In this document: positions 1 to 64,000 of the stretch, piece after piece
How positions within the stretch are numbered: position 1 is the stretch's first letter
Layout: every line of letters begins with the position of its first letter
NCBI GenBank assembly: GCA_020161655.1
Contig: JAIUPC010000004.1
Span: 62,001 to 126,000 of the forward strand
Length of the DNA: 64,000 bases
Origin: Pseudomonadota bacterium
Lineage (GTDB): Bacteria; Pseudomonadota; Alphaproteobacteria; Rhodobacterales; Rhodobacteraceae
Reading direction: 5' to 3'
Position numbers and translations under genes: made by a program
Notes under the pieces: generated by a model
Database searches by the model: none
Told to the model about the DNA's origin: nothing
Seen by the model: only the letters and a program-made list of their open reading frames with translations

Positions 1-12
1 ATCTGGGGATGT

Positions 13-507
13 TTGTGGCACCTGCAATCGGGCTCTGGATGGATGCGTTGGAGAAGACCCTGGATCACCGACAGAGCGACATGGTTTGAGGCGGGCACCC
101 GACTGGCGGGGATGCGATACGTGTTGTTGCCGCTCTCGCTTCGGAACGTGGAGCACCTGCTGCATCAGCGCGGCGCCGAGGTCAGCCAAGAGGCAGTCAG
201 GTTTTGGTGGCACAGGTTCGGTCGGATGTTCGCTGCCGAGATACGGAAACGTCGGCACAAAGGTCTGAGACGAGGCCGGAGGCGTTGGCATCTCGACAAG
301 ACTTTCTTGAAGATCGGTGGCGAGGTACTGGAAAGCCTGGTCACGAAAACTCGGGACAAGAATGGCGCTGTTAATCGGCGCAGCCTTGAAAGGCATGGGT
401 GTCGCCGACACTCTGTGATCAGTTCCGTCGGCTCAGGCCCTGATCTTGACGTAGCAGAGGGGGCAATTCTGGATGCCGACAGGGGGTCAGTTTTGCGCGC
501 CGATTGA
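13..507 (+). pseudogene. Decayed IS6-family transposase fragment
   Basis: The translation carries recognisable IS6/IS26-type DDE transposase blocks: LPLSLRNVEHLLHQRG, then EAVRFWWHRFGRMFAAEIRKR, then RRWHLDKTFLKIGGE and EVLESLVTKTRDK. The stretch normally joining the catalytic LDE segment to EVLES (the HYLWRAVD part) is missing, so there is an internal deletion, and similarity fades after about base 400. Normal elements encode roughly 230-260 residues with a C-terminal catalytic Glu, which is not seen here. No intact terminal inverted repeats were found. It is a non-functional relic at the window edge; similar relics occur near 30.2, 32.3 and 40.5 kb. Confidence 0.75.
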
Positions 508-609
508 CAGACCGCACGCCACTCTCGCCGAGTGGCGTGGTCTCTGAGCGGGATCAGGGTCAGCCGTCCTGCCATGGCTGAGACGAGTTCGAACCAGTCT
601 GCCAGCACC

Positions 610-626
610 GTCCGGACTGTCCGGAC
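610..626. repeat. Twin GTCCGGAC palindromes after the RND operon
   Basis: Two copies of the 8-bp palindrome GTCCGGAC (610-617 and 619-626) are separated by one base, just beyond the stop codon of the leftward RND permease gene. They could form alternative hairpins at the 3' end of the efflux mRNA. There is no T-tract, so a terminator role is only a suggestion. Confidence 0.3.
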
Positions 627-644
627 CCGGCCGGGCACCGTCGT

Positions 645-3600
645 TCAGGCGCGCCCTTCTGCGCCCTCCAGGGCCTCTGCCGCCGGTTCCGGTCGGCGAA
701 GGGCACGGCGTACGAGGACGAAGAAGAGCGGCACGAAGAGGATGCCAAGCACGGTGGCAGATATCGTCCCACCAAGCACCGTCGCGCCGATCGTGTTCCG
801 CCCGTTTGCCCCCGCGCCGGTCGAGATCACCAAGGGCAGGACGCCAAGCGAGAAGGCGACCGAGGTCATGATGATCGGCCGGAACCGCTGGCGTGCCGCT
901 TCGATCACCGCGTCATAGAGCGGTCGGCCCGCTTCCGCCTGTTCTCGGGCGAATTCGACGATCAGGATGGCGTTCTTGCCGGTCAGGCCGATCACCGTCA
1001 GGAGGCCGACCTGAAAGAAGACCCCGTTGTCAAAGCCGCCGAGCCAGGCGCCGCAGAGTGCGCCAAGAACGCCGATGGGCATCGCGAACATGACAGCCAG
1101 CGGAATTGCCCAGCTTTCATAAAGCGCGGCCAGGCACAGGAACACGACGCCGAGCGAGAGAGCGTAAAGCAGCGTCGTCTGGCTTCCGGCCTGCTGCTCC
1201 TCAAGCGATAGCCCGGTCCAGGCGACGGCATAGCCCGTTGGCAACTGCTGCGAGATTTCCTCGATCGCCGCCATGCCCTGACCGCTCGACACGCCGGGGG
1301 CGGGGCTACCCTGGATCTGCATCGCGGGCACGCCGTTATAGCGCGTCAGGCCCTGCGGACCGTAGCTCCACCGGCCTTCCGCGAAGTTCGAGAAAGGCAC
1401 GAGCCCGCCGGAGCTGTTGCGGACCCGCCAGCGATCCATGTCCGACGGCAGCGCCCGGGATTCAGTGTCGCCCTGAATATAGACACGCTTGATCCGGCCC
1501 CGGTCGACGAAGTCGTTCACATAGCGCCCGGCCCAGGCGACCGACAGGAGGTTGCCGACATCCGTTGCGGAAACCCCCATGGCGCCCGCCTTCCGCCAGT
1601 CGATATCAAGGTTGTACTGCGCGGCATCCTCAAGCCCGTTCGGGCGGGCCGACGCGATGCGCGGGTCCTGCGCCGACATGCCAAGTAGCTGGTTCCTCGC
1701 ATCCAGAAGCTGCTCATGCGCCTGACCCGAGCGCGCCTGCAGGTAGAAGTCAAAGCCCGAGACGTTGCCAAGCTCGATCACCGAAGGCGGAACGATCGGG
1801 AAGGCCATCGCATCGCGGATCTGCATCATCGCCGGGAAGGCCCGGCCCGCGACGGCCTGCACCGACTGATCCGGTCGCGGACGTTCCTCCCAGTCCTTCA
1901 GTCGCACGAAGGCCATGCCGGCGTTCTGCCCCTGACCGGCGAAGCTGAAGCCCGAGACACCGAAGAAGCTTTCAACATTCTCGGATTCGTTGGTCATGAA
2001 GTGCTGGCGGATCTGCTCGATCACCTTGTCGGTGCGCTCGGTCGTGGCGCCTGTCGGACCCTGGATCAGGGCGAACATGATGCCCTGGTCTTCATCCGGC
2101 AGGAACCCCGTGGGGGTCCGCATGAAGAGGAAGACGACGGCACCACCGATGAGGAGATAGACAAAGAGGACGCGAAGCGGGCGGCGGATGATCCAGCTGA
2201 CCGAATTGCCGTAGCCGTTCATCGTGTGGTCGAAGCCGCGGTTGAAGAGGCCGAAGAGGCCGCGCGACTTGTGACCGTGTTCGTTGCGCAGGAGTGTCGC
2301 ACAGAGCGCGGGCGTAAGCGTCAGCGCCACGAGGACCGAGAGGCCCATGGCAGAGGCGATGGTGATCGCGAACTGCTTGTAGATCACGCCCGTCGAGCCG
2401 CCGAAGAACGCCATCGGCACGAACACCGCCGACAGCACCAGCGCGATGCCGATCAGCGCGCCGGTGATCTGGTCCATCGACTTCCGGGTGGCCTCCCGTG
2501 GCGACAGGCCTTCTTCCTCCATGATCCGCTCGACGTTCTCGACCACGACGATGGCATCATCGACCAGAAGGCCGATGGCCAGGACCATGGCGAGCATCGT
2601 CAGCGTATTGATGGTAAAGCCGAAGGCGGCCAGAATCCCGAAGGTGCCAAGCAGCACGACCGGCACCGCCAGCGTCGGAATGATGGTCGCGCGCCAGTTC
2701 TGCAGGAAGAGCAGCATCACAAAGAACACGAGGATGATCGCCTTGACCAAGGTCGTCGCAACCTCCTCGATGGAAATCTCGACGAAGGGGGTGGTGTCGA
2801 AGGGGATGACGTAGCTCATGCCTTCGGGGAAAAAGCTGGCAAACTCCTCCATCCGCGCCTTGACCCGTTCGGCGGTTTCAAGCGCATTCGCCCCCGAGGC
2901 CATGCTGATCGCCATGCCGGCCGAGGGCTGGCCATTGTAGAGCGCGTTCGTGCCGTAGCTTTCCGACCCGATCTCGACCCGCGCCACGTCCTTCAACAGG
3001 ATGAGGCCCCCGTCGGGTTCGGCGCGAAGCACGATCTGCTCGAAATCCTCGGGCGTCGACAGAAGCGACTGCGCGGTGATCGTCGCGTTCAGCATCTGGC
3101 CTTCGGGCACGGGATGGGTGCCGAATGCCCCGGCCGAAATCTGCGCATTCTCCGCCGAAACCGCCGCGACCACATCGCTGGGCGTCAGTTCGAAGGCCGC
3201 AAGCTTCGACGGGTCCAGCCAGATCCGCATGGCATATTGCGCGCCGAATACCTGCACCGACCCCACGCCCTCGACCCGGCTGAGATCGTTCACGAGGTTC
3301 GAGACCATGTAATCCGCGAGGTCCACCTGCTCGTAATTGGTGTCAGACGAGGTCAGGGCGATCACCATCAGGAAGCCTGATGTCGACTTCTCGACCGAGA
3401 TGCCCTGCCGCTGCACCGATTCAGGCAGAAGCGGCGTCGCCTGCGCGAGCTTGTTCTGCACCTGCACCTGCGCGATGTCGGCGTCGGTTCCCGTCTCGAA
3501 TGTCAGGGTCGTGGTCGATGTCCCCGCCGAGGTCGAGCTGGATGAGAAGTAGCGCATCCCGTCGAGGCCGGTCATCTGCTGTTCGATGACCTGGGTCACG

Positions 3601-3779
3601 GTATTCGCCACCGTATCGGCCGACGCACCGGGATAGGTCGCCCGGATCGACACCGAGGGCGGCGCGATTTCGGGATACTGCGCGATCGGCAGGTTCAGGA
3701 TCGACAGGACGCCAAGCGCCATGATGAGGATCGAAATCACCCATGCGAAAACCGGACGATCAATGAAAAAGCGGGCCAT
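645..3779 (-). CDS. RND multidrug efflux permease (HAE1, AcrB/MexB type)
   Basis: Inner-membrane proton/drug antiporter of a tripartite efflux pump. The 1044-residue length matches AcrB/MexB. It opens with the family start MARFFIDRPVFAWV (TM1), has the porter-domain segment IAPPSVSIRATYPGASA, and TM4 contains LLVDDAIVVVENVER with the paired Asp residues that carry protons in this family. A second block of membrane helices closes the C-terminal half. It lies 37 bp downstream of its adaptor gene on the same strand, so the two form an operon. No TolC/OprM-type outer-membrane gene follows, so a channel encoded elsewhere is presumably used. Family assignment is firm; substrates are unknown. Confidence 0.95.
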   Translation of the reverse strand: MARFFIDRPVFAWVISILIMALGVLSILNLPIAQYPEIAPPSVSIRATYPGASADTVANTVTQVIEQQMTGLDGMRYFSSSSTSAGTSTTTLTFETGTDADIAQVQVQNKLAQATPLLPESVQRQGISVEKSTSGFLMVIALTSSDTNYEQVDLADYMVSNLVNDLSRVEGVGSVQVFGAQYAMRIWLDPSKLAAFELTPSDVVAAVSAENAQISAGAFGTHPVPEGQMLNATITAQSLLSTPEDFEQIVLRAEPDGGLILLKDVARVEIGSESYGTNALYNGQPSAGMAISMASGANALETAERVKARMEEFASFFPEGMSYVIPFDTTPFVEISIEEVATTLVKAIILVFFVMLLFLQNWRATIIPTLAVPVVLLGTFGILAAFGFTINTLTMLAMVLAIGLLVDDAIVVVENVERIMEEEGLSPREATRKSMDQITGALIGIALVLSAVFVPMAFFGGSTGVIYKQFAITIASAMGLSVLVALTLTPALCATLLRNEHGHKSRGLFGLFNRGFDHTMNGYGNSVSWIIRRPLRVLFVYLLIGGAVVFLFMRTPTGFLPDEDQGIMFALIQGPTGATTERTDKVIEQIRQHFMTNESENVESFFGVSGFSFAGQGQNAGMAFVRLKDWEERPRPDQSVQAVAGRAFPAMMQIRDAMAFPIVPPSVIELGNVSGFDFYLQARSGQAHEQLLDARNQLLGMSAQDPRIASARPNGLEDAAQYNLDIDWRKAGAMGVSATDVGNLLSVAWAGRYVNDFVDRGRIKRVYIQGDTESRALPSDMDRWRVRNSSGGLVPFSNFAEGRWSYGPQGLTRYNGVPAMQIQGSPAPGVSSGQGMAAIEEISQQLPTGYAVAWTGLSLEEQQAGSQTTLLYALSLGVVFLCLAALYESWAIPLAVMFAMPIGVLGALCGAWLGGFDNGVFFQVGLLTVIGLTGKNAILIVEFAREQAEAGRPLYDAVIEAARQRFRPIIMTSVAFSLGVLPLVISTGAGANGRNTIGATVLGGTISATVLGILFVPLFFVLVRRALRRPEPAAEALEGAEGRA

Positions 3780-3816
3780 GGTGGTTCCCTGTGCTGTTCG
3801 CGCGTGGCAGGCAGGA

Positions 3817-5019
3817 TCAGTCGGCGGCCGTGGCCGCTGAACTTCCGCCGTCTTCGCCTTGGGCAGTCTCGGCGGTGGCCGGCTCGGGTTTTGTGCGTTC
3901 CTCGGGCGCGACCGTCATGCCGGGGCCGGTCTTTTGCAGCCCCTCGACAATGACCCGATCACCGTCCTGCAGCCCTTCGTTGACGATCCATTTGTCACCG
4001 CGGTCCTGCAGGATGTTGATCGACCGCTGTTCGACCACGTTCTCGGCGTTGACGACCATCGCGATGGGCTGGCCGCGCCGGTCGCGGGTGACAGCTTCCT
4101 GTGGCGCAAGAATGACGCCCTTTGCCGTCGCCTGCTGCACCACCGCCTGCACATACATGCCCGGCAGCAGGAGCCGGTCGGGATTGGCGAAGGAAAGCCT
4201 CAGCGTGACCACGCCGGTCGTCTCGTTGACGTAAGGCTCGGCTGCGGTAAGGGCGCCTTCATGCTCGAACTCGGTGCCATCGGCAAGACGGAGCGTTACC
4301 CTCCGGTCGGGGCGGGCCTTTCCATCTGATGCGATCATCTGGCGGCGGAACCGGATGACTTCGGCCGCCGATTGCGTCACGTCCACGTAAACGGGGTCGA
4401 TTGTACGGATCACCGCCAGCGGATTTGCCTGGCTTGCCGTGACAAGCTCGCCCTTGCTTGTCTGGGCAAGGCCGATCTCACCGCTGAGCGGCGCCAGGAT
4501 TGTGGTCCTGTCCAACTCGATCCTCGCGGTCAGAAGCTGCGCCTCTGCGACCTGCACTGCGGCATCAGCAGAATCGCGGGCCGCGGTCGCATCGTCCAGC
4601 GCCTGTTCGCTGACCACGCTGCGCGCGTACAAGTCGTTCACCCGGTCTGCCTCGCGGCGCGTTGCCCCGGCCTGGGCACGCGCTTGCGCCACGGCCGCCT
4701 CGGCCTGTGCAAGTGCGGCCTCGTAGGTTGTGCGGTCGATGTGAAAGAGCGGATCGCCAAGATTGACCTCGCGCCCCTCCTCAAAGAGCCGTTCGGTGAT
4801 GATGCCGTTGACCTGCGGTCTTACCTGGGCCTCTGCCGAGGCAGCCACGCGCCCGGGCAGGGTTGTGGTCAGGACGACATCTTCGGCTTGGACGGTCACG
4901 ACGGTGACGGCCTGCGGCGGCATTTCCCCTGCGGTTTGTGCCGGTGCTGAAGTGCCTGCCACAACTGCCAGAACCGGCAGCACGAGCGCAAAGTACTTTC
5001 GGTGCGGTGATGCGCGCAT
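3817..5019 (-). CDS. RND efflux periplasmic adaptor (AcrA/MexA type)
   Basis: Membrane-fusion protein bridging the RND permease and an outer-membrane channel. The start at 5019 is chosen because GGAG sits 8 bases upstream and the N-terminus becomes a signal peptide (MRASPHRKYFALVLPVLAVVAGTSAPAQ); a frame open further upstream adds a non-signal-like extension. No lipobox Cys is seen. Typical blocks follow: half-lipoyl segment VRPQVNGIITERLFEEGREV, an Ala-rich coiled-coil hairpin (AALAQAEAAVAQARAQ), the second lipoyl half LSGEIGLAQTSKGELV, and beta-barrel segments. The C-terminal tail is acidic and Ala/Thr-rich. About 400 residues, normal for the family. First gene of the efflux operon. Confidence 0.93.
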   Translation of the reverse strand: MRASPHRKYFALVLPVLAVVAGTSAPAQTAGEMPPQAVTVVTVQAEDVVLTTTLPGRVAASAEAQVRPQVNGIITERLFEEGREVNLGDPLFHIDRTTYEAALAQAEAAVAQARAQAGATRREADRVNDLYARSVVSEQALDDATAARDSADAAVQVAEAQLLTARIELDRTTILAPLSGEIGLAQTSKGELVTASQANPLAVIRTIDPVYVDVTQSAAEVIRFRRQMIASDGKARPDRRVTLRLADGTEFEHEGALTAAEPYVNETTGVVTLRLSFANPDRLLLPGMYVQAVVQQATAKGVILAPQEAVTRDRRGQPIAMVVNAENVVEQRSINILQDRGDKWIVNEGLQDGDRVIVEGLQKTGPGMTVAPEERTKPEPATAETAQGEDGGSSAATAAD

Positions 5020-5315
5020 CCTGCTGCTCCAGAAAATTGACTGACCTTTCAATATTTCGATCATCTCGGGCGCCGACATTCAACCCAAAAAAGGGCCGAT
5101 CAAACGTCACAAAGCGCTGTCAGCAACCTTGACGTGAGACAGAGCGCAGTCTCACAAGACGGGCGATCTTCAAGCAACCCCGCGCCTCCGCACGCGCAAA
5201 GCAACGGGGCCTCCGAGCGGGACAAGGGACAGCGATCCGGCCTTCGTCGCGACGGGTTTGCATTCGTCTGCCAGCACCCTGAGCGGCACATCGGCAATCC
5301 GTCTTGCAATCCGGG
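5020..5315. other. Intergenic region upstream of the RND operon
   Basis: This 296-bp gap carries the leftward efflux promoter region and the 3' flank of the leftward GT1-like gene. The one clear element is the dyad at 5134-5155. No TetR/MarR-type regulator, the usual neighbour of such pumps, is encoded here. A short minus-strand frame between about 5170 and 5325 is open but matches no family I recognise. Confidence 0.5.
5134..5155. promoter_or_regulatory. Candidate efflux operator (GTGAGAC-N8-GTCTCAC)
   Basis: Perfect inverted repeat with 7-bp arms (5134-5140 and 5149-5155) and an 8-bp spacer, about 115 bp upstream of the adaptor start. Size and symmetry resemble TetR-family operators that control RND pumps. 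No regulator gene is adjacent, so the binding protein would be encoded elsewhere. Confidence 0.45.
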
Positions 5316-6644
5316 TCAAGGCTTCCACGTCTCGCGCAGCATGCGGGTGGAACCCCGGACGGAAGGCATCTCGCGCTGGCGTGCGACCGCCAGGATCTTT
5401 TCCGCCGCCAGATCAACGCCTGAGAACGCCGCCATGTCACGGCCATTGGCCTTGAGCCGGTCTCCCATCCCGAGGTCGTCCAGTGCCGTGCGGATGGTCT
5501 TGTGGAGATCCTCGGGCGCCCAGTCTGAGCGTTGAAGCATGTAGCCGGTCCCGGTCTCGACCGCTCGTCGGGCGTTGTCGTGCCCGTCCCAGCAATACGG
5601 CATGATGATGGAGGGCACGCCCGAGTAAAGCGCCTCGCAGAAGCTGTTGTTGCCGCCGTGGTGGATGAAGAGGTCGGCCTTGGCCACTACGCTTGGCTGC
5701 GGGAACCATCGTTCGAGGATCACATTGTCCGGCACCGCGCGATAGGCGTCGCGGAACCCGCCGACATTGACGAGGAACCGCGCGGGGAATTCGGCGAAAG
5801 CAGCAATGAGCCTCTGGATGAGGCTGGTATCCATCGCGCCAAGACTGCCGAACGACACATAGACAAGCGGGCCGGCCTTCCGGGCGAAATCAGGCACGTC
5901 GAACGGTGCTTCCTGCCGGACGCAGCCTTCGAGGTAGGTGAAGAGCGCCGGATCAAGTGGCGCCGCCCGGTCACGCCGCAGGATGGAGGGGGCAAGGAGC
6001 AGGTTGTGCCATGGCGAGGTTTCGAGGAATTGGGCGGGGGGTAGTCCCGGCAAACCGTGGCGCGCACGAAACTGGTTGTAGCGCGCATGAATCGGTCCGA
6101 TCACCGACTGATAGCGGGCGTCGAAGGCCGCGCGGCCCGCCGCGTCACCGGCTTTCAGGCCAGAGAGATAGGGCGGCACATTCGCGTCCGGCAGCTCGGT
6201 TTCGGCGCAGGACACGACCCGGACCCAGGGAATGCCGGCACGGGCGATGGCCGGAAACATGACGACGTTGTCGACGACGACCGCATCCGGCCTCAGCCGT
6301 TGAAGCAGCGCGAAGAGTGGCGCCTCGGCCTCTACGGCGGTATCGACGATCGCTTCCCAGGTGGGGGCGACATAGGTTTCGATCTGGTCGATGGGGGCGA
6401 GGTCGAAATGCGGCAGGTGGCGGCTGATGAAATCCTGCCAGTAGGTTTCCGGCGCTGTCGTGTCGGAGGCGGGGAGATGGTGTTCCTGGAATCCGTATTC
6501 CGAGAACACGCCGGAAAAACCGGCATGGCAGATAAAGACCGGCCGTGCGCCCTTGTCGCGAAGCGCCCGGGCGATGCCGACGCAATTCAGCGCGGCGCCG
6601 AAGCTCGCTTCGGGAAAGAAGGCGATCGTGGGGGGGCCGCCCAT
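5316..6644 (-). CDS. GT1-like glycosyltransferase (MGT/UGT fold), paralogue A
   Basis: Predicted cytoplasmic GT-B protein of the UGT/MGT superfamily, about 442 residues. Start 6644 is preferred: the preceding GntR gene stops at 6649, a GGGA box lies between, and the family-like start MGGPPTIAFFPEASFGAALN begins here. The C-terminal donor half is well kept: VYVSFGSLGAMD, ERWFPQPSVVAKADLFIHHG and the HHGGNNSFCEALYSG core. Two usual catalytic features are altered: the N-terminal loop lacks the GH catalytic His (AALN instead), and the donor-binding DQ motif reads WDGHDNA. A paralogue at 11508-12782 has the same changes. Forms an operon with GntR and diverges from the ABC operon. Donor and acceptor are unknown; a non-canonical activity is possible. 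Confidence 0.85.
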   Translation of the reverse strand: MGGPPTIAFFPEASFGAALNCVGIARALRDKGARPVFICHAGFSGVFSEYGFQEHHLPASDTTAPETYWQDFISRHLPHFDLAPIDQIETYVAPTWEAIVDTAVEAEAPLFALLQRLRPDAVVVDNVVMFPAIARAGIPWVRVVSCAETELPDANVPPYLSGLKAGDAAGRAAFDARYQSVIGPIHARYNQFRARHGLPGLPPAQFLETSPWHNLLLAPSILRRDRAAPLDPALFTYLEGCVRQEAPFDVPDFARKAGPLVYVSFGSLGAMDTSLIQRLIAAFAEFPARFLVNVGGFRDAYRAVPDNVILERWFPQPSVVAKADLFIHHGGNNSFCEALYSGVPSIIMPYCWDGHDNARRAVETGTGYMLQRSDWAPEDLHKTIRTALDDLGMGDRLKANGRDMAAFSGVDLAAEKILAVARQREMPSVRGSTRMLRETWKP

Positions 6645-6648
6645 TCCC

Positions 6649-7602
6649 TTACCCGCCGCGTCGCGGGGTGGCTGCAAGCGGCGGTGCCCCACGGTTAGCG
6701 GCCCGCGGACGCTGGCTTCCGGACAGGCGGAGATGAACGCGCAGAAGATCGGCCGCGACGGCGAACTGTCCGACCTCCATATGGTCGATGATCTGCAGGT
6801 GCTCCTGTATCGACTGTCGCAACCTCACGACGCTGACCCGGGCTGTCGCGCCGGGCAATTCGCGCAGACGATGATGCGCGGCGAGGGCTTCTGACAGGTA
6901 GCGATTGGCCGCGCCCCGGGCGATGAGCATGTGAAATTCCAGATCAAGCCGCCCGAAGCGGCCGCCGTCGAGCCGCTCATCGGGTTCGGCCAGAAGGGCG
7001 ACCAGTTCGCGCCGCAGCGCCGCCGACCGGTCGTGGTCGAGCGCGAAACCCGGCAGGACAAGTGCCGCCGGTTCCAGCACCAGGCGATACTCGATGCTGT
7101 CGGACTGCGATTCGGGACTGTCGGGCAGATGCGCGAAGACCCAGGACTGGCCCGGCGCGCGCGATACCAGCCCGTCGTCGGCGAGGGCGCCGAGTGCCTT
7201 TAGCACCGTCCTGCGGTCGCTTTGATAGCGGCGCGCCACCTCGCCCACCGTGATCGCCTCGTCGAGGCGCCGGGCGGCACGGTCGCGGATGATCCGCCCG
7301 GCGAGGTCCTCCTCGGCGGCGCCGGGCAGCCGGGGAAAGAGCGCGGAAGCCCCGACAAGGTCGTCGGAAAGCCGGTAGCCTCGGCCCGGTTCATGAACCG
7401 CAACCCCTTGATCCGCGAGTAATTTCAACGCCGCCCGGACCGGCGTGCGCGACACGTTGCACTGGCTGGCCAGAAGCTGTTCGGGCAGGTGCGCGCCGGG
7501 ACCGAGCGCGCGGTCGCGCACAAGGTCCAGAATCCGGCGCGCAAGATCCAGATGGTTCTGCCGGGGGCGAGGCGTTGATGTTCGACGTTCGGAAGTTTCC
7601 AT
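6649..7602 (-). CDS. GntR/FadR-type regulator with two winged-helix segments
   Basis: Start at 7602 has a GAGAGG box 4 bases upstream. The N-terminal part is a GntR winged helix (RILDLVRDRALGPGAHLPEQ, then VSRTPVRAALKLLADQGV). About 70 residues later comes a second helix-turn-helix-like segment (VGEVARRYQSDRRTVLKALG, then LVSRAPGQ), followed by an all-helical FCD-like ligand domain (FGRLDLEFHMLIARGAANRY). At about 317 residues it is longer than usual FadR-type proteins, consistent with the duplicated DNA-binding part. It lies between the two GT1-like operons, with four bases before paralogue A, and probably controls both the leftward and rightward units in response to the imported solute. Confidence 0.88.
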   Translation of the reverse strand: METSERRTSTPRPRQNHLDLARRILDLVRDRALGPGAHLPEQLLASQCNVSRTPVRAALKLLADQGVAVHEPGRGYRLSDDLVGASALFPRLPGAAEEDLAGRIIRDRAARRLDEAITVGEVARRYQSDRRTVLKALGALADDGLVSRAPGQSWVFAHLPDSPESQSDSIEYRLVLEPAALVLPGFALDHDRSAALRRELVALLAEPDERLDGGRFGRLDLEFHMLIARGAANRYLSEALAAHHRLRELPGATARVSVVRLRQSIQEHLQIIDHMEVGQFAVAADLLRVHLRLSGSQRPRAANRGAPPLAATPRRGG

Positions 7603-7632
7603 AAGCCTCTCGGTGATCCGCGGGCCAGTTAG

Positions 7633-7662
7633 GTATTGACGTATTTTTTCGCGCAATAATAC
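7633..7662. promoter_or_regulatory. AT-rich divergent promoter/operator candidate (GntR / ABC operon)
   Basis: The 160-bp GntR-ABC spacer contains an AT-rich core bounded by the inverted pair GTATT (7633-7637) and AATAC (7658-7662). A TTGACG -35-like box (7636-7641) and TAATAC (7657-7662) are 15 bp apart, a short spacer. The local AT content stands out in this GC-rich window. A likely site for the adjacent GntR protein. Confidence 0.4.
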
Positions 7663-7762
7663 ACTTAGGTCAAGGCAGGCGCTTATGATCTGCCAATCTG
7701 CGGTTCTATTTCCGCAAGAAAATACCGCTCCGCGCGGTCGACCCAACAGCAGAGGTATCGCC

Positions 7763-8815
7763 ATGTCTCACCTTGCATTCCGCCTTCGGTCGCTTCTGGC
7801 CGGCGCAGCAACCCTCGGGCTTGCCGCCGGTCCGGCGACCGCAGAACTCGTCATCTCGAACTGGGACGGCTACATGGCCCCCGATGCGGTGGCCAATTTC
7901 GCCACTGAATCCGGCGAGGCGGCAGAGATGGTCGTTCACGCCACCAACGAGGAAATCATGGGCAAGCTCATCGCGTCGGGCGGGGCGGGCTATGACGTTG
8001 TCTTCGTCTCCTCGCCCTTCGCCGAGGTGTTGCGCAATCTCAACCTCCTGGAGCCGATCGACCCGGCGAAAGTACCGAACCTTGCCAACCTCTATCCCGA
8101 GGCGACGGAACTGCCGCACGATCCGGGCAACACCTTCTCCGTCCCCTATGCCTGGGGGACGACCGGGCTATGCTACCGCTCCGACCTCGTGTCGCCGGAG
8201 CCTCAGTCCTGGAACGACCTCCTTCACCCGGCCGAGGCGCAGGCCGGGAAGATCACGCTTCTTGGCACCGACCGCTGGCTTCTGGCGGCAGGATTCCTTG
8301 CCAAGGGATATTCGGTGAACGAAACCAACCAGGCGAAGATCGACGAGGTCGAGGCCGATCTGATCGAGGCGAAGAAGACCATGCTCGCCTTCGATGACAC
8401 CACTTTCTATTCAAAGCTCGTCTCCGGCGAGGCCACGCTCGTCCATGCCTGGGACGGCTGGTGCAACTACGGCATTACCGAGAACCCGGCGATCAAGTTC
8501 GCTGTCCCCACCGAAGGCTCCGACCTCTGGGTGGACACGATGGTGGTGATGAAGGCGTCCCAGAACAAGGACGGGGCGTTCAAGTTCATCAACTACATCC
8601 TCGACGCCAAGAACCACGCCTGGGCGGCGGAGAACATCCTTTACAAGGTGCCGAACAAGCCGGCCATGGAAAGCCTGTCCGCCGAGATGTCGGCGACCTA
8701 TCCGAACATGGCGATGACGCCAGCCGAGCTTCTGAAGCTGGAGCAGCTTCGCGATGTCGGTGACGCGAGCCGCGCCTATGCCAAGGCCGTGAGCGCGATC
8801 AAGGCCGCACAGTGA
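7763..8815 (+). CDS. Polyamine-type ABC importer, periplasmic binding protein (cluster 1)
   Basis: PotD/PotF-family solute-binding protein, 350 residues. Start 7763 follows AGAGG and yields a signal peptide (MSHLAFRLRSLLAGAATLGL, cleavage after ATA before ELVISNWDGY). Family hallmarks are the ISNWDGYMAPDAV opening, YDVVFVSSPFAEV, SVPYAWGTTGLCYR and the late AWDGWCNYG segment. It captures a cationic or amine solute for the following permease genes. First gene of a rightward operon that continues through the transporter, a GT1-like gene, three cupins and an aldehyde dehydrogenase. A hairpin directly follows the stop codon. The exact ligand cannot be read from sequence. Confidence 0.92.
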   Translation: MSHLAFRLRSLLAGAATLGLAAGPATAELVISNWDGYMAPDAVANFATESGEAAEMVVHATNEEIMGKLIASGGAGYDVVFVSSPFAEVLRNLNLLEPIDPAKVPNLANLYPEATELPHDPGNTFSVPYAWGTTGLCYRSDLVSPEPQSWNDLLHPAEAQAGKITLLGTDRWLLAAGFLAKGYSVNETNQAKIDEVEADLIEAKKTMLAFDDTTFYSKLVSGEATLVHAWDGWCNYGITENPAIKFAVPTEGSDLWVDTMVVMKASQNKDGAFKFINYILDAKNHAWAAENILYKVPNKPAMESLSAEMSATYPNMAMTPAELLKLEQLRDVGDASRAYAKAVSAIKAAQ

Positions 8816-8821
8816 GCAAAC

Positions 8822-8845
8822 GGGCCGGGCGGCTGCGTCCGGCCC
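8822..8845 (+). terminator. Hairpin after binding-protein gene (cluster 1)
   Basis: Perfect 7-bp stem GGGCCGG/CCGGCCC with a 10-nt loop, starting six bases after the binding-protein stop codon and followed by a pyrimidine-rich CCTCTTCC. It probably stabilises the upstream mRNA or attenuates readthrough, giving more binding protein than permease. Confidence 0.55.
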
Positions 8846-8864
8846 CTCTTCCGATGGTCTCCCT

Positions 8865-9725
8865 GTGATCCCCTTCAACGCCCGCTCGACGTTTCTGATG
8901 GCACCGGCGCTCGCCTGGCTGACGGCGCTCATGGTGGTGCCTTGCGCGCTGATCCTCGCGCTCGGGTTCTTCCGGCGCGGGGTTTACGGCGGGATCGAAT
9001 ACACCTTCACGCTTGAGAACTTCGCTCTTCTGGGCGACCCGCTCTACGCCGGCATCTTCCTGACCTCGGCGCGGATCGCGGGCACCGCGACCCTGATCGC
9101 CGTAGTGATCGGCTATGCCGCGGCCTATGCCATCGCCGCGGCGCCGCGCCACCGCCAGCCGACTTTGCTGTTCTTCGCGGTGCTTCCGTTCTGGTCTAAC
9201 TACCTGATCCGCACCTATGCCTGGATCGTGCTTTTGAACCGCGAGGGGCTCATCACCCAGGGCCTGAGGCTGATCGGATACGAGGGTGAGCCGCCGTCGC
9301 TTCTCTACACGGAAGGCGCGGTCATCACCGGGCTGGTCTACAACTACCTGCCCTTCGTGATCCTCGCCTGCTATGCGCCCCTGTCCCGGATGAACCCCGA
9401 ACTGGCGGAAGCCTCGCGCGATCTTGGCGCCTCGGCGTTCACCACGTTCCGGCGGGTGATCCTGCCGATGACGGTGCCGGGCATCGCGGCCGGGGCGGTC
9501 TTCGTCTTCGTCCTCTCGATCGGCAATTTCATCACCCCGGCGCTTCTTGGCGGCGGGCGGTTCCAGATGATCGGCAACCTTGTCTATGCCCAGTTCCTGA
9601 CGGCGAATGACTGGCCCTTCGGGGCGGCGCTGTCGATGGCGCTCATCGCGCTCATGATGGGGCTGCTGACGCTTCAGGCCTTTGTCGCCGAAAGGGCCGG
9701 GGGGAGGGGGCCGAGCGATGGCTGA
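8865..9725 (+). CDS. ABC permease, PotB/PotH type (cluster 1)
   Basis: Inner-membrane permease of 286 residues with six predicted helices. The binding-protein-dependent transport EAA loop is clear: ELAEASRDLGASAFTTFRRV followed by ILPMTVPGI. Start is taken as GTG at 8865 because it gives a charged N-terminus before TM1 (FLMAPALAWLTALMVVPCAL); an ATG at 8898 is the alternative but would trim TM1. The stop overlaps the next permease start by 8 bp, showing translational coupling. Pairs with the second permease as a heterodimer. Confidence 0.92.
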   Translation: MIPFNARSTFLMAPALAWLTALMVVPCALILALGFFRRGVYGGIEYTFTLENFALLGDPLYAGIFLTSARIAGTATLIAVVIGYAAAYAIAAAPRHRQPTLLFFAVLPFWSNYLIRTYAWIVLLNREGLITQGLRLIGYEGEPPSLLYTEGAVITGLVYNYLPFVILACYAPLSRMNPELAEASRDLGASAFTTFRRVILPMTVPGIAAGAVFVFVLSIGNFITPALLGGGRFQMIGNLVYAQFLTANDWPFGAALSMALIALMMGLLTLQAFVAERAGGRGPSDG

Positions 9726-10512
9726 GCGCACGCCCGCATCCCGGATGAGCCTCGCCACGGTCCTCGTCCTGACCTTCGCCTTCCTTTATATCCCGATCGC
9801 CGTTCTGGTCATCCTCAGTTTCAATGCCGGTGGCCTGCCCACCGCCTGGACCGGCTTTTCGGTCAAATGGTACGTAGCACTTCTGGGGAACGCCGACATT
9901 CTCGGGGCTGCGCTGAACACGCTGATCGTGGCCGTGGTTTCGACCCTGATCGCAGCGGTTCTCGGAACGCTGCTCGCGCTTGGCATCGAGACGCGGCGGC
10001 GCCGGGGCCGGGCGCTGGAAGCGCTGATCTTCGCGCCAATGATCATTCCCGACATCGTCCTTGCCATCGCCCTTCTGTCGTTCTTCTCGCTCCTGAAGGT
10101 TCCGATGGGATTGCACACGATCATCGTCAGCCACGTCGTCTTCAACCTCGCCTTCGTGTCGGCGGTGGTGCGGGCGCGGCTGAAGGGTTTCGACTGGTCG
10201 GTGACGGAAGCCTCCGCCGATCTCGGGGCGTCAGGCTTTACCACGTTTCGCCGGGTCACGCTGCCGCTGATCCTGCCCGCCGTCATCGCGGGCGCGCTCC
10301 TCGCCTTCTCGCTCTCGGTCGACGAGTTCATCATCGCCTTCTTCACCGCAGGGGCGGGCCGCGCCTCGACCACTCTGCCAATGCAGATCTTCGCCATGAT
10401 CCGCTTCGGCGTGACGCCCGAGATCAACGCCCTTGCCACGCTGGTGATGATCGTCTCGGTGACAGCACTCGCGCTGTCGCAGCGACTGAACCGCGGGGTG
10501 ATCGCGCCGTGA
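9718..10512 (+). CDS. ABC permease, PotC/PotI type (cluster 1)
   Basis: Second inner-membrane permease, 264 residues. ATG at 9718 overlaps the upstream TGA and is preceded by a strong G/A-rich ribosome site (GGGGGGAGGGGG). TM1 reads [20 protein letters not shown], then the family pattern [19 protein letters not shown]. The EAA loop is [20 protein letters not shown] with [20 protein letters not shown] after it. Its stop shares GTGA with the ATPase start, so all three transporter genes are translationally coupled. Confidence 0.93.
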
Positions 10513-11492
10513 ATCCGCTCTTGTCCATCGACAGCGTGTCGAAACGCTTCGGCAAGGTGGTTGCCGTTGACCGGCTGTCGCTCGACATCATGGAGAACGA
10601 GTTCTTCGCGCTCCTCGGCGCTTCCGGCTCGGGCAAGACGACGCTTCTTCGGATGCTCGCGGGCTTCGAGACGCCCGAGGAAGGGGCGATCCTGCTCGAC
10701 GGGCGCGACATCAGCCGCGTGCCGCCGAACCGGCGCCCGGTCAACCTGATGTTCCAGTCCTACGCGCTTTTCCCGCATATGACGGTGGAAGGGAACATCG
10801 CCTACGGGTTGGAAATGGTGCGGCTGCCCGGGCCTGAGATCCGAAGCCGGGTTGGCGAGATCATGGAGATCACCGAGCTTGCCCCCATGGCGGGGCGCAA
10901 GCCCGACCAGTTGTCGGGCGGCCAGCGCCAGCGGGTCGCCCTTGCGCGTGCGCTGGTGAAAAGGCCGCGGCTTCTTCTCCTCGACGAACCGCTCGGCGCG
11001 CTCGACAAGAAGCTCCGCGCCGCCATGCAGCTTGAACTGAAGCGGCTCCAGACCGAAGTCGGCATCACCTTCATCGTCGTGACCCACGATCAGGAAGAGG
11101 CGCTGGTCATGGCCGACCGCGTGGCCATCCTGAAAGATGGGCGGCTGCTGCAGGTGGGTACCCCGCATGAGGTCTACGAACGGCCGGTGAACCGCTACGC
11201 CGCCGACTTCATCGGGGTGATGAACTTCATCGAGGAGGGTGGCAGGACCATCGCGATCCGGCCCGAGCGCATCCACCTCTTCCCCGACCGCGCCGACCGC
11301 ACCACCGAGGGGCGCATCGCCGCGCGGGCCTATCACGGGCTCGACCTGCAACTCCATGTCGAAACCCCGCTCTGCCCGCGCCCGCTGCTCGTCCGTCTGA
11401 CCGCCGACGCGGCTGACCGCCGGCCGGTGGCCGAAGGCGAAATCGTCACGCTCGGCTGGAACGATGCCGATACCCGCATCTTCACCGAATAG
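10509..11492 (+). CDS. ABC importer ATPase, PotA type (cluster 1)
   Basis: Cytoplasmic ATPase of 327 residues, starting at GTG 10509 which overlaps the permease stop (GTGA). Walker A is GASGSGKTT, the signature is [15 protein letters not shown], Walker B is [14 protein letters not shown] and the switch His is in [10 protein letters not shown] shortened C-terminal TOBE-like regulatory domain follows ([12 protein letters not shown]). At 327 residues it is shorter than typical PotA because the C-terminal domain is reduced. It energises the permease pair; the next gene begins 15 bp later. Confidence 0.94.
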
Positions 11493-11507
11493 GACAGGGA
11501 GCCATCA

Positions 11508-12782
11508 ATGACCCGGAAGACCTTTGCCTTTTTCCCCGAAGCCGCCTTCGGCCCGGCCTTGAACTCCGTCGGCATCGCCCAGGCCGTCGAGGCGCTGGGT
11601 CACAGGGCGGTCTTCCTCTCGGACCCGGGGTTCGTGGAGGTCTACAGGGGCTACGGCTTCGAGGCGCATCCCGTGGCATTGTCCGAACCGATGCCGCCGG
11701 AACAGATGGCGAAGTTCTGGGAGGACTTCATCAACGGTCACATCCCCAACTTCCGCAAGTCGCCCTATGACCAGATCGACAACTATGTGAAGGACTGCTG
11801 GACCGCGATCGTGGACAGCGCGAAATGGGCGCAGAAGGATCTGCCGGGCGTTCTCGCCAAGGTGAAACCCGACGTGATCGCGGTGGACAACGTGATCCTC
11901 TTTCCCGCGATCAAGCAGTACGGCGTCCCGTGGGTCCGCGTCATCTCCTGTTCCGAGAACGAGATCGAGGATGAAGAGATCCCGCCGCATCTGTCGGGCT
12001 GCGGCGAGAAGGACTTTGCCTGCCACAAAGCCTATCGCGACCGCTTCAACGAGGTCATCCGGCCGATCCACGACGACTTCAACGGCTTTCTCGCGCAATA
12101 TGATGAGGAGCCCTATCCGATCGGCCAGTTCTTCGAGGCTTCGCCCTACCTCAACCTGCTCCTCTACCCCGAGCCGGTGAAGTTCCACCGCAAGGACCCG
12201 CTCGATCCGGCCCGCTTCCAGTATCTCGAAGGCTGCGTGCGGAAGGAGGCGGCCTATGAGGTGCCGACTTTCGCGAAGAACAACGACGGGCCGCTGATCT
12301 ATGTGTCCTTCGGCTCGCTCGGCGCGGGCGATACCGAGCTTTTGAAGCGGATCATCGCGGCCATCGGCACTTCCCGGTTCCGCGCGCTGGTGAACGTCGG
12401 CGACTATCAGGGCGAATATGCCGACCTGCCGGGCAACGTCCATGTCGCGGGGTGGTTCCCGCAGCCCTCGGTCATCCCGCAGGTCGATGCGGTGATCCAC
12501 CACGGCGGCAACAACTCCTTCACCGAATGCCTCTACTTCGGCAAACCGGCGATCATCATGCCCTATGTCTGGGACGGTCACGACAACGCGACCCGCGTCC
12601 AGGAAACCGGTCACGGCTTCAAGATGCCGCGCTACGACTGGACCGACGCGGAGCTTCTGGCGAAGCTCGAGACATGCCTGACCGACAGGGCGATGGCGGG
12701 CAAGCTCGCGGCGACCGCGATGCACATGCAGGCTGAGAGCGGACCGGCCAAGGCCGCGAAGCTTCTTGTAGGGCTTTTGTGA
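11508..12782 (+). CDS. GT1-like glycosyltransferase (MGT/UGT fold), paralogue B
   Basis: A 424-residue GT-B protein closely resembling paralogue A at 5316-6644, including the opening FFPEAAFGPALNSVGIAQAV. The donor half has IYVSFGSLGAGD, VAGWFPQPSVIPQVDAVIHH and HHGGNNSFTECLYFGKP. As in paralogue A, the catalytic His of canonical GT1 enzymes is absent from the first loop (GPALN), and the donor DQ motif is WDGHDNA. The start has an AGGACAGGGAG ribosome site. Placed between the ABC ATPase and three cupin genes, it should act on the imported solute or a derivative. Shared divergence of both copies argues for a conserved altered function, not decay. Confidence 0.87.
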   Translation: MTRKTFAFFPEAAFGPALNSVGIAQAVEALGHRAVFLSDPGFVEVYRGYGFEAHPVALSEPMPPEQMAKFWEDFINGHIPNFRKSPYDQIDNYVKDCWTAIVDSAKWAQKDLPGVLAKVKPDVIAVDNVILFPAIKQYGVPWVRVISCSENEIEDEEIPPHLSGCGEKDFACHKAYRDRFNEVIRPIHDDFNGFLAQYDEEPYPIGQFFEASPYLNLLLYPEPVKFHRKDPLDPARFQYLEGCVRKEAAYEVPTFAKNNDGPLIYVSFGSLGAGDTELLKRIIAAIGTSRFRALVNVGDYQGEYADLPGNVHVAGWFPQPSVIPQVDAVIHHGGNNSFTECLYFGKPAIIMPYVWDGHDNATRVQETGHGFKMPRYDWTDAELLAKLETCLTDRAMAGKLAATAMHMQAESGPAKAAKLLVGLL

Positions 12783-13147
12783 TGAGCAGCGCCCCGCATC
12801 TTCACAACGCTTCGACACGCGACGACCTCGTGGACTGGGGCGCCCAGCCGGGCACGCTTGCCGGCGCGTCGCATTCCTCGGGGCGGCTGGTCCACAAGGG
12901 GCCGGACAACCGCCCGGAAATCGGCATATGGGTCTGCACGCCGGGGCGCTGGCGGCTCTCGATCCCGCGCTACGAGTTCTGCCATTTCGTCATGGGCCGC
13001 GCCACCTATCGGTCTGACGGGGGCGAGGTCATCGAGATAGGCCCCGGCACCGCCGTTCTCTTCCCCGCCGGCTGGGCCGGGGAATGCGAGGTGCATGAGA
13101 CCATCCGCAACACCTACTATCTGACCGACAGGGAGACAGGGAAATGA
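12782..13147 (+). CDS. DUF861-type cupin, tandem copy 1
   Basis: Small single-domain cupin of about 121 residues (GTG at 12779 or ATG at 12782; both overlap the GT1 stop in GTGATGA). It shares with the next two genes the pattern GxWxCTPG, EFCxFxxGR and a distal VxETI block. Likely metal-site residues are present: Glu and His of YEFCHFVMG and His of CEVHETI. Such cupins (COG3450) occur in catabolic operons as isomerases, aminohydrolases or binding proteins. Its stop overlaps the start of copy 2 by four bases. Reaction unknown. Confidence 0.85.
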   Translation: MSSAPHLHNASTRDDLVDWGAQPGTLAGASHSSGRLVHKGPDNRPEIGIWVCTPGRWRLSIPRYEFCHFVMGRATYRSDGGEVIEIGPGTAVLFPAGWAGECEVHETIRNTYYLTDRETGK

Positions 13148-13485
13148 CCACGCCGCACTGGCCGAACGCAGCTGCCGTGACGCTTGACGACTGGGGGCCG
13201 AGCAAGAACGTGCTCGAAGGTGCGCCGCACCTCTCGGGCAAGGTGATGCACGCAAATCCCGACGGGTCGAGCGAATGCGGCCTCTGGTCCTGCACGCCCG
13301 GCAGGCGCCGCGTCACCATTCCCGCGGACGAATTCTGCTATTTCGTCGCGGGCCGTGGCAGCTACATCGCCGACGACGGGCAGGACATACCCATCGCCCC
13401 CGGCGCCATGGTCTTCTTTCCGGCCGGCTGGAGCGGCCTCTGCATCGTCACCGAAACCGTCACCAAGGCCTTCATGAGCCGATAG
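13144..13485 (+). CDS. DUF861-type cupin, tandem copy 2 (metal ligands altered)
   Basis: A 113-residue cupin paralogous to its neighbours, with LWSCTPGRRRVTIPADEFC and FFPAGWSGLC matching their blocks. The two positions occupied by His in copies 1 and 3 are Tyr (EFCYF) and Thr (VTETV), so metal binding is probably lost. The frame is intact and tightly packed (4-bp overlap with copy 1, 7 bp before copy 3), so it is likely expressed, perhaps as a structural partner of an active copy. Function unknown. Confidence 0.83.
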   Translation: MTTPHWPNAAAVTLDDWGPSKNVLEGAPHLSGKVMHANPDGSSECGLWSCTPGRRRVTIPADEFCYFVAGRGSYIADDGQDIPIAPGAMVFFPAGWSGLCIVTETVTKAFMSR

Positions 13486-13492
13486 GACAAAC

Positions 13493-13840
13493 ATGACCAC
13501 CCCACCTTTGATGCGCCGACCTCTTGAACAGACCGACCTCGTCGACTGGGGCGTGATCCCGACCATGATCGAGGGCGAAAGCCGCACCTCGGGCCGCGTG
13601 ATCTACAAGGGCCCCGATGGCGAAAGCGAAAGCGGCCTCTGGGTCTGTACGCCCGGCAAGTGGTTCTGCCACGTCACCCGCGACGAGTTCTGCCACTTTC
13701 TCGAAGGGCGCTGCACCTATGTCCACGAGTCCGGCGAGGTGATCGAGATCACGCCCGACACGGCGGCCTTCTTCCCGCAGGACTGGAAGGGCACCTGCAC
13801 CGTCCACGAGACCATCAAGAAGGTCTACATGATCCGCTGA
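13493..13840 (+). CDS. DUF861-type cupin, tandem copy 3
   Basis: A 115-residue cupin. It keeps the shared motifs SGLWVCTPGKW, RDEFCHFLEGR and CTVHETIKKVYM, including both candidate metal-ligand His residues missing from copy 2. It starts seven bases after copy 2 and ends six bases before the aldehyde dehydrogenase start, inside the same operon. It probably handles the same or a related metabolite as copy 1. Enzymatic versus binding role cannot be decided from sequence. Confidence 0.85.
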   Translation: MTTPPLMRRPLEQTDLVDWGVIPTMIEGESRTSGRVIYKGPDGESESGLWVCTPGKWFCHVTRDEFCHFLEGRCTYVHESGEVIEITPDTAAFFPQDWKGTCTVHETIKKVYMIR

Positions 13841-13846
13841 GGCACC

Positions 13847-15355
13847 ATGGAATTCGATCCTACCCGCCCCGCCTTCTTCGTCACGCCCCGGTTTCACCCG
13901 ATGTCGGGCATGGCGCGCGATGTCAGCGACCCCGCGACGCTTGACCCCGTGGGGCGCATCGCCGAGGCCTCGGAAGCCGAGACTGAGGCCGTGCTCGACG
14001 CCGTCAGCGCCGTGCAGGCGAAATGGAAGCGGCTGGATGCCAAGGCTCGCGCCAAGATGCTCCACGACCTCGCCAATGTCATCGAGGCAACGGACCACCG
14101 GGCGGCCGCGATCCTGATGAGCCGCGAGATGGGCAAACCCTATCCCGAGGCCATCGGCGAGATCGCGAATTGCGCGCCGGTCTTTCGCTATTATGCCGAG
14201 ATGGCGCGGGATGAAGCGGGCAAGGTCGCGGGAACAACTCAGGCCGGATCGTTCCAGTATGCGCGCTACGAACCCTATGGCGTCTCGGTCCACATCATGC
14301 CGTTCAACTTCCCGGTCCTCCTGATGTGCTGGACGGTCGCGGCCTCGCTCGCCGCAGGGAATGGCTGCATCGTGAAGCCGGCGCCGGCAACGACATTGTC
14401 CACGCTCGAGTTCATGAAATGCTTCGGCGGGTTGCCGGAAGGCCTCGTCGCTTGTCTGCCGGGCGGGGCAGCGCTGGCCGAGCGGCTGATCGCTTCGCCG
14501 CGGACCCATGCCGTCGCCTTCACCGGGTCGGTCGCCGCCGGCAAGGCGGTGGGCATGGCCGCAGCGGCAGCGATGAAACCCGCCGTGATCGAGGCGGGCG
14601 GCAGCGACCCGATGATCATCTGCGAGAGCGCCCCCCTCGATGTCGCGGCTGCAGGGGCGGTGACGGCGGCCTTCCACCTCTCCGGGCAGGTCTGTACCTC
14701 GGCCGAGCGGTTCTATGTCGTCGACGCGGTTCACGACGCTTTCGTCAGCGCCTTCGCCGAACGGGCAAAGGCGCTTCGCGTTGGCAACGGGCTTGCTAAG
14801 TCCGAAATCGGCCCGCTGGTGTCAGAGGCCGCACGCGCCCGTGTGGAACGGCTTGTCGCGGACGCGGTGGCCAAGGGGGCAAAGGTCGTCACGGGCGGCC
14901 GGGTGCCCCCCGAATTTGACAAGGGCTGGTTCTATGAGCCGACGATCCTGACGGGCTGCGCCGATGATATGGAGCTTCTGCAATCGGAATGCTTCGGCCC
15001 CGTGGCGGCTATCGTCCGGGTAAATGACTTCGAAGAGGCCGTGACCCGGGCCAATGCTTCGCCGTTCGGGCTGGGCGCCTCGGTCTTCACGACAAGTCTC
15101 GCGGAGGCGATGGAAGCCGCCGAACGGCTCGAATCCGGCATGGTCTGGATCAACAATCCGCTCATCGACAACGATGCGCTGCCCTTTGGCGGCTGGAAGG
15201 CCTCCGGCCTCGGGCGTGAGCTCGGGCGGCAGGGGCTGGACGCCTTCAGGCGGACCAAGATGGTCATTCTCGACCACAAGCCGGTGGTGCAGGGCTGGTG
15301 GTATCCCTATCCCGACGACTGGTTTCTCGACAGCGGCGGGCGGGGCACGGGCTGA
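13847..15355 (+). CDS. NAD(P)-dependent aldehyde dehydrogenase
   Basis: A 502-residue aldehyde dehydrogenase superfamily enzyme oxidising an aldehyde to its acid. The catalytic Cys lies in SGQVCTSAERF (about residue 283), the general-base Glu in IEAGGSDPMI (about 249; the usual ELGG reads EAGG), the stabilising Asn in MPFNFPVLL (154) and the cofactor-binding Lys in VKPAPATT (177). C-terminal ECFGPVAAI and LPFGGWKASGLGRELG are standard. It ends the operon that begins with the amine-type importer, which suggests oxidation of an amino-aldehyde or sugar-derived aldehyde. Closest group by motifs: succinate-semialdehyde/aminobutyraldehyde dehydrogenases; substrate not proven. Confidence 0.92.
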   Translation: MEFDPTRPAFFVTPRFHPMSGMARDVSDPATLDPVGRIAEASEAETEAVLDAVSAVQAKWKRLDAKARAKMLHDLANVIEATDHRAAAILMSREMGKPYPEAIGEIANCAPVFRYYAEMARDEAGKVAGTTQAGSFQYARYEPYGVSVHIMPFNFPVLLMCWTVAASLAAGNGCIVKPAPATTLSTLEFMKCFGGLPEGLVACLPGGAALAERLIASPRTHAVAFTGSVAAGKAVGMAAAAAMKPAVIEAGGSDPMIICESAPLDVAAAGAVTAAFHLSGQVCTSAERFYVVDAVHDAFVSAFAERAKALRVGNGLAKSEIGPLVSEAARARVERLVADAVAKGAKVVTGGRVPPEFDKGWFYEPTILTGCADDMELLQSECFGPVAAIVRVNDFEEAVTRANASPFGLGASVFTTSLAEAMEAAERLESGMVWINNPLIDNDALPFGGWKASGLGRELGRQGLDAFRRTKMVILDHKPVVQGWWYPYPDDWFLDSGGRGTG

Positions 15356-15441
15356 AAGACCGACTTCGCCGGCGACGCCGGGCGGATTTGTCAGAAGAAC
15401 CTAGCCGGCGGTGGAGCAGGGGGGCTGGCCAAAGGTGGACC

Positions 15442-16245
15442 CTACGACAGCCTCTCGCGGATGTTTGCGCTGATGGCGCGCGCCGTTTCGCGGATCAGGT
15501 CGGGAAAGGTCGCCAGTGCGGCCTTTTCCTTCCAGCGGGTGTTCGGCACCGAAATGTTGATCGCGGCAACTCCCTTGCCCGCTGCGTCCGTGATGGCCGC
15601 GCCGAAGGCTAGGTCCGTCGGGTAATATTGGCAGAAAGCCGTCGAAAAACCATCCGCCGCCGCGCTGTCTATGATCTCAACGAGACGATCGGGATCGGTT
15701 TCGGTGGTGTCGAGGTGTTTTTCGAGTTTTGAAGAAGCGAGGAACTCAATCGCCTGTTTCCGCTCGATCGCGGCCAGATAGGCCCGCCCGCCCGACGAGC
15801 AGTACATCGGCAGCAACTGCCCCAGTGGCATGGGCGCGACAAGCTGGTTCGACCCGGGAAACCGACAGACGCAGATCATGTTCGTACCTGATGGCCGCCA
15901 GAGGTTCACGCTTTCCTTGGTGCTGGCCGAAAGCCCCGCGATGTAGGGTTCGGCATAGCCGATCAGCGGGTCGGACGTCATGTAGCGCCAGCCAAGCTCA
16001 AGGATCTTGGTCGACAGGCTGTAGCGCTTGCTCTCGGGGTCTTTCTGCAGATAGCCGAGATCTTCCAGCGTGAAAGCCAGCCGCTGCGCAGCACTTTTGC
16101 TGATGCCGGCACTTTCGGCCAGTTCCGGCAGGCTCATCGTCCGGCGCGATGGGCCGAATGCACGCATCAGCTCGAAAACCTTCTTCGTCGAATGGTTGAA
16201 GAGCGGCGAATTCTCGGCGATCGGGCTGGGTGATTCATCCTGCAT
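15442..16245 (-). CDS. IclR-family transcriptional regulator
   Basis: A 267-residue regulator. The N-terminal winged helix is visible in MSLPELAESAGISKSAAQRL then FTLEDLGYLQKDPESKRYSL. The C-terminal IclR effector domain includes ICVCRFPGSNQLVAPMPLGQ and LPMYCSSGGRAYLA. It is convergent with the aldehyde dehydrogenase and divergent from the second ABC operon (212-bp spacer), so that operon is its likely target. A dyad in the spacer at 16347-16361 may be its operator. Confidence 0.92.
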   Translation of the reverse strand: MQDESPSPIAENSPLFNHSTKKVFELMRAFGPSRRTMSLPELAESAGISKSAAQRLAFTLEDLGYLQKDPESKRYSLSTKILELGWRYMTSDPLIGYAEPYIAGLSASTKESVNLWRPSGTNMICVCRFPGSNQLVAPMPLGQLLPMYCSSGGRAYLAAIERKQAIEFLASSKLEKHLDTTETDPDRLVEIIDSAAADGFSTAFCQYYPTDLAFGAAITDAAGKGVAAINISVPNTRWKEKAALATFPDLIRETARAISANIRERLS

Positions 16246-16346
16246 TCAGTCCGCCTTTGCCTTCTGCGTCACCGCCGGAACCTAACAAGCGGTGCCGGCT
16301 ACTTCAATGAGTATCGATCCGATTTGATCAAAATTCAATTGCTTTG

Positions 16347-16361
16347 TATCGCATAGCGATA
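16347..16361. promoter_or_regulatory. Candidate IclR operator (TATCGC-ATA-GCGATA)
   Basis: Perfect 15-bp palindrome in the AT-rich spacer between the IclR gene and the second importer operon. IclR-family operators are commonly short palindromes of about this size. It lies 97 bp upstream of the binding-protein start. A nearby TATCGATCCGATTTGATC stretch is also weakly symmetric. Confidence 0.45.
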
Positions 16362-16457
16362 TAGTTACATCTCAAACGCGGGAATCAATTCCGGTGCGGT
16401 CAGGATGATCGGCAGTCCTGCACCAAGTGACACCTAGGGAGCCGACAGGGAGAAGTC

Positions 16458-17534
16458 ATGAAACATCAGGGATTTGCACTAGCAGCCGCTGCGGCAGTCG
16501 TGCTGGCGGCAGGGTCTGCGGTTGCCCAAAATGGTGCCCCGGTGGCAGGTGAAACGGCGGAAGGGTCGCTGGCGGGCAAGACGCTGACCTTCGTGTCCTG
16601 GGGCGGCATCTACCAGGACGGCCAGGCCAAGGCGCTGGAAGCCTTCGCCGCGCAGTCCGGCGCGACCATCCTGCAGGACGGCCCGACCGAGGTTGCCAAG
16701 CTGAAGGCGCAGGTGGAATCGGGCAATGTGACCTGGGATGTCGTCGATACCGGCGACCTGACGCCCTATGTGCATTGCGGCACGCTCTTCCAGGAGCTGG
16801 ATCTCTCGAAGATCGACGTCTCGAAGGTGCCGGAGGGCCAGGTCGGCCCCTGCAGCGTTCCGGCGGTGAACTACGGCGTCGTGCTGATGTACAACACCGA
16901 AACCTATGGCGATAACCCGCCGACCTCGTGGAACGACTTCTTCGACACCGAGAAGTTCCCCGGCCTGCGCGCCGTCGATGGTACCGGCGACCCGAGCGGG
17001 CCGCTGATGGAACTCGGCCTGATCGCGGCTGGCGGGTCAACCGCAGCGATGACGGTCGCCGACATCGACACCGGCATCCAGAAGATCCGCGATCTGGGCG
17101 AAGACACCATCTTCTACAAGACCGGTGCGGAATCCCAGCAACTGGCCGAATCCGGCGAAGCCGACATGATCATGATGTGGTCGGGCCGCGCGATGGAGGC
17201 GACCAAGAACGGGGCCAAGTTCGCGCCGGTCTGGAAGGACTGGATCGTCGCCATGGACCAGCTTGCCATCCCGGTCGGGGTGAAAGACGTCGACGGGGCC
17301 CATGCGATGGTCAACGCCTATCTTGGCAAGACGGCGCAAGAGACCGTCAGCGAGATGACCTCCTATTCGCCGGTCAACACCGAAGCCCAGCCGAAGCTTG
17401 GCGAGGATGAGGCGAAGTTTCTGACCAGCAGCCCGGAACGGCTTGCGACGGCCTATTACCAGAACATCCCGTTCTGGGTCGAGAATGCCACCGTCGCCAC
17501 CGAAAAGTGGAACGCGCTCCTCTCGGGAAACTGA
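16458..17534 (+). CDS. Polyamine-type ABC importer, periplasmic binding protein (cluster 2)
   Basis: Periplasmic binding protein (COG0687-like), 358 residues, with a signal peptide ending VLAAGSAVAQ before NGAPVAG. Core blocks: LTFVSWGGIYQDGQAKALEA, VTWDVVDTGDLTPYVHCG, VNYGVVLMYNTETY and ADMIMMWSGRAMEA. A GACAGGGAG ribosome site precedes the ATG. It differs clearly from the cluster 1 and 3 proteins, implying another ligand. It heads an operon with two permeases, an ATPase and a flavin oxidase, and is followed by a strong hairpin. Confidence 0.92.
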   Translation: MKHQGFALAAAAAVVLAAGSAVAQNGAPVAGETAEGSLAGKTLTFVSWGGIYQDGQAKALEAFAAQSGATILQDGPTEVAKLKAQVESGNVTWDVVDTGDLTPYVHCGTLFQELDLSKIDVSKVPEGQVGPCSVPAVNYGVVLMYNTETYGDNPPTSWNDFFDTEKFPGLRAVDGTGDPSGPLMELGLIAAGGSTAAMTVADIDTGIQKIRDLGEDTIFYKTGAESQQLAESGEADMIMMWSGRAMEATKNGAKFAPVWKDWIVAMDQLAIPVGVKDVDGAHAMVNAYLGKTAQETVSEMTSYSPVNTEAQPKLGEDEAKFLTSSPERLATAYYQNIPFWVENATVATEKWNALLSGN

Positions 17535-17572
17535 CCGGCGCAGTACCGCCACCGCAGATGAACCTTGAACCA

Positions 17573-17595
17573 CCCCCGGCCATTCAGGCCGGGGG
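17573..17595 (+). terminator. Hairpin after binding-protein gene (cluster 2)
   Basis: Perfect 9-bp stem CCCCCGGCC/GGCCGGGGG with a 5-nt loop, between the binding-protein stop and the permease start. No T-tract follows, so attenuation or 3'-end mRNA protection fits better than full termination. Confidence 0.55.
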
Positions 17596-17613
17596 GGAAC
17601 GCAGGACCGAAAG

Positions 17614-18441
17614 ATGCGCCAGGGACTTCGCCTCTCACTCCTGATCCTGCCCGCCCTCGTGATCGTCCTCGCCGTCATGGCCTGGCCGCTGGCGGTGCTG
17701 ACCGGGCTCAGCTTCTCGTCACCAGAGCGGGGACTTCAGAACTACGAATGGTTCTTCGCCTCGAACAAGAACGTCACCGTTCTGATCCGCACCTTCGCGA
17801 TCTCGGGCTGGGTGACGCTCGTGTGCCTCGTCTGTGCTTACCCCTACGCCTATCTCCTGACCGCCGTGACGCCGCGCACCCGGCTGATCCTGCTCATGGG
17901 GGTCATGGTGCCGTTCTGGATCAGCGGCACGGTGCGGACCCTGGCCTGGGTGGTGATCCTGCAGGACTCGGGCGTCATCAACACCGCGCTGCAATCCATC
18001 GGTCTTGAGAAGGTGAAGCTGATCCGCACCCAGCTTGGCGTGACCATCGGCATGGCGCAGGTCCTGCTGCCCTTTGCCATCCTGCCGCTTTATTCCGTGA
18101 TGAAGGCCATCGACCTGCGCCTGATGCGCGCCGCGCGCAGCCTTGGCGCCGGGCCGGTCTGGGCCTTTGTCAGTGTCTATCTGCCGATGTCGGTTCCCGG
18201 CATCGTGGCTGCGGCAAGCCTCGTCTTCATCCTGTCGCTGGGCTTCTACATCACGCCCGCGCTTCTCGGCGGCCCGCGCAGTGTGATGCTGTCGTCGCTG
18301 GCGCAGACCCAGGTTTCGACCCTGCTTGACTGGGGCAAGGGCGGCGCCATCGGGGTGATCCTCCTCGCCTCGACCTTTGCCGTGCTGGCCCTGGTCGCAC
18401 CCTTCGTCCGCCAACGCTACCGCAAGGGAAGCCGCTCATGA
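17614..18441 (+). CDS. ABC permease, PotB/PotH type (cluster 2)
   Basis: Six-helix inner-membrane permease, 275 residues. TM1 is LILPALVIVLAVMAWPLAVL, and the EAA loop LRLMRAARSLGAGPVWAFVS is followed by VYLPMSVPGIVAAASLVFIL. The G-rich arm of the preceding hairpin and an AGGACCGAAAG box lie upstream of the ATG, so folding of the hairpin could influence initiation. The stop overlaps the next start by four bases. Confidence 0.93.
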   Translation: MRQGLRLSLLILPALVIVLAVMAWPLAVLTGLSFSSPERGLQNYEWFFASNKNVTVLIRTFAISGWVTLVCLVCAYPYAYLLTAVTPRTRLILLMGVMVPFWISGTVRTLAWVVILQDSGVINTALQSIGLEKVKLIRTQLGVTIGMAQVLLPFAILPLYSVMKAIDLRLMRAARSLGAGPVWAFVSVYLPMSVPGIVAAASLVFILSLGFYITPALLGGPRSVMLSSLAQTQVSTLLDWGKGGAIGVILLASTFAVLALVAPFVRQRYRKGSRS

Positions 18442-19232
18442 CCGGCCGCATCGCGCAAGTTCTGCTTTACGTCTTCGTCGGGCTGATCTTCCTCTGGCTG
18501 GTGGCGCCCACGCTGGTCATCATTCCGATGTCCTTCAACGAGAACAAGTCGCTGGCCTTCCCGCCCGTCGGCTTTTCGATGAAATGGTACGCCAACCTGA
18601 TCCAGAGCGACGACTGGATGCGCGCCACGCGCCAGTCGGTCCAGATCGCTGCATCGGTGGCACTCCTCTCGACCGTAACCGGCACGCTTGCCGCCCTGGG
18701 GCTGGTGCGGCTGAACCAGCGCATTGCCGGCTGGCTCAGGGCCTTTCTCCTCGCCCCGCTGATCGTGCCGGTCGTGGTCATCGCCATCGGCATCTATGCG
18801 GTGTTCCTCGATCTCGGGCTGGTCGGCAGCTACACCGGCTTCATCCTTGCCCATACCATGCTGGCGGTGCCTTTCGTCGTCGTCACCGTCTCGGCCAGTC
18901 TTGAGATGTTCGATGCGCGGCTTCTGACGGCAGCGCAAAGCCTTGGCGCCAATCCGGTGCGGGCGTTCCAGACCGTGACCCTGCCACTGATTGCGCCGGG
19001 GGTGCTGTCGGGCGCGCTCTTCGCCTTCGTCACCTCGTTCGACGAACTGGTGATCTCGCTTTTTCTCAACAGCCCCTACGTCAAGCCGCTGGCGGTGCAG
19101 ATCTACTCCAGCATCACCCGCGATTCCGACCCCACGGTCGCGGCGGCGGGCACGCTGATCTTCGTGGCGACAACGGCCGCCGTGGCGCTGGCCATGCTGA
19201 TCGGCCGACTTTCCAAGGACAAAAGACCATGA
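18438..19232 (+). CDS. ABC permease, PotC/PotI type (cluster 2)
   Basis: Second permease of the heterodimer, 264 residues. Start ATG sits in an ATGA overlap with the previous stop. Recognisable segments: VVAPTLVIIPMSFNENKS-like TM1 exit, FPPVGFSMKWYANLIQSDDW, and the EAA loop RLLTAAQSLGANPVRAFQTV with TLPLIAPGVLSGALFAFVTS. Its stop overlaps the ATPase ATG (ATGA), so the transporter genes are coupled. Confidence 0.93.
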   Translation: MTGRIAQVLLYVFVGLIFLWLVAPTLVIIPMSFNENKSLAFPPVGFSMKWYANLIQSDDWMRATRQSVQIAASVALLSTVTGTLAALGLVRLNQRIAGWLRAFLLAPLIVPVVVIAIGIYAVFLDLGLVGSYTGFILAHTMLAVPFVVVTVSASLEMFDARLLTAAQSLGANPVRAFQTVTLPLIAPGVLSGALFAFVTSFDELVISLFLNSPYVKPLAVQIYSSITRDSDPTVAAAGTLIFVATTAAVALAMLIGRLSKDKRP

Positions 19233-20359
19233 CCCAGACCCAGGCAACGGCTGCAAGCATCGAAGTCAGGAACGCCACCAAGGCCTATGGCAGCTTCAAG
19301 GCGATGAAGGATGTCAATCTTCACGTCGACGCGGGGGAGTTCGTGACCCTCCTTGGCCCGAGCGGTTCCGGCAAGACCACCACGCTCAACGTCATTGCCG
19401 GGTTCACCGACCTGACCTCCGGCTCGCTTGAAATTGGCGGGCGCGCGGTCGATGGCCTTCCTGCGCACAAGCGCAACATCGGCGTGGTGTTCCAGAACTA
19501 TTCGCTCTTTCCGCACATGACGGTCGAGCGCAACGTGATGTACCCGCTGACCTTGCGCAAGATCGCCCCGGAGGAGCGTCGCCGGATGGTCGGCGAGGCG
19601 CTTGAGATGGTGCGCATGTCCGAATTCGCCCATCGCTACCCGAGCGAGCTGTCGGGCGGCCAGCAACAGCGGGTGGCGCTGGCGCGGGCGCTGGTGTTCC
19701 GGCCGCCGCTGCTTTTGATGGACGAACCCTTGGGCGCACTCGACAAGAAGCTGCGCGAATGGCTGCAACTGGAGATCAAGCGGCTGCACCGCGAGTTGGG
19801 CACGACCTTTGTCTTCGTGACGCATGATCAGGAAGAGGCCTTGGTGCTGTCGGACCGGATCGCGGTCTTCAACGCCGGGCGCATCGAACAGATCGGCACC
19901 GGGCGCGACCTCTACGACGATCCGCAATCGCTCTTCGTTGGCCAGTTCATCGGCGAATCCACGCTTCTCCGCGGTGCGACCAGCGTGAACGCCGGGCAGA
20001 CCGTGCTGACGCTGGCCGGGCAAAGCGTGGTGGCAGATACCCCCTCCGCCGCCGTCAAGTCGCCGGTGTTCTTCCTCCGCCCCGAGCGGATGGACCTCGT
20101 TGCCCCCGGCGGGGCCAGCCCGCATGCCAACCGCTTGCGCGCGAGCATAACCGAGGCGATCTATCTCGGCGCGGGCAGCAAGTACGAATTGCGGTTGGCC
20201 GACGGTTCCGCCGCCACGGTGCGGCTTGGGCTTGACCGCCCGACATGGGACATCGGCGCCGAGGTCGATGTCGTCTTCTCGCCGCAGGATGTGAAGGTCC
20301 TCGATGGCAGCGGTCTGGCGGCGTCCGACCAGATGGCCGAGATGATGCAGGCGCATTGA
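19229..20359 (+). CDS. ABC importer ATPase, PotA type (cluster 2)
   Basis: A 376-residue ATPase. Walker A GPSGSGKTTT, signature [15 protein letters not shown], Walker [15 protein letters not shown] and switch [11 protein letters not shown] are intact. The C-terminal TOBE-like domain (FLRPERMDLVAPGG, then ASITEAIYLGAGSKYELRLA) is complete, unlike the shortened one in cluster 1. Starts within the upstream stop (ATGA) and is followed after two bases by the flavin oxidase gene. Confidence 0.94.
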   Translation: MTQTQATAASIEVRNATKAYGSFKAMKDVNLHVDAGEFVTLLGPSGSGKTTTLNVIAGFTDLTSGSLEIGGRAVDGLPAHKRNIGVVFQNYSLFPHMTVERNVMYPLTLRKIAPEERRRMVGEALEMVRMSEFAHRYPSELSGGQQQRVALARALVFRPPLLLMDEPLGALDKKLREWLQLEIKRLHRELGTTFVFVTHDQEEALVLSDRIAVFNAGRIEQIGTGRDLYDDPQSLFVGQFIGESTLLRGATSVNAGQTVLTLAGQSVVADTPSAAVKSPVFFLRPERMDLVAPGGASPHANRLRASITEAIYLGAGSKYELRLADGSAATVRLGLDRPTWDIGAEVDVVFSPQDVKVLDGSGLAASDQMAEMMQAH

Positions 20360-20361
20360 CC

Positions 20362-21672
20362 ATGGCAAATAGCATCGAAAGCGGCTGGATTGCCCAGGCC
20401 CAACCCTACCGCAGCTTCCCCGCCCTGACCGGTAACGTCACCACAGACTGGCTCATCATCGGCGGCGGCTTCACCGGGCTTTCGGCGGCGCGCGAACTCG
20501 CGGCGCGCTGTCCGGGTGAGCGGATCATGCTCATCGACGCCAAGAGGATCGCGCAAGGTGCGGCGGCGCGGAATTCCGGCTTCAACGTTGGCTATGACGT
20601 GCCCGACTTCACGCGCGAGACGGCCGCGGCGAACATGGCGGAATACCTCGCCCGCACCCGGATCGACATTGCCGGGGCGACCGAGAACGAACGCCTGATC
20701 CGCGATCTCGGGATCAGTTGCGACTATCTCCCCACCGGCTATTTCTATGCGGTCCATGATCCTGCCCGTTTCGCCGGAGCGGCTGCTTTGGCCGACGTGC
20801 TGCGCGATGCCGGGGCTGAGGCTCAGGTGCTGGAGGGCGATGCGGTTCCTGCACGGTTCGGCACCGGTTTTTACCGCCGCGCGCTTTTCATCGGCGGCGG
20901 CGGCAATGGGTCGCTTCAACCGGCGAAGTTCTCCAAGGGACTGGTGGACAACATGCCAGCTCCGGTCGAGCTTCACGAAGATACCCCCGCGCTCGGCCTT
21001 TCGCCAGCGAGCGGGGGCGGCGCGGTAGTGACGATCCCCGGCGGTCAGATCCGGGCGAAGAAGGTGATCCTCGCGCTGAACGGGCTTTTGCCGCGTTTTG
21101 GCTACAAGCGGTTCCGCATGGTGCCGCTGACCCTGACCGCCAGCCTGACGCGCCCGCTGACCGCCGAGGAAGACGAAGCTATCGGCCGGCCCGAGCCCTG
21201 GGCCGTGCTTTGCCCGATCAAGGGCGGGACGACAGCGCGGCTGACGCAGGACCGCCGCATCCTGATCCGCAATACCGCCGAATACCGTCCGGCTGGCGTC
21301 GATGCGGCTGGCGTTGCCGTGCGGCGGCAGACGCATCTTCTGGGTCTCAGGCGGCGCTTCCCCTCAATGACCGAGGCGGATATCGAGTTCAGCTGGGCTG
21401 GCACCATGGCCGGCAGCCGAGGCTACCGGTTCATCTTCGAACAGGCTTCGCCGGACGTATTTTTGACCGCCTGCTGCAACGGCAACGGCGTCGCCCGGCT
21501 CAGCATGCTCGGTCGCCTCCTGGTACAGTACGCCACCGGGGATCAGAACGAGTTGCTCACCACAACACTCTCCCTCGCGCAGCCGGGCCTGCTGCCGCCT
21601 GATCCGTTCCTGCGGATAGGCGTCGCCGCCCGCTTTGCGCTCGACCGCCGTAAAGTCGCGGACGAGGTCTGA
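20362..21672 (+). CDS. FAD-dependent amine oxidoreductase (DAO superfamily, PuuB-like)
   Basis: A 436-residue flavoprotein of the D-amino-acid oxidase fold, resembling gamma-glutamylputrescine oxidase. The start at 20362 lies two bases past the ATPase stop. The dinucleotide-binding GGGFTGLSAARELAAR is near residue 30, followed by AAARNSGFNVGYDV, a family block near the FAD. C-terminal segments ADIEFSWAGTMAGSRG and CCNGNGVARLSMLGRLL complete the FAD/substrate domain. Position in the importer operon implies oxidation of the imported amine to an aldehyde. Exact substrate unknown. Confidence 0.9.
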   Translation: MANSIESGWIAQAQPYRSFPALTGNVTTDWLIIGGGFTGLSAARELAARCPGERIMLIDAKRIAQGAAARNSGFNVGYDVPDFTRETAAANMAEYLARTRIDIAGATENERLIRDLGISCDYLPTGYFYAVHDPARFAGAAALADVLRDAGAEAQVLEGDAVPARFGTGFYRRALFIGGGGNGSLQPAKFSKGLVDNMPAPVELHEDTPALGLSPASGGGAVVTIPGGQIRAKKVILALNGLLPRFGYKRFRMVPLTLTASLTRPLTAEEDEAIGRPEPWAVLCPIKGGTTARLTQDRRILIRNTAEYRPAGVDAAGVAVRRQTHLLGLRRRFPSMTEADIEFSWAGTMAGSRGYRFIFEQASPDVFLTACCNGNGVARLSMLGRLLVQYATGDQNELLTTTLSLAQPGLLPPDPFLRIGVAARFALDRRKVADEV

Positions 21673-21984
21673 GGCCACTTCGGCGGGGGCGATGATTTGC
21701 GGAGCCGGCGTGCCGGTCCTCCGCTTTCGAAACACGCCATCGTCCCCGGACAAAGTGAAGACGCGCGGCGCCCAGTCGATCAGCGCCAGTTGCAAGGTCG
21801 AGAACACTCGCCAGGCCTCCCGGGCGGTCGTCGGGATCGATTTCATCGACCTGACCGGGGCACAACCTCAGACATTCCAGCCGAAGCCGCGATCGTGTCG
21901 CTCCCTTCAAAAATGATATTGACTGAATGTTTAGTCTATTTAATCTGAACCCCAGAATCGCGACCCTGTAGCGCCCGGAGAGGC
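21673..21984. other. Intergenic region before the third importer
   Basis: This 312-bp gap lies between the flavin oxidase stop and the next ATPase. The first 230 bases remain GC-rich and open in several frames without a family match, so they may be a relic. The last 80 bases are AT-rich and hold the promoter candidate at 21919-21946. Confidence 0.5.
21919..21946 (+). promoter_or_regulatory. Candidate promoter with embedded dyad (cluster 3)
   Basis: TTGACT (21919-21924) and TAATCT (21941-21946) are 16 bp apart, fitting a sigma-70-type promoter. An imperfect dyad GACT-N6-AGTC (21921-21934, partly conserved inside) overlaps the -35 box and spacer, where a repressor such as the TetR protein at the operon end could act. 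Confidence 0.45.
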
Positions 21985-23112
21985 GTGGCCGGGGCGAACA
22001 GGGGGATCACAGACTTGACCGCAGGCAAGATCGCCATCAAGGCGAGGGGCATCACCAAGGTCTTTCACGGCGCGGGCAATGCTGCCTTCAAGGCGCTGGA
22101 CCGGGTTTCGGTGTCTATCCGCGAGAACGAATTCTTCACGCTCCTCGGCCCGTCGGGCTGCGGCAAGACCACGCTTCTGCGGCTGATCGCCGGCTTCGAA
22201 TACCCGGACGAAGGCGAAATCCTGCTCGACGGCAAGGATATCGCCCTTCTGACACCGCATCAGCGGCCGGTGAACACGGTGTTCCAGAGCTACGCGCTCT
22301 TCCCACACATGACCGTCGGCGAGAACATCGGCTTCGGGCTGGAAATGCTGGGCAAGCCGCGGCGCGAGATCGCGGCGCGCGTCGATGAGATGCTGCGGCT
22401 GGTGCGCATGGAGGCGCTGAAGGACCGCCGGACCAGCCAGATTTCGGGCGGCCAGCAGCAGCGGGTGGCGCTCGCCCGCGCGCTTGCGCCGCAGCCGAAG
22501 GTGCTCTTGCTCGACGAACCCTTGTCGGCGCTCGACTACAAGCTGCGCAAGGAGATGCAGGTCGAGTTGAAGCGGCTTCAGCATGAAACCGGCATCACCT
22601 TCATCTTCGTCACCCACGATCAGGAAGAAGCGCTGACCATGTCCGACCGGATCGCGGTCATGTCGGGCGGCAGCATCCTTCAGGTCGGAACCCCGCGAGA
22701 GATTTACGACAGCCCGGACAAGCGCTTCGTGGCGGATTTCATCGGCGAGGCGAATTTCCTGCCCGCGACGGTGCTGTCGGCCTCGGGCGATGCGGCGAAG
22801 GTCGCGCTCGGGGCGGGCGCGGAGATCGTGGCCGGTCTGCCGCACGGCGAGCGTCCCGACGGCAAGGTGACGGTGATGGTGCGGCCCGAACATGCCGAGA
22901 TCGCCAGCGGCACCTCCGGCGCGACACTGGCCGGAACGCTCGAAAGCGCGGTCTACCTCGGCACCGACACCCATCTCAACGTCCGGCTTGGCGACGGGTC
23001 GAGTTTCGTTGTCCGCCGCCAGAACGACCGCTGCACTGAGGCAGGGTTCGTGCCCGGCATGCCCATCGGCGTGCTGATCAGGGATGGCGCGGCGCAGGTG
23101 CTGAAGTACTGA
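21985..23112 (+). CDS. ABC importer ATPase, PotA type (cluster 3)
   Basis: ATPase of up to 375 residues, first gene of cluster 3. GTG at 21985 has GGAGAG five bases upstream; TTG at 22015 is an alternative. Walker [10 protein letters not shown], signature [15 protein letters not shown], Walker [14 protein letters not shown] and [11 protein letters not shown] are intact, with a TOBE-like domain ([17 protein letters not shown], then [16 protein letters not shown]). Gene order here (ATPase, permease, permease, binding protein) differs from clusters 1 and 2, pointing to an independent origin. Confidence 0.93.
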
Positions 23113-23114
23113 TC

Positions 23115-24038
23115 ATGGCACAGGCGCAAGATATCATCCGGGCCGCCGCCCGCCGCGACATCAGAAACCGCTGGTGGCTGTCGTCGCCCGCGCTGGCCAT
23201 CATCTTTCTGGCTGCCATCGGCCCCTTGTTCGTCGTCGTCCTCTACTCCGTCATGGAAAAGGGCAGCTACGGCGACGTGAAATACTGGCAGTTCTCGGGT
23301 CAGGGCTGGTTCGAGGTCCTGTTCGAGCGCGACATGTTCGACAACACCGTCTCGCTTGCCGACGCCCATCTGAGCATCCTGTGGCGGTCGGTCAAGCTGG
23401 CGGCCATCACCACGGTCGTCACGCTGATCCTCGGCTTTCCGACCGCCTATTTCATTGCCACACGGCCCCGCCACCGGCGCGACCTGTGGCTGTTCCTCAT
23501 CACCATTCCGTTCTGGACCAATCTTCTGATCCGCACCTTCGCGATCCAGGAAGTCTTCCGCAACGAAGGCTTGCTGAATGTGGTGCTGATGAAGGTCGGC
23601 CTGATCGACAAGCCGATCCAGATCATGTTCACCGACGCGGCCATCCTGCTGGGCATGGGCTACGTCTACCTGCCGCTGATGGTGCTGCCGCTTTACGCGA
23701 GCCTTGAGAAGTTCGACTTCCGCCTGGCCGAGGCCGCCGCCGACCTTTACGCGGGCGGCTTCCGCATTCTCAGCCGGGTCATCGTGCCGATTGTCAGGCC
23801 GGGCATCATCGCCGGGTCTATCCTCGTCTTCATCCCCTCGCTCGGTTCCTATGTCACGCCAAGGCTCCTCGGGGGCGGCAAGAGCCTGATGCTTGGCAAC
23901 CTGATCGAGCTGCAGTTCGGGCAGGGCCGCAACTGGCCGCTCGGCGCCGCCCTGTCGATCAGCCTGACCGCAATCGTCATGCTGTCGCTCCTCGTCTACG
24001 TCCGCGCCTCCTCGAAGACGGAGGTGCGTCATGGCTAG
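23115..24038 (+). CDS. ABC permease, PotB type (cluster 3)
   Basis: A 307-residue permease, two bases after the ATPase stop. TM1 is SPALAIIFLAAIGPLFVVVL. A longer periplasmic insertion than the other two PotB-like proteins follows (region YGDVKYWQFSGQGWFEVLF). EAA loop: FRLAEAAADLYAGGFRILSR and VIVPIVRPGIIAGSILVFIP. Ends with an 8-bp overlap with the next permease. Six helices predicted. Confidence 0.93.
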   Translation: MAQAQDIIRAAARRDIRNRWWLSSPALAIIFLAAIGPLFVVVLYSVMEKGSYGDVKYWQFSGQGWFEVLFERDMFDNTVSLADAHLSILWRSVKLAAITTVVTLILGFPTAYFIATRPRHRRDLWLFLITIPFWTNLLIRTFAIQEVFRNEGLLNVVLMKVGLIDKPIQIMFTDAAILLGMGYVYLPLMVLPLYASLEKFDFRLAEAAADLYAGGFRILSRVIVPIVRPGIIAGSILVFIPSLGSYVTPRLLGGGKSLMLGNLIELQFGQGRNWPLGAALSISLTAIVMLSLLVYVRASSKTEVRHG

Positions 24039-24831
24039 GCGCTATTCGGTCCAACGCCAGCGCGGCTTCACGCTGATCGCGCTGTTCTGCTTCGTGCTCC
24101 TATACCTGCCGATGGTGACGCTGGTTGCCTACGCGTTCAATGCGGGCATCTCCACCAGCAACTGGGAAGGCGTCTCGCTGCGCTGGTTCCATGCCGCCGC
24201 CGCCAACGAACGGATCATCGACGCCACTTTGCGCTCGCTGACCATCGCGCCAATCGCCGGGCTGATCGCCACCGTCGCGGCAACCATGGCCGCGCTCGCC
24301 ACTACGCGGACGGCACCTTATCCCGGGCTGACCTTCAAATACGCCTTCATCAACCAGCCGCTGATGGTGCCGGAAATCGTCACCGCCGTGGCGCTGCTGG
24401 TGGTGTTTTCGCAAGTGAAGGTCTGGACCGGCTATTCCGGCCTTGGCTACCTGATCGCGGCCCACACCGCCTTCTGCATCCCCTTCGCCTACCTGCCGAT
24501 CAAGGCGCGGCTGGAAACCATGGACCTGACCTTGGAACGCGCGGCGGCGGATCTTTACGCCCGGCCATGGATGGTCTTCCGCCGTGTCACCCTGCCGCTT
24601 CTCTGGCCCGGCATCCTTGCGGGCTTCATGCTGGCCTTCGTCGTCTCGCTCGACGATGTGGTGATCACCGAATTCGTGAAGTCCGCCGGGCAGGAGACGC
24701 TGCCGACCTACATGCTGGGTCAGCTTCGCCGTCAGGCAACGCCCGAGATGAACGCGATCTCGACGGTGTTCCTCGGGCTCTCCATCGCCGTCGTCACCCT
24801 GTTCTTTTTCCTGAGCCGCAGGAAAGACTGA
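24031..24831 (+). CDS. ABC permease, PotC type (cluster 3)
   Basis: A 266-residue permease overlapping the previous gene by eight bases. TM1 FTLIALFCFVLLYLPMVTLV leads to YAFNAGISTSNWEGVSLRWF, the standard PotC-like pattern. EAA loop: LTLERAAADLYARPWMVFRR then VTLPLLWPGILAGFMLAFVV. Forms the translocation pore with the upstream permease. The binding-protein gene follows after 33 bases with an AAGGGAAG ribosome site. Confidence 0.93.
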   Translation: MARRYSVQRQRGFTLIALFCFVLLYLPMVTLVAYAFNAGISTSNWEGVSLRWFHAAAANERIIDATLRSLTIAPIAGLIATVAATMAALATTRTAPYPGLTFKYAFINQPLMVPEIVTAVALLVVFSQVKVWTGYSGLGYLIAAHTAFCIPFAYLPIKARLETMDLTLERAAADLYARPWMVFRRVTLPLLWPGILAGFMLAFVVSLDDVVITEFVKSAGQETLPTYMLGQLRRQATPEMNAISTVFLGLSIAVVTLFFFLSRRKD

Positions 24832-24864
24832 CCTGCAAACGACCAACCACCAAGGGAAGAATTC

Positions 24865-25896
24865 ATGCGAACCCATCTGACCGCCGCCTCGGGCCTCGCC
24901 CTCATCGCAAGCCTTGGCCCCGCCCAAGCTGAAGGCGTGCTGAACATCTTCAACTGGGGCGACTATACCAACCCCGAGCTGATCACGAAGTTCGAGGAAA
25001 CCTATGACGTCAAGGTGACGATCACCGACTTTGACTCGAATGACACCGCTCTCGCCAAGGTGCGTCAGGGCGGCAACGACTTCGACATCGTCGTGCCGAC
25101 CTCAAGCTCCATGCCGATCTGGATCGAGGAGGGTCTGCTTCAGGAAACCCGGCCCGACCAGATGGAGAACTTCAAGAACATGGACCCGCGCTGGGTCGAC
25201 GTGCCCTTCGATCCGGGCCGCCATTACAGCGTGCCGTGGCAATGGGGCACCACCGGCGTCACCGTCAATAAGGACGTCTACGCCGGCGATCCCAACACCA
25301 GCGCCATCTTCTTCGATCCGCCTGAGGAACTGGTCGGCAAGATCAACATCGTGCCGGAGATGAACGATGTCGTGTATCTGGCCGTCAAATACTTCGGCGG
25401 CGAAAACTGCACCAGCGACATGGATCTACTGCGCAAGGTCCGCGACAAGCTGGTCGAGGCGCGGCCGAAATGGGTGTCGATGGATTACACCAACATCGAC
25501 CGCTTCACTGCGAACGACTATGCGGCGGCGATGAACTGGAGCGGCGGCTCGCTGCGCATCCGCCTGGCCGACCCGCGCTTCGTCTATGGCTATCCGAAGG
25601 AAGGCTACCCGATCTGGATGGACAATGTGGCGGTCCTGAAATCGGCGCCCAATGCCGAGAATGCCAAGCTCTTCCAGAACTTCATCATGGACCCGGAAAA
25701 TGCGGCGCTGATCTCGGCCTATGCGCGCTATGCCAACGGTATTGTCGGCTCCGAGGCCTTCATGTCCGAAGACATGCGGGATGCGCCCGAGATCGTGATC
25801 CCGGCCGAATTCGTCGACAAGGGCGAGTTCACCCAGGCCTGCTCGCCGGAAGTGAACGAGCTTTATACCAAGATCTGGACCGATCTGTTGAAGTAA
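24865..25896 (+). CDS. Polyamine-type ABC importer, periplasmic binding protein (cluster 3)
   Basis: PotD/PotF-family binding protein, 343 residues, signal peptide ending SLGPAQA before EGVLNIFNWGDY. Typical segments: NIFNWGDYTNPELITKFEET, NDFDIVVPTSSSMPIWIEEG, YSVPWQWGTTGVTVN and NWSGGSLRIRLADPR. It lies last in the transporter block, just before an amidase gene and separated from it by a large hairpin. The ligand is probably an amine or amide that the amidase processes. Confidence 0.92.
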   Translation: MRTHLTAASGLALIASLGPAQAEGVLNIFNWGDYTNPELITKFEETYDVKVTITDFDSNDTALAKVRQGGNDFDIVVPTSSSMPIWIEEGLLQETRPDQMENFKNMDPRWVDVPFDPGRHYSVPWQWGTTGVTVNKDVYAGDPNTSAIFFDPPEELVGKINIVPEMNDVVYLAVKYFGGENCTSDMDLLRKVRDKLVEARPKWVSMDYTNIDRFTANDYAAAMNWSGGSLRIRLADPRFVYGYPKEGYPIWMDNVAVLKSAPNAENAKLFQNFIMDPENAALISAYARYANGIVGSEAFMSEDMRDAPEIVIPAEFVDKGEFTQACSPEVNELYTKIWTDLLK

Positions 25897-25917
25897 CACG
25901 GGCCGGACAAGATTGAT

Positions 25918-25955
25918 CCCCCTGACCGGCGACCTGCGAGCCGCCGATCAGGGGG
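25918..25955 (+). terminator. Large hairpin after binding-protein gene (cluster 3)
   Basis: Outer stem CCCCCTGA/TCAGGGGG (8 bp) with an inner CGGCG/CGCCG stem and a 10-nt loop. It lies 21 bases after the binding-protein stop and about 40 bases before the amidase start. Like the hairpins in clusters 1 and 2, it follows the binding-protein gene and lacks a clear T-tract. Confidence 0.55.
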
Positions 25956-25995
25956 CAGCCAAATTCCAACTATTGCCAAATGCCGGAGACTCAAG

Positions 25996-27423
25996 ATGAC
26001 CGATCTCGACCTGTGCTACATGCCCGCCCATGAGGCGCTCCGCCGGTTCAAAGCCAAGACGCTGTCGCCGGTAGAGCTGATGGAGGCGACGATCCGCCGC
26101 GCCGAGGCCACCAGGGGCAAGGTCAATGCCATGACCTACACCCATTTCGACGAGGCGATGGATCTCGCCCGCAAGGCCGAGGCGAAATATGCCAGGGGCG
26201 CACCGACCCGGGCGCTGGAGGGCCTGCCCATCGGCATCAAGGATGAAAGCGAGATCAAGGGCAAGCCGACCTCGTCGGGCTCGCTGATCCTGAAGGATCA
26301 TGTCGCCGACCGCACCTCGACGATGAACGCGCGCATCATGCGGGCCGGCGGCATCATCCATGCCCGCACCGCGACGCCGGAATTCAGCTGTGCGGCCACC
26401 ACCTGGTCGCGGCTCTGGGGCGTCACCCGCAATCCGTGGAGCCTCGATCATACCTGCGGCGGTTCCTCGGGCGGGGCCGGGGCCTCGCTTGCCTCGGGCA
26501 CCTCGTCGATCGCCACCGGCTCCGACATCGGCGGCTCGATCCGTATTCCGGCTGCCGCCTGCGGGGTCGTGGGCTACAAGCCGCCCTATGGCCGCAACCC
26601 GGACGATGCGCCCTTCAACCTTGATTTCTTCTGCCACACCGGGCCGATGGCGCGGACGGTGACCGACGCGATCCTCTTGCAGAACGTCATGGCTGGGCCA
26701 AGCCCGGAAGACATCTCCACCCTGCGCCCCAAGCTGCGGCTGCCACAGGACTACAAGCCGATCCGCGGCTGGAAGATCGCCTTCTCGATGGACCTCGGCT
26801 TCTTCGAAATCGATCCCGACGTGCGCCGCAACACGCTCGCCGCGCTCGACACCTTCCGCGATCTCGGGGCGGAAGTGGTCGAGGTTGATCTCGGCTGGAA
26901 ATGGGAGTCGCTGCGGGCCGGGATGACCTATCTCGAACATCTTTTCGGCGGCTACCTCTCGGCTCTTCTGGCCGATCACGCCGACGAGATGACGACCTAT
27001 GCCCGCCAGTTCGCGGAGAAGGGCAAGAAATCCAGATCGCTGGACTTCGTGAGCAGCCTGGAGGTCATCAACGAGATGTATCTGACCTTCGGGCCGATGA
27101 TGGAGAAGTATCAGGCCTTCATCTGCCCGACCAACGCCCTGCCTGCGGTCGCCGCCGATTTCGACCATTCGAAGGACAAGCTCACCATCGACGGCAAGAC
27201 CGTCGATCCGATGCTCGGCTGGGCGATGACCACGCCCTTCAACATGCTCAGCCGCTGCCCGGTGCTCTCGGTTCCTTCAGGCCGGGCGACGAACGGCGTG
27301 CCGACCGGCATCCAGATCGTCGGTCGAAGCTACCGTGACGCGGATGTGTTCCGCGCGGCGATGGCCTATGAAACGGCGCGCGGGCCGTGGTATCTCGACA
27401 AGGGGAACCGGCCTTCGCTGTGA
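25996..27423 (+). CDS. Amidase-signature-family hydrolase
   Basis: A 475-residue amidase with the Ser-cisSer-Lys triad of the family: Lys82 in GLPIGIKDES, the cis-Ser in GGSSGGAGASLASG and the nucleophile Ser in GSDIGGSIRIPA. It cleaves C-N amide bonds in the cytoplasm. A GGAGACTCAAG box precedes the ATG. Its place between importer cluster 3 and a TetR regulator suggests the imported compound carries an amide group. The substrate cannot be named from motifs; the gene is complete. Confidence 0.92.
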   Translation: MTDLDLCYMPAHEALRRFKAKTLSPVELMEATIRRAEATRGKVNAMTYTHFDEAMDLARKAEAKYARGAPTRALEGLPIGIKDESEIKGKPTSSGSLILKDHVADRTSTMNARIMRAGGIIHARTATPEFSCAATTWSRLWGVTRNPWSLDHTCGGSSGGAGASLASGTSSIATGSDIGGSIRIPAAACGVVGYKPPYGRNPDDAPFNLDFFCHTGPMARTVTDAILLQNVMAGPSPEDISTLRPKLRLPQDYKPIRGWKIAFSMDLGFFEIDPDVRRNTLAALDTFRDLGAEVVEVDLGWKWESLRAGMTYLEHLFGGYLSALLADHADEMTTYARQFAEKGKKSRSLDFVSSLEVINEMYLTFGPMMEKYQAFICPTNALPAVAADFDHSKDKLTIDGKTVDPMLGWAMTTPFNMLSRCPVLSVPSGRATNGVPTGIQIVGRSYRDADVFRAAMAYETARGPWYLDKGNRPSL

Positions 27424-27457
27424 TGGCGGGCCAAGGGCCAAGGAGAGGCTGACACGC

Positions 27458-28132
27458 ATGGGCGACGACCTGCCAACCCCCGCGCCGGGCGACCGCGCCG
27501 CCGCCCCCGACCGGCGGCGCCAGCGCGGTGATGCCAGCGCCCAGCGCATCATCGACGCGACCATCGACGTGATCGCCGACGAGGGGCTGGCGGCGGTGAC
27601 AATGCAGCGCGTCGCCGCCAGGGTAGGCTCATCCAACGCGCTGGTCGTGTTTCACTTCGGCAGCAAGGACAACCTTTTTCGGGCGGTCCTGCAGTTTCTC
27701 AGCGACCAGTTCGAGCTTTTGTGGGCAGCGATGGTCCGCACCCCGGACAAGCCGCCGGAACAGCGCTTGCTTGCGGCCATTGATTGCGCGCAACATTTCA
27801 GCCGCCAGCATCCGAACTGGGTCTCGGCCTGGGTCGTCTTCGGCAGCGACCGCCGGACTCTGCAGGTGGATCGCATGATCAGCCTGCCGAACGACCTGAC
27901 CTACAAGAACGAAGCGCGAGCTCTGATCGAAGATGTCGCCCGGTCCTACGGCTATCCCGACGTCGATGCCGATTCGCTGGCCGAAAGCCTCAACTATCTT
28001 GTGCAGGGCGCGTGGTATTGGGACAACGCCAATCCTGACGCCGTCCAGCAGGGCGCGCTGCGCAAGGGGGCGCTGATGCTGCTGAGCCATGTGTTCCCGC
28101 GGCATTTTTCGGCGGACTCTTCCTCCGACTAG
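27458..28132 (+). CDS. TetR-family regulator (BetI-like length and fold)
   Basis: A 224-residue TetR protein. ATG at 27458 follows AAGGAGAGG with a spacing of about 12. The helix-turn-helix is AAVTMQRVAARVGSSNALVV with FHFGSKDNLFRAVLQ, preceded by a basic tail (PDRRRQRGDASAQRIIDATI). The C-terminal ligand domain is all helical and ends SHVFPRHFSA, as in BetI-type proteins. Located at the 3' end of the importer-amidase operon, it probably represses it, perhaps at the dyad near 21921-21934. Confidence 0.9.
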   Translation: MGDDLPTPAPGDRAAAPDRRRQRGDASAQRIIDATIDVIADEGLAAVTMQRVAARVGSSNALVVFHFGSKDNLFRAVLQFLSDQFELLWAAMVRTPDKPPEQRLLAAIDCAQHFSRQHPNWVSAWVVFGSDRRTLQVDRMISLPNDLTYKNEARALIEDVARSYGYPDVDADSLAESLNYLVQGAWYWDNANPDAVQQGALRKGALMLLSHVFPRHFSADSSSD

Positions 28133-28190
28133 TCAGCAAGCTTACTCCTCGGCGCAGTTTCGGTGGGCGGTATTCGCAACCTTCTTCCCC

Positions 28191-29026
28191 TCAGCCGACC
28201 GACAAGGAGGCGCGGGTGTTAAGCGTTTCCTTGTCAGAACCGGCCATTCGCTTGTAGCTGGCGGCAATCTCCTCCAATTCAGCGCGACTGATGATTGCGG
28301 TCACGTCGTCAAACCCGTCTGGCGCCCGGTTTTCGGCAAGCTGCATCACCTGCTCTGGACCATTGCCACGGTTGGCCAGCACGATCCGCGACGTCGCGGA
28401 GCGCCGTTCAGCTTCGCATCATGCGAGCGCCTGATCGGGTAGCAGACGAACTTCTGGTCCTGGTGGCCTGCCACGACCATGGTGCGTTCATCAAGGTATG
28501 GCGCCGCATCGGGCACGCCGCGCCACAGGACACGGTTGTTCCATTTGGGCGGTCCTTCACAGGGAAACAGCTGTGTTTGCGGGCCGCTGAATGGATGCCG
28601 TCCGCCGCGACCACGACATCGGCCGTGGCGCTGCCGTCTGCGAAGCTGACAGTCGCGTCGCCCTCTTGTAGGTCGAACCGCTCGGCCCTGCGGCCGAGAT
28701 GGACTTGTCCGCACCGAGCCGGATGCGGTGCACGGAGTACTGGGGCTAGAGATAGCCCGCCGCCAGGCCACGGGGCTCGCCCAGATCTCCTGGCCGAACC
28801 TTTTGGCATACATCAGCTTTTCGGTCGCAATGCTGATCCCCGCCAAGGCATCGCCTAACCCGAGTTCGGTCAGTTCCCGCACCGCGTGGGGCAGAAGGTT
28901 GATGCCGACGCCCAAGGGTTTCAGGTCCGGCACCGCCTCGAAAACCTCTGCCTCAATGCCGGCGGCGTGCAGGCTCAGGGCTGCGGTCAGCCCGCCGATA
29001 CCGCCGCCGATCACGATGACACGCAC
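28191..29026 (-). pseudogene. Frameshifted and truncated FAD monooxygenase
   Basis: The N-terminus is a clear PHBH-type flavin monooxygenase: MRVIVIGGGIGGLTAALSLH, EVFEAVPDLKPLGVGINLLP. Continuity is then lost across several frames: GDATVSFADGSATADVVVAA and ADGIHSAARK in a second frame, VLWRGVPDAAPYLDERTMVV back in the first, then a third frame with VMQLAENRAPDGFDDVTAII. The C-terminal FAD-binding GDAAHP block is absent. At least two frameshifts and a 3' loss make it non-functional. It is divergent from a MarR gene, which may once have controlled it. Confidence 0.85.
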
Positions 29027-29042
29027 TTGTTTTCCCTTTCGA

Positions 29043-29065
29043 TATTGTATATGTGATATACAATA
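29043..29065. promoter_or_regulatory. MarR-type operator (TATTGTATA-N5-TATACAATA)
   Basis: Perfect inverted repeat with 9-bp arms and a 5-bp centre (TGTGA) in the 73-bp divergent spacer between the broken monooxygenase and the MarR gene. Size and AT-rich symmetry fit MarR-family binding sites and the position allows autorepression. Confidence 0.7.
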
Positions 29066-29099
29066 ATCAAATGACAGGCACGCCTGTCAAGGGGGCACT

Positions 29100-29576
29100 A
29101 TGAGCGTGGAAAGGCAGACCGAGCCCGAGAAGCAAGCGGCGTTCGAGCAATGGCCGGACGGCGTTTCCTTCGGGGTTCTCCGCGACCTCATCGGCTATGC
29201 GCTGCGCCGGGCGCAGATCGCAATCTATCGGGATTTCTTCGCGAGTGTTGGCGCCGACGGCATCACACCGCCCCTGTTCGCCGCGCTGGTGCTGATCGCA
29301 GAAAATCCCGACATCAATCAGTCACGCCTGGGCGAGATCCTCGGCGTAAACCGCGCGGCGGCCAAGGCGCTGGTCGACCGGCTGACCGCGCCGAAGCTGG
29401 TGGAACGGCAGGCATCGCCAAGCGACCGGCGCGCCAATACGATCCGGCTGACCCCGGAGGGGCAGGCGCGGCTCGGTGATCTGATACGGCAGGTGCAGGC
29501 ACACGACGCCCGCGTCGCCCGGCGGCTCGCGCCCGAAGACCTCTCGCTTTTGCGCGACTTGCTGGGAAGGTTCTGA
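29100..29576 (+). CDS. MarR-family transcriptional regulator
   Basis: A 158-residue winged-helix regulator. The DNA-binding region is NPDINQSRLGEILGVNRAAA then KALVDRLTAPKLVERQASPS, with the wing DRRANTIRLTPEGQA. Flanking helices provide the dimer interface. It starts 34 bases from a perfect dyad that is probably its operator. The neighbouring divergent monooxygenase is broken, so the remaining target may be its own operon with the DUF3237 gene three bases downstream. Confidence 0.92.
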   Translation: MSVERQTEPEKQAAFEQWPDGVSFGVLRDLIGYALRRAQIAIYRDFFASVGADGITPPLFAALVLIAENPDINQSRLGEILGVNRAAAKALVDRLTAPKLVERQASPSDRRANTIRLTPEGQARLGDLIRQVQAHDARVARRLAPEDLSLLRDLLGRF

Positions 29577-29578
29577 TC

Positions 29579-30022
29579 GTGCTGCCCGGGTTTGAACCCG
29601 TCGCCACCTTCCGCATCGAGGTCGGCGCCCCGGTCGAGGTTGGCCCCGGCAGACGGATGGTGCCGGTTCTCGGCGGCACGGTAGAGGGCGCGCGGCTCAA
29701 CGGCCTTATTCTGCCGGGCGGCGCAGACTGGCAGTCCATCGGCGCCGACGAACTGTTGACCATCAGCGCGCGCTGGATCCTCCAAACCGGAAATGGTGCG
29801 CGCATCCTGGTCGAAACCCCCGGCCTGCGGCGGACCAGCCGGCCTGCAACGGCACAACTTTCGCCGGTCAAAGGCTCTGATCCGGCGGCGCCTTACTTCC
29901 GCGTCGCGCCTCGGTTCAGCACCACGGAACCCGAATTTGCCTGGCTGCAGCAATCGCTGTTCGTGGGGCTCGGCGTCAAAGCGTCGGATGGCGTGGAGTT
30001 CGAGGTTTTTGCGCTGCTGTAG
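29579..30022 (+). CDS. DUF3237-family protein
   Basis: A 147-residue protein beginning at GTG, two bases after the MarR stop, hence an operon partner. The family pattern is visible: EPVATFRIEVGAPVEVGPGR, VLGGTVEGARLNGLILPGGA DW-type core, and the end EFAWLQQSLFVGLGVKASDG. DUF3237 proteins are small beta-rich proteins of unknown biochemistry often found with aromatic or xenobiotic catabolism genes. Similarity spans the full length, so the gene looks intact. Confidence 0.8.
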   Translation: MLPGFEPVATFRIEVGAPVEVGPGRRMVPVLGGTVEGARLNGLILPGGADWQSIGADELLTISARWILQTGNGARILVETPGLRRTSRPATAQLSPVKGSDPAAPYFRVAPRFSTTEPEFAWLQQSLFVGLGVKASDGVEFEVFALL

Positions 30023-30166
30023 AGGTGGTGCCAAGGGATCATGGCTTGAGCAGGGCGGGGGGCGAGTGACGCAGAGGTGGCATGTCAAAGCAACCTCGAT
30101 TGCGTCGGGTCGGGCGGCGTCACAGCGTCCCGGCATGGCCGCGCGCGCTATGCCGGCACCCCATTC

Positions 30167-30256
30167 TGCCGCGAGACGGTGCGGTTCTGGTGGCATCGCT
30201 TTGGCCAGATCTTTGCTGCCGAGATCCGGAAGCGCCGGGTCGATGGCATGCGCCTG
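30167..30256 (+). pseudogene. IS6-family transposase relic
   Basis: Thirty codons encode CRETVRFWWHRFGQIFAAEI and RKRRVDGMR, the conserved central IS6 transposase block also seen at the window start. Flanking sequence on both sides is unrelated, so only this fragment survives. Confidence 0.7.
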
Positions 30257-30282
30257 ATGTGCCGGAAGTGGTATCTGGCGCA

Positions 30283-30404
30283 ATGGATTTCATGCGCGAT
30301 CAACTCGCGATGGCCGCAAGCTTCGCATCCTGACCGTCGTCGAGACCCACTCCCGCCAATGCCCAGTAGCCGATACGCGATCAAAAGGGCCGGATCGCGG
30401 CTGG
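30283..30404 (+). pseudogene. IS3-family transposase (OrfB) relic
   Basis: The peptide MDFMRDQLA followed, after a frameshift, by GRKLRILTVVETHSRQCPVA corresponds to the DDE-core start of IS3-family OrfB proteins (W-MDF-DQL-GRKLR-L-VVD). It directly abuts the IS6 relic, so at least two different elements have inserted and decayed here. Confidence 0.65.
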
Positions 30405-30425
30405 TTGAGACTGGGGGCAGGCCGT

Positions 30426-32093
30426 TCAGTACCCAGCCTCGGGGCGGTCGCAGAACGGATCGACCGGGCTTTTCCCGGCAAAGGGTGTGCGGCCCAGCAG
30501 GCAATCCAGCACCGCCTCCTGCATGCTGTCCATGGTTGCATAGGCGTTGATCACGCAGGGCGCAGAGGGGGCGTCATAGAGGTAGTAAGGGTAGCCGAAG
30601 GACAGGAGGATCGTCGGCACCTCATGCCAGACCCGTTTCATTGCGCCTGCCATCCCGCCGGCCAGCCGGCCCCAATCCAGGAAGATGCGGCCGCGTGTCA
30701 GCAGGGTTTCTTCAGCCATGAGATAGATCACAAGATCAAAGTCGCGGGGATCCGGTTGCTCATCCGGATCAAACAGCGTGACCCGAAACCCTGCCTCGGC
30801 CAGCATCCGGGGCAAGGCGAAGTCGGCTTGCATTCCCCGCATCGGCTGCACGATGCCGGTGCTGTAGATCAGCACCCGTTTGTGCCGCTCCGGTGAAATC
30901 GGCAGGGTTGCATTGTTGTCCTTCACAAGTGTCGGGGCGCGGGCCGTGATGGCGCGGGCGAGGGCGCGATCCTCTGGCCGGGCAAGGTCGCCACGATCCG
31001 CAGGCTGGAACGGTCGGTTCAGGCCGAGCGCTGCCTTCAGGCCCAGAACCCGAATGAGCGCTTCTTCGATGCGGGCATGTGACAGACGGCCATCCTCCAG
31101 GGCGGCCTTCAGCCGGGCAATGTCGGCCTCGGGCTCATCGGAGAACAGGATCAGGTCACAGCCGTTTTCAATGACTTCGGGCAAGTATTCATCGCGCCGC
31201 GCCCAATCGCCAAGACCGGCCATGCTGGTCGCGTCGGAGACGATCAGGCCGTTGAAGCCCAGTTCCTCGCGCAACAGGGTCTGGTTCAGCGTGCGGTTGA
31301 TCGAGGCCGGGCGATAGGCTTCGCGCCCCGGATCGGCGTGCTTTTCCGCCATGTAGGCCGGGAAGGCGATATGGGCAGACATGACCGACAGGATGCCGTC
31401 CGCGATCAGATCGGCATAAAGCGCGCCATGCGATCCGCGCCAGGCCTCGACCGACAAGGGGATGACCGTGGTCACCAGATGCTGGTCCCGGTCATCATGG
31501 CCTTCGCCCGGCCAGTGTTTGGCCGTGGCGGCCACGCCATGCGCCTGAAGCGCCGTCACATGGGCGCGGGCATGGCGAGCGATCGTCGCAGGGTCAGACC
31601 CGAAGCCGCGCGTGGCCACGATCGGGCTCCGGAAGGCGGCGTTGATGTCGATGACCGGGGTAAACGACCAGTTCACGCCGGCGGCCCGCGCCTCCCGTGC
31701 GGTCATTGCCGAAATCGCTCTGGTCGCCTCGGGGTCGTCGATGGCCGCGAGGGCGAGCGGGTTCGGCACCTCCGTGCCGAAAGGCATGCTCATCCGCGAG
31801 CCTTCCAGATCGGCGCTGACGAGATGGGGGATGGCGGCAGTTGCGTGCAACGCATCCAGCATGTCGAGATCACCGGACCCGTCGCCGGAAAAGAACCGCG
31901 TCACCCCGGCGGGGGCGAGGCCCCGCATGCGCGCAACCTCGGCAGGGTCATGGCCACCAAAGATGTGAATGAAGAGGTGCCGGATGCGGACATCAGCATC
32001 CATGCCGGCCAGCGTCCGGCGCACCCAGTCGCAGCCCTCCGCATCAAGATGAAAAGGTGACTTCGTCAGTAAGCGCTCAACAAGATCAGTCAT
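30426..32093 (-). CDS. Glycoside hydrolase family 3 enzyme (NagZ-like)
   Basis: A 555-residue GH3 protein. The N-terminal barrel has LVSADLEGSRM, the NagZ-type KHWPGEG-(4)-D-Q-H motif at residues 192-205 that supplies the Asp-His acid/base pair, and nucleophile Asp287 in GLIVSDATSMAGL. This points to beta-N-acetylhexosaminidase activity. Typical NagZ has about 340 residues; the extra 200-residue C-terminal domain resembles the GH3 second domain. No signal peptide, so probably cytoplasmic. It stands alone, flanked by IS relics on both sides, and may have been acquired. Role could be turnover of amino-sugar glycosides or muropeptides. Confidence 0.87.
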   Translation of the reverse strand: MTDLVERLLTKSPFHLDAEGCDWVRRTLAGMDADVRIRHLFIHIFGGHDPAEVARMRGLAPAGVTRFFSGDGSGDLDMLDALHATAAIPHLVSADLEGSRMSMPFGTEVPNPLALAAIDDPEATRAISAMTAREARAAGVNWSFTPVIDINAAFRSPIVATRGFGSDPATIARHARAHVTALQAHGVAATAKHWPGEGHDDRDQHLVTTVIPLSVEAWRGSHGALYADLIADGILSVMSAHIAFPAYMAEKHADPGREAYRPASINRTLNQTLLREELGFNGLIVSDATSMAGLGDWARRDEYLPEVIENGCDLILFSDEPEADIARLKAALEDGRLSHARIEEALIRVLGLKAALGLNRPFQPADRGDLARPEDRALARAITARAPTLVKDNNATLPISPERHKRVLIYSTGIVQPMRGMQADFALPRMLAEAGFRVTLFDPDEQPDPRDFDLVIYLMAEETLLTRGRIFLDWGRLAGGMAGAMKRVWHEVPTILLSFGYPYYLYDAPSAPCVINAYATMDSMQEAVLDCLLGRTPFAGKSPVDPFCDRPEAGY

Positions 32094-32723
32094 TTTTTAT
32101 CCGTTGGGTGGCGGCAGGGGGGAGGTCCGTGGTACATCCCGGAAGGCTACCGCAAAGGGGCGATTCCTGAATACCCTGCCACGAGGAGCCCCAAAAGAAG
32201 CGCAGAACTCACCCTACAGTGTCCGGTGAGACAAATCTGGCTTACGGCAGGGAGGGGCATGCAGCGCCAGCGCAGGTTCGGACCCAGCCCCTTCAGATGG
32301 TTCAAGGCAAGACCCAAGGTCATCCGATTGGCGGTGATGTGCTACGTGCGGTTCCCGTTCTCGCTCTGGAACGTCCAAGACCTTCTACACGGGTGCGGTG
32401 TCGATAAAGGTCGCCAATCGATCCGGTTCTGACGGCGCAAGTTCGGTCCGATGTTCGTCGCTGAAATCCGGAAACGTCGGATAGGAAGTTCTCAATCGCT
32501 CGCCACTCTCCAACTCTCGGTCGAGGACCGTTTCAACCAGGAACGCAGCCTCTCCTTGCGCCAACTTCAAGACAAACCGCGCCGCCGCTCGACCTGAATT
32601 GCGCGGTCGCTGCGCCGAGTAGGGCGCAGAACTACCGTCCTGGCTGAGCCTTGTTCGAACTGGTCGGCCAGCACCCTTCGCGGGCCATTCGCTCGAAGAC
32701 CATGGGCCGTCGCCTCCCGCCTC
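32094..32723. other. Gene-poor gap with IS relic
   Basis: Of this 630-bp interval, about 32226-32510 is an IS6 transposase relic. The first 130 bases are the upstream region of the leftward GH3 gene and show no clear promoter. From 32510 to 32723 no gene, repeat or family match is visible. Confidence 0.6.
32226..32510 (+). pseudogene. IS6-family transposase N-terminal relic
   Basis: The frame reads FKARPKVIRLAVMCYVRFPF, SLWNVQDLLHGCGVDK, then a stop, then RRKFGPMFVAEIRKRR. This is the N-terminal third of an IS6-type transposase (F-VI-LAV-Y-RFPLS-RDV--LL) with an internal stop codon and no catalytic core afterwards. Confidence 0.72.
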
Positions 32724-34694
32724 TCAGGCCAGCCCCAGTTCCGGCAGGTCGCGGAAGCAATCGAGCGCTGCGGGGTTGGCGAGCGAGTCGGTGTTCTTCA
32801 CCGGGCGACCATGGACCACGTCGCGTACCGCAAGCTCGGTCACCTTGCCGCTTTTCGTGCGCGGGATATCCGCCACGGCCAGCACCAGTGCCGGGACGTG
32901 ACGCGGCGATGACCCGGTACGGATCGCCGACTTGATCCGGGCAATGAGCGCTTCGGCAAGGTTCTGGCCCGCCGCCATGACCACGAAAAGGACGACCCGT
33001 ACGTCATCGCCGATGTCCTGGCCGATGACCACGGCGTCGGCGACCTCGGCGAACTTTTCGACCTCGGCATAGATTTCCGCGGTGCCGATGCGGACCCCGC
33101 CGGGATTGAGCGTGGCGTCGGAACGGCCGTGGATCACGAACCCGCCGGTGGCGCGGCGTTCGGCGAAGTCGCCCTGACACCAGACGCCCGGGAAGCGCGC
33201 GAAATAGGCGTCGCGGTAGCGGGTCCCGTCGTCGCCCCAAAACCCGAGCGGCATCGAAGGGAAGGGCGCGGTGCAGACAAGCTCGCCCTTTTCGCCGTTC
33301 GCGGCGGGCTGGCCATTGTCGGTCCAGACATCGACGGCCAGACCGAAGCCGGGGCGCTGGATCTCGCCCCGGAACACCGGCGCGGTTGGGTCGCCAAGGA
33401 CGAAGCAGGATACGATGTCGGTTCCCCCGGAAATGGAGGCAAGGTGGATGTCCTCCTTCAGCGCGCGGTAGACATAGTCAAAGCTCTCGCTCACCAGCGG
33501 CGAGCCGGTGGACATCATCGCCGACAGGGCGGACAGGTCATGCGTGGCGCCGGGGCGGAAGCCTTCCTTCCGAAGGCTGTCGATATATTTGGCCGAGGTG
33601 CCGAAATGGGTCATCCTTTCGGCGGTGGCATAGTCAAAGAGCACCGATGGCCCGGGATGAAACGGCGAGCCGTCATAAAGGAGGAGCGTCGCGCCCTGCG
33701 CGATGCCTGAAACCAGCCAGTTCCACATCATCCAGCCCAGCGTGGTGAAATAGAAAAGCCGGCTTCCGGGCTTGATGTCGGCGTGGAGCGCCTGTTCCTT
33801 CAGGTGCTGCAAAAGGACGCCGCCGGCGCGGTGGACGATGCATTTCGGCGCGCCGGTGGTGCCAGAGGAAAAGAGCACATAGACCGGATGATCGAAAGGC
33901 ATCCGCGTGAAGGCCAGTTCCTCCGCCGCATAGAGTGCCTCGAAAGCGGCGAAGGTGCTGCCGTTGGCGAGCGCACCTGCGGTTTCCTCCGCCGTGCCGA
34001 GGTAGTCGATGACGACGGTGCGCGTGACCGACGGCAGGTTCTCGGCGATGGCGCCGAGCTTCTGCGTGATGTCGATCCGCTTGCCGGCGTAGTAGTAGCC
34101 GTCTGTCGCAAAGAGCACCTTGGGTTCGATCTGGCCGAAGCGGTCAAGCACGGCACGGGCGCCGAAGTCGGGCGAGGCGGAACACCAGACCCCGCCGAGA
34201 GATGCCGTGGCCAGCATCGCGGCGACAGCCTCGGGCCGGTTGGGCAAAAGCCCGGCCACGCGGTCGCCGGGGCCGACGCAGGCATCGGCCAGCGCCTGCT
34301 GCAACCGCGACACATGGCGTTCAAGCTGCGCCCAGGTCCAGCGCAGGCGGATCTTGTCCTCACCCCAGAAAACGATCGCGTCCTGCTTTCGGTCCGTAGG
34401 CGGGTTCAGCCGCAGAAGGTTCTCGGCGAAGTTCAGCCGCGCGTCGGGAAAGAAGCGCGTGCCGATCATGTCGGCCCCGGTGATGAAAGGGGCCTGCCCC
34501 TTGTCGCCGATGATGCCGAGGTGATCCCAGAGCGCGCTCCAGAACCCTTCGGGGTCGGAGGCGGCATATTCGCCAAGTGCTGCGCCATCCGGGAACTGAT
34601 CCCCGACACGGGGTTCGAGAAACGCGCCGAAACGCCGGATCTCGGTGGCGGCAACGCGCTCGGGCGAGGGGGACCAGATCGGATCGGTGGGCAT
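32724..34694 (-). CDS. Acetoacetate-CoA ligase (acetoacetyl-CoA synthetase)
   Basis: A 656-residue ANL-superfamily enzyme activating acetoacetate to acetoacetyl-CoA with ATP. The adenylation P-loop is YVLFSSGTTGAPKCIVH, then the family-typical TTLGWMMWNWLVSGIAQGAT and SGGTDIVSCFVLGDPTAPVF. The C-terminal lid has HGRSDATLNPGGVRIGTAEI and the catalytic Lys in RTKSGKVTELAVRDVVHGRP. N-terminal FFPDARLNFAENLLR is typical of this subfamily. GGAGCCGCG precedes the ATG. Within the TRAP-BKACE operon it would activate acetoacetate released by BKACE. Confidence 0.95.
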   Translation of the reverse strand: MPTDPIWSPSPERVAATEIRRFGAFLEPRVGDQFPDGAALGEYAASDPEGFWSALWDHLGIIGDKGQAPFITGADMIGTRFFPDARLNFAENLLRLNPPTDRKQDAIVFWGEDKIRLRWTWAQLERHVSRLQQALADACVGPGDRVAGLLPNRPEAVAAMLATASLGGVWCSASPDFGARAVLDRFGQIEPKVLFATDGYYYAGKRIDITQKLGAIAENLPSVTRTVVIDYLGTAEETAGALANGSTFAAFEALYAAEELAFTRMPFDHPVYVLFSSGTTGAPKCIVHRAGGVLLQHLKEQALHADIKPGSRLFYFTTLGWMMWNWLVSGIAQGATLLLYDGSPFHPGPSVLFDYATAERMTHFGTSAKYIDSLRKEGFRPGATHDLSALSAMMSTGSPLVSESFDYVYRALKEDIHLASISGGTDIVSCFVLGDPTAPVFRGEIQRPGFGLAVDVWTDNGQPAANGEKGELVCTAPFPSMPLGFWGDDGTRYRDAYFARFPGVWCQGDFAERRATGGFVIHGRSDATLNPGGVRIGTAEIYAEVEKFAEVADAVVIGQDIGDDVRVVLFVVMAAGQNLAEALIARIKSAIRTGSSPRHVPALVLAVADIPRTKSGKVTELAVRDVVHGRPVKNTDSLANPAALDCFRDLPELGLA

Positions 34695-34715
34695 CGCGGC
34701 TCCGTGGGGCAGGGT

Positions 34716-34737
34716 GGGGCACCAGGTCCGGTGCCCC
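34716..34737 (-). terminator. Hairpin between cyclase-family and synthetase genes
   Basis: Perfect 8-bp stem GGGGCACC/GGTGCCCC with a 6-nt loop in the 87-bp gap before the synthetase start. No T-tract; it may reduce readthrough from the upstream genes or protect their mRNA 3' end. Confidence 0.4.
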
Positions 34738-34781
34738 CGGGGCTTTGGGGGATGTTACTTGATTGCCTGCGGATTGATAGG

Positions 34782-35711
34782 CTAGCCGGTGCCACCCGGC
34801 AGGTGCAGCGGCGGGGCGACGAAGAGGTATTCGTAAACCCCGTCCTCGGCGCAATCCTCAGCGAGTTCCTTGACGTAGAACATCTCGCCCATGGTGATGC
34901 CGATGGCGGGAATGACCACCCAGTGCCAGGGCTGGTTCACCGCCTTGGTTTCGTTCGGGCGCACCTCGACCCCCCAGGTATCGGCGCAGATCCCGGCGAT
35001 GTCGTGCTTGCGAATCCAGTGGCAGGTTTCAAATGCAAGGCCCGGCGCATCGCCGCCGGCATAGCCGGCCCAGCTTTTCTCGGCCAGGCAGCGTTCCTGC
35101 TGACCGGTGCGGATCAGGACGAAGTCGCCCGCGCGGATTTCGACGCCCTGCCTGGCGGCACAGGCGTCAAGCTCCTCGCTCGAGATGACTTCGCCGTCGG
35201 CAAGCCAGTCCACGCCCCGGTGCCGCGCGATGTCGAGAAGCACGCCGCGTCCGATCATGCGGGCGCGGGTATGTTCGATCCCGTTGACGGTGCCGCCGCC
35301 CGCCGCGCTGACCAAGGCGGCCGAGTGGCCGTTGTACATCTGGCCGTCGAGGAAGACGTGGTTGAGCGAGTCCCAGTGCGTCGACCCCTGCACCGGCATT
35401 GCCAGCACGTCATCGGCATACTGGATGCCCTGCCGCTCAAGCTGCTCGCCCGCCAGCGCGTCGGTGCCGGTGGCGAGGAACTGGTGGATCGGGTTGTAGC
35501 GGCCGCCAAAAAGGCCCGACTGAAGCTTTTCGTTCAGGGGAAGGCCCATGGCAAAGACCTTGCCCTTGCGCACAAGCTTCGCGGCGGCAGCGATCCGTTC
35601 GGGGGTGACATGGTTCAGCGTGCCGATCATGTCGTCCTTGCCCCAGCGCCCCCAGTTGGAAAGCTCCTTGGCGGTGGCGCGGATGGTGTCCTTGGTGATG
35701 TGCATGGTCAT
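34782..35711 (-). CDS. Cyclase-family hydrolase (kynurenine formamidase-like fold)
   Basis: A 309-residue member of the metal-dependent cyclase family (Cyclase, PF04199 type). The metal-site motif, HxGTHxDxPxH in many members, appears as GSTHWDSLNHVFLDGQMYNG. RARMIGRGVLLDIARHRGVD and GDFVLIRTGQQERCL are family blocks. It is longer than bacterial KynB (about 210). Such enzymes hydrolyse N-formyl, lactone or cyclic amide bonds. Between TRAP and synthetase genes, it may open or deacylate the imported compound before BKACE. Substrate unknown. Confidence 0.87.
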   Translation of the reverse strand: MTMHITKDTIRATAKELSNWGRWGKDDMIGTLNHVTPERIAAAAKLVRKGKVFAMGLPLNEKLQSGLFGGRYNPIHQFLATGTDALAGEQLERQGIQYADDVLAMPVQGSTHWDSLNHVFLDGQMYNGHSAALVSAAGGGTVNGIEHTRARMIGRGVLLDIARHRGVDWLADGEVISSEELDACAARQGVEIRAGDFVLIRTGQQERCLAEKSWAGYAGGDAPGLAFETCHWIRKHDIAGICADTWGVEVRPNETKAVNQPWHWVVIPAIGITMGEMFYVKELAEDCAEDGVYEYLFVAPPLHLPGGTG

Positions 35712-35728
35712 CGAAAACGTTCCTTGCG

Positions 35729-37048
35729 TCAGTTGTAAAGGTAGGCGGGCAGCCAGAGCGTGATGCCCGGCACCGCGATGAGAAGGGCGAGAACCCCGAA
35801 GAGAAGCAGGATGAAGGGCGCAGTTCCCCGGTAGATTTCGCCGATCGAGACGTCATCGGGCAAAGCGGCCTTCATGGCGAAGATCACCATGCCGAAGGGC
35901 GGCGAGAGGAGCCCGATCTCGATGGCGAAGATCGCGACGATGCCGAACCAGATCGGATCGTAGCCAAGATGCAAGATCACCGGATGGACGATCGGCATGG
36001 TCAGGAGGAGGATCGACACGCTGTCGAGGAGCATGCCGAGAAGGAGGAGGATCACTACCAGAAGGAGGACGATCACGATGGGCGCCACCGGCAGGGCCGC
36101 AACCCAGTCGGTCGCCGCCGCAGGCAGTCCGGTCAGCGTCAGCATCCGCGAATACATCTGCGCCGCGATCAGGAGGGCGAAGATCGAGGCCGTCGCGGCG
36201 CCGGTGTCGAGGATCACGTTCAGAAAGGCCCGCCCCGGTTTCTTGCCGCGTGCAAACAGAAGCGCCAGCCCGCCCGCGGCCCCCACCGCCCCGGCCTCGG
36301 TCGGGGTCATGATGCCGCCGTAGATGCCGCCGAGGATGACCGCGATCAGAATGTAGATGGGCCAGGGCCGCAGCAGCGAAACCTTGGGCGCATCGTCGCC
36401 CAGCGGCTTGAAGGCCGCGCCGCGCCCGCCCGTTTCGGGCCGCAGCATCACCTTCACGACGATCATGACGCAAAGCGCAAGCGACAGAAGCAGCCCCGGC
36501 CCGATCCCTGCGGCGAAAAGCCGGCCGATGGATTGCTCGGTCAGGATGCCGTAGATGATCATCAGCACGGATGGCGGGATCAGCATCCCCAGAAGCGCGC
36601 TTGACGCGACGATGCCGAGCGAGAACTTGCGGTCATAGTTCAGGCGCACCATCTCGGGCACCGCGACCTTGGAAAAGACCGCCGCCGAGGCGACCGAGAC
36701 GCCGGTGATGGCCGCGAAGATCATGTTCGCCAGAACCGTCGACACGCCGACACCGCCGGGCAGCTTCCGCGTCATCTTTTCGGCCACCTGGAACAACTCT
36801 CCAGTGGCACCCGAGGCGGTCGTGAGCAGACCCATCAGGACGAAGAGCGGGATCACCGCAAAGACATAGTCCATGATCGCGCTGTAGGCGGTGGTCTCAA
36901 GCATCTTGGCCGCGACCGACAGGCGGCCGCTAAGGAGGAACAGCGTGGCAAAACTGGTGAAGGACAGGGCGACGGCGATGTGAAATCCCGACAGGATCAG
37001 GATCATCAGCACGACGCAGGAGATAAGGCCGAGGGTCAGGGGATCCAT
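35729..37048 (-). CDS. dctM: TRAP transporter large permease (DctM family)
   Basis: A 439-residue, about 12-helix membrane protein that drives sodium-coupled uptake. Recognisable blocks: LSFTSFATLFLLSGRLSVA, AVIPLFVLMGLLTTASGATG, AAITGVSVASAAVFSKVAVP and IPPSVLMIIYGILTEQSIG. It follows the small permease by nine bases. All DctM conserved regions are present and the frame is intact, although the partner binding-protein gene upstream is frameshifted. Confidence 0.95.
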   Translation of the reverse strand: MDPLTLGLISCVVLMILILSGFHIAVALSFTSFATLFLLSGRLSVAAKMLETTAYSAIMDYVFAVIPLFVLMGLLTTASGATGELFQVAEKMTRKLPGGVGVSTVLANMIFAAITGVSVASAAVFSKVAVPEMVRLNYDRKFSLGIVASSALLGMLIPPSVLMIIYGILTEQSIGRLFAAGIGPGLLLSLALCVMIVVKVMLRPETGGRGAAFKPLGDDAPKVSLLRPWPIYILIAVILGGIYGGIMTPTEAGAVGAAGGLALLFARGKKPGRAFLNVILDTGAATASIFALLIAAQMYSRMLTLTGLPAAATDWVAALPVAPIVIVLLLVVILLLLGMLLDSVSILLLTMPIVHPVILHLGYDPIWFGIVAIFAIEIGLLSPPFGMVIFAMKAALPDDVSIGEIYRGTAPFILLLFGVLALLIAVPGITLWLPAYLYN

Positions 37049-37057
37049 GGCGGGTTC

Positions 37058-37609
37058 CTATTCGAAAGCGGCGGGTTCGCTGCTGCCGAAGGGCAGGGTG
37101 CCGCCCAGACAGTGCAGAAGTTGCAGGAGGTATTCGAGCGTCATCAGCGCCGCGCCCAGGGTCACGGTCAGCCACACCGGCCAGACCTTGATGCGCACCG
37201 GAAGCTCGCCCTCGAAGGTGCCCTTCTGGAAGGTTGAAAGCACGTTGTCAGAGCAGAGCCAGGCGATCAGCCCGCAGACGATGGCCCCCATCAGGCAGTT
37301 CAGCCCGTAGATCACCAGTTTGGTCCGGTTCGACCGCGAGTCGAAGAACAGCGTCGAACGGAGGTGGCGGTTGGTGCGCAGGGCATAGGCGAACTGGAGC
37401 CAGCCGATCGCGACGATGGCAGTCTTGACGATCTCGGGGACGCCATCCACCGGCCGGTTGAAGAGGTTGCGGGCGGCGATATCGGCGCAGATCAGGATCA
37501 TCAGGGCGATGATCCCGAAGCTGGCGGCGGAATTGAGGACGCGCAGGACCGCGCCGAACCCGTCGGCGAAGCGGTCGAGCGGTCCCTGGACGGACCGCTC
37601 CATGCTCAT
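37058..37609 (-). CDS. dctQ: TRAP transporter small permease (DctQ family)
   Basis: A 183-residue four-helix protein with NSAASFGIIALMILICADIA, RNLFNRPVDGVPEIVKTAI and the DctQ-typical RTNRHLRSTLFFDSRSNRTK. It forms the membrane complex with DctM. Its ATG overlaps the stop of the binding-protein frame (ATGA), showing coupling to the broken dctP gene. Confidence 0.92.
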   Translation of the reverse strand: MSMERSVQGPLDRFADGFGAVLRVLNSAASFGIIALMILICADIAARNLFNRPVDGVPEIVKTAIVAIGWLQFAYALRTNRHLRSTLFFDSRSNRTKLVIYGLNCLMGAIVCGLIAWLCSDNVLSTFQKGTFEGELPVRIKVWPVWLTVTLGAALMTLEYLLQLLHCLGGTLPFGSSEPAAFE

Positions 37610-38669
37610 TTTTCCGCTTCCCAGTCGCGCGGGAAGACATGGCCCAGTTCCTTCAGGGCCGCGACATAGGCATAGATCGCCTCGGCCGGGCCGCCGGCTG
37701 CTTCGATTTCCTCGAAACGCTCTTTCGGCAGGTTCGGCATCCGGCTGGCGAAATCGGCCTTCATCGCTTCGTCCACCGGCACGAAGTTGACGCCGCTGGT
37801 TTTCATCGTCTCAAGCGCCGCCGTCTGGGCCGCCTTCATCGCTTCGGCATTCACCATGCCCCAGTCGCGGCCGACCTCGGTGAAGATCTGCTGCACTTCG
37901 GGCGAAAGCTCGTCGAAGCGGTCCGCGTTCATCGTCAGGATCGGGAAGGAGACTGAGCCGAAGCTCAGGTCGGCAAAGGTCTTCGACACTTCGAAAAGCC
38001 GGAACCCGAGGACACCGTCGGCATACATGATCCAGCCGTCGTAGACGCCGGTCTGGAGCGCCGTGTAGGCATCGTTCAGATTGCTCGGCACCGGGGAAAT
38101 GCCGGTCCCGTCGAGCCAGGGCAGGTTCGGCCCGGCAGCGGCGACCTTGTGACCGGCAAGGTCATGACCTTGGTCCATTCGAAATTGGTGGTGAGGCCAT
38201 AGTTGCCGACGACGCTGGCGCCAAGGAAGACCTGGCTGAATTCGTCGCGCAGGATCGCGGAAAGTTCGGGCACCTCGTCATAGACCTTGCGCGTCGCCTC
38301 GGCGGCGACGACCGGGTCGGGGCTGCCGAAGGGCACGAAATAGGTGAAGTTATGCGCCTGGAGTTTCGATGGCTCGAAGGCGACGCCGATCATCGCGACA
38401 TCGAGAAGCCCGGCCTCGACGGTTTCAAGGCATTCATCAAGCTTGCAGACCGAACCGCCGTAGCCCTCGGTCCATTCGATGTCGTCGCCGGTGGTTTCCT
38501 TGACGCGGCGGGCGACCTCGGTCTGGAAATGGTCCTTGATCGTGGCGACCCAGCCGGCGGTGACCGGATGGCCGCCGCCGATGGAAAGGCGGATGGTCTC
38601 TGCGCCAGCCGGCGCGGCCAGAAGCGCTGCAACGCCTGCGGTCAGGCTCAGTCGAGAAATCCCGTGCAT
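37606..38669 (-). pseudogene. dctP: TRAP substrate-binding protein (DctP family), frameshifted
   Basis: Start 38669 follows GGGAGGAAC and gives a signal peptide (MHGISRLSLTAGVAALLAAP, cleavage after AGA before ETIRLSIGGG). The reading frame runs through LTTNFEWTKVMTL and then breaks; the remainder (AGHKVAAAGPNLPWLDGTGI to the C-terminus) continues in another frame. Insertion of one G at the TTGCCGG sequence near 38153-38158 (TTGGCCGG) would restore a full DctP of about 354 residues. Either a true mutation or a homopolymer-type sequence error. The permeases downstream are intact. Confidence 0.88.
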
Positions 38670-38737
38670 GATGTTCCTCCCTTGGGAAATGCGTGAATCC
38701 AGCGCCCCGACCCTCCGTGGCCGGGGCACAGGCCTTG

Positions 38738-39670
38738 TCAGAAATTGACGCTGTCGCCGCCTTTGAGGGCGAGCATCTCGCGGGCCTCCTCCGGCGTTGC
38801 GATCTCAAGGCCGAGGCCTTCGATGATCTGGCGCACGCGGGTGACCTGTTCGGCGTTCGACTTCGCCAGCTTGCCCGGCCCGCCCCAGAGCGAATCCTCA
38901 AGCCCGACCCGGACGTTGCCGCCGATCGCCGCCGACTGCGCCGCGATCCGCATCTGGCTGGCGCCGGCGCCAAGGACCGACCAGCGGTAATCCTCGCCGA
39001 AAAGCCGGTCCGCGGTGCGCTTCATGTGCATGACGTCTTCGGGATGGGTGCCGATGCCGCCGAGAAGGCCAAAGACCGACTGGATGAAGAACGGCGCCTT
39101 GACCAGCCCGCGGTCGGCGAAATGCTTGAGGTTGTAGAGATGCGCGATGTCATAGCACTCGAACTCGAACCGGGTGCCGTTCTCCGAGCAGGTGCGCAGG
39201 ATGTATTCGATATCCTTGAACGAGTTGCGGAAGACGAGGTCGCGCGAATTCTCAAGGTGCTGGCGTTCCCAGTCGTGCTTCAGGTCCGGGAAGCGCTCCA
39301 GCATCTGGTAGAGCGCGAAGTTGATCGAGCCGACATTGAGCGAGGCAACCTCGGGCGCGAAGACCTTGGCGGGCAGCACCCGCTCTTCGACCTTCATGAA
39401 GGGGCTGCCGCCCGTGGTGATGTTTAGAACCGCATTGGTCGCCTGCTTGATCCGCGGCAGGAAGCGGGCGAACCCTTCCGGCGTCTGGTCCGGGCGGCCG
39501 TCTTCCTCGTTCCGGGCGTGCAGGTGGATGATCGCGGCCCCGGCTTCGGCGGCGCCGATCGAGGATTCCACGATCTCATCGGCGGTCACCGGCAGATAGG
39601 GCGACATCGACGGGGTATGGATCGCGCCGGTCACGGCGCAGGTGATGATGACTTTGCGTTTTGCAGCCAC
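38738..39670 (-). CDS. Beta-keto acid cleavage enzyme (BKACE, DUF849)
   Basis: A 310-residue zinc-dependent (beta/alpha)8 enzyme that condenses a beta-keto acid with acetyl-CoA to give acetoacetate and a new CoA ester. GTG at 39670 is preferred: AGAGAG lies upstream and the family start AAKRKVIITCAVTGAIHTPS follows at once. The zinc ligands are in AAIIHLHARNEEDGRPDQTP (HLH), and the late WSVLGAGASQMRIAAQSAAI and NVRVGLEDSLWGG (Glu ligand) are conserved. First gene of the leftward operon with TRAP, cyclase and acetoacetyl-CoA synthetase genes. The natural beta-keto acid is not identifiable from sequence alone. Confidence 0.93.
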   Translation of the reverse strand: MAAKRKVIITCAVTGAIHTPSMSPYLPVTADEIVESSIGAAEAGAAIIHLHARNEEDGRPDQTPEGFARFLPRIKQATNAVLNITTGGSPFMKVEERVLPAKVFAPEVASLNVGSINFALYQMLERFPDLKHDWERQHLENSRDLVFRNSFKDIEYILRTCSENGTRFEFECYDIAHLYNLKHFADRGLVKAPFFIQSVFGLLGGIGTHPEDVMHMKRTADRLFGEDYRWSVLGAGASQMRIAAQSAAIGGNVRVGLEDSLWGGPGKLAKSNAEQVTRVRQIIEGLGLEIATPEEAREMLALKGGDSVNF

Positions 39671-39706
39671 GATGATTCTCTCTTCTGTCCGGTTTCTGAC
39701 GTTAAG

Positions 39707-39754
39707 TAAGCAGTTGCTCACCATCCGGTCAAGCATTAAGTGAGCACTTGCTTA
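39707..39754. promoter_or_regulatory. Two TetR-type operators in the divergent spacer
   Basis: TAAGCAGTTGCTCA (39707-39720) and TGAGCACTTGCTTA (39741-39754) are 14-bp dyads of consensus TRAGCA-N2-TGCTYA, in opposite orientation and offset by 34 bp. Flanking bases (TTAAGTA, ATTTA) extend the similarity to 15 of 18 positions. They lie between the BKACE operon and the TetR gene, so binding could control both promoters. Confidence 0.7.
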
Positions 39755-39804
39755 TTTACGCGCATCACGCTATTGATGGCGCCGGAACCGAGGGGACCTC
39801 TGCC

Positions 39805-40446
39805 TTGAACCAGTCACCGCCGAAACGCCGCATGAGCGCCACCAATCGCCGTGAGGCGATCATCGAAGGGGCCGAGGCGTTCTTTGCCGAGCAGGGGTTC
39901 AAGGGCAGCACGCGCGAGCTCTGCAAGGGGCTCGGCATCTCGAACGCGCTGCTTTTCAAGTACTTCGCCAACAAGGACGAACTTCTTGAAGAGGTCTACC
40001 GTCGGCATTTCCTGCGCCGCTGGAAAGCCTCCTGGCTGACCGAGCTTGAAGACCGCAGCAAACCGCTGCCAGACCGGCTGCGGCAGTTCTACCGCGAATA
40101 CAGCGAAATCGTCTCGGACCCGAACTGGATGCGGCTCAACCTTCTGTCGGGGATGGCGGACATCAGCCTGACCCGGCGCTACATCACCGAATCCGTCGGC
40201 CCGATCTTCTGCGCCATCGCCAATGAACGCAGCGCCATCCTGTCACCGGGCGCGCCCGCGGCCTACGAGAACATCGACGACCTGCCCGAAGACGAGCTTG
40301 AGTTGGTCTGGCACCTGCATTCGACGATCATCTACTACTACATCCGCAAGGACATCTTCGGCGTCAGGGTCTCAGAAGATGTCGATGTCGCCATCGACAT
40401 TGCCGTGGCGGGCTTCTGCGCGACGCTTCCCGAGGCGGTGGCCTGA
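39805..40446 (+). CDS. TetR-family regulator of the BKACE/TRAP operon
   Basis: A TetR protein of about 213 residues. TTG at 39805 has AGGGG ten bases upstream; ATG at 39832 is an alternative. An open frame reaching back to 39748 would overlap the operator and is unlikely. The DNA-binding segment is NRREAIIEGAEAFFAEQGFK then STRELCKGLGISNALLFKYF and ANKDELLEEVYRRHF. The C-terminal helices form the ligand/dimer domain. Divergent from BKACE with two dyads between, so it probably represses that operon until the substrate binds. Confidence 0.9.
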   Translation: MNQSPPKRRMSATNRREAIIEGAEAFFAEQGFKGSTRELCKGLGISNALLFKYFANKDELLEEVYRRHFLRRWKASWLTELEDRSKPLPDRLRQFYREYSEIVSDPNWMRLNLLSGMADISLTRRYITESVGPIFCAIANERSAILSPGAPAAYENIDDLPEDELELVWHLHSTIIYYYIRKDIFGVRVSEDVDVAIDIAVAGFCATLPEAVA

Positions 40447-40494
40447 TGGGGCCGGATGGCCCTGTCGGAGCAAGGCTGTTCGGGCGGGGCAGTG

Positions 40495-40587
40495 CGGAGG
40501 CGTCTCGACGAGGTTTTCGCGAGGTTCAACTGCCAGCGGCACTACCTTTTGCGGGTGCTGGCGCAACAGTCGGGCCGAGAACTCGTG
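40495..40587 (+). pseudogene. Possible IS6 transposase core relic
   Basis: The peptide RRRLDEVFARFNCQRHYLLR matches the catalytic-core pattern WHLDEVFV-ING-RHYLWR of IS6-family transposases. Only about 30 codons are recognisable, directly after the TetR stop codon. Short, so moderate confidence; consistent with the other relics at module borders. Confidence 0.5.
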
Positions 40588-40683
40588 CCTTGCGGCCTTG
40601 GCCTGGTCTGGTTTTCAGTAGATCTGCCGGTGGGCGGGAGGTTCTCCCCCCGCTCCACCAAAGCGTCGCTTCCGTTTCCCTGT

Positions 40684-41772
40684 TCAGCGATAGGGATATC
40701 CGGCCTTGTCCATGGTTTCGGCGTATTTCTTGAACGCCTCGACCACCTTGGCCGACCGTGGCGAAGCGGCGGCGACTTCATCCCAGAAGCCTTTCGAATC
40801 CTCGAGGACCTGGGCCCATTCGGCGTCCGGCAGCGAGGTCAGCTCCATCTTCTCGCCTTCGACCCGCAGCTTGGCTTCGCCGCCCCAATACCAGACGTTC
40901 CGGTAATAGTGCGACTGGTCGATGGTGGTGCGGAAAAGCTGCTGCAGGTGTGGCGGCACCTTCTCCCAACTCGCGGTATTGGCGAAGTAGCTGCCGAACC
41001 AGGCCCCGGTGACCGAGTTGGTGAGGGCGTATTTGCAGACATCGGCCCAGCCGACCTCATAGGCCTCGGTAAAGCCGCACCAGGCCACGCCGTCAAGCTC
41101 GCCGGTCTGCATCGCGACCTCGACGTTGTCCCAGGGGATCGTCACCGGGATCAGGCCGTAGCGCGACAGGAACTTGCCGGCCGTGGGCACGCCGAAGACG
41201 CGGAGGCCCTGCATGTCGGCGAGGCTGCGGATCGGCTTGCCGACGGTGAAGATGTGCAGCGGGTCCCAGGCCCCGGCTGAAAGCCAGGTCACGCCTTCGA
41301 CTTCCGAATAGGCTTCTTCCCAGATTTCCTTCAGCCCGTAGTAGTTGAACAGCGCCGGCACATCCAGGCTGTAGCGGGTGGCGAAGGGGAAGTAGCCGCC
41401 GAAGACCGAGATGTCGACCGGTGAAGCCATCGTCGCCTCGTCGGACTGAACGGCGTCGAGCGTACCGTTCTGCATTGCGCGGAAGAGATCGGCGGTGGGG
41501 ACAAGCTGGTCGGCGTAGTAAAGCTCGATCTCCATCTCGCCGTTGGCGGCGGCGTTGAAGGCTTCGATCTGCGGCTTGATCACATGGGCCCCGAGCGGCG
41601 CGCCGGAATAGGTCTGCAACCGCCACTTGATCGGGCCGGTTTGCGCATTGACGTAAGGCGCGGCAAGGGTCGCCCCGGCGACGGCACCGGCGCCCACCAC
41701 GGATCGGCGGAGGAAGTTCCGGCGCGAGGCGAGGATCGCCTCGGACGGGCTTTGCGCTTTCTTGTCGGTCAT
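40684..41772 (-). CDS. dctP: TRAP substrate-binding protein (DctP family), Tat-exported
   Basis: A 362-residue binding protein with a twin-arginine signal (SRRNFLRRSVVGAGAVAGAT, cleavage after VNA). The mature start QTGPIKWRLQTYSGAPLGAH and the segments NGTLDAVQSDEATMAS, GLRVFGVPTAGKFLSRYGL and TGELDGVAWCGFTEAYEVGW define a DctP-type fold. It is the last gene of the DeoR-DctQ-DctM-DctP unit, 52 bases after DctM. The use of Tat export distinguishes it from the other TRAP protein in the window. Ligand unknown. Confidence 0.92.
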   Translation of the reverse strand: MTDKKAQSPSEAILASRRNFLRRSVVGAGAVAGATLAAPYVNAQTGPIKWRLQTYSGAPLGAHVIKPQIEAFNAAANGEMEIELYYADQLVPTADLFRAMQNGTLDAVQSDEATMASPVDISVFGGYFPFATRYSLDVPALFNYYGLKEIWEEAYSEVEGVTWLSAGAWDPLHIFTVGKPIRSLADMQGLRVFGVPTAGKFLSRYGLIPVTIPWDNVEVAMQTGELDGVAWCGFTEAYEVGWADVCKYALTNSVTGAWFGSYFANTASWEKVPPHLQQLFRTTIDQSHYYRNVWYWGGEAKLRVEGEKMELTSLPDAEWAQVLEDSKGFWDEVAAASPRSAKVVEAFKKYAETMDKAGYPYR

Positions 41773-41824
41773 CGTCTTCTCCTTGTTGCTACGGGTTACT
41801 TTGGTCCTCTGGTGGTTGGTTGGT

Positions 41825-43162
41825 TCATCCCCTGACGTTGATCCGTTCCGGCAGCCACAACGCGATCTGCGGGAAGATCATCAACAGCACGATCGTCAGC
41901 ATCATGATGGCGGCGAAGGGCCAGATGGAGCGATAGATGTCGGGAAGCGTGATCTCCCGCGGCGCAAGCGAGCGCATGAGGAAGAGGTTATAGCCGAAGG
42001 GCGGCGTGATGTAGGCAATCTGGCAGGTGATGGTGTAAAGGACGCCGTACCAGATCAGCTGGTTGTCGAAGCCGAGGTCGAGGCTGGCGACAAGCGGGAT
42101 GTAGAGGGGCGCCACGATCACCAGCATCGCGGTGTCGTCAAGGAACATCCCCAGGAGCAGGAAGCTCAGCTGCATCATGATGATGATGGCCCAGGGCGAC
42201 AGTTCCCATTGGGTCAGGAACAGGCTTTCGATGGCCTTAACCGCGCCCAGCCCGTCGAAGACCGCGCCGAAGGCCAACGCTGCAAGGATCAGCCACATGA
42301 ACATGCAGGACACGGCCAGCGTCTTCATCGAGGTTTCGCGGATCAGCCGCCACGAGAACCGCCGTTTCAGAACCGCCGCGAGCGTGGCCGATGTCGCGCC
42401 GACGGCCGAGCTTTCGACAAGGCTCGTGAAGCCGAAGACGAAGAGGCCAGTCATCAGGAAGAATATCCCGAAGGGGATGGCCCCGGCCTTGGCAAGGGCC
42501 AGCTTCTCGCGGAAGGGCATGTTCAGCTCTTCCTCCGGCACGGGTGGCGCAAGCTTCGGGTTCAGCCTGGCGCGCACCATGATGTAGAGGATGAACAGCG
42601 CGGCCATCAGAAGGCCCGGCATCAGGCCGGCGAACCACAGCTTCGACACCGGCTGCCGCGCGATCATCCCGTAAAGCACCAGCACGACCGAGGGCGGGAT
42701 CAGGATGCCGAGCGACGAGCCGCCCTGCACCACGCCCGAGATCAGCACCTTGTCATAGCCGCGCCTCAGCATTTCCGGCAGGGCGATGGTGGCGCCGATG
42801 GCCATCCCCGCGACCGACAGCCCGTTCATCGCCGAGATGATGACCATGACCAGGATCGTGCCCACGGCGAGACCGCCGGGCAGGCGGCCGAACCAGACAT
42901 GCATCATCTTGTAGAGGTCTTCGGCGATCCCGCTTTCGGCCAGGATGTAGCCCATGTAGATGAACATGGGCAGCGTCAGCATGGCGTACCAGTTGAAGAG
43001 CTTGAACACCTGATTGTAGGGCAGCTCGATCGCCCCATCGCCGTAAAGCAGGAGCGCCGCCCCCGCCGCGACGAAGCCGATGGCGGCAAAGACCCGCTGC
43101 CCCGTGACCAAGAGCAGCGCCATCGACGCGAACATGAGAAGAGCGATCAGTTCGTAGGACAT
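41825..43162 (-). CDS. dctM: TRAP transporter large permease (DctM family)
   Basis: A 445-residue polytopic membrane protein starting immediately after the DctQ stop. Family segments: YAMLTLPMFIYMGYILAESG, MVIISAMNGLSVAGMAIGAT, IPPSVVLVLYGMIARQPVSK, MQLSFLLLGMFLDDTAMLVI and YITPPFGYNLFLMRSLAPRE. Sodium-coupled solute import together with DctQ and the Tat-exported DctP. Complete and intact. Confidence 0.95.
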   Translation of the reverse strand: MSYELIALLMFASMALLLVTGQRVFAAIGFVAAGAALLLYGDGAIELPYNQVFKLFNWYAMLTLPMFIYMGYILAESGIAEDLYKMMHVWFGRLPGGLAVGTILVMVIISAMNGLSVAGMAIGATIALPEMLRRGYDKVLISGVVQGGSSLGILIPPSVVLVLYGMIARQPVSKLWFAGLMPGLLMAALFILYIMVRARLNPKLAPPVPEEELNMPFREKLALAKAGAIPFGIFFLMTGLFVFGFTSLVESSAVGATSATLAAVLKRRFSWRLIRETSMKTLAVSCMFMWLILAALAFGAVFDGLGAVKAIESLFLTQWELSPWAIIIMMQLSFLLLGMFLDDTAMLVIVAPLYIPLVASLDLGFDNQLIWYGVLYTITCQIAYITPPFGYNLFLMRSLAPREITLPDIYRSIWPFAAIMMLTIVLLMIFPQIALWLPERINVRG

Positions 43163-43672
43163 TTACAGGCGCTCTCCACGCAGGGTCGCGATGTGCTTGA
43201 ACACCAGCGCAAAGGCCTGGAGCAGCATGAGGACAAGGCAGACCGTCAGGAGCGCCTTGATCGGGATGACCGAGGGGTTCCACATGGAAAACCGCTTCTC
43301 GTTCGTCTCGATGGCGTACTCCAGCGACGAGATCGACCCGACGAGCATGACGCCGAGATAGAAGATCATGCACCAGACGGTGAAAAGGTCCAGCTTGGCT
43401 CTCCCCCGCTCAGAGAGATTGGCATACCAAAGGTCCATCCGGACATGTTCGTTGTTCTTGAGGGTGATCGGGCCGCCCATGAAATAGTAGGCGGCAAGGG
43501 TGAACTGCGTCAGCTCGATGGCCCAGTGGACCGGCACGTTCAGCACGTTTCGGGTGACGGCATCCAGAAGAAGCGTCGCGCCCATGAAGAAGATCAACGA
43601 GGCGGCAAAATAGCCGACATAGTCGGAGACCTTGTCGACGATCCGCACATAGGCCCGGATCAGATGTGGCAT
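43163..43672 (-). CDS. dctQ: TRAP transporter small permease (DctQ family)
   Basis: A 169-residue four-helix protein; start 43672 follows GGAAGGCGG and gives MPHLIRAYVRIVDKVSDYVG. Helices: FAASLIFFMGATLLLDAVT, IELTQFTLAAYYFMGGPITL, VWCMIFYLGVMLVGSISSL and PIKALLTVCLVLMLLQAFAL. NEHVRMDLWYANLSERGRAK is the typical DctQ loop. Located 19 bases after the DeoR stop, so the regulator and transporter are probably co-transcribed. Confidence 0.92.
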   Translation of the reverse strand: MPHLIRAYVRIVDKVSDYVGYFAASLIFFMGATLLLDAVTRNVLNVPVHWAIELTQFTLAAYYFMGGPITLKNNEHVRMDLWYANLSERGRAKLDLFTVWCMIFYLGVMLVGSISSLEYAIETNEKRFSMWNPSVIPIKALLTVCLVLMLLQAFALVFKHIATLRGERL

Positions 43673-43691
43673 GTCTGAGCCGCCTTCCCTG

Positions 43692-44450
43692 TCATGTCCA
43701 AAGCTCCACTCCCCTCTCCCGCAGTGCCGCCTTGTGCAGCTTGTCCAACTGCCCGTCGCTGATGATGAGGTCGATGTCCCGGGTCGCGCAGACCGCATAG
43801 GCCGCCTGCCGCCCGAACTTGCCCGCATCGGCCAGAATGGTCACGGAACGCGCATTCCGGATCATCGCGCGGGCGATCTGCGCCTCGTCGAGGCTGGCGT
43901 CCATCGCGCCTTCGTTCGGATCGAGGGCCGCCACGGTCAGGATAGCGCGGTCGGCGCGAAACGCCTGCAGCTGCTCGATCACCGCGATGCCGGTGGTCTG
44001 GGCGTTGTCGAGGCCGTAGCGCCCGCCGAGAAGGTGGATGGTCGCATCCCGGCTCGCCCGCGCCAGCCGTTCGGCCAGACGGCAGGAATTCGTTATGATG
44101 GTAAGGTTCGGGATCACAGCCAGCGCCTCGGCCGCGGCCAGCGTGGTCGATCCGGTGTCGATGAACAGCGTCTCTCCCGGGGCTACGGCATCGGCCAGAC
44201 GGCGACCGATCTCGGCCTTGGCGGCGGCGGCGGTGGTCGCGCGCTCTTCATGGCTTGGCTCGCGGATCAGCTGCGGCCGCTTTGCGCCGCCGTGAACCTT
44301 CTGGATCCGGCCATGCGTGGCCAGATATCCAAGGTCGCGCCGGATCGTTTCGGACGACACATCGAAGCGTTGCGCAAGCGTCTCGACCGAGACTTCACCG
44401 TCACGCCGGATGATCGCCTCGATCTGTGGCTGTCGCTCGTTCGGCTTCAT
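43692..44450 (-). CDS. DeoR-family regulator (GlpR-like)
   Basis: A 252-residue DeoR protein. ATG at 44450 has GAGG six bases upstream; a TTG four codons earlier is less likely. Winged helix: RDGEVSVETLAQRFDVSSET, IRRDLGYLATHGRIQKVHGG. The sugar-phosphate-sensing domain has FIDTGSTTLAAAEAL, AILTVAALDPNEGAMDASLD and TILADAGKFGRQAAYAV. It is divergent from the glycerol-3-phosphate/glycerol kinase operon and probably senses a phosphorylated polyol, controlling both that operon and its own TRAP genes. Confidence 0.93.
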   Translation of the reverse strand: MKPNERQPQIEAIIRRDGEVSVETLAQRFDVSSETIRRDLGYLATHGRIQKVHGGAKRPQLIREPSHEERATTAAAAKAEIGRRLADAVAPGETLFIDTGSTTLAAAEALAVIPNLTIITNSCRLAERLARASRDATIHLLGGRYGLDNAQTTGIAVIEQLQAFRADRAILTVAALDPNEGAMDASLDEAQIARAMIRNARSVTILADAGKFGRQAAYAVCATRDIDLIISDGQLDKLHKAALRERGVELWT

Positions 44451-44489
44451 GTACACCCTCAAACTCAGCCGACCGTGCCGGACACCTCA

Positions 44490-44570
44490 GGTCAACAGTT
44501 TTTTGACCAGTCGGTGAAATTTGGTCGACCCCTCCCCGCTCATCTTGACGCGATTGACCGAATAGTCAAT
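44490..44570. promoter_or_regulatory. Cluster of TTGAC/GTCAA dyads, candidate DeoR operators
   Basis: Within the 146-bp divergent spacer lie GGTCAA-N7-TTGACC (44490-44508) and ATTGAC-N6-GTCAAT (44553-44570), both perfect, with GGTCGACC between them (44523-44530). Repeated TTGAC-type sites suit DeoR/GlpR regulators, which bind several short repeats cooperatively. Confidence 0.6.
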
Positions 44571-44596
44571 TTGTGATGAAAACCACATGGTGATTT

Positions 44597-45994
44597 ATGC
44601 AAACGGTCGAACCAGCCGGCAGCCCCAGCGGTTTTGACGTGGCGGTGATCGGCGCCGGGGTGGTGGGCTGTGCGCTCGCCCGTGCCTTCACGCTGGCGGG
44701 TGCCCGGGTGGTGGTGCTGGAGAAGGCGGTCGATGTGCTGGACGGCGCGTCGAAAGCCAACAGCGCGATCCTGCATACCGGCTTCGATGCCCCCGAAGGC
44801 TCACTGGAACTGGCCTGCATCCGCGAGGGCTATGCGCTCTATCACGAGGTGCGCCAAAGGCTGGGCCTGCCCTTGGTGCGGGCCGGGGCGATGGTGCTGG
44901 CCTGGAATGCGGAAGAGGTCGCAGGTCTTCCGGCGCTGATGGATCAGGCGGTTGCGAACGGGATGACCGACATCCATCCCCTGACCGGGACCGAGGCGCG
45001 GACGCTGGAGCCGGAACTGTCCGACCGGGTGCTGGCGGGGTTCCGGGTGCCGGGGGAACATCTCATTGACCCGTGGTCCGCGGCGCATGGCTACTTGATG
45101 CAGGCGCTCGCGAACGGGGCCGCGCTGATGCGGCAGGCCGAGGTGTTGACCGGGCGCCATTCCGGCGGGGAATGGCATCTGGCGACGACTGCCGGCGCGA
45201 TCACGGCTGGCCTTGTCATCAATGCGGCAGGCCTTTGGGGCGACGAGGTTGACCGCAGGGTGGCTGGCGAAAGCTGGTTCACCATCAAGCCGCGCAAGGG
45301 TCAGTTCGTCGTCTACGACAAGACCGCCGCGGCACTGGCGGGGCACATTCTTCTGCCGGTGCCGACCAGGATCACCAAGGGCATCGTGGTCTGTCGCACG
45401 GCTTTCGGGAACCTCCTCGTCGGCCCAACCGCCGAAGAGCAGGAAGACCGCGAACATGCCACGGTCGAGCGCGATACCCTTCAGGCCCTGATGAAGCGGG
45501 GGACAGAGATCCTTCCCGCCTTGGCCGGGCATGAGGTGACGGCGGTTTACGCGGGCCTGCGTCCGGGAACGGAAGAAAAGCACTACCGCATCCGCGCCGA
45601 TCTTGCGCCGGGCTACATCTGCGTCGGTGGCATAAGGTCGACGGGCCTGTCCGCAGCGCTTGGCATCGCGGCGCATGTCGTCCGGCTGGCCAGGGGCAGC
45701 TACGCGCCGCCTGCCGATCCGGTCTGGCCTGAGATGCCCAACATTTCCGTGGACGGTCAGCGCGACTGGCAATGCCCCGGGCACGGCGGCATCGTCTGCC
45801 ATTGTGAGCTGGTGACGCGACGCGAGGTCGAAGCGGCCTTGTCCGGCCCGATGGCGGCGGGCAGCCTCGCCGGGCTGAAGCGGCGCACGCGGGTGACGAT
45901 GGGGCGCTGCCAAGGCTTCTACTGTTCCGCCGAACTGGCCCGGCTGACCGAAGGCCGTCTGGCGCAACCGATGCTGGAGCCGGGCCATGACTGA
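44597..45994 (+). CDS. FAD-dependent glycerol-3-phosphate dehydrogenase-like protein with BFD domain (GlpA-like)
   Basis: A 465-residue flavoprotein. The N-terminal FAD fold is FDVAVIGAGVVGCALARAFT; GASKANSAILHTGFDAPEGS and GAAHGYL-like WSAAHGYLMQALANGA follow the G3P-dehydrogenase/LhgO group. From about residue 393 there is a BFD-like [2Fe-2S] domain with Cys in CPGHGGIVCHCELVTRREVE and GRCQGFYCSAEL. This FAD plus BFD layout is that of GlpA. It probably oxidises glycerol 3-phosphate to dihydroxyacetone phosphate. It overlaps the next flavoprotein gene by eight bases, suggesting one enzyme complex. Confidence 0.87.
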   Translation: MQTVEPAGSPSGFDVAVIGAGVVGCALARAFTLAGARVVVLEKAVDVLDGASKANSAILHTGFDAPEGSLELACIREGYALYHEVRQRLGLPLVRAGAMVLAWNAEEVAGLPALMDQAVANGMTDIHPLTGTEARTLEPELSDRVLAGFRVPGEHLIDPWSAAHGYLMQALANGAALMRQAEVLTGRHSGGEWHLATTAGAITAGLVINAAGLWGDEVDRRVAGESWFTIKPRKGQFVVYDKTAAALAGHILLPVPTRITKGIVVCRTAFGNLLVGPTAEEQEDREHATVERDTLQALMKRGTEILPALAGHEVTAVYAGLRPGTEEKHYRIRADLAPGYICVGGIRSTGLSAALGIAAHVVRLARGSYAPPADPVWPEMPNISVDGQRDWQCPGHGGIVCHCELVTRREVEAALSGPMAAGSLAGLKRRTRVTMGRCQGFYCSAELARLTEGRLAQPMLEPGHD

Positions 45995-47201
45995 CGCCGA
46001 GGTCCTTGTCGTCGGTGGCGGCCCCGCAGGCCTTGCGGCAGCGACCGAGCTTGCCGGCGCCGGACGCAGGGTCACGGTGCTGGAGAGGGAAGCGGAGGCG
46101 GGCGGCATCCCCCGGCATTGCGGCCACTATCCCTTTGCCATGCGTGAGTTTCACCGGCTGTTGCGCGGCCCGGACTATGCGGCGCGCCTTCGGAATGCCG
46201 CTCTGGCGGCAGGGGTCACGATCCGGACCCGAACCACTGTAACCGCCCTCCTGCCCGGCGGGGTTGTCGAGGTCACCGACGACAACGGCCTCGCGAACCT
46301 TGCCGCCAAAGCCGTGCTTCTTGCCACCGGCGTCCGCGAATCCAGCCGCGCGTCCCGGCTGATCGGCGGGGAAAAGCCCGGCGGGGTGCTGTCGACAGGG
46401 GCCTTGCAGGGCATGGTCTACCTCAACCACCAGCGCCCGTTTCAGCGCCCGGTGATCCTTGGCACCGAACTCGTCGCCTTCTCCGCCCTTCTCACCTGTC
46501 GCCATGCCGGGATCAAACCCTTGGCGATGATCGAGCCCGGCCAGCGGATCACCGCGCGTAGTCCGGCGATCTGGCTGGCCCGGTTGATGGGAGTACCGGT
46601 CCGGTTGCAGTCCGACATCGCGGCGATCCGTGGCAGGACGCATGTGGAAGGCGTCACTCTTTCCACGCCGACCGGCGCGGAGGACCTGCCCGCCGACGGG
46701 GTGATCGTCACCGGCGGTTTCCGCCCCGACGCAGCGCTTTTGCGCGGCAGCCATCTTGAGGTGGACCCGGCATCCGGCGGGCCGGTGATCGACCGCTGGG
46801 GCTGCCTGTCGGACCCTGCCTATTTCGCCGCCGGTAACCTCTTGCGCGGGGTGGAGACGGCGGGCTGGTGCTGGTCTGAGGGCCGAAGGACCGCCCGCGC
46901 CGTGATGGCCGCGCTTGACGGTCGCCTGCCCAAACCGGGCGGAGCGCGGGTCGCCCTTGCCCATCCCGCCTTGCGCCTTGCGGTGCCGCAGATCCTTGGA
47001 CCGGAAGCCACGGATGCCGTGTACGGCGCCCTGCAGATCCGCCTCTCTGCCCCCGCCAACGGTCATTTGCACCTGACGCAGGGCGGGCAGACACTGACCT
47101 CCGCGCGGCTTGACAGTCTGCCAGAGCGGCGTCTGTCATTGCCGCTGCCAGCCGTTTCAGGAGCCACCCCATTGACCCTGACCATCGAGGATCACGCGTG
47201 A
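45987..47201 (+). CDS. NAD(P)/FAD-dependent oxidoreductase, partner of the GlpA-like subunit
   Basis: A 404-residue flavoprotein of the pyridine nucleotide-disulfide oxidoreductase fold: EVLVVGGGPAGLAAATELAG, KAVLLATGVRESSRASRLIG and GVIVTGGFRPD. No CxxC redox disulfide; instead GGIPRHCGHYPFAM. Such proteins accompany GlpA-like subunits in some bacteria, passing electrons from glycerol 3-phosphate oxidation. The C-terminal 90 residues (from about GGARVALAHPALRLAVPQIL) form an extra beta-rich domain. Overlaps both neighbours, so translation is coupled. Likely electron-transfer subunit; acceptor unknown. Confidence 0.83.
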   Translation: MTDAEVLVVGGGPAGLAAATELAGAGRRVTVLEREAEAGGIPRHCGHYPFAMREFHRLLRGPDYAARLRNAALAAGVTIRTRTTVTALLPGGVVEVTDDNGLANLAAKAVLLATGVRESSRASRLIGGEKPGGVLSTGALQGMVYLNHQRPFQRPVILGTELVAFSALLTCRHAGIKPLAMIEPGQRITARSPAIWLARLMGVPVRLQSDIAAIRGRTHVEGVTLSTPTGAEDLPADGVIVTGGFRPDAALLRGSHLEVDPASGGPVIDRWGCLSDPAYFAAGNLLRGVETAGWCWSEGRRTARAVMAALDGRLPKPGGARVALAHPALRLAVPQILGPEATDAVYGALQIRLSAPANGHLHLTQGGQTLTSARLDSLPERRLSLPLPAVSGATPLTLTIEDHA

Positions 47202-48634
47202 GGATCGCGGCCATTGACCAAGGCACGACGAGCACCCGTGTCCTGGTGCTGGGCGCGGATGGCGGCCTTGTTCCCGTTCTCTCACTGCCGCACAACCAGA
47301 GCTACCCGGCACCGGGCCATGTCGAACAGGACGGCGAGGAGCTACTGGCCAATATCCGTCGCTGTCTTGACGCCGCTGCACCCGATGCCGTTGGCCTCGC
47401 GAACCAGGGCGAAAGCTGTCTCGCCTGGGATGCCCGCGACGGGCGTCCGATCTGCCCGGTGATTTCCTGGCAGGATGATCGCACCTCGGACGTCGCCGCA
47501 GCGTTGGAGCGGAGCGGCGCGGGGCCGGTAGTCATGGCGCGGGCCGGGCTGCCGCTTGATCCCTACTTTTCAGCCTCGAAACTCGGCTGGATCATGCGAA
47601 ATGTGCCACAGGCGGACGACCTCGCAGCGCAGGGCTATCTTCGACTTGGCACCACGGATGCCTTTTTCCGTGACCGGCTGACCGGCCGGTTCGAAACCGA
47701 TATCGCCACGGCCTCGCGCACCTCGCTGATGAACCTTGAAACCGGGACTTGGGACGCAGAACTTTGCAACCTCTTCGGCGTGCCGATAGACTGTCTACCC
47801 GCGATCGGCCCGACCTCGGGCGACTTGGGCGTGTTGCCGGGCGGCGCGCGCCTTGCCGCCTCGATCGTGGACCAGCAGGCAGCGCTTTACGGGCACGGAT
47901 GCCACCGGCCCGGTGCGGCAAAGGTGACCTTCGGAACCGGGGCCTTCGTGCAATGCCTGACCGGCGCCCTTGTCCGCCCGGAGCGCCCCGGACCATTGCC
48001 GACCGTCGCCTGGCAGAAGGCGGGGGAACCGGTTTCCTATGCGCTCGATGGTGGGGTCTATGCGGCGGCCTCTGCCGTGAACTGGGCCAGGGGCCTTGGG
48101 CTGTTTCAGGACTACGGCGAGATTTCCACCTTTCCCGCGACCCCCGCCGTCGACCGCGGCATAGCCTTCGTCCCCGCGCTTACCGGTTTGGGCTGCCCCC
48201 ACTGGAACCGCGCGGCCCGCGGCGCTTGGCTGGGGCTTGGCCTTGGCGATGGCAAGCGCGACATGATGCAGTCCCTGCTTGAGGGCGTGGCAATGCGCAC
48301 CGCCGAGGTGTTTGCCGCCATGCAGGCGCTGATCGGATTCGACGGTCCGGTCTCGGTCGACGGGGGCCTGTCGCGCAACGGCTATTTCCTGCAATTCCTG
48401 TCCGAGGTTGCCGGCTACGACCTGCTCCTTGCCGATGAAACCGAACAGACAGCCGTTGGTCTTGCCTGGATGGCCGCCGAGAGCTTTGCGATAGCCCGCC
48501 CCGAAGCCCATCGCGGGCGCCAACTCCGGGCAGACAATACCCACCGCCTGGCCCGACTGCGAACCTTCGCCGCAGCACGCCACGCAGTCGAAGGCTATTC
48601 GGAGAGTTTGGCCGCAGGGAACCAGGCAGAGTAG
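47198..48634 (+). CDS. glpK: Glycerol kinase-type FGGY carbohydrate kinase
   Basis: A 478-residue FGGY kinase with the phosphate-binding start RIAAIDQGTTSTRVLVLGAD, AVGLANQGESCLAWDARDGR, VISWQDDRT and the C-terminal VSVDGGLSRNGYFLQFLSEV. GHVEQDGEEL and TFGTGAFVQCL are typical of GlpK. It is slightly shorter than E. coli GlpK (502). GTG start overlaps the previous stop (GTGA). It would phosphorylate glycerol for the two flavoproteins upstream. Another polyol substrate is possible since the usual glycerol facilitator is absent. Confidence 0.9.
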   Translation: MRIAAIDQGTTSTRVLVLGADGGLVPVLSLPHNQSYPAPGHVEQDGEELLANIRRCLDAAAPDAVGLANQGESCLAWDARDGRPICPVISWQDDRTSDVAAALERSGAGPVVMARAGLPLDPYFSASKLGWIMRNVPQADDLAAQGYLRLGTTDAFFRDRLTGRFETDIATASRTSLMNLETGTWDAELCNLFGVPIDCLPAIGPTSGDLGVLPGGARLAASIVDQQAALYGHGCHRPGAAKVTFGTGAFVQCLTGALVRPERPGPLPTVAWQKAGEPVSYALDGGVYAAASAVNWARGLGLFQDYGEISTFPATPAVDRGIAFVPALTGLGCPHWNRAARGAWLGLGLGDGKRDMMQSLLEGVAMRTAEVFAAMQALIGFDGPVSVDGGLSRNGYFLQFLSEVAGYDLLLADETEQTAVGLAWMAAESFAIARPEAHRGRQLRADNTHRLARLRTFAAARHAVEGYSESLAAGNQAE

Positions 48635-48766
48635 CTTTGGCAGCTGCCGACCGAAGAAGCGGTCAATGGCCCGTGATGCGCGCGACGCCGGAGCATGTGC
48701 GGGTCAGATTGCGTTTTTTGATGGGTAAGCCCGCGGCGACTTTTCAAGCCGTCGAAACCGGTTCGG

Positions 48767-48902
48767 GTGCCGTCACGGTATCTGCCGGTGGCCACAAACG
48801 AAATCGTGGAATCGTGGATAGACTCGGCCGAAGTCGGGGCCGCGAACATTGATCTTTATACCTGGAACCAAGGAGACGACCGCCCCGAGCAAACGCCGGA
48901 AG
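48767..48902 (+). pseudogene. Fragment of a second BKACE (DUF849) gene
   Basis: The peptide RYLPVATNEIVESWIDSAEV and GAANIDLYTWNQGDDRPEQTPE aligns along its length with PYLPVTADEIVESSIGAAEA and GAAIIHLHARNEEDGRPDQTPE of the intact BKACE at 38738-39670. The zinc-ligand pair HLH is DLY here, and similarity stops abruptly after TPE at the end of the AraC gene. A truncated, decayed duplicate or a remnant of another locus. Confidence 0.8.
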
Positions 48903-49842
48903 TGCTTGAACGCTGCCGCAGCTGCGACGGGCTGGTGCCGAAGCGGCGGCCGAAGGCAGTGGCGAAGCTTTCGGGCGAGACGAAGCCGGCATCATGGGCA
49001 ACCTCGGCGATTGTCGCGCCGCGTTGCAGCCTCTCGTAGGCGGCGAGGAGCCTGAGTTCCCGGATGCGGGCGCGGATCGGTGTGCCATGCGCCTTCTGGA
49101 AAAGACGCCGCGCCGATGAGAGGCTCATCCGGCCCGCCTCCGCGATGGCGTCGAGATCCGGGATCGGGCCGGGGGCTGCGGCGAAGGCCTCCATCCGGGC
49201 GAGGCGGTCCGCTTCGTCGGGGCGCAAACCGCCATCTTCGCAGGACAGCCGGTCCAGCAGCCATGACACCAGCGCCAGCGCCAGCGCCTCGCGCCGAAGG
49301 CCCGCCGCCGGGTCGGACTGCCGCGCGTCCAGAGCGACGAGGGCTTCGCCCAGTGCGGCCTCGACGGGGGTCGCCGTCCAGTGGTGCTGGACCTGCGCGT
49401 TGCCCTGAAGGATGTCCGTGGCCGAAAACCCGCGTGCGGCGAGCCAGTCCCAGGAGAGACCGATGTTGACCTTGCGGAGGTATTCCCCCGCCGAAGCCCG
49501 GCGCAGGAAGGGCAGCGGGTGCGCCGTCGCCGAATAGCCGATCCGTACCGGCGCGCCCTCATCCCGCCCGATCTGGATCGGGGCATCGTCGATCCAGGCG
49601 TGGACGGGTCCGGCAAGGACCATGTGCAGTACGAAGCCCGGCGGCCGCATCACGCGGGTCTCAAAGTCGGTCTCGGCGGTGGCGTCGGTGGTGTGGACGA
49701 CAAGCCCCGCCGGCAGGGTCTGCTGGCTCCGCCGCCCGCGGAGCGCGATCCGGTCCTCACGGATATCCGCGCCGAAATCCTCACCGGAAAGGTGGGCCAG
49801 TGCTGCGATGTCGCGAAGCCGGATCGGATGGTGTGTGGTCAT
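48856..49842 (-). CDS. AraC-family regulator of the siderophore locus
   Basis: A regulator of about 328 residues, start taken at 49842 (MTTHHPIRLRDIAALAHL). The C-terminal double helix-turn-helix is DLDAIAEAGRMSLSSARRLF, QKAHGTPIRARIRELRLLAA, and TIAEVAHDAGFVSPESFATA with FGRRFGTSPSQLRQR. The last 17 or so residues (SSTSGVC...) are encoded by the antisense strand of the BKACE fragment, so the original stop was replaced by a fusion. Divergent from the TonB-dependent receptor, typical of PchR-like siderophore-sensing activators. The DNA-binding domain is complete, so it should still function. Confidence 0.88.
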   Translation of the reverse strand: MTTHHPIRLRDIAALAHLSGEDFGADIREDRIALRGRRSQQTLPAGLVVHTTDATAETDFETRVMRPPGFVLHMVLAGPVHAWIDDAPIQIGRDEGAPVRIGYSATAHPLPFLRRASAGEYLRKVNIGLSWDWLAARGFSATDILQGNAQVQHHWTATPVEAALGEALVALDARQSDPAAGLRREALALALVSWLLDRLSCEDGGLRPDEADRLARMEAFAAAPGPIPDLDAIAEAGRMSLSSARRLFQKAHGTPIRARIRELRLLAAYERLQRGATIAEVAHDAGFVSPESFATAFGRRFGTSPSQLRQRSSTSGVCSGRSSPWFQV

Positions 49843-49977
49843 GCCTGACACCCAAATCTGGCGTTCCTGAAAAGGCATCTGGCGTTTGGCCGAAGGTTGG
49901 CCGGTAGCGCAGAGGCTGCTTGCGGCATAATAGATTACAAAAATAGTCAAGATTCAAGAACCGAAGTTGTGGGGAAG

Positions 49978-52062
49978 ATGAAACGTGAATTGCGGGTGAT
50001 CCTGATGGCCTCGACGGCGCTGAGTGCGCCTATGGCCGTGGCGCAGGAGCCGTTCGAGCTGGAAGCGATCACGGTCGAGGGCGCGAGCTATGAGACCGAA
50101 GGAACCGACAGCTACAAGAGCGGCCTGATCTCGGTCGGCGAGAAGGCGGCGATGACGCCGCGCGAGGTGCCGCAATCGACCACCGTCATCACCCGCAAGC
50201 AGATCGAGGATGGCGGCTATACCTCGCTTGAAACGGCGGTCGCCGATGCGCCGGGCCTCATCGTCCTCAACAATGACGAAGGGCGTTCATCGCTTTTCTC
50301 GCGCGGGTTCGAGTTCGACTACCTCTACTATGACGGCCTGCCCGCGCCGGTCTCGTCGATCTACGGCACCCAGCCCGACCTTGCCATGATGGACCATATC
50401 GAGGTGCTGAAAGGCCCCTCGGGTCTTTTCATCGGCACCGGCTCGCCAGCCGGGTCGATCAACATGCGGCTGAAGCAGGCCAACCGCACCGATCCCGGCG
50501 GCTACGTCACCTCCACCGTCGATTCCAACGGTCGTGGCCGGGTCGAGGCCGATTATGGCGGCGCGCTGAACAAGGACGGGACGCTGCGCGGGCGGGCGGT
50601 CCTCGCTTATGCGGATGGCGACGGCTTCGTCGACAAACAGGAAAACGGCGTCAAGCTTGGCTATGCGACCCTTGCCTGGGACATCGCGCCCACGACGACG
50701 GCGACCCTCTCGTTCAGCCGGATGGAGCGTGACATTGCACCCTACAACGGCCTGCCGACCTATGCCGACAGGTCGCTGATCTGGATCGACCCGTCGGCCA
50801 CCACCGCCGCCGACTGGAACCGCTTCGACAACGAGGTGACCGATGTGGTCGCCGCGGTGGAGCATCGGTTCGACGGCGGCGGGCGCCTGAAGTTCAGCGC
50901 GCGGAAGTCGTGGCAGAGCGGCGATTTCCTCTATGCCTGGGCCGGCTCGGCGGCGGCGGCGGACAACACCGTATCGCGGCTGGAATGGCTCGCGCGGGAA
51001 TTCGACCACAACAACCTCGCACTTGACCTACATGCAGAGCTGCCGTTTGTCTTGGGCGGCTGGGACGGCATCGCCATCGTCGGCGCTGACTTGCAGCACA
51101 ACACCTCGACCTACCGGTCGGCGGGCGGCGTTTTCAACGGCAGCTGGGATCTCGACAACTGGGACGTGTCGGGGCTGGGCGCGCCGACCTATACCTACGG
51201 CCCCGCGACCCGCACCGAAACCGACTCCAAGGGTCTCTACACCCAGATCCGCCTGAAGCCGGTCGAAGAGTTGACGCTTCTTGGTGGCGCGCGGCTGTCG
51301 TGGCACGAACTGACCAGCAGGACCGCCGGCAGCAGCACGGTTTCGACCGTCGAGGCGAACGGTCAGGTGACGCCCTACGCCGGCGTGACCTATGACATCT
51401 CGCCGACGACCACGCTATACGCGAGCTACACCGAGATTTTCCAGCCGCAGAGCAACCTCGACGCGGCGGGCAATGTCCTTAAGCCGATGGAAGGCCGGCA
51501 GTTCGAGATCGGGGCCAAGGCTTCGCTCGCCAACGGGCTCGACGTTTCCGGCGCCATCTTCCAGCTTGACCATGTGAACCGCGCGCTTGCGGTGCCGGCG
51601 ACGACCTATTTCGAGGCCCAGGGCAAGGTGCGCGTGAAGGGCGCCGAAATTGAGGTCGCGGGCGAGATCAACGACAACCTGCATCTTTCCGGCGGCTATA
51701 CCTACACCTTCACCGAATACCTGAACGGCCCGTCCTCGGGCACCATCTTCTCGACCTTCACGCCCCGGCATCTCTTCAAGCTCTCGCTTGAATATGACGT
51801 GACCGAGGGTCGGCTTGAGGGCTGGAGCTTTGGCGGCCACCTGACGGCCATGACGGGCTTTTCCTCGCGCGGGGTCGAGGCGCCGGGTTACAGCGTGCTG
51901 GATCTTGCTGCGAAGAAGAAGCTGAACGAGACCACCGATCTCAGGATTGCGGTCAGCAACGTCTTCGACAAGGACTATTACAGCCGGGTCGGGGCGACGA
52001 CCGTGTTCAACTTCCGCGGCGAACCGCGCACGCTCGATATCTCGCTGACCAAGCGGTTCTGA
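49978..52062 (+). CDS. TonB-dependent siderophore receptor
   Basis: Outer-membrane receptor of 694 residues. ATG at 49978 follows GGGGAAG and gives a signal peptide ending APMAVAQ before EPFELEAITVEG, which contains the TonB-box region. The plug has MTPREVPQSTTVITRKQIED, APGLIVLNNDEGRSSLFSRG and VLKGPSGLFIGTGSPAGSIN; the barrel ends in the required Phe (ISLTKRF). The siderophore-receptor subgroup (FhuA/FpvA-like plug) is indicated by these motifs. The upstream 60 bases are AT-rich, as expected for an iron-regulated promoter. First gene of an uptake operon. Confidence 0.95.
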   Translation: MKRELRVILMASTALSAPMAVAQEPFELEAITVEGASYETEGTDSYKSGLISVGEKAAMTPREVPQSTTVITRKQIEDGGYTSLETAVADAPGLIVLNNDEGRSSLFSRGFEFDYLYYDGLPAPVSSIYGTQPDLAMMDHIEVLKGPSGLFIGTGSPAGSINMRLKQANRTDPGGYVTSTVDSNGRGRVEADYGGALNKDGTLRGRAVLAYADGDGFVDKQENGVKLGYATLAWDIAPTTTATLSFSRMERDIAPYNGLPTYADRSLIWIDPSATTAADWNRFDNEVTDVVAAVEHRFDGGGRLKFSARKSWQSGDFLYAWAGSAAAADNTVSRLEWLAREFDHNNLALDLHAELPFVLGGWDGIAIVGADLQHNTSTYRSAGGVFNGSWDLDNWDVSGLGAPTYTYGPATRTETDSKGLYTQIRLKPVEELTLLGGARLSWHELTSRTAGSSTVSTVEANGQVTPYAGVTYDISPTTTLYASYTEIFQPQSNLDAAGNVLKPMEGRQFEIGAKASLANGLDVSGAIFQLDHVNRALAVPATTYFEAQGKVRVKGAEIEVAGEINDNLHLSGGYTYTFTEYLNGPSSGTIFSTFTPRHLFKLSLEYDVTEGRLEGWSFGGHLTAMTGFSSRGVEAPGYSVLDLAAKKKLNETTDLRIAVSNVFDKDYYSRVGATTVFNFRGEPRTLDISLTKRF

Positions 52063-52883
52063 TGCGTCGCTCCCTCGTGACGCTGATGATCGGCCTCTCC
52101 GCCCTGCCGGGCGGGGAGGTTTTCGCTGAAGGTATCGCGGATCTCGGGCCGCCGGTCACGCTGACGCGAACAGCGACTTTCGATGTCGCCGGCGCGGGCG
52201 GGTCATTCCGCGTTCTGGTCGCCATGCCCGATGCGCCGCCGCCGCCGGAAGGTTACCGGGCCATCTATGCGCTGGACGCCGGCTGGACCTTCGGGACGCT
52301 GCTGGATCAGCTTGCGCTGCGTGGGACGGTTCCGCCCGCCGGCGCGCCGACGCTGGTCATCGCTCTTGGCTGGCCGACCGACACATTGATCGACACGAGC
52401 CGGCGCGGCCCCGACCTGACGGGCGACAACGCTGCCGCGACGCTGGAGGTGCTGACAGACGTTGTCATTCCCCGTGTCGAGGCCAGCCTGCCAGTGGACC
52501 CCAAGCACCGGATGATCCTCGGCCATTCCTTCGGCGGCGCCTTCGCGCTTCGCGCGGGCCTCAGCCGGCCCGACCTCTTTTCCCACATCGCCGCCGGCAG
52601 CCCGTCGATCTGGACCGAACCCGACTGGTTCCTCCACGAAGCGGTAGTGCCGCAGGGGCAGCAAAGGCTCATCACCCTCGGCGCGCTTGAGACACCAGAG
52701 GCGGCATCAGCGAGTGGTGAGCCTGCCGACCGCGTCGCCCGCCTGAAGACCCGTGACATGGCGGGCCGGGCTTCGGCCATGGCCGACCGGCTTGGCATCA
52801 CCGTCACGCTTCTGCCGGGCGCGAGCCACGGCGGATCGCTTGCGCCCTTCCTGGCGCGGGCGATCGAGAGCCTTTGGCATTAA
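52062..52883 (+). CDS. Exported alpha/beta-hydrolase, siderophore esterase-like (IroE/Fes type)
   Basis: A 273-residue hydrolase with signal peptide (MRRSLVTLMIGLSALPGGEV, ending VFA). The nucleophile elbow is MILGHSFGGAFALRAGL; TLGALETPE and the late His in LPGASHGGSLAPF complete the probable triad. The YAIYALD-type segment (YRAIYALDAGWTFGTLLDQL) matches IroE/BesA-like esterases. It shares one base with the receptor stop (TGATG). Probably cleaves an ester siderophore in the periplasm to free iron or ease transport. Confidence 0.87.
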   Translation: MRRSLVTLMIGLSALPGGEVFAEGIADLGPPVTLTRTATFDVAGAGGSFRVLVAMPDAPPPPEGYRAIYALDAGWTFGTLLDQLALRGTVPPAGAPTLVIALGWPTDTLIDTSRRGPDLTGDNAAATLEVLTDVVIPRVEASLPVDPKHRMILGHSFGGAFALRAGLSRPDLFSHIAAGSPSIWTEPDWFLHEAVVPQGQQRLITLGALETPEAASASGEPADRVARLKTRDMAGRASAMADRLGITVTLLPGASHGGSLAPFLARAIESLWH

Positions 52884-53194
52884 TGCGGAGACGGACGATG
52901 CCCGGCGCTTTCCACAACCCAGTTCAGGCCGAGAAAATTCTCGCGGTGCGCGAAGGTCGCCAGATGGACGTCGATGGTGAAGCGCGCCTGGATGATGCCC
53001 TTGGCATCCGCAGCTTCCAGCCGGAACGAAAGGCCACTTGCGTCTGTCACGAATTCCGCCGGACCCGAGGGCAGCTCGGCGTAGCCGTGATGGTCATCCC
53101 AGGACACCTCCACCTTGTGGGCGAAGTGCTTGCAAAGCTGGGCGATGTATTTCGATCCGTTCGGGGTCGAAAGATGGGCGGTTGTGACGATCAT
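52880..53194 (-). CDS. DUF2218-family protein
   Basis: A 104-residue cytoplasmic protein; start 53194 (AGGA upstream) gives MIVTTAHLSTPNGSKYIAQL, then CKHFAHKVEVSWDDHHGYAE, GPAEFVTDASGLSFRLEA and VDVHL-like IDVHLATFAHRENF. This is the full DUF2218 pattern. Such proteins are often encoded beside siderophore uptake genes, but their role is not known. It is convergent with the esterase gene (4-bp overlap of ends) and divergent from the iron-binding-protein gene. Confidence 0.85.
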   Translation of the reverse strand: MIVTTAHLSTPNGSKYIAQLCKHFAHKVEVSWDDHHGYAELPSGPAEFVTDASGLSFRLEAADAKGIIQARFTIDVHLATFAHRENFLGLNWVVESAGHRPSPH

Positions 53195-53225
53195 CCGATA
53201 TTCCTGAGTTTTTTTATAAACTATA

Positions 53226-53249
53226 GGCTTGCATTCGCCGGGGCAAGCC
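53226..53249. promoter_or_regulatory. Dyad between DUF2218 and iron ABC genes
   Basis: Perfect inverted repeat GGCTTGC-N10-GCAAGCC next to an AT-rich stretch (TTTTTTATAAACTATA) in the 107-bp divergent spacer. It could bind an iron-responsive or AraC-type regulator controlling both genes. No convincing Fur, RirA or Irr consensus was identified. Confidence 0.45.
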
Positions 53250-53301
53250 ACGAAACACACGCTGCCCGGCGCGGATCACGTTTCAAGACAAGGAAACCCC
53301 A

Positions 53302-54192
53302 ATGAAACTAGCTTCTTTTGCAGGCGCGCTTTTGATTGCCGCCGCCCCCGCCCTTGCCGACCCGGTCGAAATCGCGACCGCCCGCGGCCCGGTCCCGGTT
53401 GAGGCCAACCCGGCAAAGGTAGCGGTCTATGACATTGCCGCCATCGACACGCTGCTGGCCCTCGGCGTCGCGCCGGCGGGCGTCCCGGATGAGCTTTACG
53501 TGCCCGACATTGAGGCGGCGGCCAAGGGCACCCCGACCATCGGCACGCTTTTCGAACCGGATATCGAGGCGCTTGCCGGCCTTGCCCCCGATCTTGTCAT
53601 CGTCGGCGGGCGCACCGCCACCCGGTTCGATCACGTCGCCGAAGTGGCGCCGGCTATCGACATGACCATCTCGCCCGATGTGGTCGGCGATGCCCGCGCC
53701 CGGCTTCTGGCCTATGGCGCGCTCTTTGACCGGGCCGACAAGGCGGCGGAACTGGCCGGTGCGCTTGATGCCCGCATCGCCGAGGTTCAGGCGGCGGCGA
53801 AGGACAAGGGCAATGCGCTGATCGTGCTGACCAACGGCCCGAAGGTTTCGGCCTATGGCCGCGGCTCGCGCTTCGGCTGGCTCCACGACACCCTTGGCCT
53901 GCCGGAGGCATTTCCGAACCTGATCCCGGAGACCCATGGCGATGCGATCTCGTTCGAGTTCATCGCCGAGACCAACCCCGACTGGCTTCTGGTCATCGAC
54001 CGGGGCGCTGCGGTCGGCGAGGAAGGCGCATCGGCGGCGGAAACGCTCGACAATCCGCTCGTCGCCGGAACCAAGGCCGCGAAGGCGGGCCAGATCGTCT
54101 ATCTCGATGCCGGGCGGCTTTACATCTCGGGCGGCGGCTACGGCTCTCTCATGGGCACGCTTGACGAGATGCTGGCGGCGCTGAAGGGCTGA
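53302..54192 (+). CDS. Siderophore ABC importer, periplasmic binding protein (FatB/CeuE/YclQ-like)
   Basis: A 296-residue binding protein with signal peptide MKLASFAGALLIAAAPALA. The class III fold shows VAVYDIAAIDTLLALGVAPA, FEPDIEALAGLAPDLVIVGG and HGDAISFEFIAETNPDWLLV. The VYD-AAIDTL pattern is that of catecholate/petrobactin-type binding proteins. No lipobox, as expected for a Gram-negative soluble protein. A CAAGGAAACC box precedes the start. First gene of the FecBCDE-type importer; the permease begins three bases after its stop. Confidence 0.93.
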   Translation: MKLASFAGALLIAAAPALADPVEIATARGPVPVEANPAKVAVYDIAAIDTLLALGVAPAGVPDELYVPDIEAAAKGTPTIGTLFEPDIEALAGLAPDLVIVGGRTATRFDHVAEVAPAIDMTISPDVVGDARARLLAYGALFDRADKAAELAGALDARIAEVQAAAKDKGNALIVLTNGPKVSAYGRGSRFGWLHDTLGLPEAFPNLIPETHGDAISFEFIAETNPDWLLVIDRGAAVGEEGASAAETLDNPLVAGTKAAKAGQIVYLDAGRLYISGGGYGSLMGTLDEMLAALKG

Positions 54193-54194
54193 GG

Positions 54195-55148
54195 ATGCGC
54201 GCGGGGCATCTCTGGGTCCTGTCGGCCACCGCTCTGGGGCTTCTGGCCGCCGCCAGCCTGATGGTTGGCGCGGCCCGGATCGCGCCGGGTGATCCGATGG
54301 CGGCGCTGGTCCTTGGTGTCTCGCGCATCCCGCGCACGCTGGCGGCGATCCTGACGGGTGCCGCGTTGGCCGTCGCCGGCGTGGTCATGCAGCAGATCGT
54401 CCGCAATCGCTTCGTGGAGCCTGCCACCGCCGGCACGCCCGAGGCTTCGGCGGCGGGGCTTCTGGCGGTGACGCTGATCGCGCCCGACGCGCCGATCTGG
54501 CTGAAGATGGCGGTGGCGGCCCTTGCAGCCCTTGGCGGCGCGGCGCTTTTCGCCGCGCTGATCCGCCGCCTGCCGCCGCGCGAGGTCTTCCTCGTGCCGC
54601 TGGCCGGGATCGCCCTTGCCGGCGTGATCGGCGCTGGCGTGACCTTGGTCGGCTGGCAGGCGGATCTGATGCAATACATCAGCATCTGGCTGATGTCGGG
54701 CGAGTTTTCCGGCGTCATCGCCGGGCGCTACGAATTCCTCTGGATCGCCGGGGCGGCGGCCCTGCTTGCGTGGTTCGCCGCCGACCGCTTCGCCATCCTC
54801 GCCCTCGGCCCGGATGCGGCGACGGCGCTTGGCCTGAGCCCCGTTGCGGTGATGCGGCTCGGGCTGGTGGTGGTGGCGCTGGTGACGGCCATGGTCGTCG
54901 TCACCGTGGGGATGCTGCCCTTCGTCGGGCTGATCGTGCCGAACCTTGTGGCACGGGTGATGGGCGACAACCTTCGCGCCACGCTACCGGTGGTGGCGAT
55001 GACGGGGGCGGTTCTCGTCCTCGGCTTCGACCTTCTCGGGCGGATCGTGATCCATCCATACGAGATCCCCGCCGGTACGATCCTTGGCGCGGCGGGGGCT
55101 GTCGCCTTCCTCTGGCTTTTGTGGCGCGGGGACCGGGATGCGCGCTAG
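54195..55148 (+). CDS. Siderophore ABC permease 1 (FecCD family)
   Basis: A 317-residue polytopic permease. Typical blocks: RIPRTLAAILTGAALAVAGV, VMQQIVRNRFVEPATAGTPE, VGMLPFVGLIVPNLVARVMG and HPYEIPAGTILGAAGAVAFL. It forms a heterodimeric channel with the next gene, whose ATG lies 11 bp inside its 3' end. Complete. Confidence 0.94.
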   Translation: MRAGHLWVLSATALGLLAAASLMVGAARIAPGDPMAALVLGVSRIPRTLAAILTGAALAVAGVVMQQIVRNRFVEPATAGTPEASAAGLLAVTLIAPDAPIWLKMAVAALAALGGAALFAALIRRLPPREVFLVPLAGIALAGVIGAGVTLVGWQADLMQYISIWLMSGEFSGVIAGRYEFLWIAGAAALLAWFAADRFAILALGPDAATALGLSPVAVMRLGLVVVALVTAMVVVTVGMLPFVGLIVPNLVARVMGDNLRATLPVVAMTGAVLVLGFDLLGRIVIHPYEIPAGTILGAAGAVAFLWLLWRGDRDAR

Positions 55149-56082
55149 GATACTCCTCCTGACTGGGCTTCTCGTTTTGGTCTCGGCGCTCTGGCTCTTT
55201 CAGGGGCTCGGGCCAAACCGGGACTTCGTGCTTGGCCTGCGGCTTGGCAAGCTTGCCGCCCTACTTCTCGTCGCCGTTTCGGTCGGCGTGGCGACGATCC
55301 TCTTCCAGACCGTGGCACAGAACCGCATCCTGACCCCGGCGATCATGGGGTTCGACGCGCTTTACCTTCTGATCCAGAGCCTTCTTGTCGCGAGCCTCGG
55401 CACAGCCGCATTCGCGAGCCTTCCTGCCGGCTCCAAGTTCGCCGCCGAGACGCTGGTGATGGCGGCGGTGGCGGTCGCGCTTTTCGGTGCGCTTCTGGGG
55501 CAGGCGCGCGGCGACAGTATCGGCCGCACGATCCTGACCGGGGTGATCCTCGGCATCCTCTTCCGCTCCGGCGCGACGCTGGTGGGGCGGATGCTTGACC
55601 CGAACGAATATTCCATCGTCCAGCAGGTCAGCTTCGCCAACTTCAGCCGCCCGGCGACGGACACGACAGCCTGGGCCGCTGCTGCCGCCCTGCCGGCGAT
55701 CGCCGCCGCGCTCTGGCTTGCGCCCCGGTTCGACGTGTTGGCCTTGGGGCGGGAAAGGGCGATCTCTCTCGGCCTTCCGCACCGGCCCATGGTGCTTGGC
55801 ACGCTGGCGCTCGTCGCGGTCCTGACGGCGGTCTCGACCGCACTGGTCGGGCCGGTCGCACTTTTCGGCCTTATCATCGCGGGCTTTGCCCATGCCATCG
55901 CCCCGGGCGCGCGGCACCTCCCCCTCCTGATCGCGGCAGCGCTGATCGCTTCGGTGCTTCTGGTCGGGGGCCAATGGGCTTTCGAGCGGGTGCTGGGCCA
56001 GAAGGCAACCTTGAGCGTCGTCATCGACTTCGCCGGCGGGGTGTTCTTCCTCGCCCTGCTTCTGAAGGGAAAGGTCCGATGA
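55138..56082 (+). CDS. Siderophore ABC permease 2 (FecCD family)
   Basis: A 314-residue permease; the ATG at 55138 overlaps the previous gene by 11 bp. Segments: FQTVAQNRILTPAIMGFDAL, ILGILFRSGATLVGRMLD, TALVGPVALFGLIIAGFAHA. The FQT-x-x-NRILTPAIMG block is characteristic of the FatC/YclO half of catecholate-type systems. Its stop overlaps the ATPase start (ATGA). Confidence 0.93.
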   Translation: MRARILLLTGLLVLVSALWLFQGLGPNRDFVLGLRLGKLAALLLVAVSVGVATILFQTVAQNRILTPAIMGFDALYLLIQSLLVASLGTAAFASLPAGSKFAAETLVMAAVAVALFGALLGQARGDSIGRTILTGVILGILFRSGATLVGRMLDPNEYSIVQQVSFANFSRPATDTTAWAAAAALPAIAAALWLAPRFDVLALGRERAISLGLPHRPMVLGTLALVAVLTAVSTALVGPVALFGLIIAGFAHAIAPGARHLPLLIAAALIASVLLVGGQWAFERVLGQKATLSVVIDFAGGVFFLALLLKGKVR

Positions 56083-56849
56083 CCATCCATCAAGGGATCG
56101 AGATTTCGGGGCTGAGCCATGCCGTCCGGGGGGCGGAGATCCTTGCGCCCACCAACCTTAAGCTGCCCGCGGGCAGGATCACCGCGCTGATCGGTCCCAA
56201 CGGCGCCGGCAAATCCACCTTGTCGCGGCTGATCGCGCGGATCGAGCCTCCTGTGACGGGGCGGGTTCTGGTCAACGGGCTTGACGTGGCGACGACCTCC
56301 ACCGACCGGCTGGCGCGGGAGTTGGCCTTCCTTGGCCAGCATTCATGGCTCGCCTCGCGCCTGAGGGTGCGGGAACTTGTCGCCTTCGGTCGCTGGCCGC
56401 ATTGCAAGGGAAGGCCGGGGCCCGCCGACCGTGCCGCAGTGGACCGCGCACTTGCGGAATTCGGCCTTCTGCCCATTGCGGGGCGCTTCCTCGACACGCT
56501 TTCGGGCGGGCAGGCGCAGCGGGCGCATCTGGCCATGACGGCGGCGCAGGAAACGCCCTGGCTGATCCTTGACGAACCGCTGAACAACCTCGACCTCGCC
56601 CATGCCCGCGCGCTGATGGCGCATCTCGCGCGGCTCCGCGATGGCGGCGGCTCGATCCTCGTCGTCCTGCATGACCTGAACTTCGCCGCCGGCTGGGCCG
56701 ACCATGTCGTGGCGATGAAGGATGGTCGGATCGTCGCCGAAGGCACACCCGCCGATGTGCTGACCGCGCCCGCGCTTTCGTCGCTCTACGAGACCGAGAT
56801 CTGCGTGGGCGAACATCAGGGGCGGCCCCTCGTGCTGCACCACCTTTGA
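56079..56849 (+). CDS. Siderophore ABC importer ATPase (FecE/FatE family)
   Basis: A 256-residue ATPase with Walker A GPNGAGKSTL, signature LSGGQAQRAHLAMTA, Walker B WLILDEPLNNLDLAHA and switch His in VLHDLNFAAGWAD. The signature helix AHLAMTAAQE departs slightly from the common RARIAMVLAQ form. ATG overlaps the permease stop. It powers siderophore entry through the two FecCD permeases. ExbB follows after 37 bases. Confidence 0.93.
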   Translation: MTIHQGIEISGLSHAVRGAEILAPTNLKLPAGRITALIGPNGAGKSTLSRLIARIEPPVTGRVLVNGLDVATTSTDRLARELAFLGQHSWLASRLRVRELVAFGRWPHCKGRPGPADRAAVDRALAEFGLLPIAGRFLDTLSGGQAQRAHLAMTAAQETPWLILDEPLNNLDLAHARALMAHLARLRDGGGSILVVLHDLNFAAGWADHVVAMKDGRIVAEGTPADVLTAPALSSLYETEICVGEHQGRPLVLHHL

Positions 56850-56886
56850 GAGCGCCAAGCGCGCCCGCTGAAACTGGAGACCACCT

Positions 56887-57612
56887 ATGGACCTGACCAA
56901 TCTCACGGACACTGCCCCTGATATCCTGACAAGGATACACGATTTCATCGCCATGGGCGGCTCGGCCATGTGGGCCATTGCCGCGCTGTCGGTGGCGACA
57001 CTGGCGCTGATACTGTGGAAGATCTGGCAGCTTCTCTGGTTCGGCGCATGGTCCGGCGGCCGCCACAGCGAAACGGCGCTGAGGCTCTGGGCGGCGGGCG
57101 ACCGGCAGGGCGCGATGGCGATGCTCGCCCGGCGCCGGTCCATCCGGGCGCGGCTGGTGCGGGCGGCGATGGCGGCGGCGGCGGACCCCTCGCTGTCCGA
57201 AAAGGACGCCGAGGCCGAGACGGTGCGCGAAGCGCGGGGGCTTCTCGCCCGCGCCCGCGCGGGCTTGCGCGGGATCGAGCTTGCCGCGACCATCGGGCCG
57301 CTTCTGGGCCTCTTCGGTACCGTCACCGGCATGATCGCCGCCTTCCAGGCGCTGCAGGACGCCGGATCGCGCGCCGATCCGGCGACGCTTGCCGGTGGTA
57401 TCTGGGAGGCGCTCCTGACCACCGCCGCCGGCATGGCGGTGGCGATCCCGGCACAAGTGGCGCTCGCCTGGTTTGAATCCGTCATCGACCGTCTTCGCCA
57501 TGACATGGAGGATGCCGCCACCCGCATCTTCGTCGCCCGCCCGACCGGCTTGCAGGATCAACCCGCGCCGCGCCCGGCAGCAAGGACGGCCAGCCTCGCG
57601 GTCGCCGAATGA
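56887..57612 (+). CDS. exbB: ExbB (MotA/TolQ/ExbB proton channel)
   Basis: A 241-residue three-helix protein. TM1: MWAIAALSVATLALILWKIW; TM2: ELAATIGPLLGLFGTVTGMI; TM3: WEALLTTAAGMAVAIPAQVA. The TIGPLLGLFGTVTGM and TTAAGMAVAIPA motifs form the proton path in the ExbB pentamer. It lies between the siderophore importer and two exbD genes, so this locus has its own TonB energising complex. ExbD1 starts in an ATGA overlap with its stop. Confidence 0.94.
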   Translation: MDLTNLTDTAPDILTRIHDFIAMGGSAMWAIAALSVATLALILWKIWQLLWFGAWSGGRHSETALRLWAAGDRQGAMAMLARRRSIRARLVRAAMAAAADPSLSEKDAEAETVREARGLLARARAGLRGIELAATIGPLLGLFGTVTGMIAAFQALQDAGSRADPATLAGGIWEALLTTAAGMAVAIPAQVALAWFESVIDRLRHDMEDAATRIFVARPTGLQDQPAPRPAARTASLAVAE

Positions 57613-57992
57613 CGATGCGGTTCGATCGGCCGCGCGCCCGCAAAGGGACCGACCTTACGCCGATGATCGACGTGGTGTTCCTGCTTCTGGTGTTCTTCAT
57701 GCTCGCCTCGCGCTTCGTGACCGACACGACGATCCCGGTCGCGACGGCGGGGGCGCAGGGCCAGACGGATCAGACCGCGCTGAGGCTTGTCGACGTGGAA
57801 ACCGGCGGGGCGGTCCGGCTCAACGGCGGCCCCGTCGCGCTGGCGGGGCTGGCCGATGCGATCACGGCGCTAGGTGCAGGCCTGGATGACGCCATCGTCC
57901 TTCGCGGGCGCGAGACGACGGTGCAGGACATCATCGGCGTGATGGAGACACTTCGGGAAGCGGGCTTCACCCGGCTGGTTCTGGCGGAGTAG
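57609..57992 (+). CDS. exbD: ExbD, copy 1 (with catalytic Asp)
   Basis: A 127-residue single-helix inner-membrane protein with a basic cytoplasmic N-terminus (MTMRFDRPRARKGTDLTPMI). The TM segment MIDVVFLLLVFFMLASRF keeps the protonatable Asp essential in ExbD/TolR. The periplasmic domain ends RETTVQDIIGVMETLREAGF, matching the family. Three bases before copy 2. It couples proton flow to TonB. Confidence 0.93.
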   Translation: MTMRFDRPRARKGTDLTPMIDVVFLLLVFFMLASRFVTDTTIPVATAGAQGQTDQTALRLVDVETGGAVRLNGGPVALAGLADAITALGAGLDDAIVLRGRETTVQDIIGVMETLREAGFTRLVLAE

Positions 57993-57995
57993 GCG

Positions 57996-58442
57996 ATGGA
58001 CTTCTCACCCCCACCGAAGCGCGGATTTGAGGGCAACCTTCTGCCGATGATCAACGTGGTCTTCCTATTGCTGATCTTCTTCCTGATCTCGGCAAAACTC
58101 GCCCCGCCCGAACCCTTCCCGGTCACGCCGCCGGAAGCTGAGGCGCAGGGCACGGCGAACGGGGATTTCACGCTCTATCTCGGTGCGGACGGGGCCCTGG
58201 GCTTTCACGACCGGACCAGTCCCGACGCCGGGAACGATACTGCCGTCTTTGGCCTTCTGGCGGAGGAACGGGTGGCGTTTTGCCTGAGGTCCGATTGCAC
58301 GAAGTTACCGCCCCGGCTGTTCCTGAGGGCCGACGTGGCGGCCCCTGCGGCCCGTCTCGCCGCGGTCATGGCAGCACTCGGGCAAGCCGGTTTCAGCGCC
58401 GCCGATCTGGTGATCCGCAGCGCCGATGGGGCCGAACCGTGA
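57996..58442 (+). CDS. exbD: ExbD, copy 2 (TM Asp replaced by Asn)
   Basis: A 148-residue ExbD/TolR-family protein. Its TM region is LLPMINVVFLLLIFFLISAK: the family Asp is Asn (codon AAC; GAC in copy 1). The periplasmic part retains an ExbD-like layout with a Cys-containing insert (VAFCLRSDCTKLPPRLFLRA). It probably cannot translocate protons alone and may pair with copy 1 in an asymmetric dimer. The gene is intact; its stop overlaps the TonB start (GTGA). Confidence 0.87.
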   Translation: MDFSPPPKRGFEGNLLPMINVVFLLLIFFLISAKLAPPEPFPVTPPEAEAQGTANGDFTLYLGADGALGFHDRTSPDAGNDTAVFGLLAEERVAFCLRSDCTKLPPRLFLRADVAAPAARLAAVMAALGQAGFSAADLVIRSADGAEP

Positions 58443-59269
58443 CTACACGCACACTTTTCGAAGGCGGCGCCTTCGTGGCCCTGGCGCTCGCGCTTCATGC
58501 GGGGGTCTTCGTCCTTCGCCCCGCACCTGCGGGCGTTTCCTCTTCGGGGAACGGCGGGACCGAATTGCTCAGCCTTCAGGCCGCCAGCGCCTCGGTCGCC
58601 GAGATGGTCGCGGAGTTCGACCGGCTCGCCGCCCCGGCCCCGCCAGCGGAACTGCCAGTCGCCCCGGCGGGGGTGAGCCTGCCCACGCTCGACCTGCCAG
58701 ACCTGCCGGTCCTGCCCTCGGCACCGGTGGAGGCGCCCTTGCCGCCATCAGCGCTGGCAGCCCCCCAGCCGGCCCCCGACCAGCCGCCCGCCCCGCCGGC
58801 GGAACCGCCACCGGAAACCCCGCCGGAACCGAAGCCGGCGCCCGAGAAGGCCGCCGACGCCGCGCCGAAGAAGCGCCAGCAGTCCCACGATTCCGCCGGC
58901 CAGCGCGCCGCCGGCGCCGGCGGCGGCACCGCAGCCGGCAATCAGGGCAAGGCCAGCGTCGCCACGCTTTCCGAAGGCAAGGAACGCGACCTCCGCGCCG
59001 AATGGGGCGCGGCGATCCGCGCCCGGATCGAGCGGGCGAAGCGCTATCCCGGCGGCGCCGCCGGGGCTGAGGGCGAGGTGAGGGTGCAACTGAGCGTCAC
59101 TCGCTCCGGCCAGCTTGCCGGCGTTTCGGTGCGACGTTCGTCCGGCAACGCCGCGCTCGACGCTGCCGCGTTGCAGGCCGTCCAGCGCGCAAAACGCTTC
59201 CCTGCGGCACCCAAGGGGCTTGGCAAGGACCGCTACGACTTTTCGCTGACGGTCCATTTCTTGCGGTGA
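58439..59269 (+). CDS. tonB: TonB-family energy transducer
   Basis: A 276-residue protein starting at GTG in the overlap with ExbD2. One N-terminal helix (FVALALALHAGVFVL), a long Pro/Ala/Glu-rich periplasmic spacer (APQPAPDQPPAPPAEPPPET, PEPKPAPEKAADAAPKKRQQ) and a C-terminal TonB domain: RIERAKRYPGGAAGAEGEVR, VRRSSGNAALDAAALQAVQR. It links ExbBD to the TonB box of the receptor. Last gene of the siderophore operon; a strong hairpin follows. Confidence 0.93.
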   Translation: MTTRTLFEGGAFVALALALHAGVFVLRPAPAGVSSSGNGGTELLSLQAASASVAEMVAEFDRLAAPAPPAELPVAPAGVSLPTLDLPDLPVLPSAPVEAPLPPSALAAPQPAPDQPPAPPAEPPPETPPEPKPAPEKAADAAPKKRQQSHDSAGQRAAGAGGGTAAGNQGKASVATLSEGKERDLRAEWGAAIRARIERAKRYPGGAAGAEGEVRVQLSVTRSGQLAGVSVRRSSGNAALDAAALQAVQRAKRFPAAPKGLGKDRYDFSLTVHFLR

Positions 59270-59271
59270 AG

Positions 59272-59311
59272 GCGGGGCCGACAGCGCCGCGACAACTGTC
59301 GCTGGCCCCGC
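59272..59311 (+). terminator. Hairpin after tonB
   Basis: Stem GCGGGGCC/GGCCCCGC (8 bp) continued by GACAG/CTGTC across a 3-nt bulge, directly after the tonB stop. Very stable, but no T-tract; probable end of the siderophore operon. Confidence 0.5.
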
Positions 59312-59413
59312 ACGGTACCCGCAGGGGCATCGTCCGCAGGGCGAGGCTTGGGGCTGGCGCATTTCCTGTAGCGCCACGCCTTCTCGGACCGCCCGCGCGC
59401 AGGCCAGGTTAGC

Positions 59414-59872
59414 TCAACTGCCCGTCCACGAGACCGGCAGCAGCTCACTCAAGGCCGTGCTGGCGATGAAGATGCCGAGGAAGACGACGTTCGGCAGGCG
59501 GAGATTGAGCTGGGCCGTCCATCCTTCGACGAAGAATGGCGGGGGAACGATCAGGGCATAGGCCAGGAGACAGGCATCGAGCACGATGAAGGCGGCGAAG
59601 ACGGCTGGCACGACGCGGCCCTGCCGCGCGAGAAGATAAGACGGCAGCCCCAGGGCGCCGAAGCCGAGCAACGCGGCGAGGTAGATCAGCGACCGGTCGG
59701 CGGGGAGGGGCAGTACCCATAGGGCGAGGAGGGCGGTGACGACCATCCGGCCATAGAACATGACCTTGATGCCGCTGATCACCTCACGCGTGATGCCATC
59801 CTGCACGCCACGCCCATCACCGGCAGGTTGCAGGGCGCGGTTCCGGTATCTGCTGGGCCATGGGATGCGCAA
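59414..59872 (-). pseudogene. Truncated membrane-anchored adenylate cyclase relic
   Basis: The frame encodes EVISGIKVMFYGRMVVTALL, ALWVLPLPADRSLIYLAAL and VPPPFFVEGWTAQLNLRLPN, resembling the N-terminal membrane region of Rhodobacteraceae adenylate/guanylate cyclases as I recall it. Four helices are visible, then the frame ends; no cyclase catalytic domain follows. The first 25 or so residues show no clear start. Probably a gene remnant left by a rearrangement; a small membrane protein is the alternative. Confidence 0.5.
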
Positions 59873-59957
59873 TTTTGAAACCTCGTGGTCGATCCAAGAC
59901 GGAGGGCGACGGAACCGCTGTGCGGTGGCGGTCGGCTATGCGTGAACAAAGAAGGCA

Positions 59958-59994
59958 GATGCCATGCCCCTTCCAAAGATCAGGGCATGGCATC
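59958..59994 (-). terminator. Strong inverted repeat, terminator of the oxidoreductase operon
   Basis: Perfect 12-bp arms GATGCCATGCCC (59958-59969) and GGGCATGGCATC (59983-59994) with a 13-nt loop. On the minus strand it lies about 60 bases after the molybdenum-subunit stop and is followed by TGCCTTCTTTGTTC, mildly T-rich. Confidence 0.65.
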
Positions 59995-60054
59995 CAGTCA
60001 CACGCACCGGCGAGGCTTGGGGCGATCACGCGCGGCGCGAAAGCCCCGGCCCCG

Positions 60055-62280
60055 TCACCCCGCAGATCCCCCGAGCTTCAGGCGTGAAAGCGGCAGGCTC
60101 CGCACCCGCTCGCCTGCAAGGACAGAGACGGCATTGGCCACCGCTGGCGGGACGCCGGGCAGGCCGGGTTCGCCGATGCCGCCCATCGGCGCGCCGCTTT
60201 CCACGATGCGGACGTGGACGCGCGGCATCCGGTCAGGCGGAAGGATCGGGTAGCCGTCGTAATTGCGCGCCTGCGGCATGCCATCGACATAGACCACTTC
60301 CTCAAGGAGCGCGGCTGACAGCCCCAGAGCCACGGCCGAATTCACCTGCGCCTCAATGATCGCCGGGTTGACGATGCTGCCGGGGTCGATTGCAACCCAG
60401 ACATCATGCACCACCGCTTCGCCTTCGCGGAGCGATACCTCCGCGATGGTCGCGACCTCGCTGCCGAAGGGCGATGCCATGGCAACACCGCGGGCGCGGC
60501 TTGTGCCATCCTCGGCGTCGTACGGCCCGCGCCGCCAGCCGCCCGAAAGCTCGCCCACCGCTTCCAGCAGGGTGTGGTGGCGCGGGCTGTCGGCCAGAAG
60601 CCGCAGGCGCAATTCGTAGGGGTCCTGCCCGCCGGCATCGGCCATCTCGTCGAAGAAGGTCTCGTAGAAGAAATCGTTCATCGAATGCCCGACCGAACGC
60701 CAGAAGCCGATGACCGTCGGATCATCGACATGGATCTGGCCCACGCGCCGGTTGGCAATCGCGTAGAGCTTTCCGGCGATCCCCTCGACGGCAGAGCTGT
60801 CTGCCTTGTCGGGCTGGCGCCCGTACCAACGTCCCGTCGCGCCTTCGCCAACGGCGACGGCGTCGAGCGCAACTGGCAAGCCATCCGCATCAAGGCCCCC
60901 CCGGAAGCGGGCCACCGCCATCGGTCGGAGCGCGTCGCGCAGGAACTCTTCCTCTCGGCTCCAGATCACCTTGACCGGGCGGCCCGCCGCCTTGGAGAGG
61001 AGGATCGCCTGAGGAAAGGGGTTCGCGGTGTCATAAAGGAAATGGCGCCCGAAGAAGCCCCCGAGAATGGGCGAATGGATGATGACCTTCTCGGGCGCGA
61101 TCCCCGCAACTTGCGCGGCGGCTGCCTGGAACAACTCCGGTGCCTGGTTCGGCAACCAGAGGTCCAGCGTCCCGTCATCGTTCCAGCGCGCGAGGGTGGA
61201 GGGCGGCTCCAACTGGGCATGGGCAAGATGGGGGGCGTTGTAGGTCGCTTCGACCACGCGGGCCGCCCCTTGCAGGCCGGCGGCAACATCGCCAGCCGCT
61301 TCCGCCTCGACCCCGGCGCCCGCCTCTGCCTTCAGTCGCGCAAGATGCGCTTCGGTCGAGAAGTCGGCAGGCATTGCGCGCGGAGTGTCCGCTGCGGGCG
61401 GGGTCCAGCTCACCTTCAACGCCTCGACCGCTTGCCGCGCACGCCACCAACTGTCGGCGAGAACGGCAACCGCGCCGGGCAGGCGGTGGATCGAATCCAC
61501 CCCCGGCATCGCGCGGACCTCGGCCTCATTCGCGAACTCGCCCGGTTCTTCACCACGGCGCGGGCTGTGCTGGATGGCCGCCTGCAACATGCCCTCGACC
61601 GAAAGGTCGATCGCATAATGCGCACGCCCGGTTGACTTGTCGCGCACGTCGAGCCTTGCGACCGGCTTGCCGATCCAGCGGAAGCTGTCCTTCGCGCGGA
61701 GCGTCACATCCTCGGGCACCGGCAGTTCCGCGGCGGCGCCGGCAATCTCGCCATAGGCGACGGACTGACCGGACGCGGCGTGAACGACCCGGCCCGGCTC
61801 GGTGCCGAGGTCCGCGACGGCAACGCCAAGCCGCGCCGCTGCCGCAGTCAGCAGCATTTGCCGCGCGGTCGCGCCCAGCAGGCGCATGACGTCATAGCTC
61901 GAATGGACCGACATGCTGCCACCGGTGAAGCGCATGCCGCCGATCAGGAGATAGTCGGCGCCGGGAGGTGCGCCTTCGACGAAAAACTGGGAAGGATCGA
62001 CATCCAGTTCCTCACCGACGATCTGGGCAAGGGCGGTAAAGATGCCTTGCCCGCCTTCGATGAAGGGACTGCGGAAAAGGACCGTGCTGTCGGGCCGGAT
62101 CTCAAGGAATGCGCTGATCCGGGTTCCGGGCGCCGCTGCCGCCTGAGCCTTGGCCCGGCCGGCCGGAAGCCCGACCGTCAGCACCAGGGCACCGAGGGCC
62201 GTGCCAAGGAAGCCGCGCCGCGAGATGTTCAGCGGCCGGTCCGAGGGGCGCGCGTCATGGGTCGTGTTCATGTCTTTCAT
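60055..62280 (-). CDS. Molybdenum hydroxylase large subunit (xanthine dehydrogenase family, IorB-like)
   Basis: A 741-residue molybdopterin-binding subunit. ATG at 62280 is chosen for GGGAGGTGATGCC upstream. A Tat signal (NISRRGFLGTALGALVLTV) shows export as a folded complex. Motifs: FIEGGQGIFTALAQIVGEEL, GRAHYAIDLSVEGMLQAAIQ, GGFFGRHFLYD and the catalytic Glu region GGIGEPGLPGVPPAVANAVS. Layout matches isoquinoline 1-oxidoreductase beta and related aldehyde oxidases that hydroxylate heterocycles or aldehydes in the periplasm. The small Fe-S subunit lies 13 bases upstream. A cytochrome c partner often found with it is missing. Confidence 0.92.
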   Translation of the reverse strand: MKDMNTTHDARPSDRPLNISRRGFLGTALGALVLTVGLPAGRAKAQAAAAPGTRISAFLEIRPDSTVLFRSPFIEGGQGIFTALAQIVGEELDVDPSQFFVEGAPPGADYLLIGGMRFTGGSMSVHSSYDVMRLLGATARQMLLTAAAARLGVAVADLGTEPGRVVHAASGQSVAYGEIAGAAAELPVPEDVTLRAKDSFRWIGKPVARLDVRDKSTGRAHYAIDLSVEGMLQAAIQHSPRRGEEPGEFANEAEVRAMPGVDSIHRLPGAVAVLADSWWRARQAVEALKVSWTPPAADTPRAMPADFSTEAHLARLKAEAGAGVEAEAAGDVAAGLQGAARVVEATYNAPHLAHAQLEPPSTLARWNDDGTLDLWLPNQAPELFQAAAAQVAGIAPEKVIIHSPILGGFFGRHFLYDTANPFPQAILLSKAAGRPVKVIWSREEEFLRDALRPMAVARFRGGLDADGLPVALDAVAVGEGATGRWYGRQPDKADSSAVEGIAGKLYAIANRRVGQIHVDDPTVIGFWRSVGHSMNDFFYETFFDEMADAGGQDPYELRLRLLADSPRHHTLLEAVGELSGGWRRGPYDAEDGTSRARGVAMASPFGSEVATIAEVSLREGEAVVHDVWVAIDPGSIVNPAIIEAQVNSAVALGLSAALLEEVVYVDGMPQARNYDGYPILPPDRMPRVHVRIVESGAPMGGIGEPGLPGVPPAVANAVSVLAGERVRSLPLSRLKLGGSAG

Positions 62281-62293
62281 GGCATCACCTCCC

Positions 62294-62740
62294 TCAGGCC
62301 TGCGCTGCTTGCCGCACGGCGGCAGCAATCGCGTTGTAGGTGCCGCAGCGGCAGAGGTTCACCATCGCTGCAGAGATGTCCTCATCCGTCGGCTGCGGCG
62401 TCTGCTTCAGAAGCGCTGTAGCCGCCATGACCTGACCGGACTGGCAGTAACCGCATTGCGGCACCTGATGATCGACCCAGGCCTCGACGACCTTGCGGCC
62501 TTCGGCATCCTCGGAAATCGCCTCGATGGTCGTGATCTCTGCCCCGACGACGCTGTCGATCGGCGTGACGCAAGACCGCGTCGGCTGACCGTCGACGAGC
62601 ACAGTGCAGGCGCCGCACTGCGCCAGCCCGCAGCCATACTTCGTGCCGGTCATGCCCAAGGTATCGCGCAAGGCCCAGAGAAGCGGCGTGTCGGGCTCAA
62701 TCGCCAGCTCGTGCAGGGAACCGTTGATCGTCAATTGCAT
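62294..62740 (-). CDS. Molybdenum hydroxylase [2Fe-2S] subunit (IorA-like)
   Basis: A 148-residue protein with two [2Fe-2S] sites: plant-type Cys37/42/45/57 in YGCGLAQCGACTVLVDGQPT (then RSC) and the helical-domain Cys96/99 (QCGYCQSGQVM) and Cys130/132 (NLCRCGTYN). It passes electrons from the molybdenum site to an acceptor. Start ATG has AAGGAGAC upstream. No own signal peptide, so it is presumably exported with the Tat-tagged large subunit. Confidence 0.94.
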   Translation of the reverse strand: MQLTINGSLHELAIEPDTPLLWALRDTLGMTGTKYGCGLAQCGACTVLVDGQPTRSCVTPIDSVVGAEITTIEAISEDAEGRKVVEAWVDHQVPQCGYCQSGQVMAATALLKQTPQPTDEDISAAMVNLCRCGTYNAIAAAVRQAAQA

Positions 62741-62926
62741 GGCTGTCTCCTTAAGTCATGGGCAAAAAGGCGCCCTTGGGGGGCGCAACGCAAACTGGCG
62801 CATGGAAAAGTTAGTCGCGGTTTCTCGGTTCGACTACCGCCGTCGGGTCGATTGCATTTATCGACCAGGACCATAAGTGAAGAGCCTGCCCCTCACGCCG
62901 GCCAGCCATCAATGCTCCGCGCGAGG

Positions 62927-63826
62927 TCAGCCGCCGGGCCGATGCCGCAGGGCATCGAGGATCACCCGGAACGCGGGCAGGTTCTGGTGCCGGCTGGGGT
63001 AGTAGATGTAATAGCCGGGGAAATGCGGGCTCCACTCATCCAGAACCTGCTCCAGCGCGCCGCTGGCGAGGGCGCCTGTCACCGTGTCTTCGGGCACGTA
63101 GGCGATGCCGAGACCTGCCACCGCCGCATCGACCATCTTGTCAGCGCCGTTGAAGGTCAACTGCCCCTCCACCCGCACGCGCAGATCCTCCTCGCCTTGG
63201 GCGAATTCCCAGGCATATTGCCCGCCGCGCGGCGTGTACCGGTAGTTGATGCAGTTGTGGGCCAGAAGCTCCTTGGGGTGCTCAGGGCGGCCATGCGCTG
63301 CCAGATAGGCCGGTGAGGCGACGGCGACCAGCCGCCAGTCCGGGCCGACGCGGACCGCAACCATATCCGCCTCGATGCTTTCGCCAAGGCGGATGCCCGC
63401 ATCGAACCCCTCCTGCACGATGTTGCTGAAGCCGTTCTGGACATGCAGTTCCAGCCGGATGTCGGGATAACTCGCCATCACCGGGCGAAGCTTCGGCCAG
63501 ACGACGCTATTCAGCGCGTGATCGGAGAGAGTCATGCGGATCCGTCCCGCCGTCTTGTCGCGGAAATCGGTCAGGGCGGCCATCTCGGCCTCGATCTCGG
63601 CGAACCGGGGCGCGAGCGTCGCTTGCAACCGCTCGCCCGCTTCGGTCGGCGCCACGTTGCGGGTGGTGCGGTGGAGAAGCCGCAGGCCCATCTGCGTTTC
63701 CAGCCGCTTGATCGTGTGGCTGAGCGTGGATTGCGAAATGCCGAGCCGCGCCGCTGCACGGGTGAAGCTGCGCTCCTCCGCCACGGCCAGGAACCATAGA
63801 AGGTCGTTGAACTGTTCGCGCGCCAT
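62927..63826 (-). CDS. LysR-family transcriptional regulator
   Basis: A 299-residue LysR protein. Helix-turn-helix: FLAVAEERSFTRAAARLGIS, QSTLSHTIKRLETQMGLRLL with HRTTRNVAPTEAG. The C-terminal effector domain has DIRLELHVQNGFSNIVQEGF and DAGIRLGESIEADMVAVRVG. It lies upstream of the molybdenum hydroxylase genes on the same strand, separated by 186 bp, and may activate them. LysR genes are often divergent from targets, so the real target could lie to the right of the window. Confidence 0.93.
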   Translation of the reverse strand: MAREQFNDLLWFLAVAEERSFTRAAARLGISQSTLSHTIKRLETQMGLRLLHRTTRNVAPTEAGERLQATLAPRFAEIEAEMAALTDFRDKTAGRIRMTLSDHALNSVVWPKLRPVMASYPDIRLELHVQNGFSNIVQEGFDAGIRLGESIEADMVAVRVGPDWRLVAVASPAYLAAHGRPEHPKELLAHNCINYRYTPRGGQYAWEFAQGEEDLRVRVEGQLTFNGADKMVDAAVAGLGIAYVPEDTVTGALASGALEQVLDEWSPHFPGYYIYYPSRHQNLPAFRVILDALRHRPGG

Positions 63827-64000
63827 CGGACCCTCCGTATTCCTGATTATTTATGGCCCCCTTCGATCAATGCAAGCGCATTGCCCCCGACAATCAATCG
63901 CCCAGGCGGATATTATCTTCCCGGCATCCCAGAGAACGGAGCCGGAAAGGGATGCGAGGGACGCTGTTAGTCAAACTTCGCTTGCGACAGGCAAGCCGGT
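63827..64000. other. Right edge, no gene seen
   Basis: The last 174 bases hold the upstream region of the LysR gene. An AT-richer stretch just before its start (TTCCTGATTATTTATGG) could be promoter DNA. No coding frame or repeat is convincing. Confidence 0.4.

Follow-up and report, generated by a model that had tools for sequence, protein, structure and literature searches.

Gene content and control of the locus

Within the window, i.e., the whole stretch of 64,000 nucleotides that was analysed, positions 5316 to 15355 contain a gene pair for a GntR-family regulator and the glycosyltransferase-like protein GT_A, divergent from an operon with the order PotD-PotB-PotC-PotA-GT_B-three cupins-ALDH (aldehyde dehydrogenase). 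Every gene lies where the original prediction had placed it, with the GntR regulator between two GT1-like paralogues and the importer, cupins, and ALDH in a divergent operon, and the tight coupling claimed for that operon is seen in overlaps of a few bases between four neighbouring gene pairs (PotB/PotC, PotC/PotA, GT_B/cupin 1, and cupin 1/cupin 2). The features are as follows:

5316..6644, minus strand: GT_A (GT1-like, 442 aa), paralogue of GT_B and second gene after GntR, with Ala at the catalytic His position and WDG for x-D-Q
6649..7602, minus strand: regulator of the GntR family, 317 aa long, having an FCD domain besides two GntR helix stretches (Pfam GntR+FCD)
7641..7662, no strand: candidate operator GTATT-N12-AATAC, overlapping the promoter-like pair TTGACG/TACACT (7636-7665)
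7763..8815, plus strand: PotD-like periplasmic binding protein, whose Trp172 takes the position of a Glu in E. coli PotD and two further homologues
8865..9725, plus strand: PotB-like permease, in conserved order
9718..10512, plus strand: PotC-like permease, in conserved order
10509..11492, plus strand: PotA-like ATPase, with a GTG start overlapping the PotC stop
11508..12782, plus strand: GT_B (GT1-like, 424 aa), in which Pro16 takes the place of the catalytic His, with WDGHDN and the NDP-binding residues retained
12779..13147, plus strand: cupin 1 (PF05899 by Pfam, EutQ-like)
13144..13485, plus strand: cupin 2 (PF05899 by Pfam), the rarest of the three cupins among relatives
13493..13840, plus strand: cupin 3 (PF05899 by Pfam), the cupin type adjoining the GT gene in 14 of 14 outlying loci examined, but not found so in the three actinobacterial records
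13847..15355, plus strand: ALDH (PF00171), with Cys in SGQVCTSAER and Glu in IEAGG

Pfam upholds the three DUF861 cupins and the ALDH that had been proposed, and the Cys and Glu of the latter are presumably the residues used by aldehyde dehydrogenases. The nearest FAD amine oxidase in the window is 5 kb beyond the cluster, beside another importer.

The regulator probably controls both divergent promoters. The pattern GTAYT-N12-ARTAC was seen by eye in the regions before it was counted, so that it was chosen after looking. Of the 81 regions between GntR and PotD, 70 carry it, 63 of them in symmetric form, and 11 lack it, including all three from genomes G301, G305, and G384. Counting of exact palindromes did not detect the operator. 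The promoter-like pair agrees with the consensus at 9 of 12 positions, as a consensus match only, and the palindrome lying over it is a probable, predicted GntR operator.

Fold and residues of the GT1-like proteins and the cupins

GT_A and GT_B are 49% identical, and both score above the gathering thresholds of PF06722/PF00201 on their C-terminal half; UDP-glycosyltransferases of this kind form CAZy GT1. The AF2 model of the whole GT_B (pLDDT 91.5) finds its best matches among GT1 structures and UDP-sugar glycosyltransferases, with a TM score of 0.89 to 7mco, so that GT_B combines a GT1 profile match with a predicted full-length GT-B fold. The closest solved GT1 enzyme, spider-mite UGT203A2 (7lvy/7mco), has this fold in common with GT_B at 27% identity in the structural match, and the W-x-P-Q and HGGNN...E donor block of GT1 enzymes is common to both paralogues. 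Against the macrolide glycosyltransferase model TIGR01426, the two proteins score 109.2 and 105.8 bits, under its curated cut-off of 260 bits.

W316, P318, Q319, H332-G-G-N-N, and E340 of the NDP-binding block are invariant in a 34-row alignment, while across the family Q319, H332, and E340 are kept in 201 of 201 rows and W316 in 200 of 201. The GT1 catalytic base in the first loop is His, or Asp in GtfA-like members. The HMMER alignment with UGT203A2 (7lvy) pairs Pro16 of GT_B with the His in FGHVN, and Gly357 with the Gln in GDQHDN. The first of these positions is Pro in all 104 GT_B rows, and Ala (87) or Ser (2) in the 89 GT_A rows; at the second, WDG replaces the donor-sugar D-Q by D-G in 201 of 201 family rows. 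In comparators, the base position is Asp in 11 of 14 control GT1s and His in UGT203A2, and the donor-sugar pair is D-Q in all three actinobacterial relatives, with Gln in 10 of the 14 controls, one of which is a meaningless low-scoring row from a Pseudomonas frederiksbergensis plasmid record. Moreover, each of the 199 family rows extending into the first loop has Glu11 and Asn19, and Asp127-Asn128 is kept in 201 of 201. Judged from these alignments, the family carries a predicted GT1 NDP-binding block (W-x-P-Q ... HGGxxS ... E) and lacks both the usual catalytic base and the donor D-Q.

The original prediction had read both paralogues in this way, with the donor block kept, the first-loop His gone, and WDGHDN in place of DQ, and the UGT203A2 and family-wide alignments confirm it, ruling out simple misalignment; the possibility that His and Gln were present at displaced positions was checked as well and did not hold. 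dN/dS values of about 0.07-0.09 for GT_B and 0.14-0.22 for GT_A, from two pairwise comparisons each, place both proteins under purifying selection and rule out decay. The two proteins share the absence of His and Gln and maintain it under selection, as expected from the earlier suggestion of a shared divergence under selection. This GT1 lineage is sharply bounded and differs from other GT1 enzymes in its Pro or Ala for His, its DG with a preceding Trp for DQ, its invariant loop-1 Glu11, and its operon partners, namely an amine-type importer, cupins, and ALDH.

Cupins 1 to 3 score 57.3, 57.3, and 59.3 bits against a PF05899 gathering threshold of 23.5. The model of cupin 3 (pLDDT 95.9) is matched best by 3bcw, with EutQ structures lower, and the assignment to EutQ/DUF861 cupins is backed by both the scores and the predicted cupin fold. 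These cupins share the fold of the DUF861/EutQ type; unlike those proteins, they stand in tandem and adjoin a glycosyltransferase gene, and the best structural match is 24% identical. Cupins usually have a His-x-His metal motif. It is not present here, and in a 24-row alignment E65, C67, and E106 are invariant instead.

Co-inheritance, importer, and variable genes

At the thresholds used, one set of 12 genomes among the 244 of the order has GT_B, GT_A, PotD, and cupin 3, and in the other 232 all four are below threshold. The block is all-or-none, gained or lost as a unit, and the co-occurrence, which had been set as a check, is far above chance. Of 80 named loci, the best 80 of at least 562, skewed to close relatives with many Mesorhizobium so that counts are not independent, 76 have the full run GT_A-GntR-PotD-PotB-PotC-PotA-GT_B and 76 have the ALDH; among these best 80, breaks in gene order fall at contig ends, MAG L099 excepted. 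The shared genomes and conserved order rule out a chance neighbourhood. Some open reading frames chosen by the quick gene caller in the relatives' loci (F3, F8, F10, F52, and others) were judged antisense and ignored.

The conserved set envisaged originally, i.e., GT1 with PotABCD, a cupin triplet, and ALDH, stood as regards co-inheritance, but the second GT is not universal, cupins number one to three per locus where contigs reach, and the tightest link is that between GT and cupin. A single GT was found in G251, G759, G849, and G919, where four first-look candidates were scored per genome, and on each of two haloarchaeal plasmids in a search that covered the plasmids; GT_A is dispensable. 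The smallest recurring unit, GT with a neighbouring cupin, was seen in 14 of 14 outlying loci and also in two haloarchaea, both of one family. Three actinobacterial relatives of the GTs (35-37% identity) keep WDQ and lack the catalytic His, and two of them sit behind PotD-B-C-A genes 47-53% identical to those of the window. In G872 and G786, the GT family lies beside OYE-type flavoenzymes or a GcvT-like protein. A GT-like match on the P. frederiksbergensis plasmid (45.7%, in three pieces), split over small open reading frames in a type VI secretion neighbourhood, was not used.

GT with cupin is also retained in several lineages in which neither the ALDH nor most of the importer genes were found alongside. 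This persistence speaks against GT_A and GT_B being catalytically dead proteins that regulate the cupins or ALDH or support them structurally. So do the strong purifying selection and the fact that, outside the NDP site, residues of the first loop and the sugar site are also invariant; the lost His and Gln would fit such a role, which we consider improbable.

The importer resembles PotD/PotF. Trp replaces Glu in all 16 PotDs aligned, so that the term amine-type holds only loosely and a diamine is unlikely as ligand; the Glu of the three polyamine-type homologues (E. coli PotD and two others) presumably has a role in diamine-type binding, and that site is not found in these 16. Polyamine catabolism of the ordinary, Puu-like kind, with the two GT genes as unrelated passengers, could draw on the importer type and on the glutamine synthetase (GS)-like ligase and PuuB-like oxidase of some cluster versions. 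However, the Trp in PotD, the position of GT_B within the operon, its co-inheritance as strict as that of the importer, and its occurrence without most importer genes in several lineages had already made this account highly improbable.

Among the best 80 of at least 562 loci, a GS-like ligase and an FAD oxidase are found on the GT_A side in 35, a GS-like gene after the ALDH (64-68% identity) in three, and a weakly similar one (26% and 38%) in two. An AmgK-like kinase lies between cupin 3 and the ALDH in five of these 80 and in G301, G305, and G384, each of which has a more distant second copy; no sugar kinase is present in the window's own cluster, and none was found in the other 75. These kinases resemble that of the AmgK-MurU route of cell-wall sugar salvage, in which free sugar is converted to UDP-sugar (PMC5371407). 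They differ in being separate paralogues inside an amine-type operon, next to which no MurU partner was noticed, with scores under the AmgK cut-offs, the L062 copy reaching 246 bits against 500 (NF045698) and 122.4 against 550 (NF045759). Both haloarchaeal blocks are flanked by a ROK kinase, on the opposite strand, and a phosphoglucomutase, which score under their NCBIfam cut-offs. By predicted function, either the AmgK-like kinase or ROK with phosphoglucomutase can give sugar-1-phosphate from free sugar.

The recurrence of such sugar-1-phosphate-forming enzymes in or beside some clusters, together with the retained NDP-binding residues, argues against a non-glycosyl reaction, in which the GT-B fold would have been recruited for, e.g., activation or isomerisation with the cupin, Glu11 and Trp355 would form a new active site, and the sugar kinases would be bystanders. 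That reading, which we regard as unlikely, draws on the loss of both catalytic His and donor Gln, on the invariant Glu11/Asn19, Asp127-Asn128, and WDG, and on the flavoenzyme or GcvT-like neighbours in G872 and G786.

Aromatic residues often stack on sugars, and Trp172 of PotD would suit an imported amine glycoside. The GT-like proteins and the cupin might strip the sugar from it, by hydrolysis or towards UDP, leaving the sugar to the kinase and the aglycone amine to the FAD oxidase and ALDH. Some versions have sugar kinases, yet the core showed no glycoside hydrolase, and the lost catalytic base is compatible with an altered reaction. Conversely, a reversed glycosyltransferase yields an NDP-sugar and needs no kinase, the 1-phosphate made by AmgK suits NDP-sugar synthesis over direct catabolism, and no hydrolytic residue was identified; deglycosylation seems possible, if rather doubtful.

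A possible sugar-recycling route

The explanation favoured here, tentatively and with less than even confidence, is that this accessory island breaks down an imported amine with the help of an NDP-sugar and recycles the sugar. GntR would govern the two divergent operons through the palindrome over the promoter, and PotDBCA would take up the compound. GT_B, together with GT_A where present, would then move a sugar from an NDP-sugar onto the amine or its oxidation product, using a GT-B fold that keeps the NDP-binding half without the usual base and sugar-binding Gln. The neighbouring EutQ-type cupin would work on the sugar conjugate, oxidation of the carbon skeleton would fall to the ALDH and to an FAD amine oxidase, which is linked to the cluster in many versions, and the sugar, once released, would be turned back into sugar-1-phosphate and NDP-sugar. 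It would thus be a catalytic handle, the counterpart of glutamate in the Puu pathway.

What the data show is the set of genes and its co-inheritance, the predicted fold and the altered residues, the selection, the recurring palindrome, and the predicted sugar kinases linked in some lineages, whereas sugar transfer, the order of the steps, the role of the cupin, sugar release, import specificity, donor, and substrate are inferred. For conjugation, the sugar kinases and phosphoglucomutase of some versions offer indirect support; since few clusters have a sugar kinase, recycling would mostly depend on housekeeping kinases. Against a sugar handle, the core shows no glycosidase, the loss of base and donor Gln could mean no sugar transfer whatever, and the gamma-glutamyl-type ligase already present in Mesorhizobium-type clusters would make it redundant. 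A wider form of the idea, which we hold as possible but rather unlikely, is that a sugar drawn from an NDP-sugar, not glutamate, serves as the recyclable handle for an EutQ-type cupin and a re-tooled GT1 lacking base and donor Gln (a base may not be needed for amines or the carboxylates derived from them), with the sugar returned to sugar-1-phosphate via AmgK-like or ROK and phosphoglucomutase enzymes, and that this module or its forerunner spans Pseudomonadota, Actinomycetota, and haloarchaea.

If the GT step acts on the imported compound, this would be a widespread route of amine breakdown in rhizobia, roseobacters, and salt-lake archaea, with no description found in the literature searched; the original statement that the gene set has no named pathway agrees with those searches, in which a homarine/roseobacter lead gave nothing on it. 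It would also account for a GT1 lineage that the annotations encountered label only as glycosyltransferase, and a GT1 enzyme working without the textbook base would be useful for understanding or engineering N- or acyl-glycosylation.

Compared with the gamma-glutamylation (Puu/Pau) pathway, whose steps are taken from PMC9397018, the window's cluster has GTs and cupins instead of a ligase (no PuuA-type GS-like gene appears by eye in its open reading frame list) or amide hydrolase, and its PotD is not of the diamine type. The likeness consists of the ALDH, the FAD oxidase of many versions, and, by analogy, a co-substrate attached to the amine, and loci of the Mesorhizobium type and of Natrialba additionally carry a GS-like ligase.

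Gene content and co-inheritance of the cluster

At positions 5316–15355, the window carries a divergent pair of transcription units with few-base overlaps at four gene junctions. The two GT1-like paralogues, GT_A and GT_B, are 49% identical, and the translated aldehyde dehydrogenase (ALDH) has both the Cys and the Glu used by such enzymes.

Genes of the cluster (window coordinates, strand, domain families; PotB, PotC and PotA named by translation and place)
5316–6644, minus: GT_A (PF00201/PF06722)
6649–7602, minus: GntR regulator (two GntR stretches and FCD in the domain search)
7763–8815, plus: PotD, importer binding protein (solute-binding families)
8865–9725, plus: PotB, permease
9718–10512, plus: PotC, permease
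10509–11492, plus: PotA, ATPase
11508–12782, plus: GT_B (PF00201/PF06722)
12779–13147, plus: cupin 1 (PF05899)
13144–13485, plus: cupin 2 (PF05899)
13493–13840, plus: cupin 3 (PF05899)
13847–15355, plus: ALDH (PF00171)

In the GntR regulator (6649–7602), the GntR helix profile is matched twice and the FCD domain follows, a tandem winged-helix build that is, to our knowledge, uncommon.

An import-and-oxidation block is co-inherited here with a re-tooled GT1 family and its cupin partner. GT_B has matches (E ≤ 1e-30) in 12 of the 244 genomes of the order, the window's own included, and each of the 12 has exactly two, GT_B and GT_A, encoded on opposite strands some 6 kb from each other. Searches with PotD (E ≤ 1e-90) and with cupin 3 (E ≤ 1e-45) recover these 12 genomes and no others; the co-occurrence expected in the original prediction was found for all four genes. 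Since G099, which belongs to the same genus as the window, falls under every GT_B, PotD and cupin 3 threshold, the cluster is an accessory island. In the phylum set, 8 of 398 genomes have a match at E ≤ 1e-20, seven of them with two. In the class set (385 genomes, four candidates scored per genome in the profile search), 13 genomes have members scoring at least 549 bits, and the match ranked after them has 61 bits; thus, the GT family is sharply bounded.

At least 562 relatives were present among the genomes scanned, and the best 80, to which all counts per 80 loci refer, were fetched as loci; their genera include Defluviimonas, Mesorhizobium, Rhizobium, Shinella, Pararhizobium, Ruegeria, Shimia, Ancylobacter, and others. 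These 80 loci hold GT_A in 76, GntR in 76, PotD in 77, PotB in 77, PotC in 78, PotA in 79, and ALDH in 76, with a complete GT_A–GntR–PotD–PotB–PotC–PotA–GT_B run in 76. Absent non-cupin genes fall at contig ends with the sole exception of L099, a contig of a metagenome-assembled genome, where the importer and GT_A were not found in the 9 kb upstream of GT_B. Cupins number three in 34 loci, two in 36, one in seven, and none in three; in the seven single-cupin loci, cupins that are short or have diverged could have escaped detection. A literature search, mostly without subscription papers and thus weak evidence, found no description of this gene set. As it stands, the cluster is best classed as a variant on a known type, the amine import and oxidation operon, with an unassigned, altered GT1 step.

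Active-site residues and descent of the GT1-like family

By sequence, the solved protein closest to GT_B is spider-mite UGT203A2 (7lvy, E 3.6e-52), in which the His of FGHVN aligns with GT_B Pro16 and the Gln of GDQHDN with Gly357. The original prediction that both paralogues lack the first-loop catalytic His and carry WDG in place of the usual DQ holds across the family alignment of 201 non-independent rows (GT_A, GT_B, two haloarchaeal, and six from G872 and G786, two of which end before the first loop). The His position is Pro in 104/104 GT_B-type rows and Ala (87/89) or Ser (2/89) in GT_A-type rows, and W-D-G is found in all 201. Fourteen GT1-like proteins served as controls, of which 13 came from the class search and one is a worthless plasmid fragment; the His position is occupied by Asp in 11 of the 14 and the second site by Gln in 10. 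Since three actinobacterial relatives (35–37% identical) have an altered first loop (P-E-S-A-Y-G-P) with D-Q still present, the base was probably lost before the Gln.

Other positions are retained: Q319, H332, and E340 of the donor block and Asp127–Asn128 in 201/201 rows, W316 in 200/201, and Glu11, Gly15, and Asn19 in every one of the 199 rows that extend to these positions. Glu11 and Trp355 may belong to a new active site. The AF2 model of GT_B (pLDDT 91.5, pTM 0.89) superposes on 7mco with a TM score of 0.89, followed by other GT1-type enzymes. With Nei–Gojobori counts against two close relatives per protein, GT_B gives dN/dS values of 0.07 and 0.09, and GT_A gives 0.22 and 0.14; both proteins are maintained, with faster evolution in GT_A.

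In a 64-row tree with long branches flagged by the program, the 22 GT_A rows form one group (100/99) and the 22 GT_B rows another (99/96). A weakly supported branch (84/70) places 13 outlying rows on the GT_B side, and the actinobacterial rows lie between these rows and the distant controls. The nearest solved structures to the family are spider-mite UGT203A2 and UGT202A2. The spider-mite UGT family is held to be of bacterial origin, and its donor may have been a relative of the lineage described here.

Cluster variants and the possible role of a sugar

Mesorhizobium-type clusters carry a glutamine-synthetase-like ligase and an FAD oxidase past GT_A (35/80 each); a synthetase-like gene lies past the ALDH in three further loci (L047, L051, L052), and two loci have weak ones only. 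In Rhizobium/Shinella-type clusters, a second ALDH adjoins GT_A (18/80) and a saccharopine-dehydrogenase-like gene follows the ALDH (20/80). In G251, G759, G849, and G919 (one genus), the class profile search found a single GT per genome, and an FAD oxidase lies past the ALDH. Beside the GT_A-less cluster of G251 (L122, 16738–18753), two genes were read from the sequence, one for an XRE-type regulator and one resembling a flavin amine oxidase.

For eight further genomes (G644, G847, G757, G668, G629, G674, G872, and G786), the stretches read around the GT, of which some were short, yielded neither most of the importer genes nor, with the exceptions below, the ALDH. In G644, G847, and G629, the GT has a whole or partial PotA-like gene next to it; in G629, a 37-residue ALDH-like piece follows the cupin (L165, 9674–9784), a possible remnant of a lost ALDH. 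In G786, an ALDH (54%) adjoins a GT, and the cupin partner belongs to the second GT. The cupin match starts within 60 bases of the GT match end in 8/8, and the GT–cupin pair is found in 14/14 outlying loci (these eight, the four single-GT genomes, and two haloarchaeal ones). G668 has two family cupins in a single reading frame directly after GT_B (L164, 4566–5318). Two GT paralogues and a cupin stand with OYE-type flavoenzymes, a PhyH protein, and a Liv-type importer recognized by eye in G872 (L166, 981–19133), and with a GcvT-like protein and an ALDH in G786 (L167, 5637–11236); these neighbourhoods are another catabolic setting for the pair.

The D-Q relatives of Streptomyces sp. NBC_01483 and Nonomuraea gerenzanensis follow PotD, PotB, PotC, and PotA that are 47–53% identical to the window's (two of three actinobacterial plasmid records). 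An ALDH-type gene (38% to ALDH2) lies past the relative in N. gerenzanensis, and BLAST with the window's cupins found no cupin in either record. Near the S. coeruleorubidus relative, neither importer genes, an ALDH-type gene, nor a cupin was found.

Predicted sugar-phosphorylating enzymes accompany the cluster in some lineages. In 5/80 loci (L044, L062, L113, L115, L117) and in G301, G305, and G384, one genus of another class, a gene for an AmgK-like kinase (PF01636) separates cupin 3 from the ALDH; the L062 copy reaches 246 bits, where the AmgK cut-off is 500. The cluster kinase looks like a dedicated paralogue, because each of these three genomes holds a second, more distant copy elsewhere (35–38% to the L062 kinase, with one in-frame TGA per match). 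Haloarchaeal plasmids (Natrialba magadii, Natronorubrum aibiense) share a block with IclR, a GT_B-type protein (59% identical), cupin, ALDH, ROK kinase on the opposite strand, and phosphoglucomutase, with an FAD oxidase ahead; genes outside the block vary in kind or place.

In cell-wall salvage, as described in PMC5371407, AmgK converts free sugar to the 1-phosphate en route to UDP-sugar. The successive action of a ROK kinase and phosphoglucomutase would likewise yield a 1-phosphate. Two distinct enzyme sets with the same possible product beside an intact NDP site suggest that a sugar is lent and returned, as gamma-glutamylation lends a group to an amine, a precedent described in PMC9397018. 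Against a lent sugar count the loss of the donor Gln and the fact that no sugar kinase was found in 75/80 loci or in the window's cluster. In its broad form, a sugar lent and returned in amine catabolism, this reading is tentative and somewhat short of probable, and a full sugar cycle is unlikely. The best rival, that the imported compound is already a glycoside, also seems improbable.

Regulatory region, importer ligand, and flanks

A GTAYT-N12-ARTAC palindrome, a pattern defined after inspecting some of the counted regions, occurs in 70/81 GntR–PotD regions, which were delimited by BLAST match ends and in many cases come from closely related loci; symmetric bases are paired in 63/70. Over the full 1.67 Mb of these loci, it matches at 78 places (156 matches when both strands of the palindrome are counted), and it is absent from 11/81 regions, including all three of G301, G305, and G384. 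The window copy (7641–7662) overlaps a promoter-like pair, TTGACG-18-TACACT (7636–7665, a consensus match only).

In HMMER alignments, Trp172 of the window PotD aligns with a Glu in E. coli PotD and in the polyamine-type proteins 4eqb and 4gl0, a residue taken to bind a spermidine amino group. The Trp is present in 16/16 cluster PotDs aligned, out of the 77 in the best 80 of at least 562 loci plus others, and in both actinobacterial PotDs. The predicted ligand has a single charged amine, with a ring or some other group stacking against the Trp.

Downstream lie two further Pot-type importers (16458–20359 and 21985–25896), making three in about 18 kb, with an FAD oxidoreductase between them (about 20359–21672) and an amidase-like ORF past the second (25996–27423). 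At the window's left end, ORF 13–507 resembles part of an IS6-type transposase.
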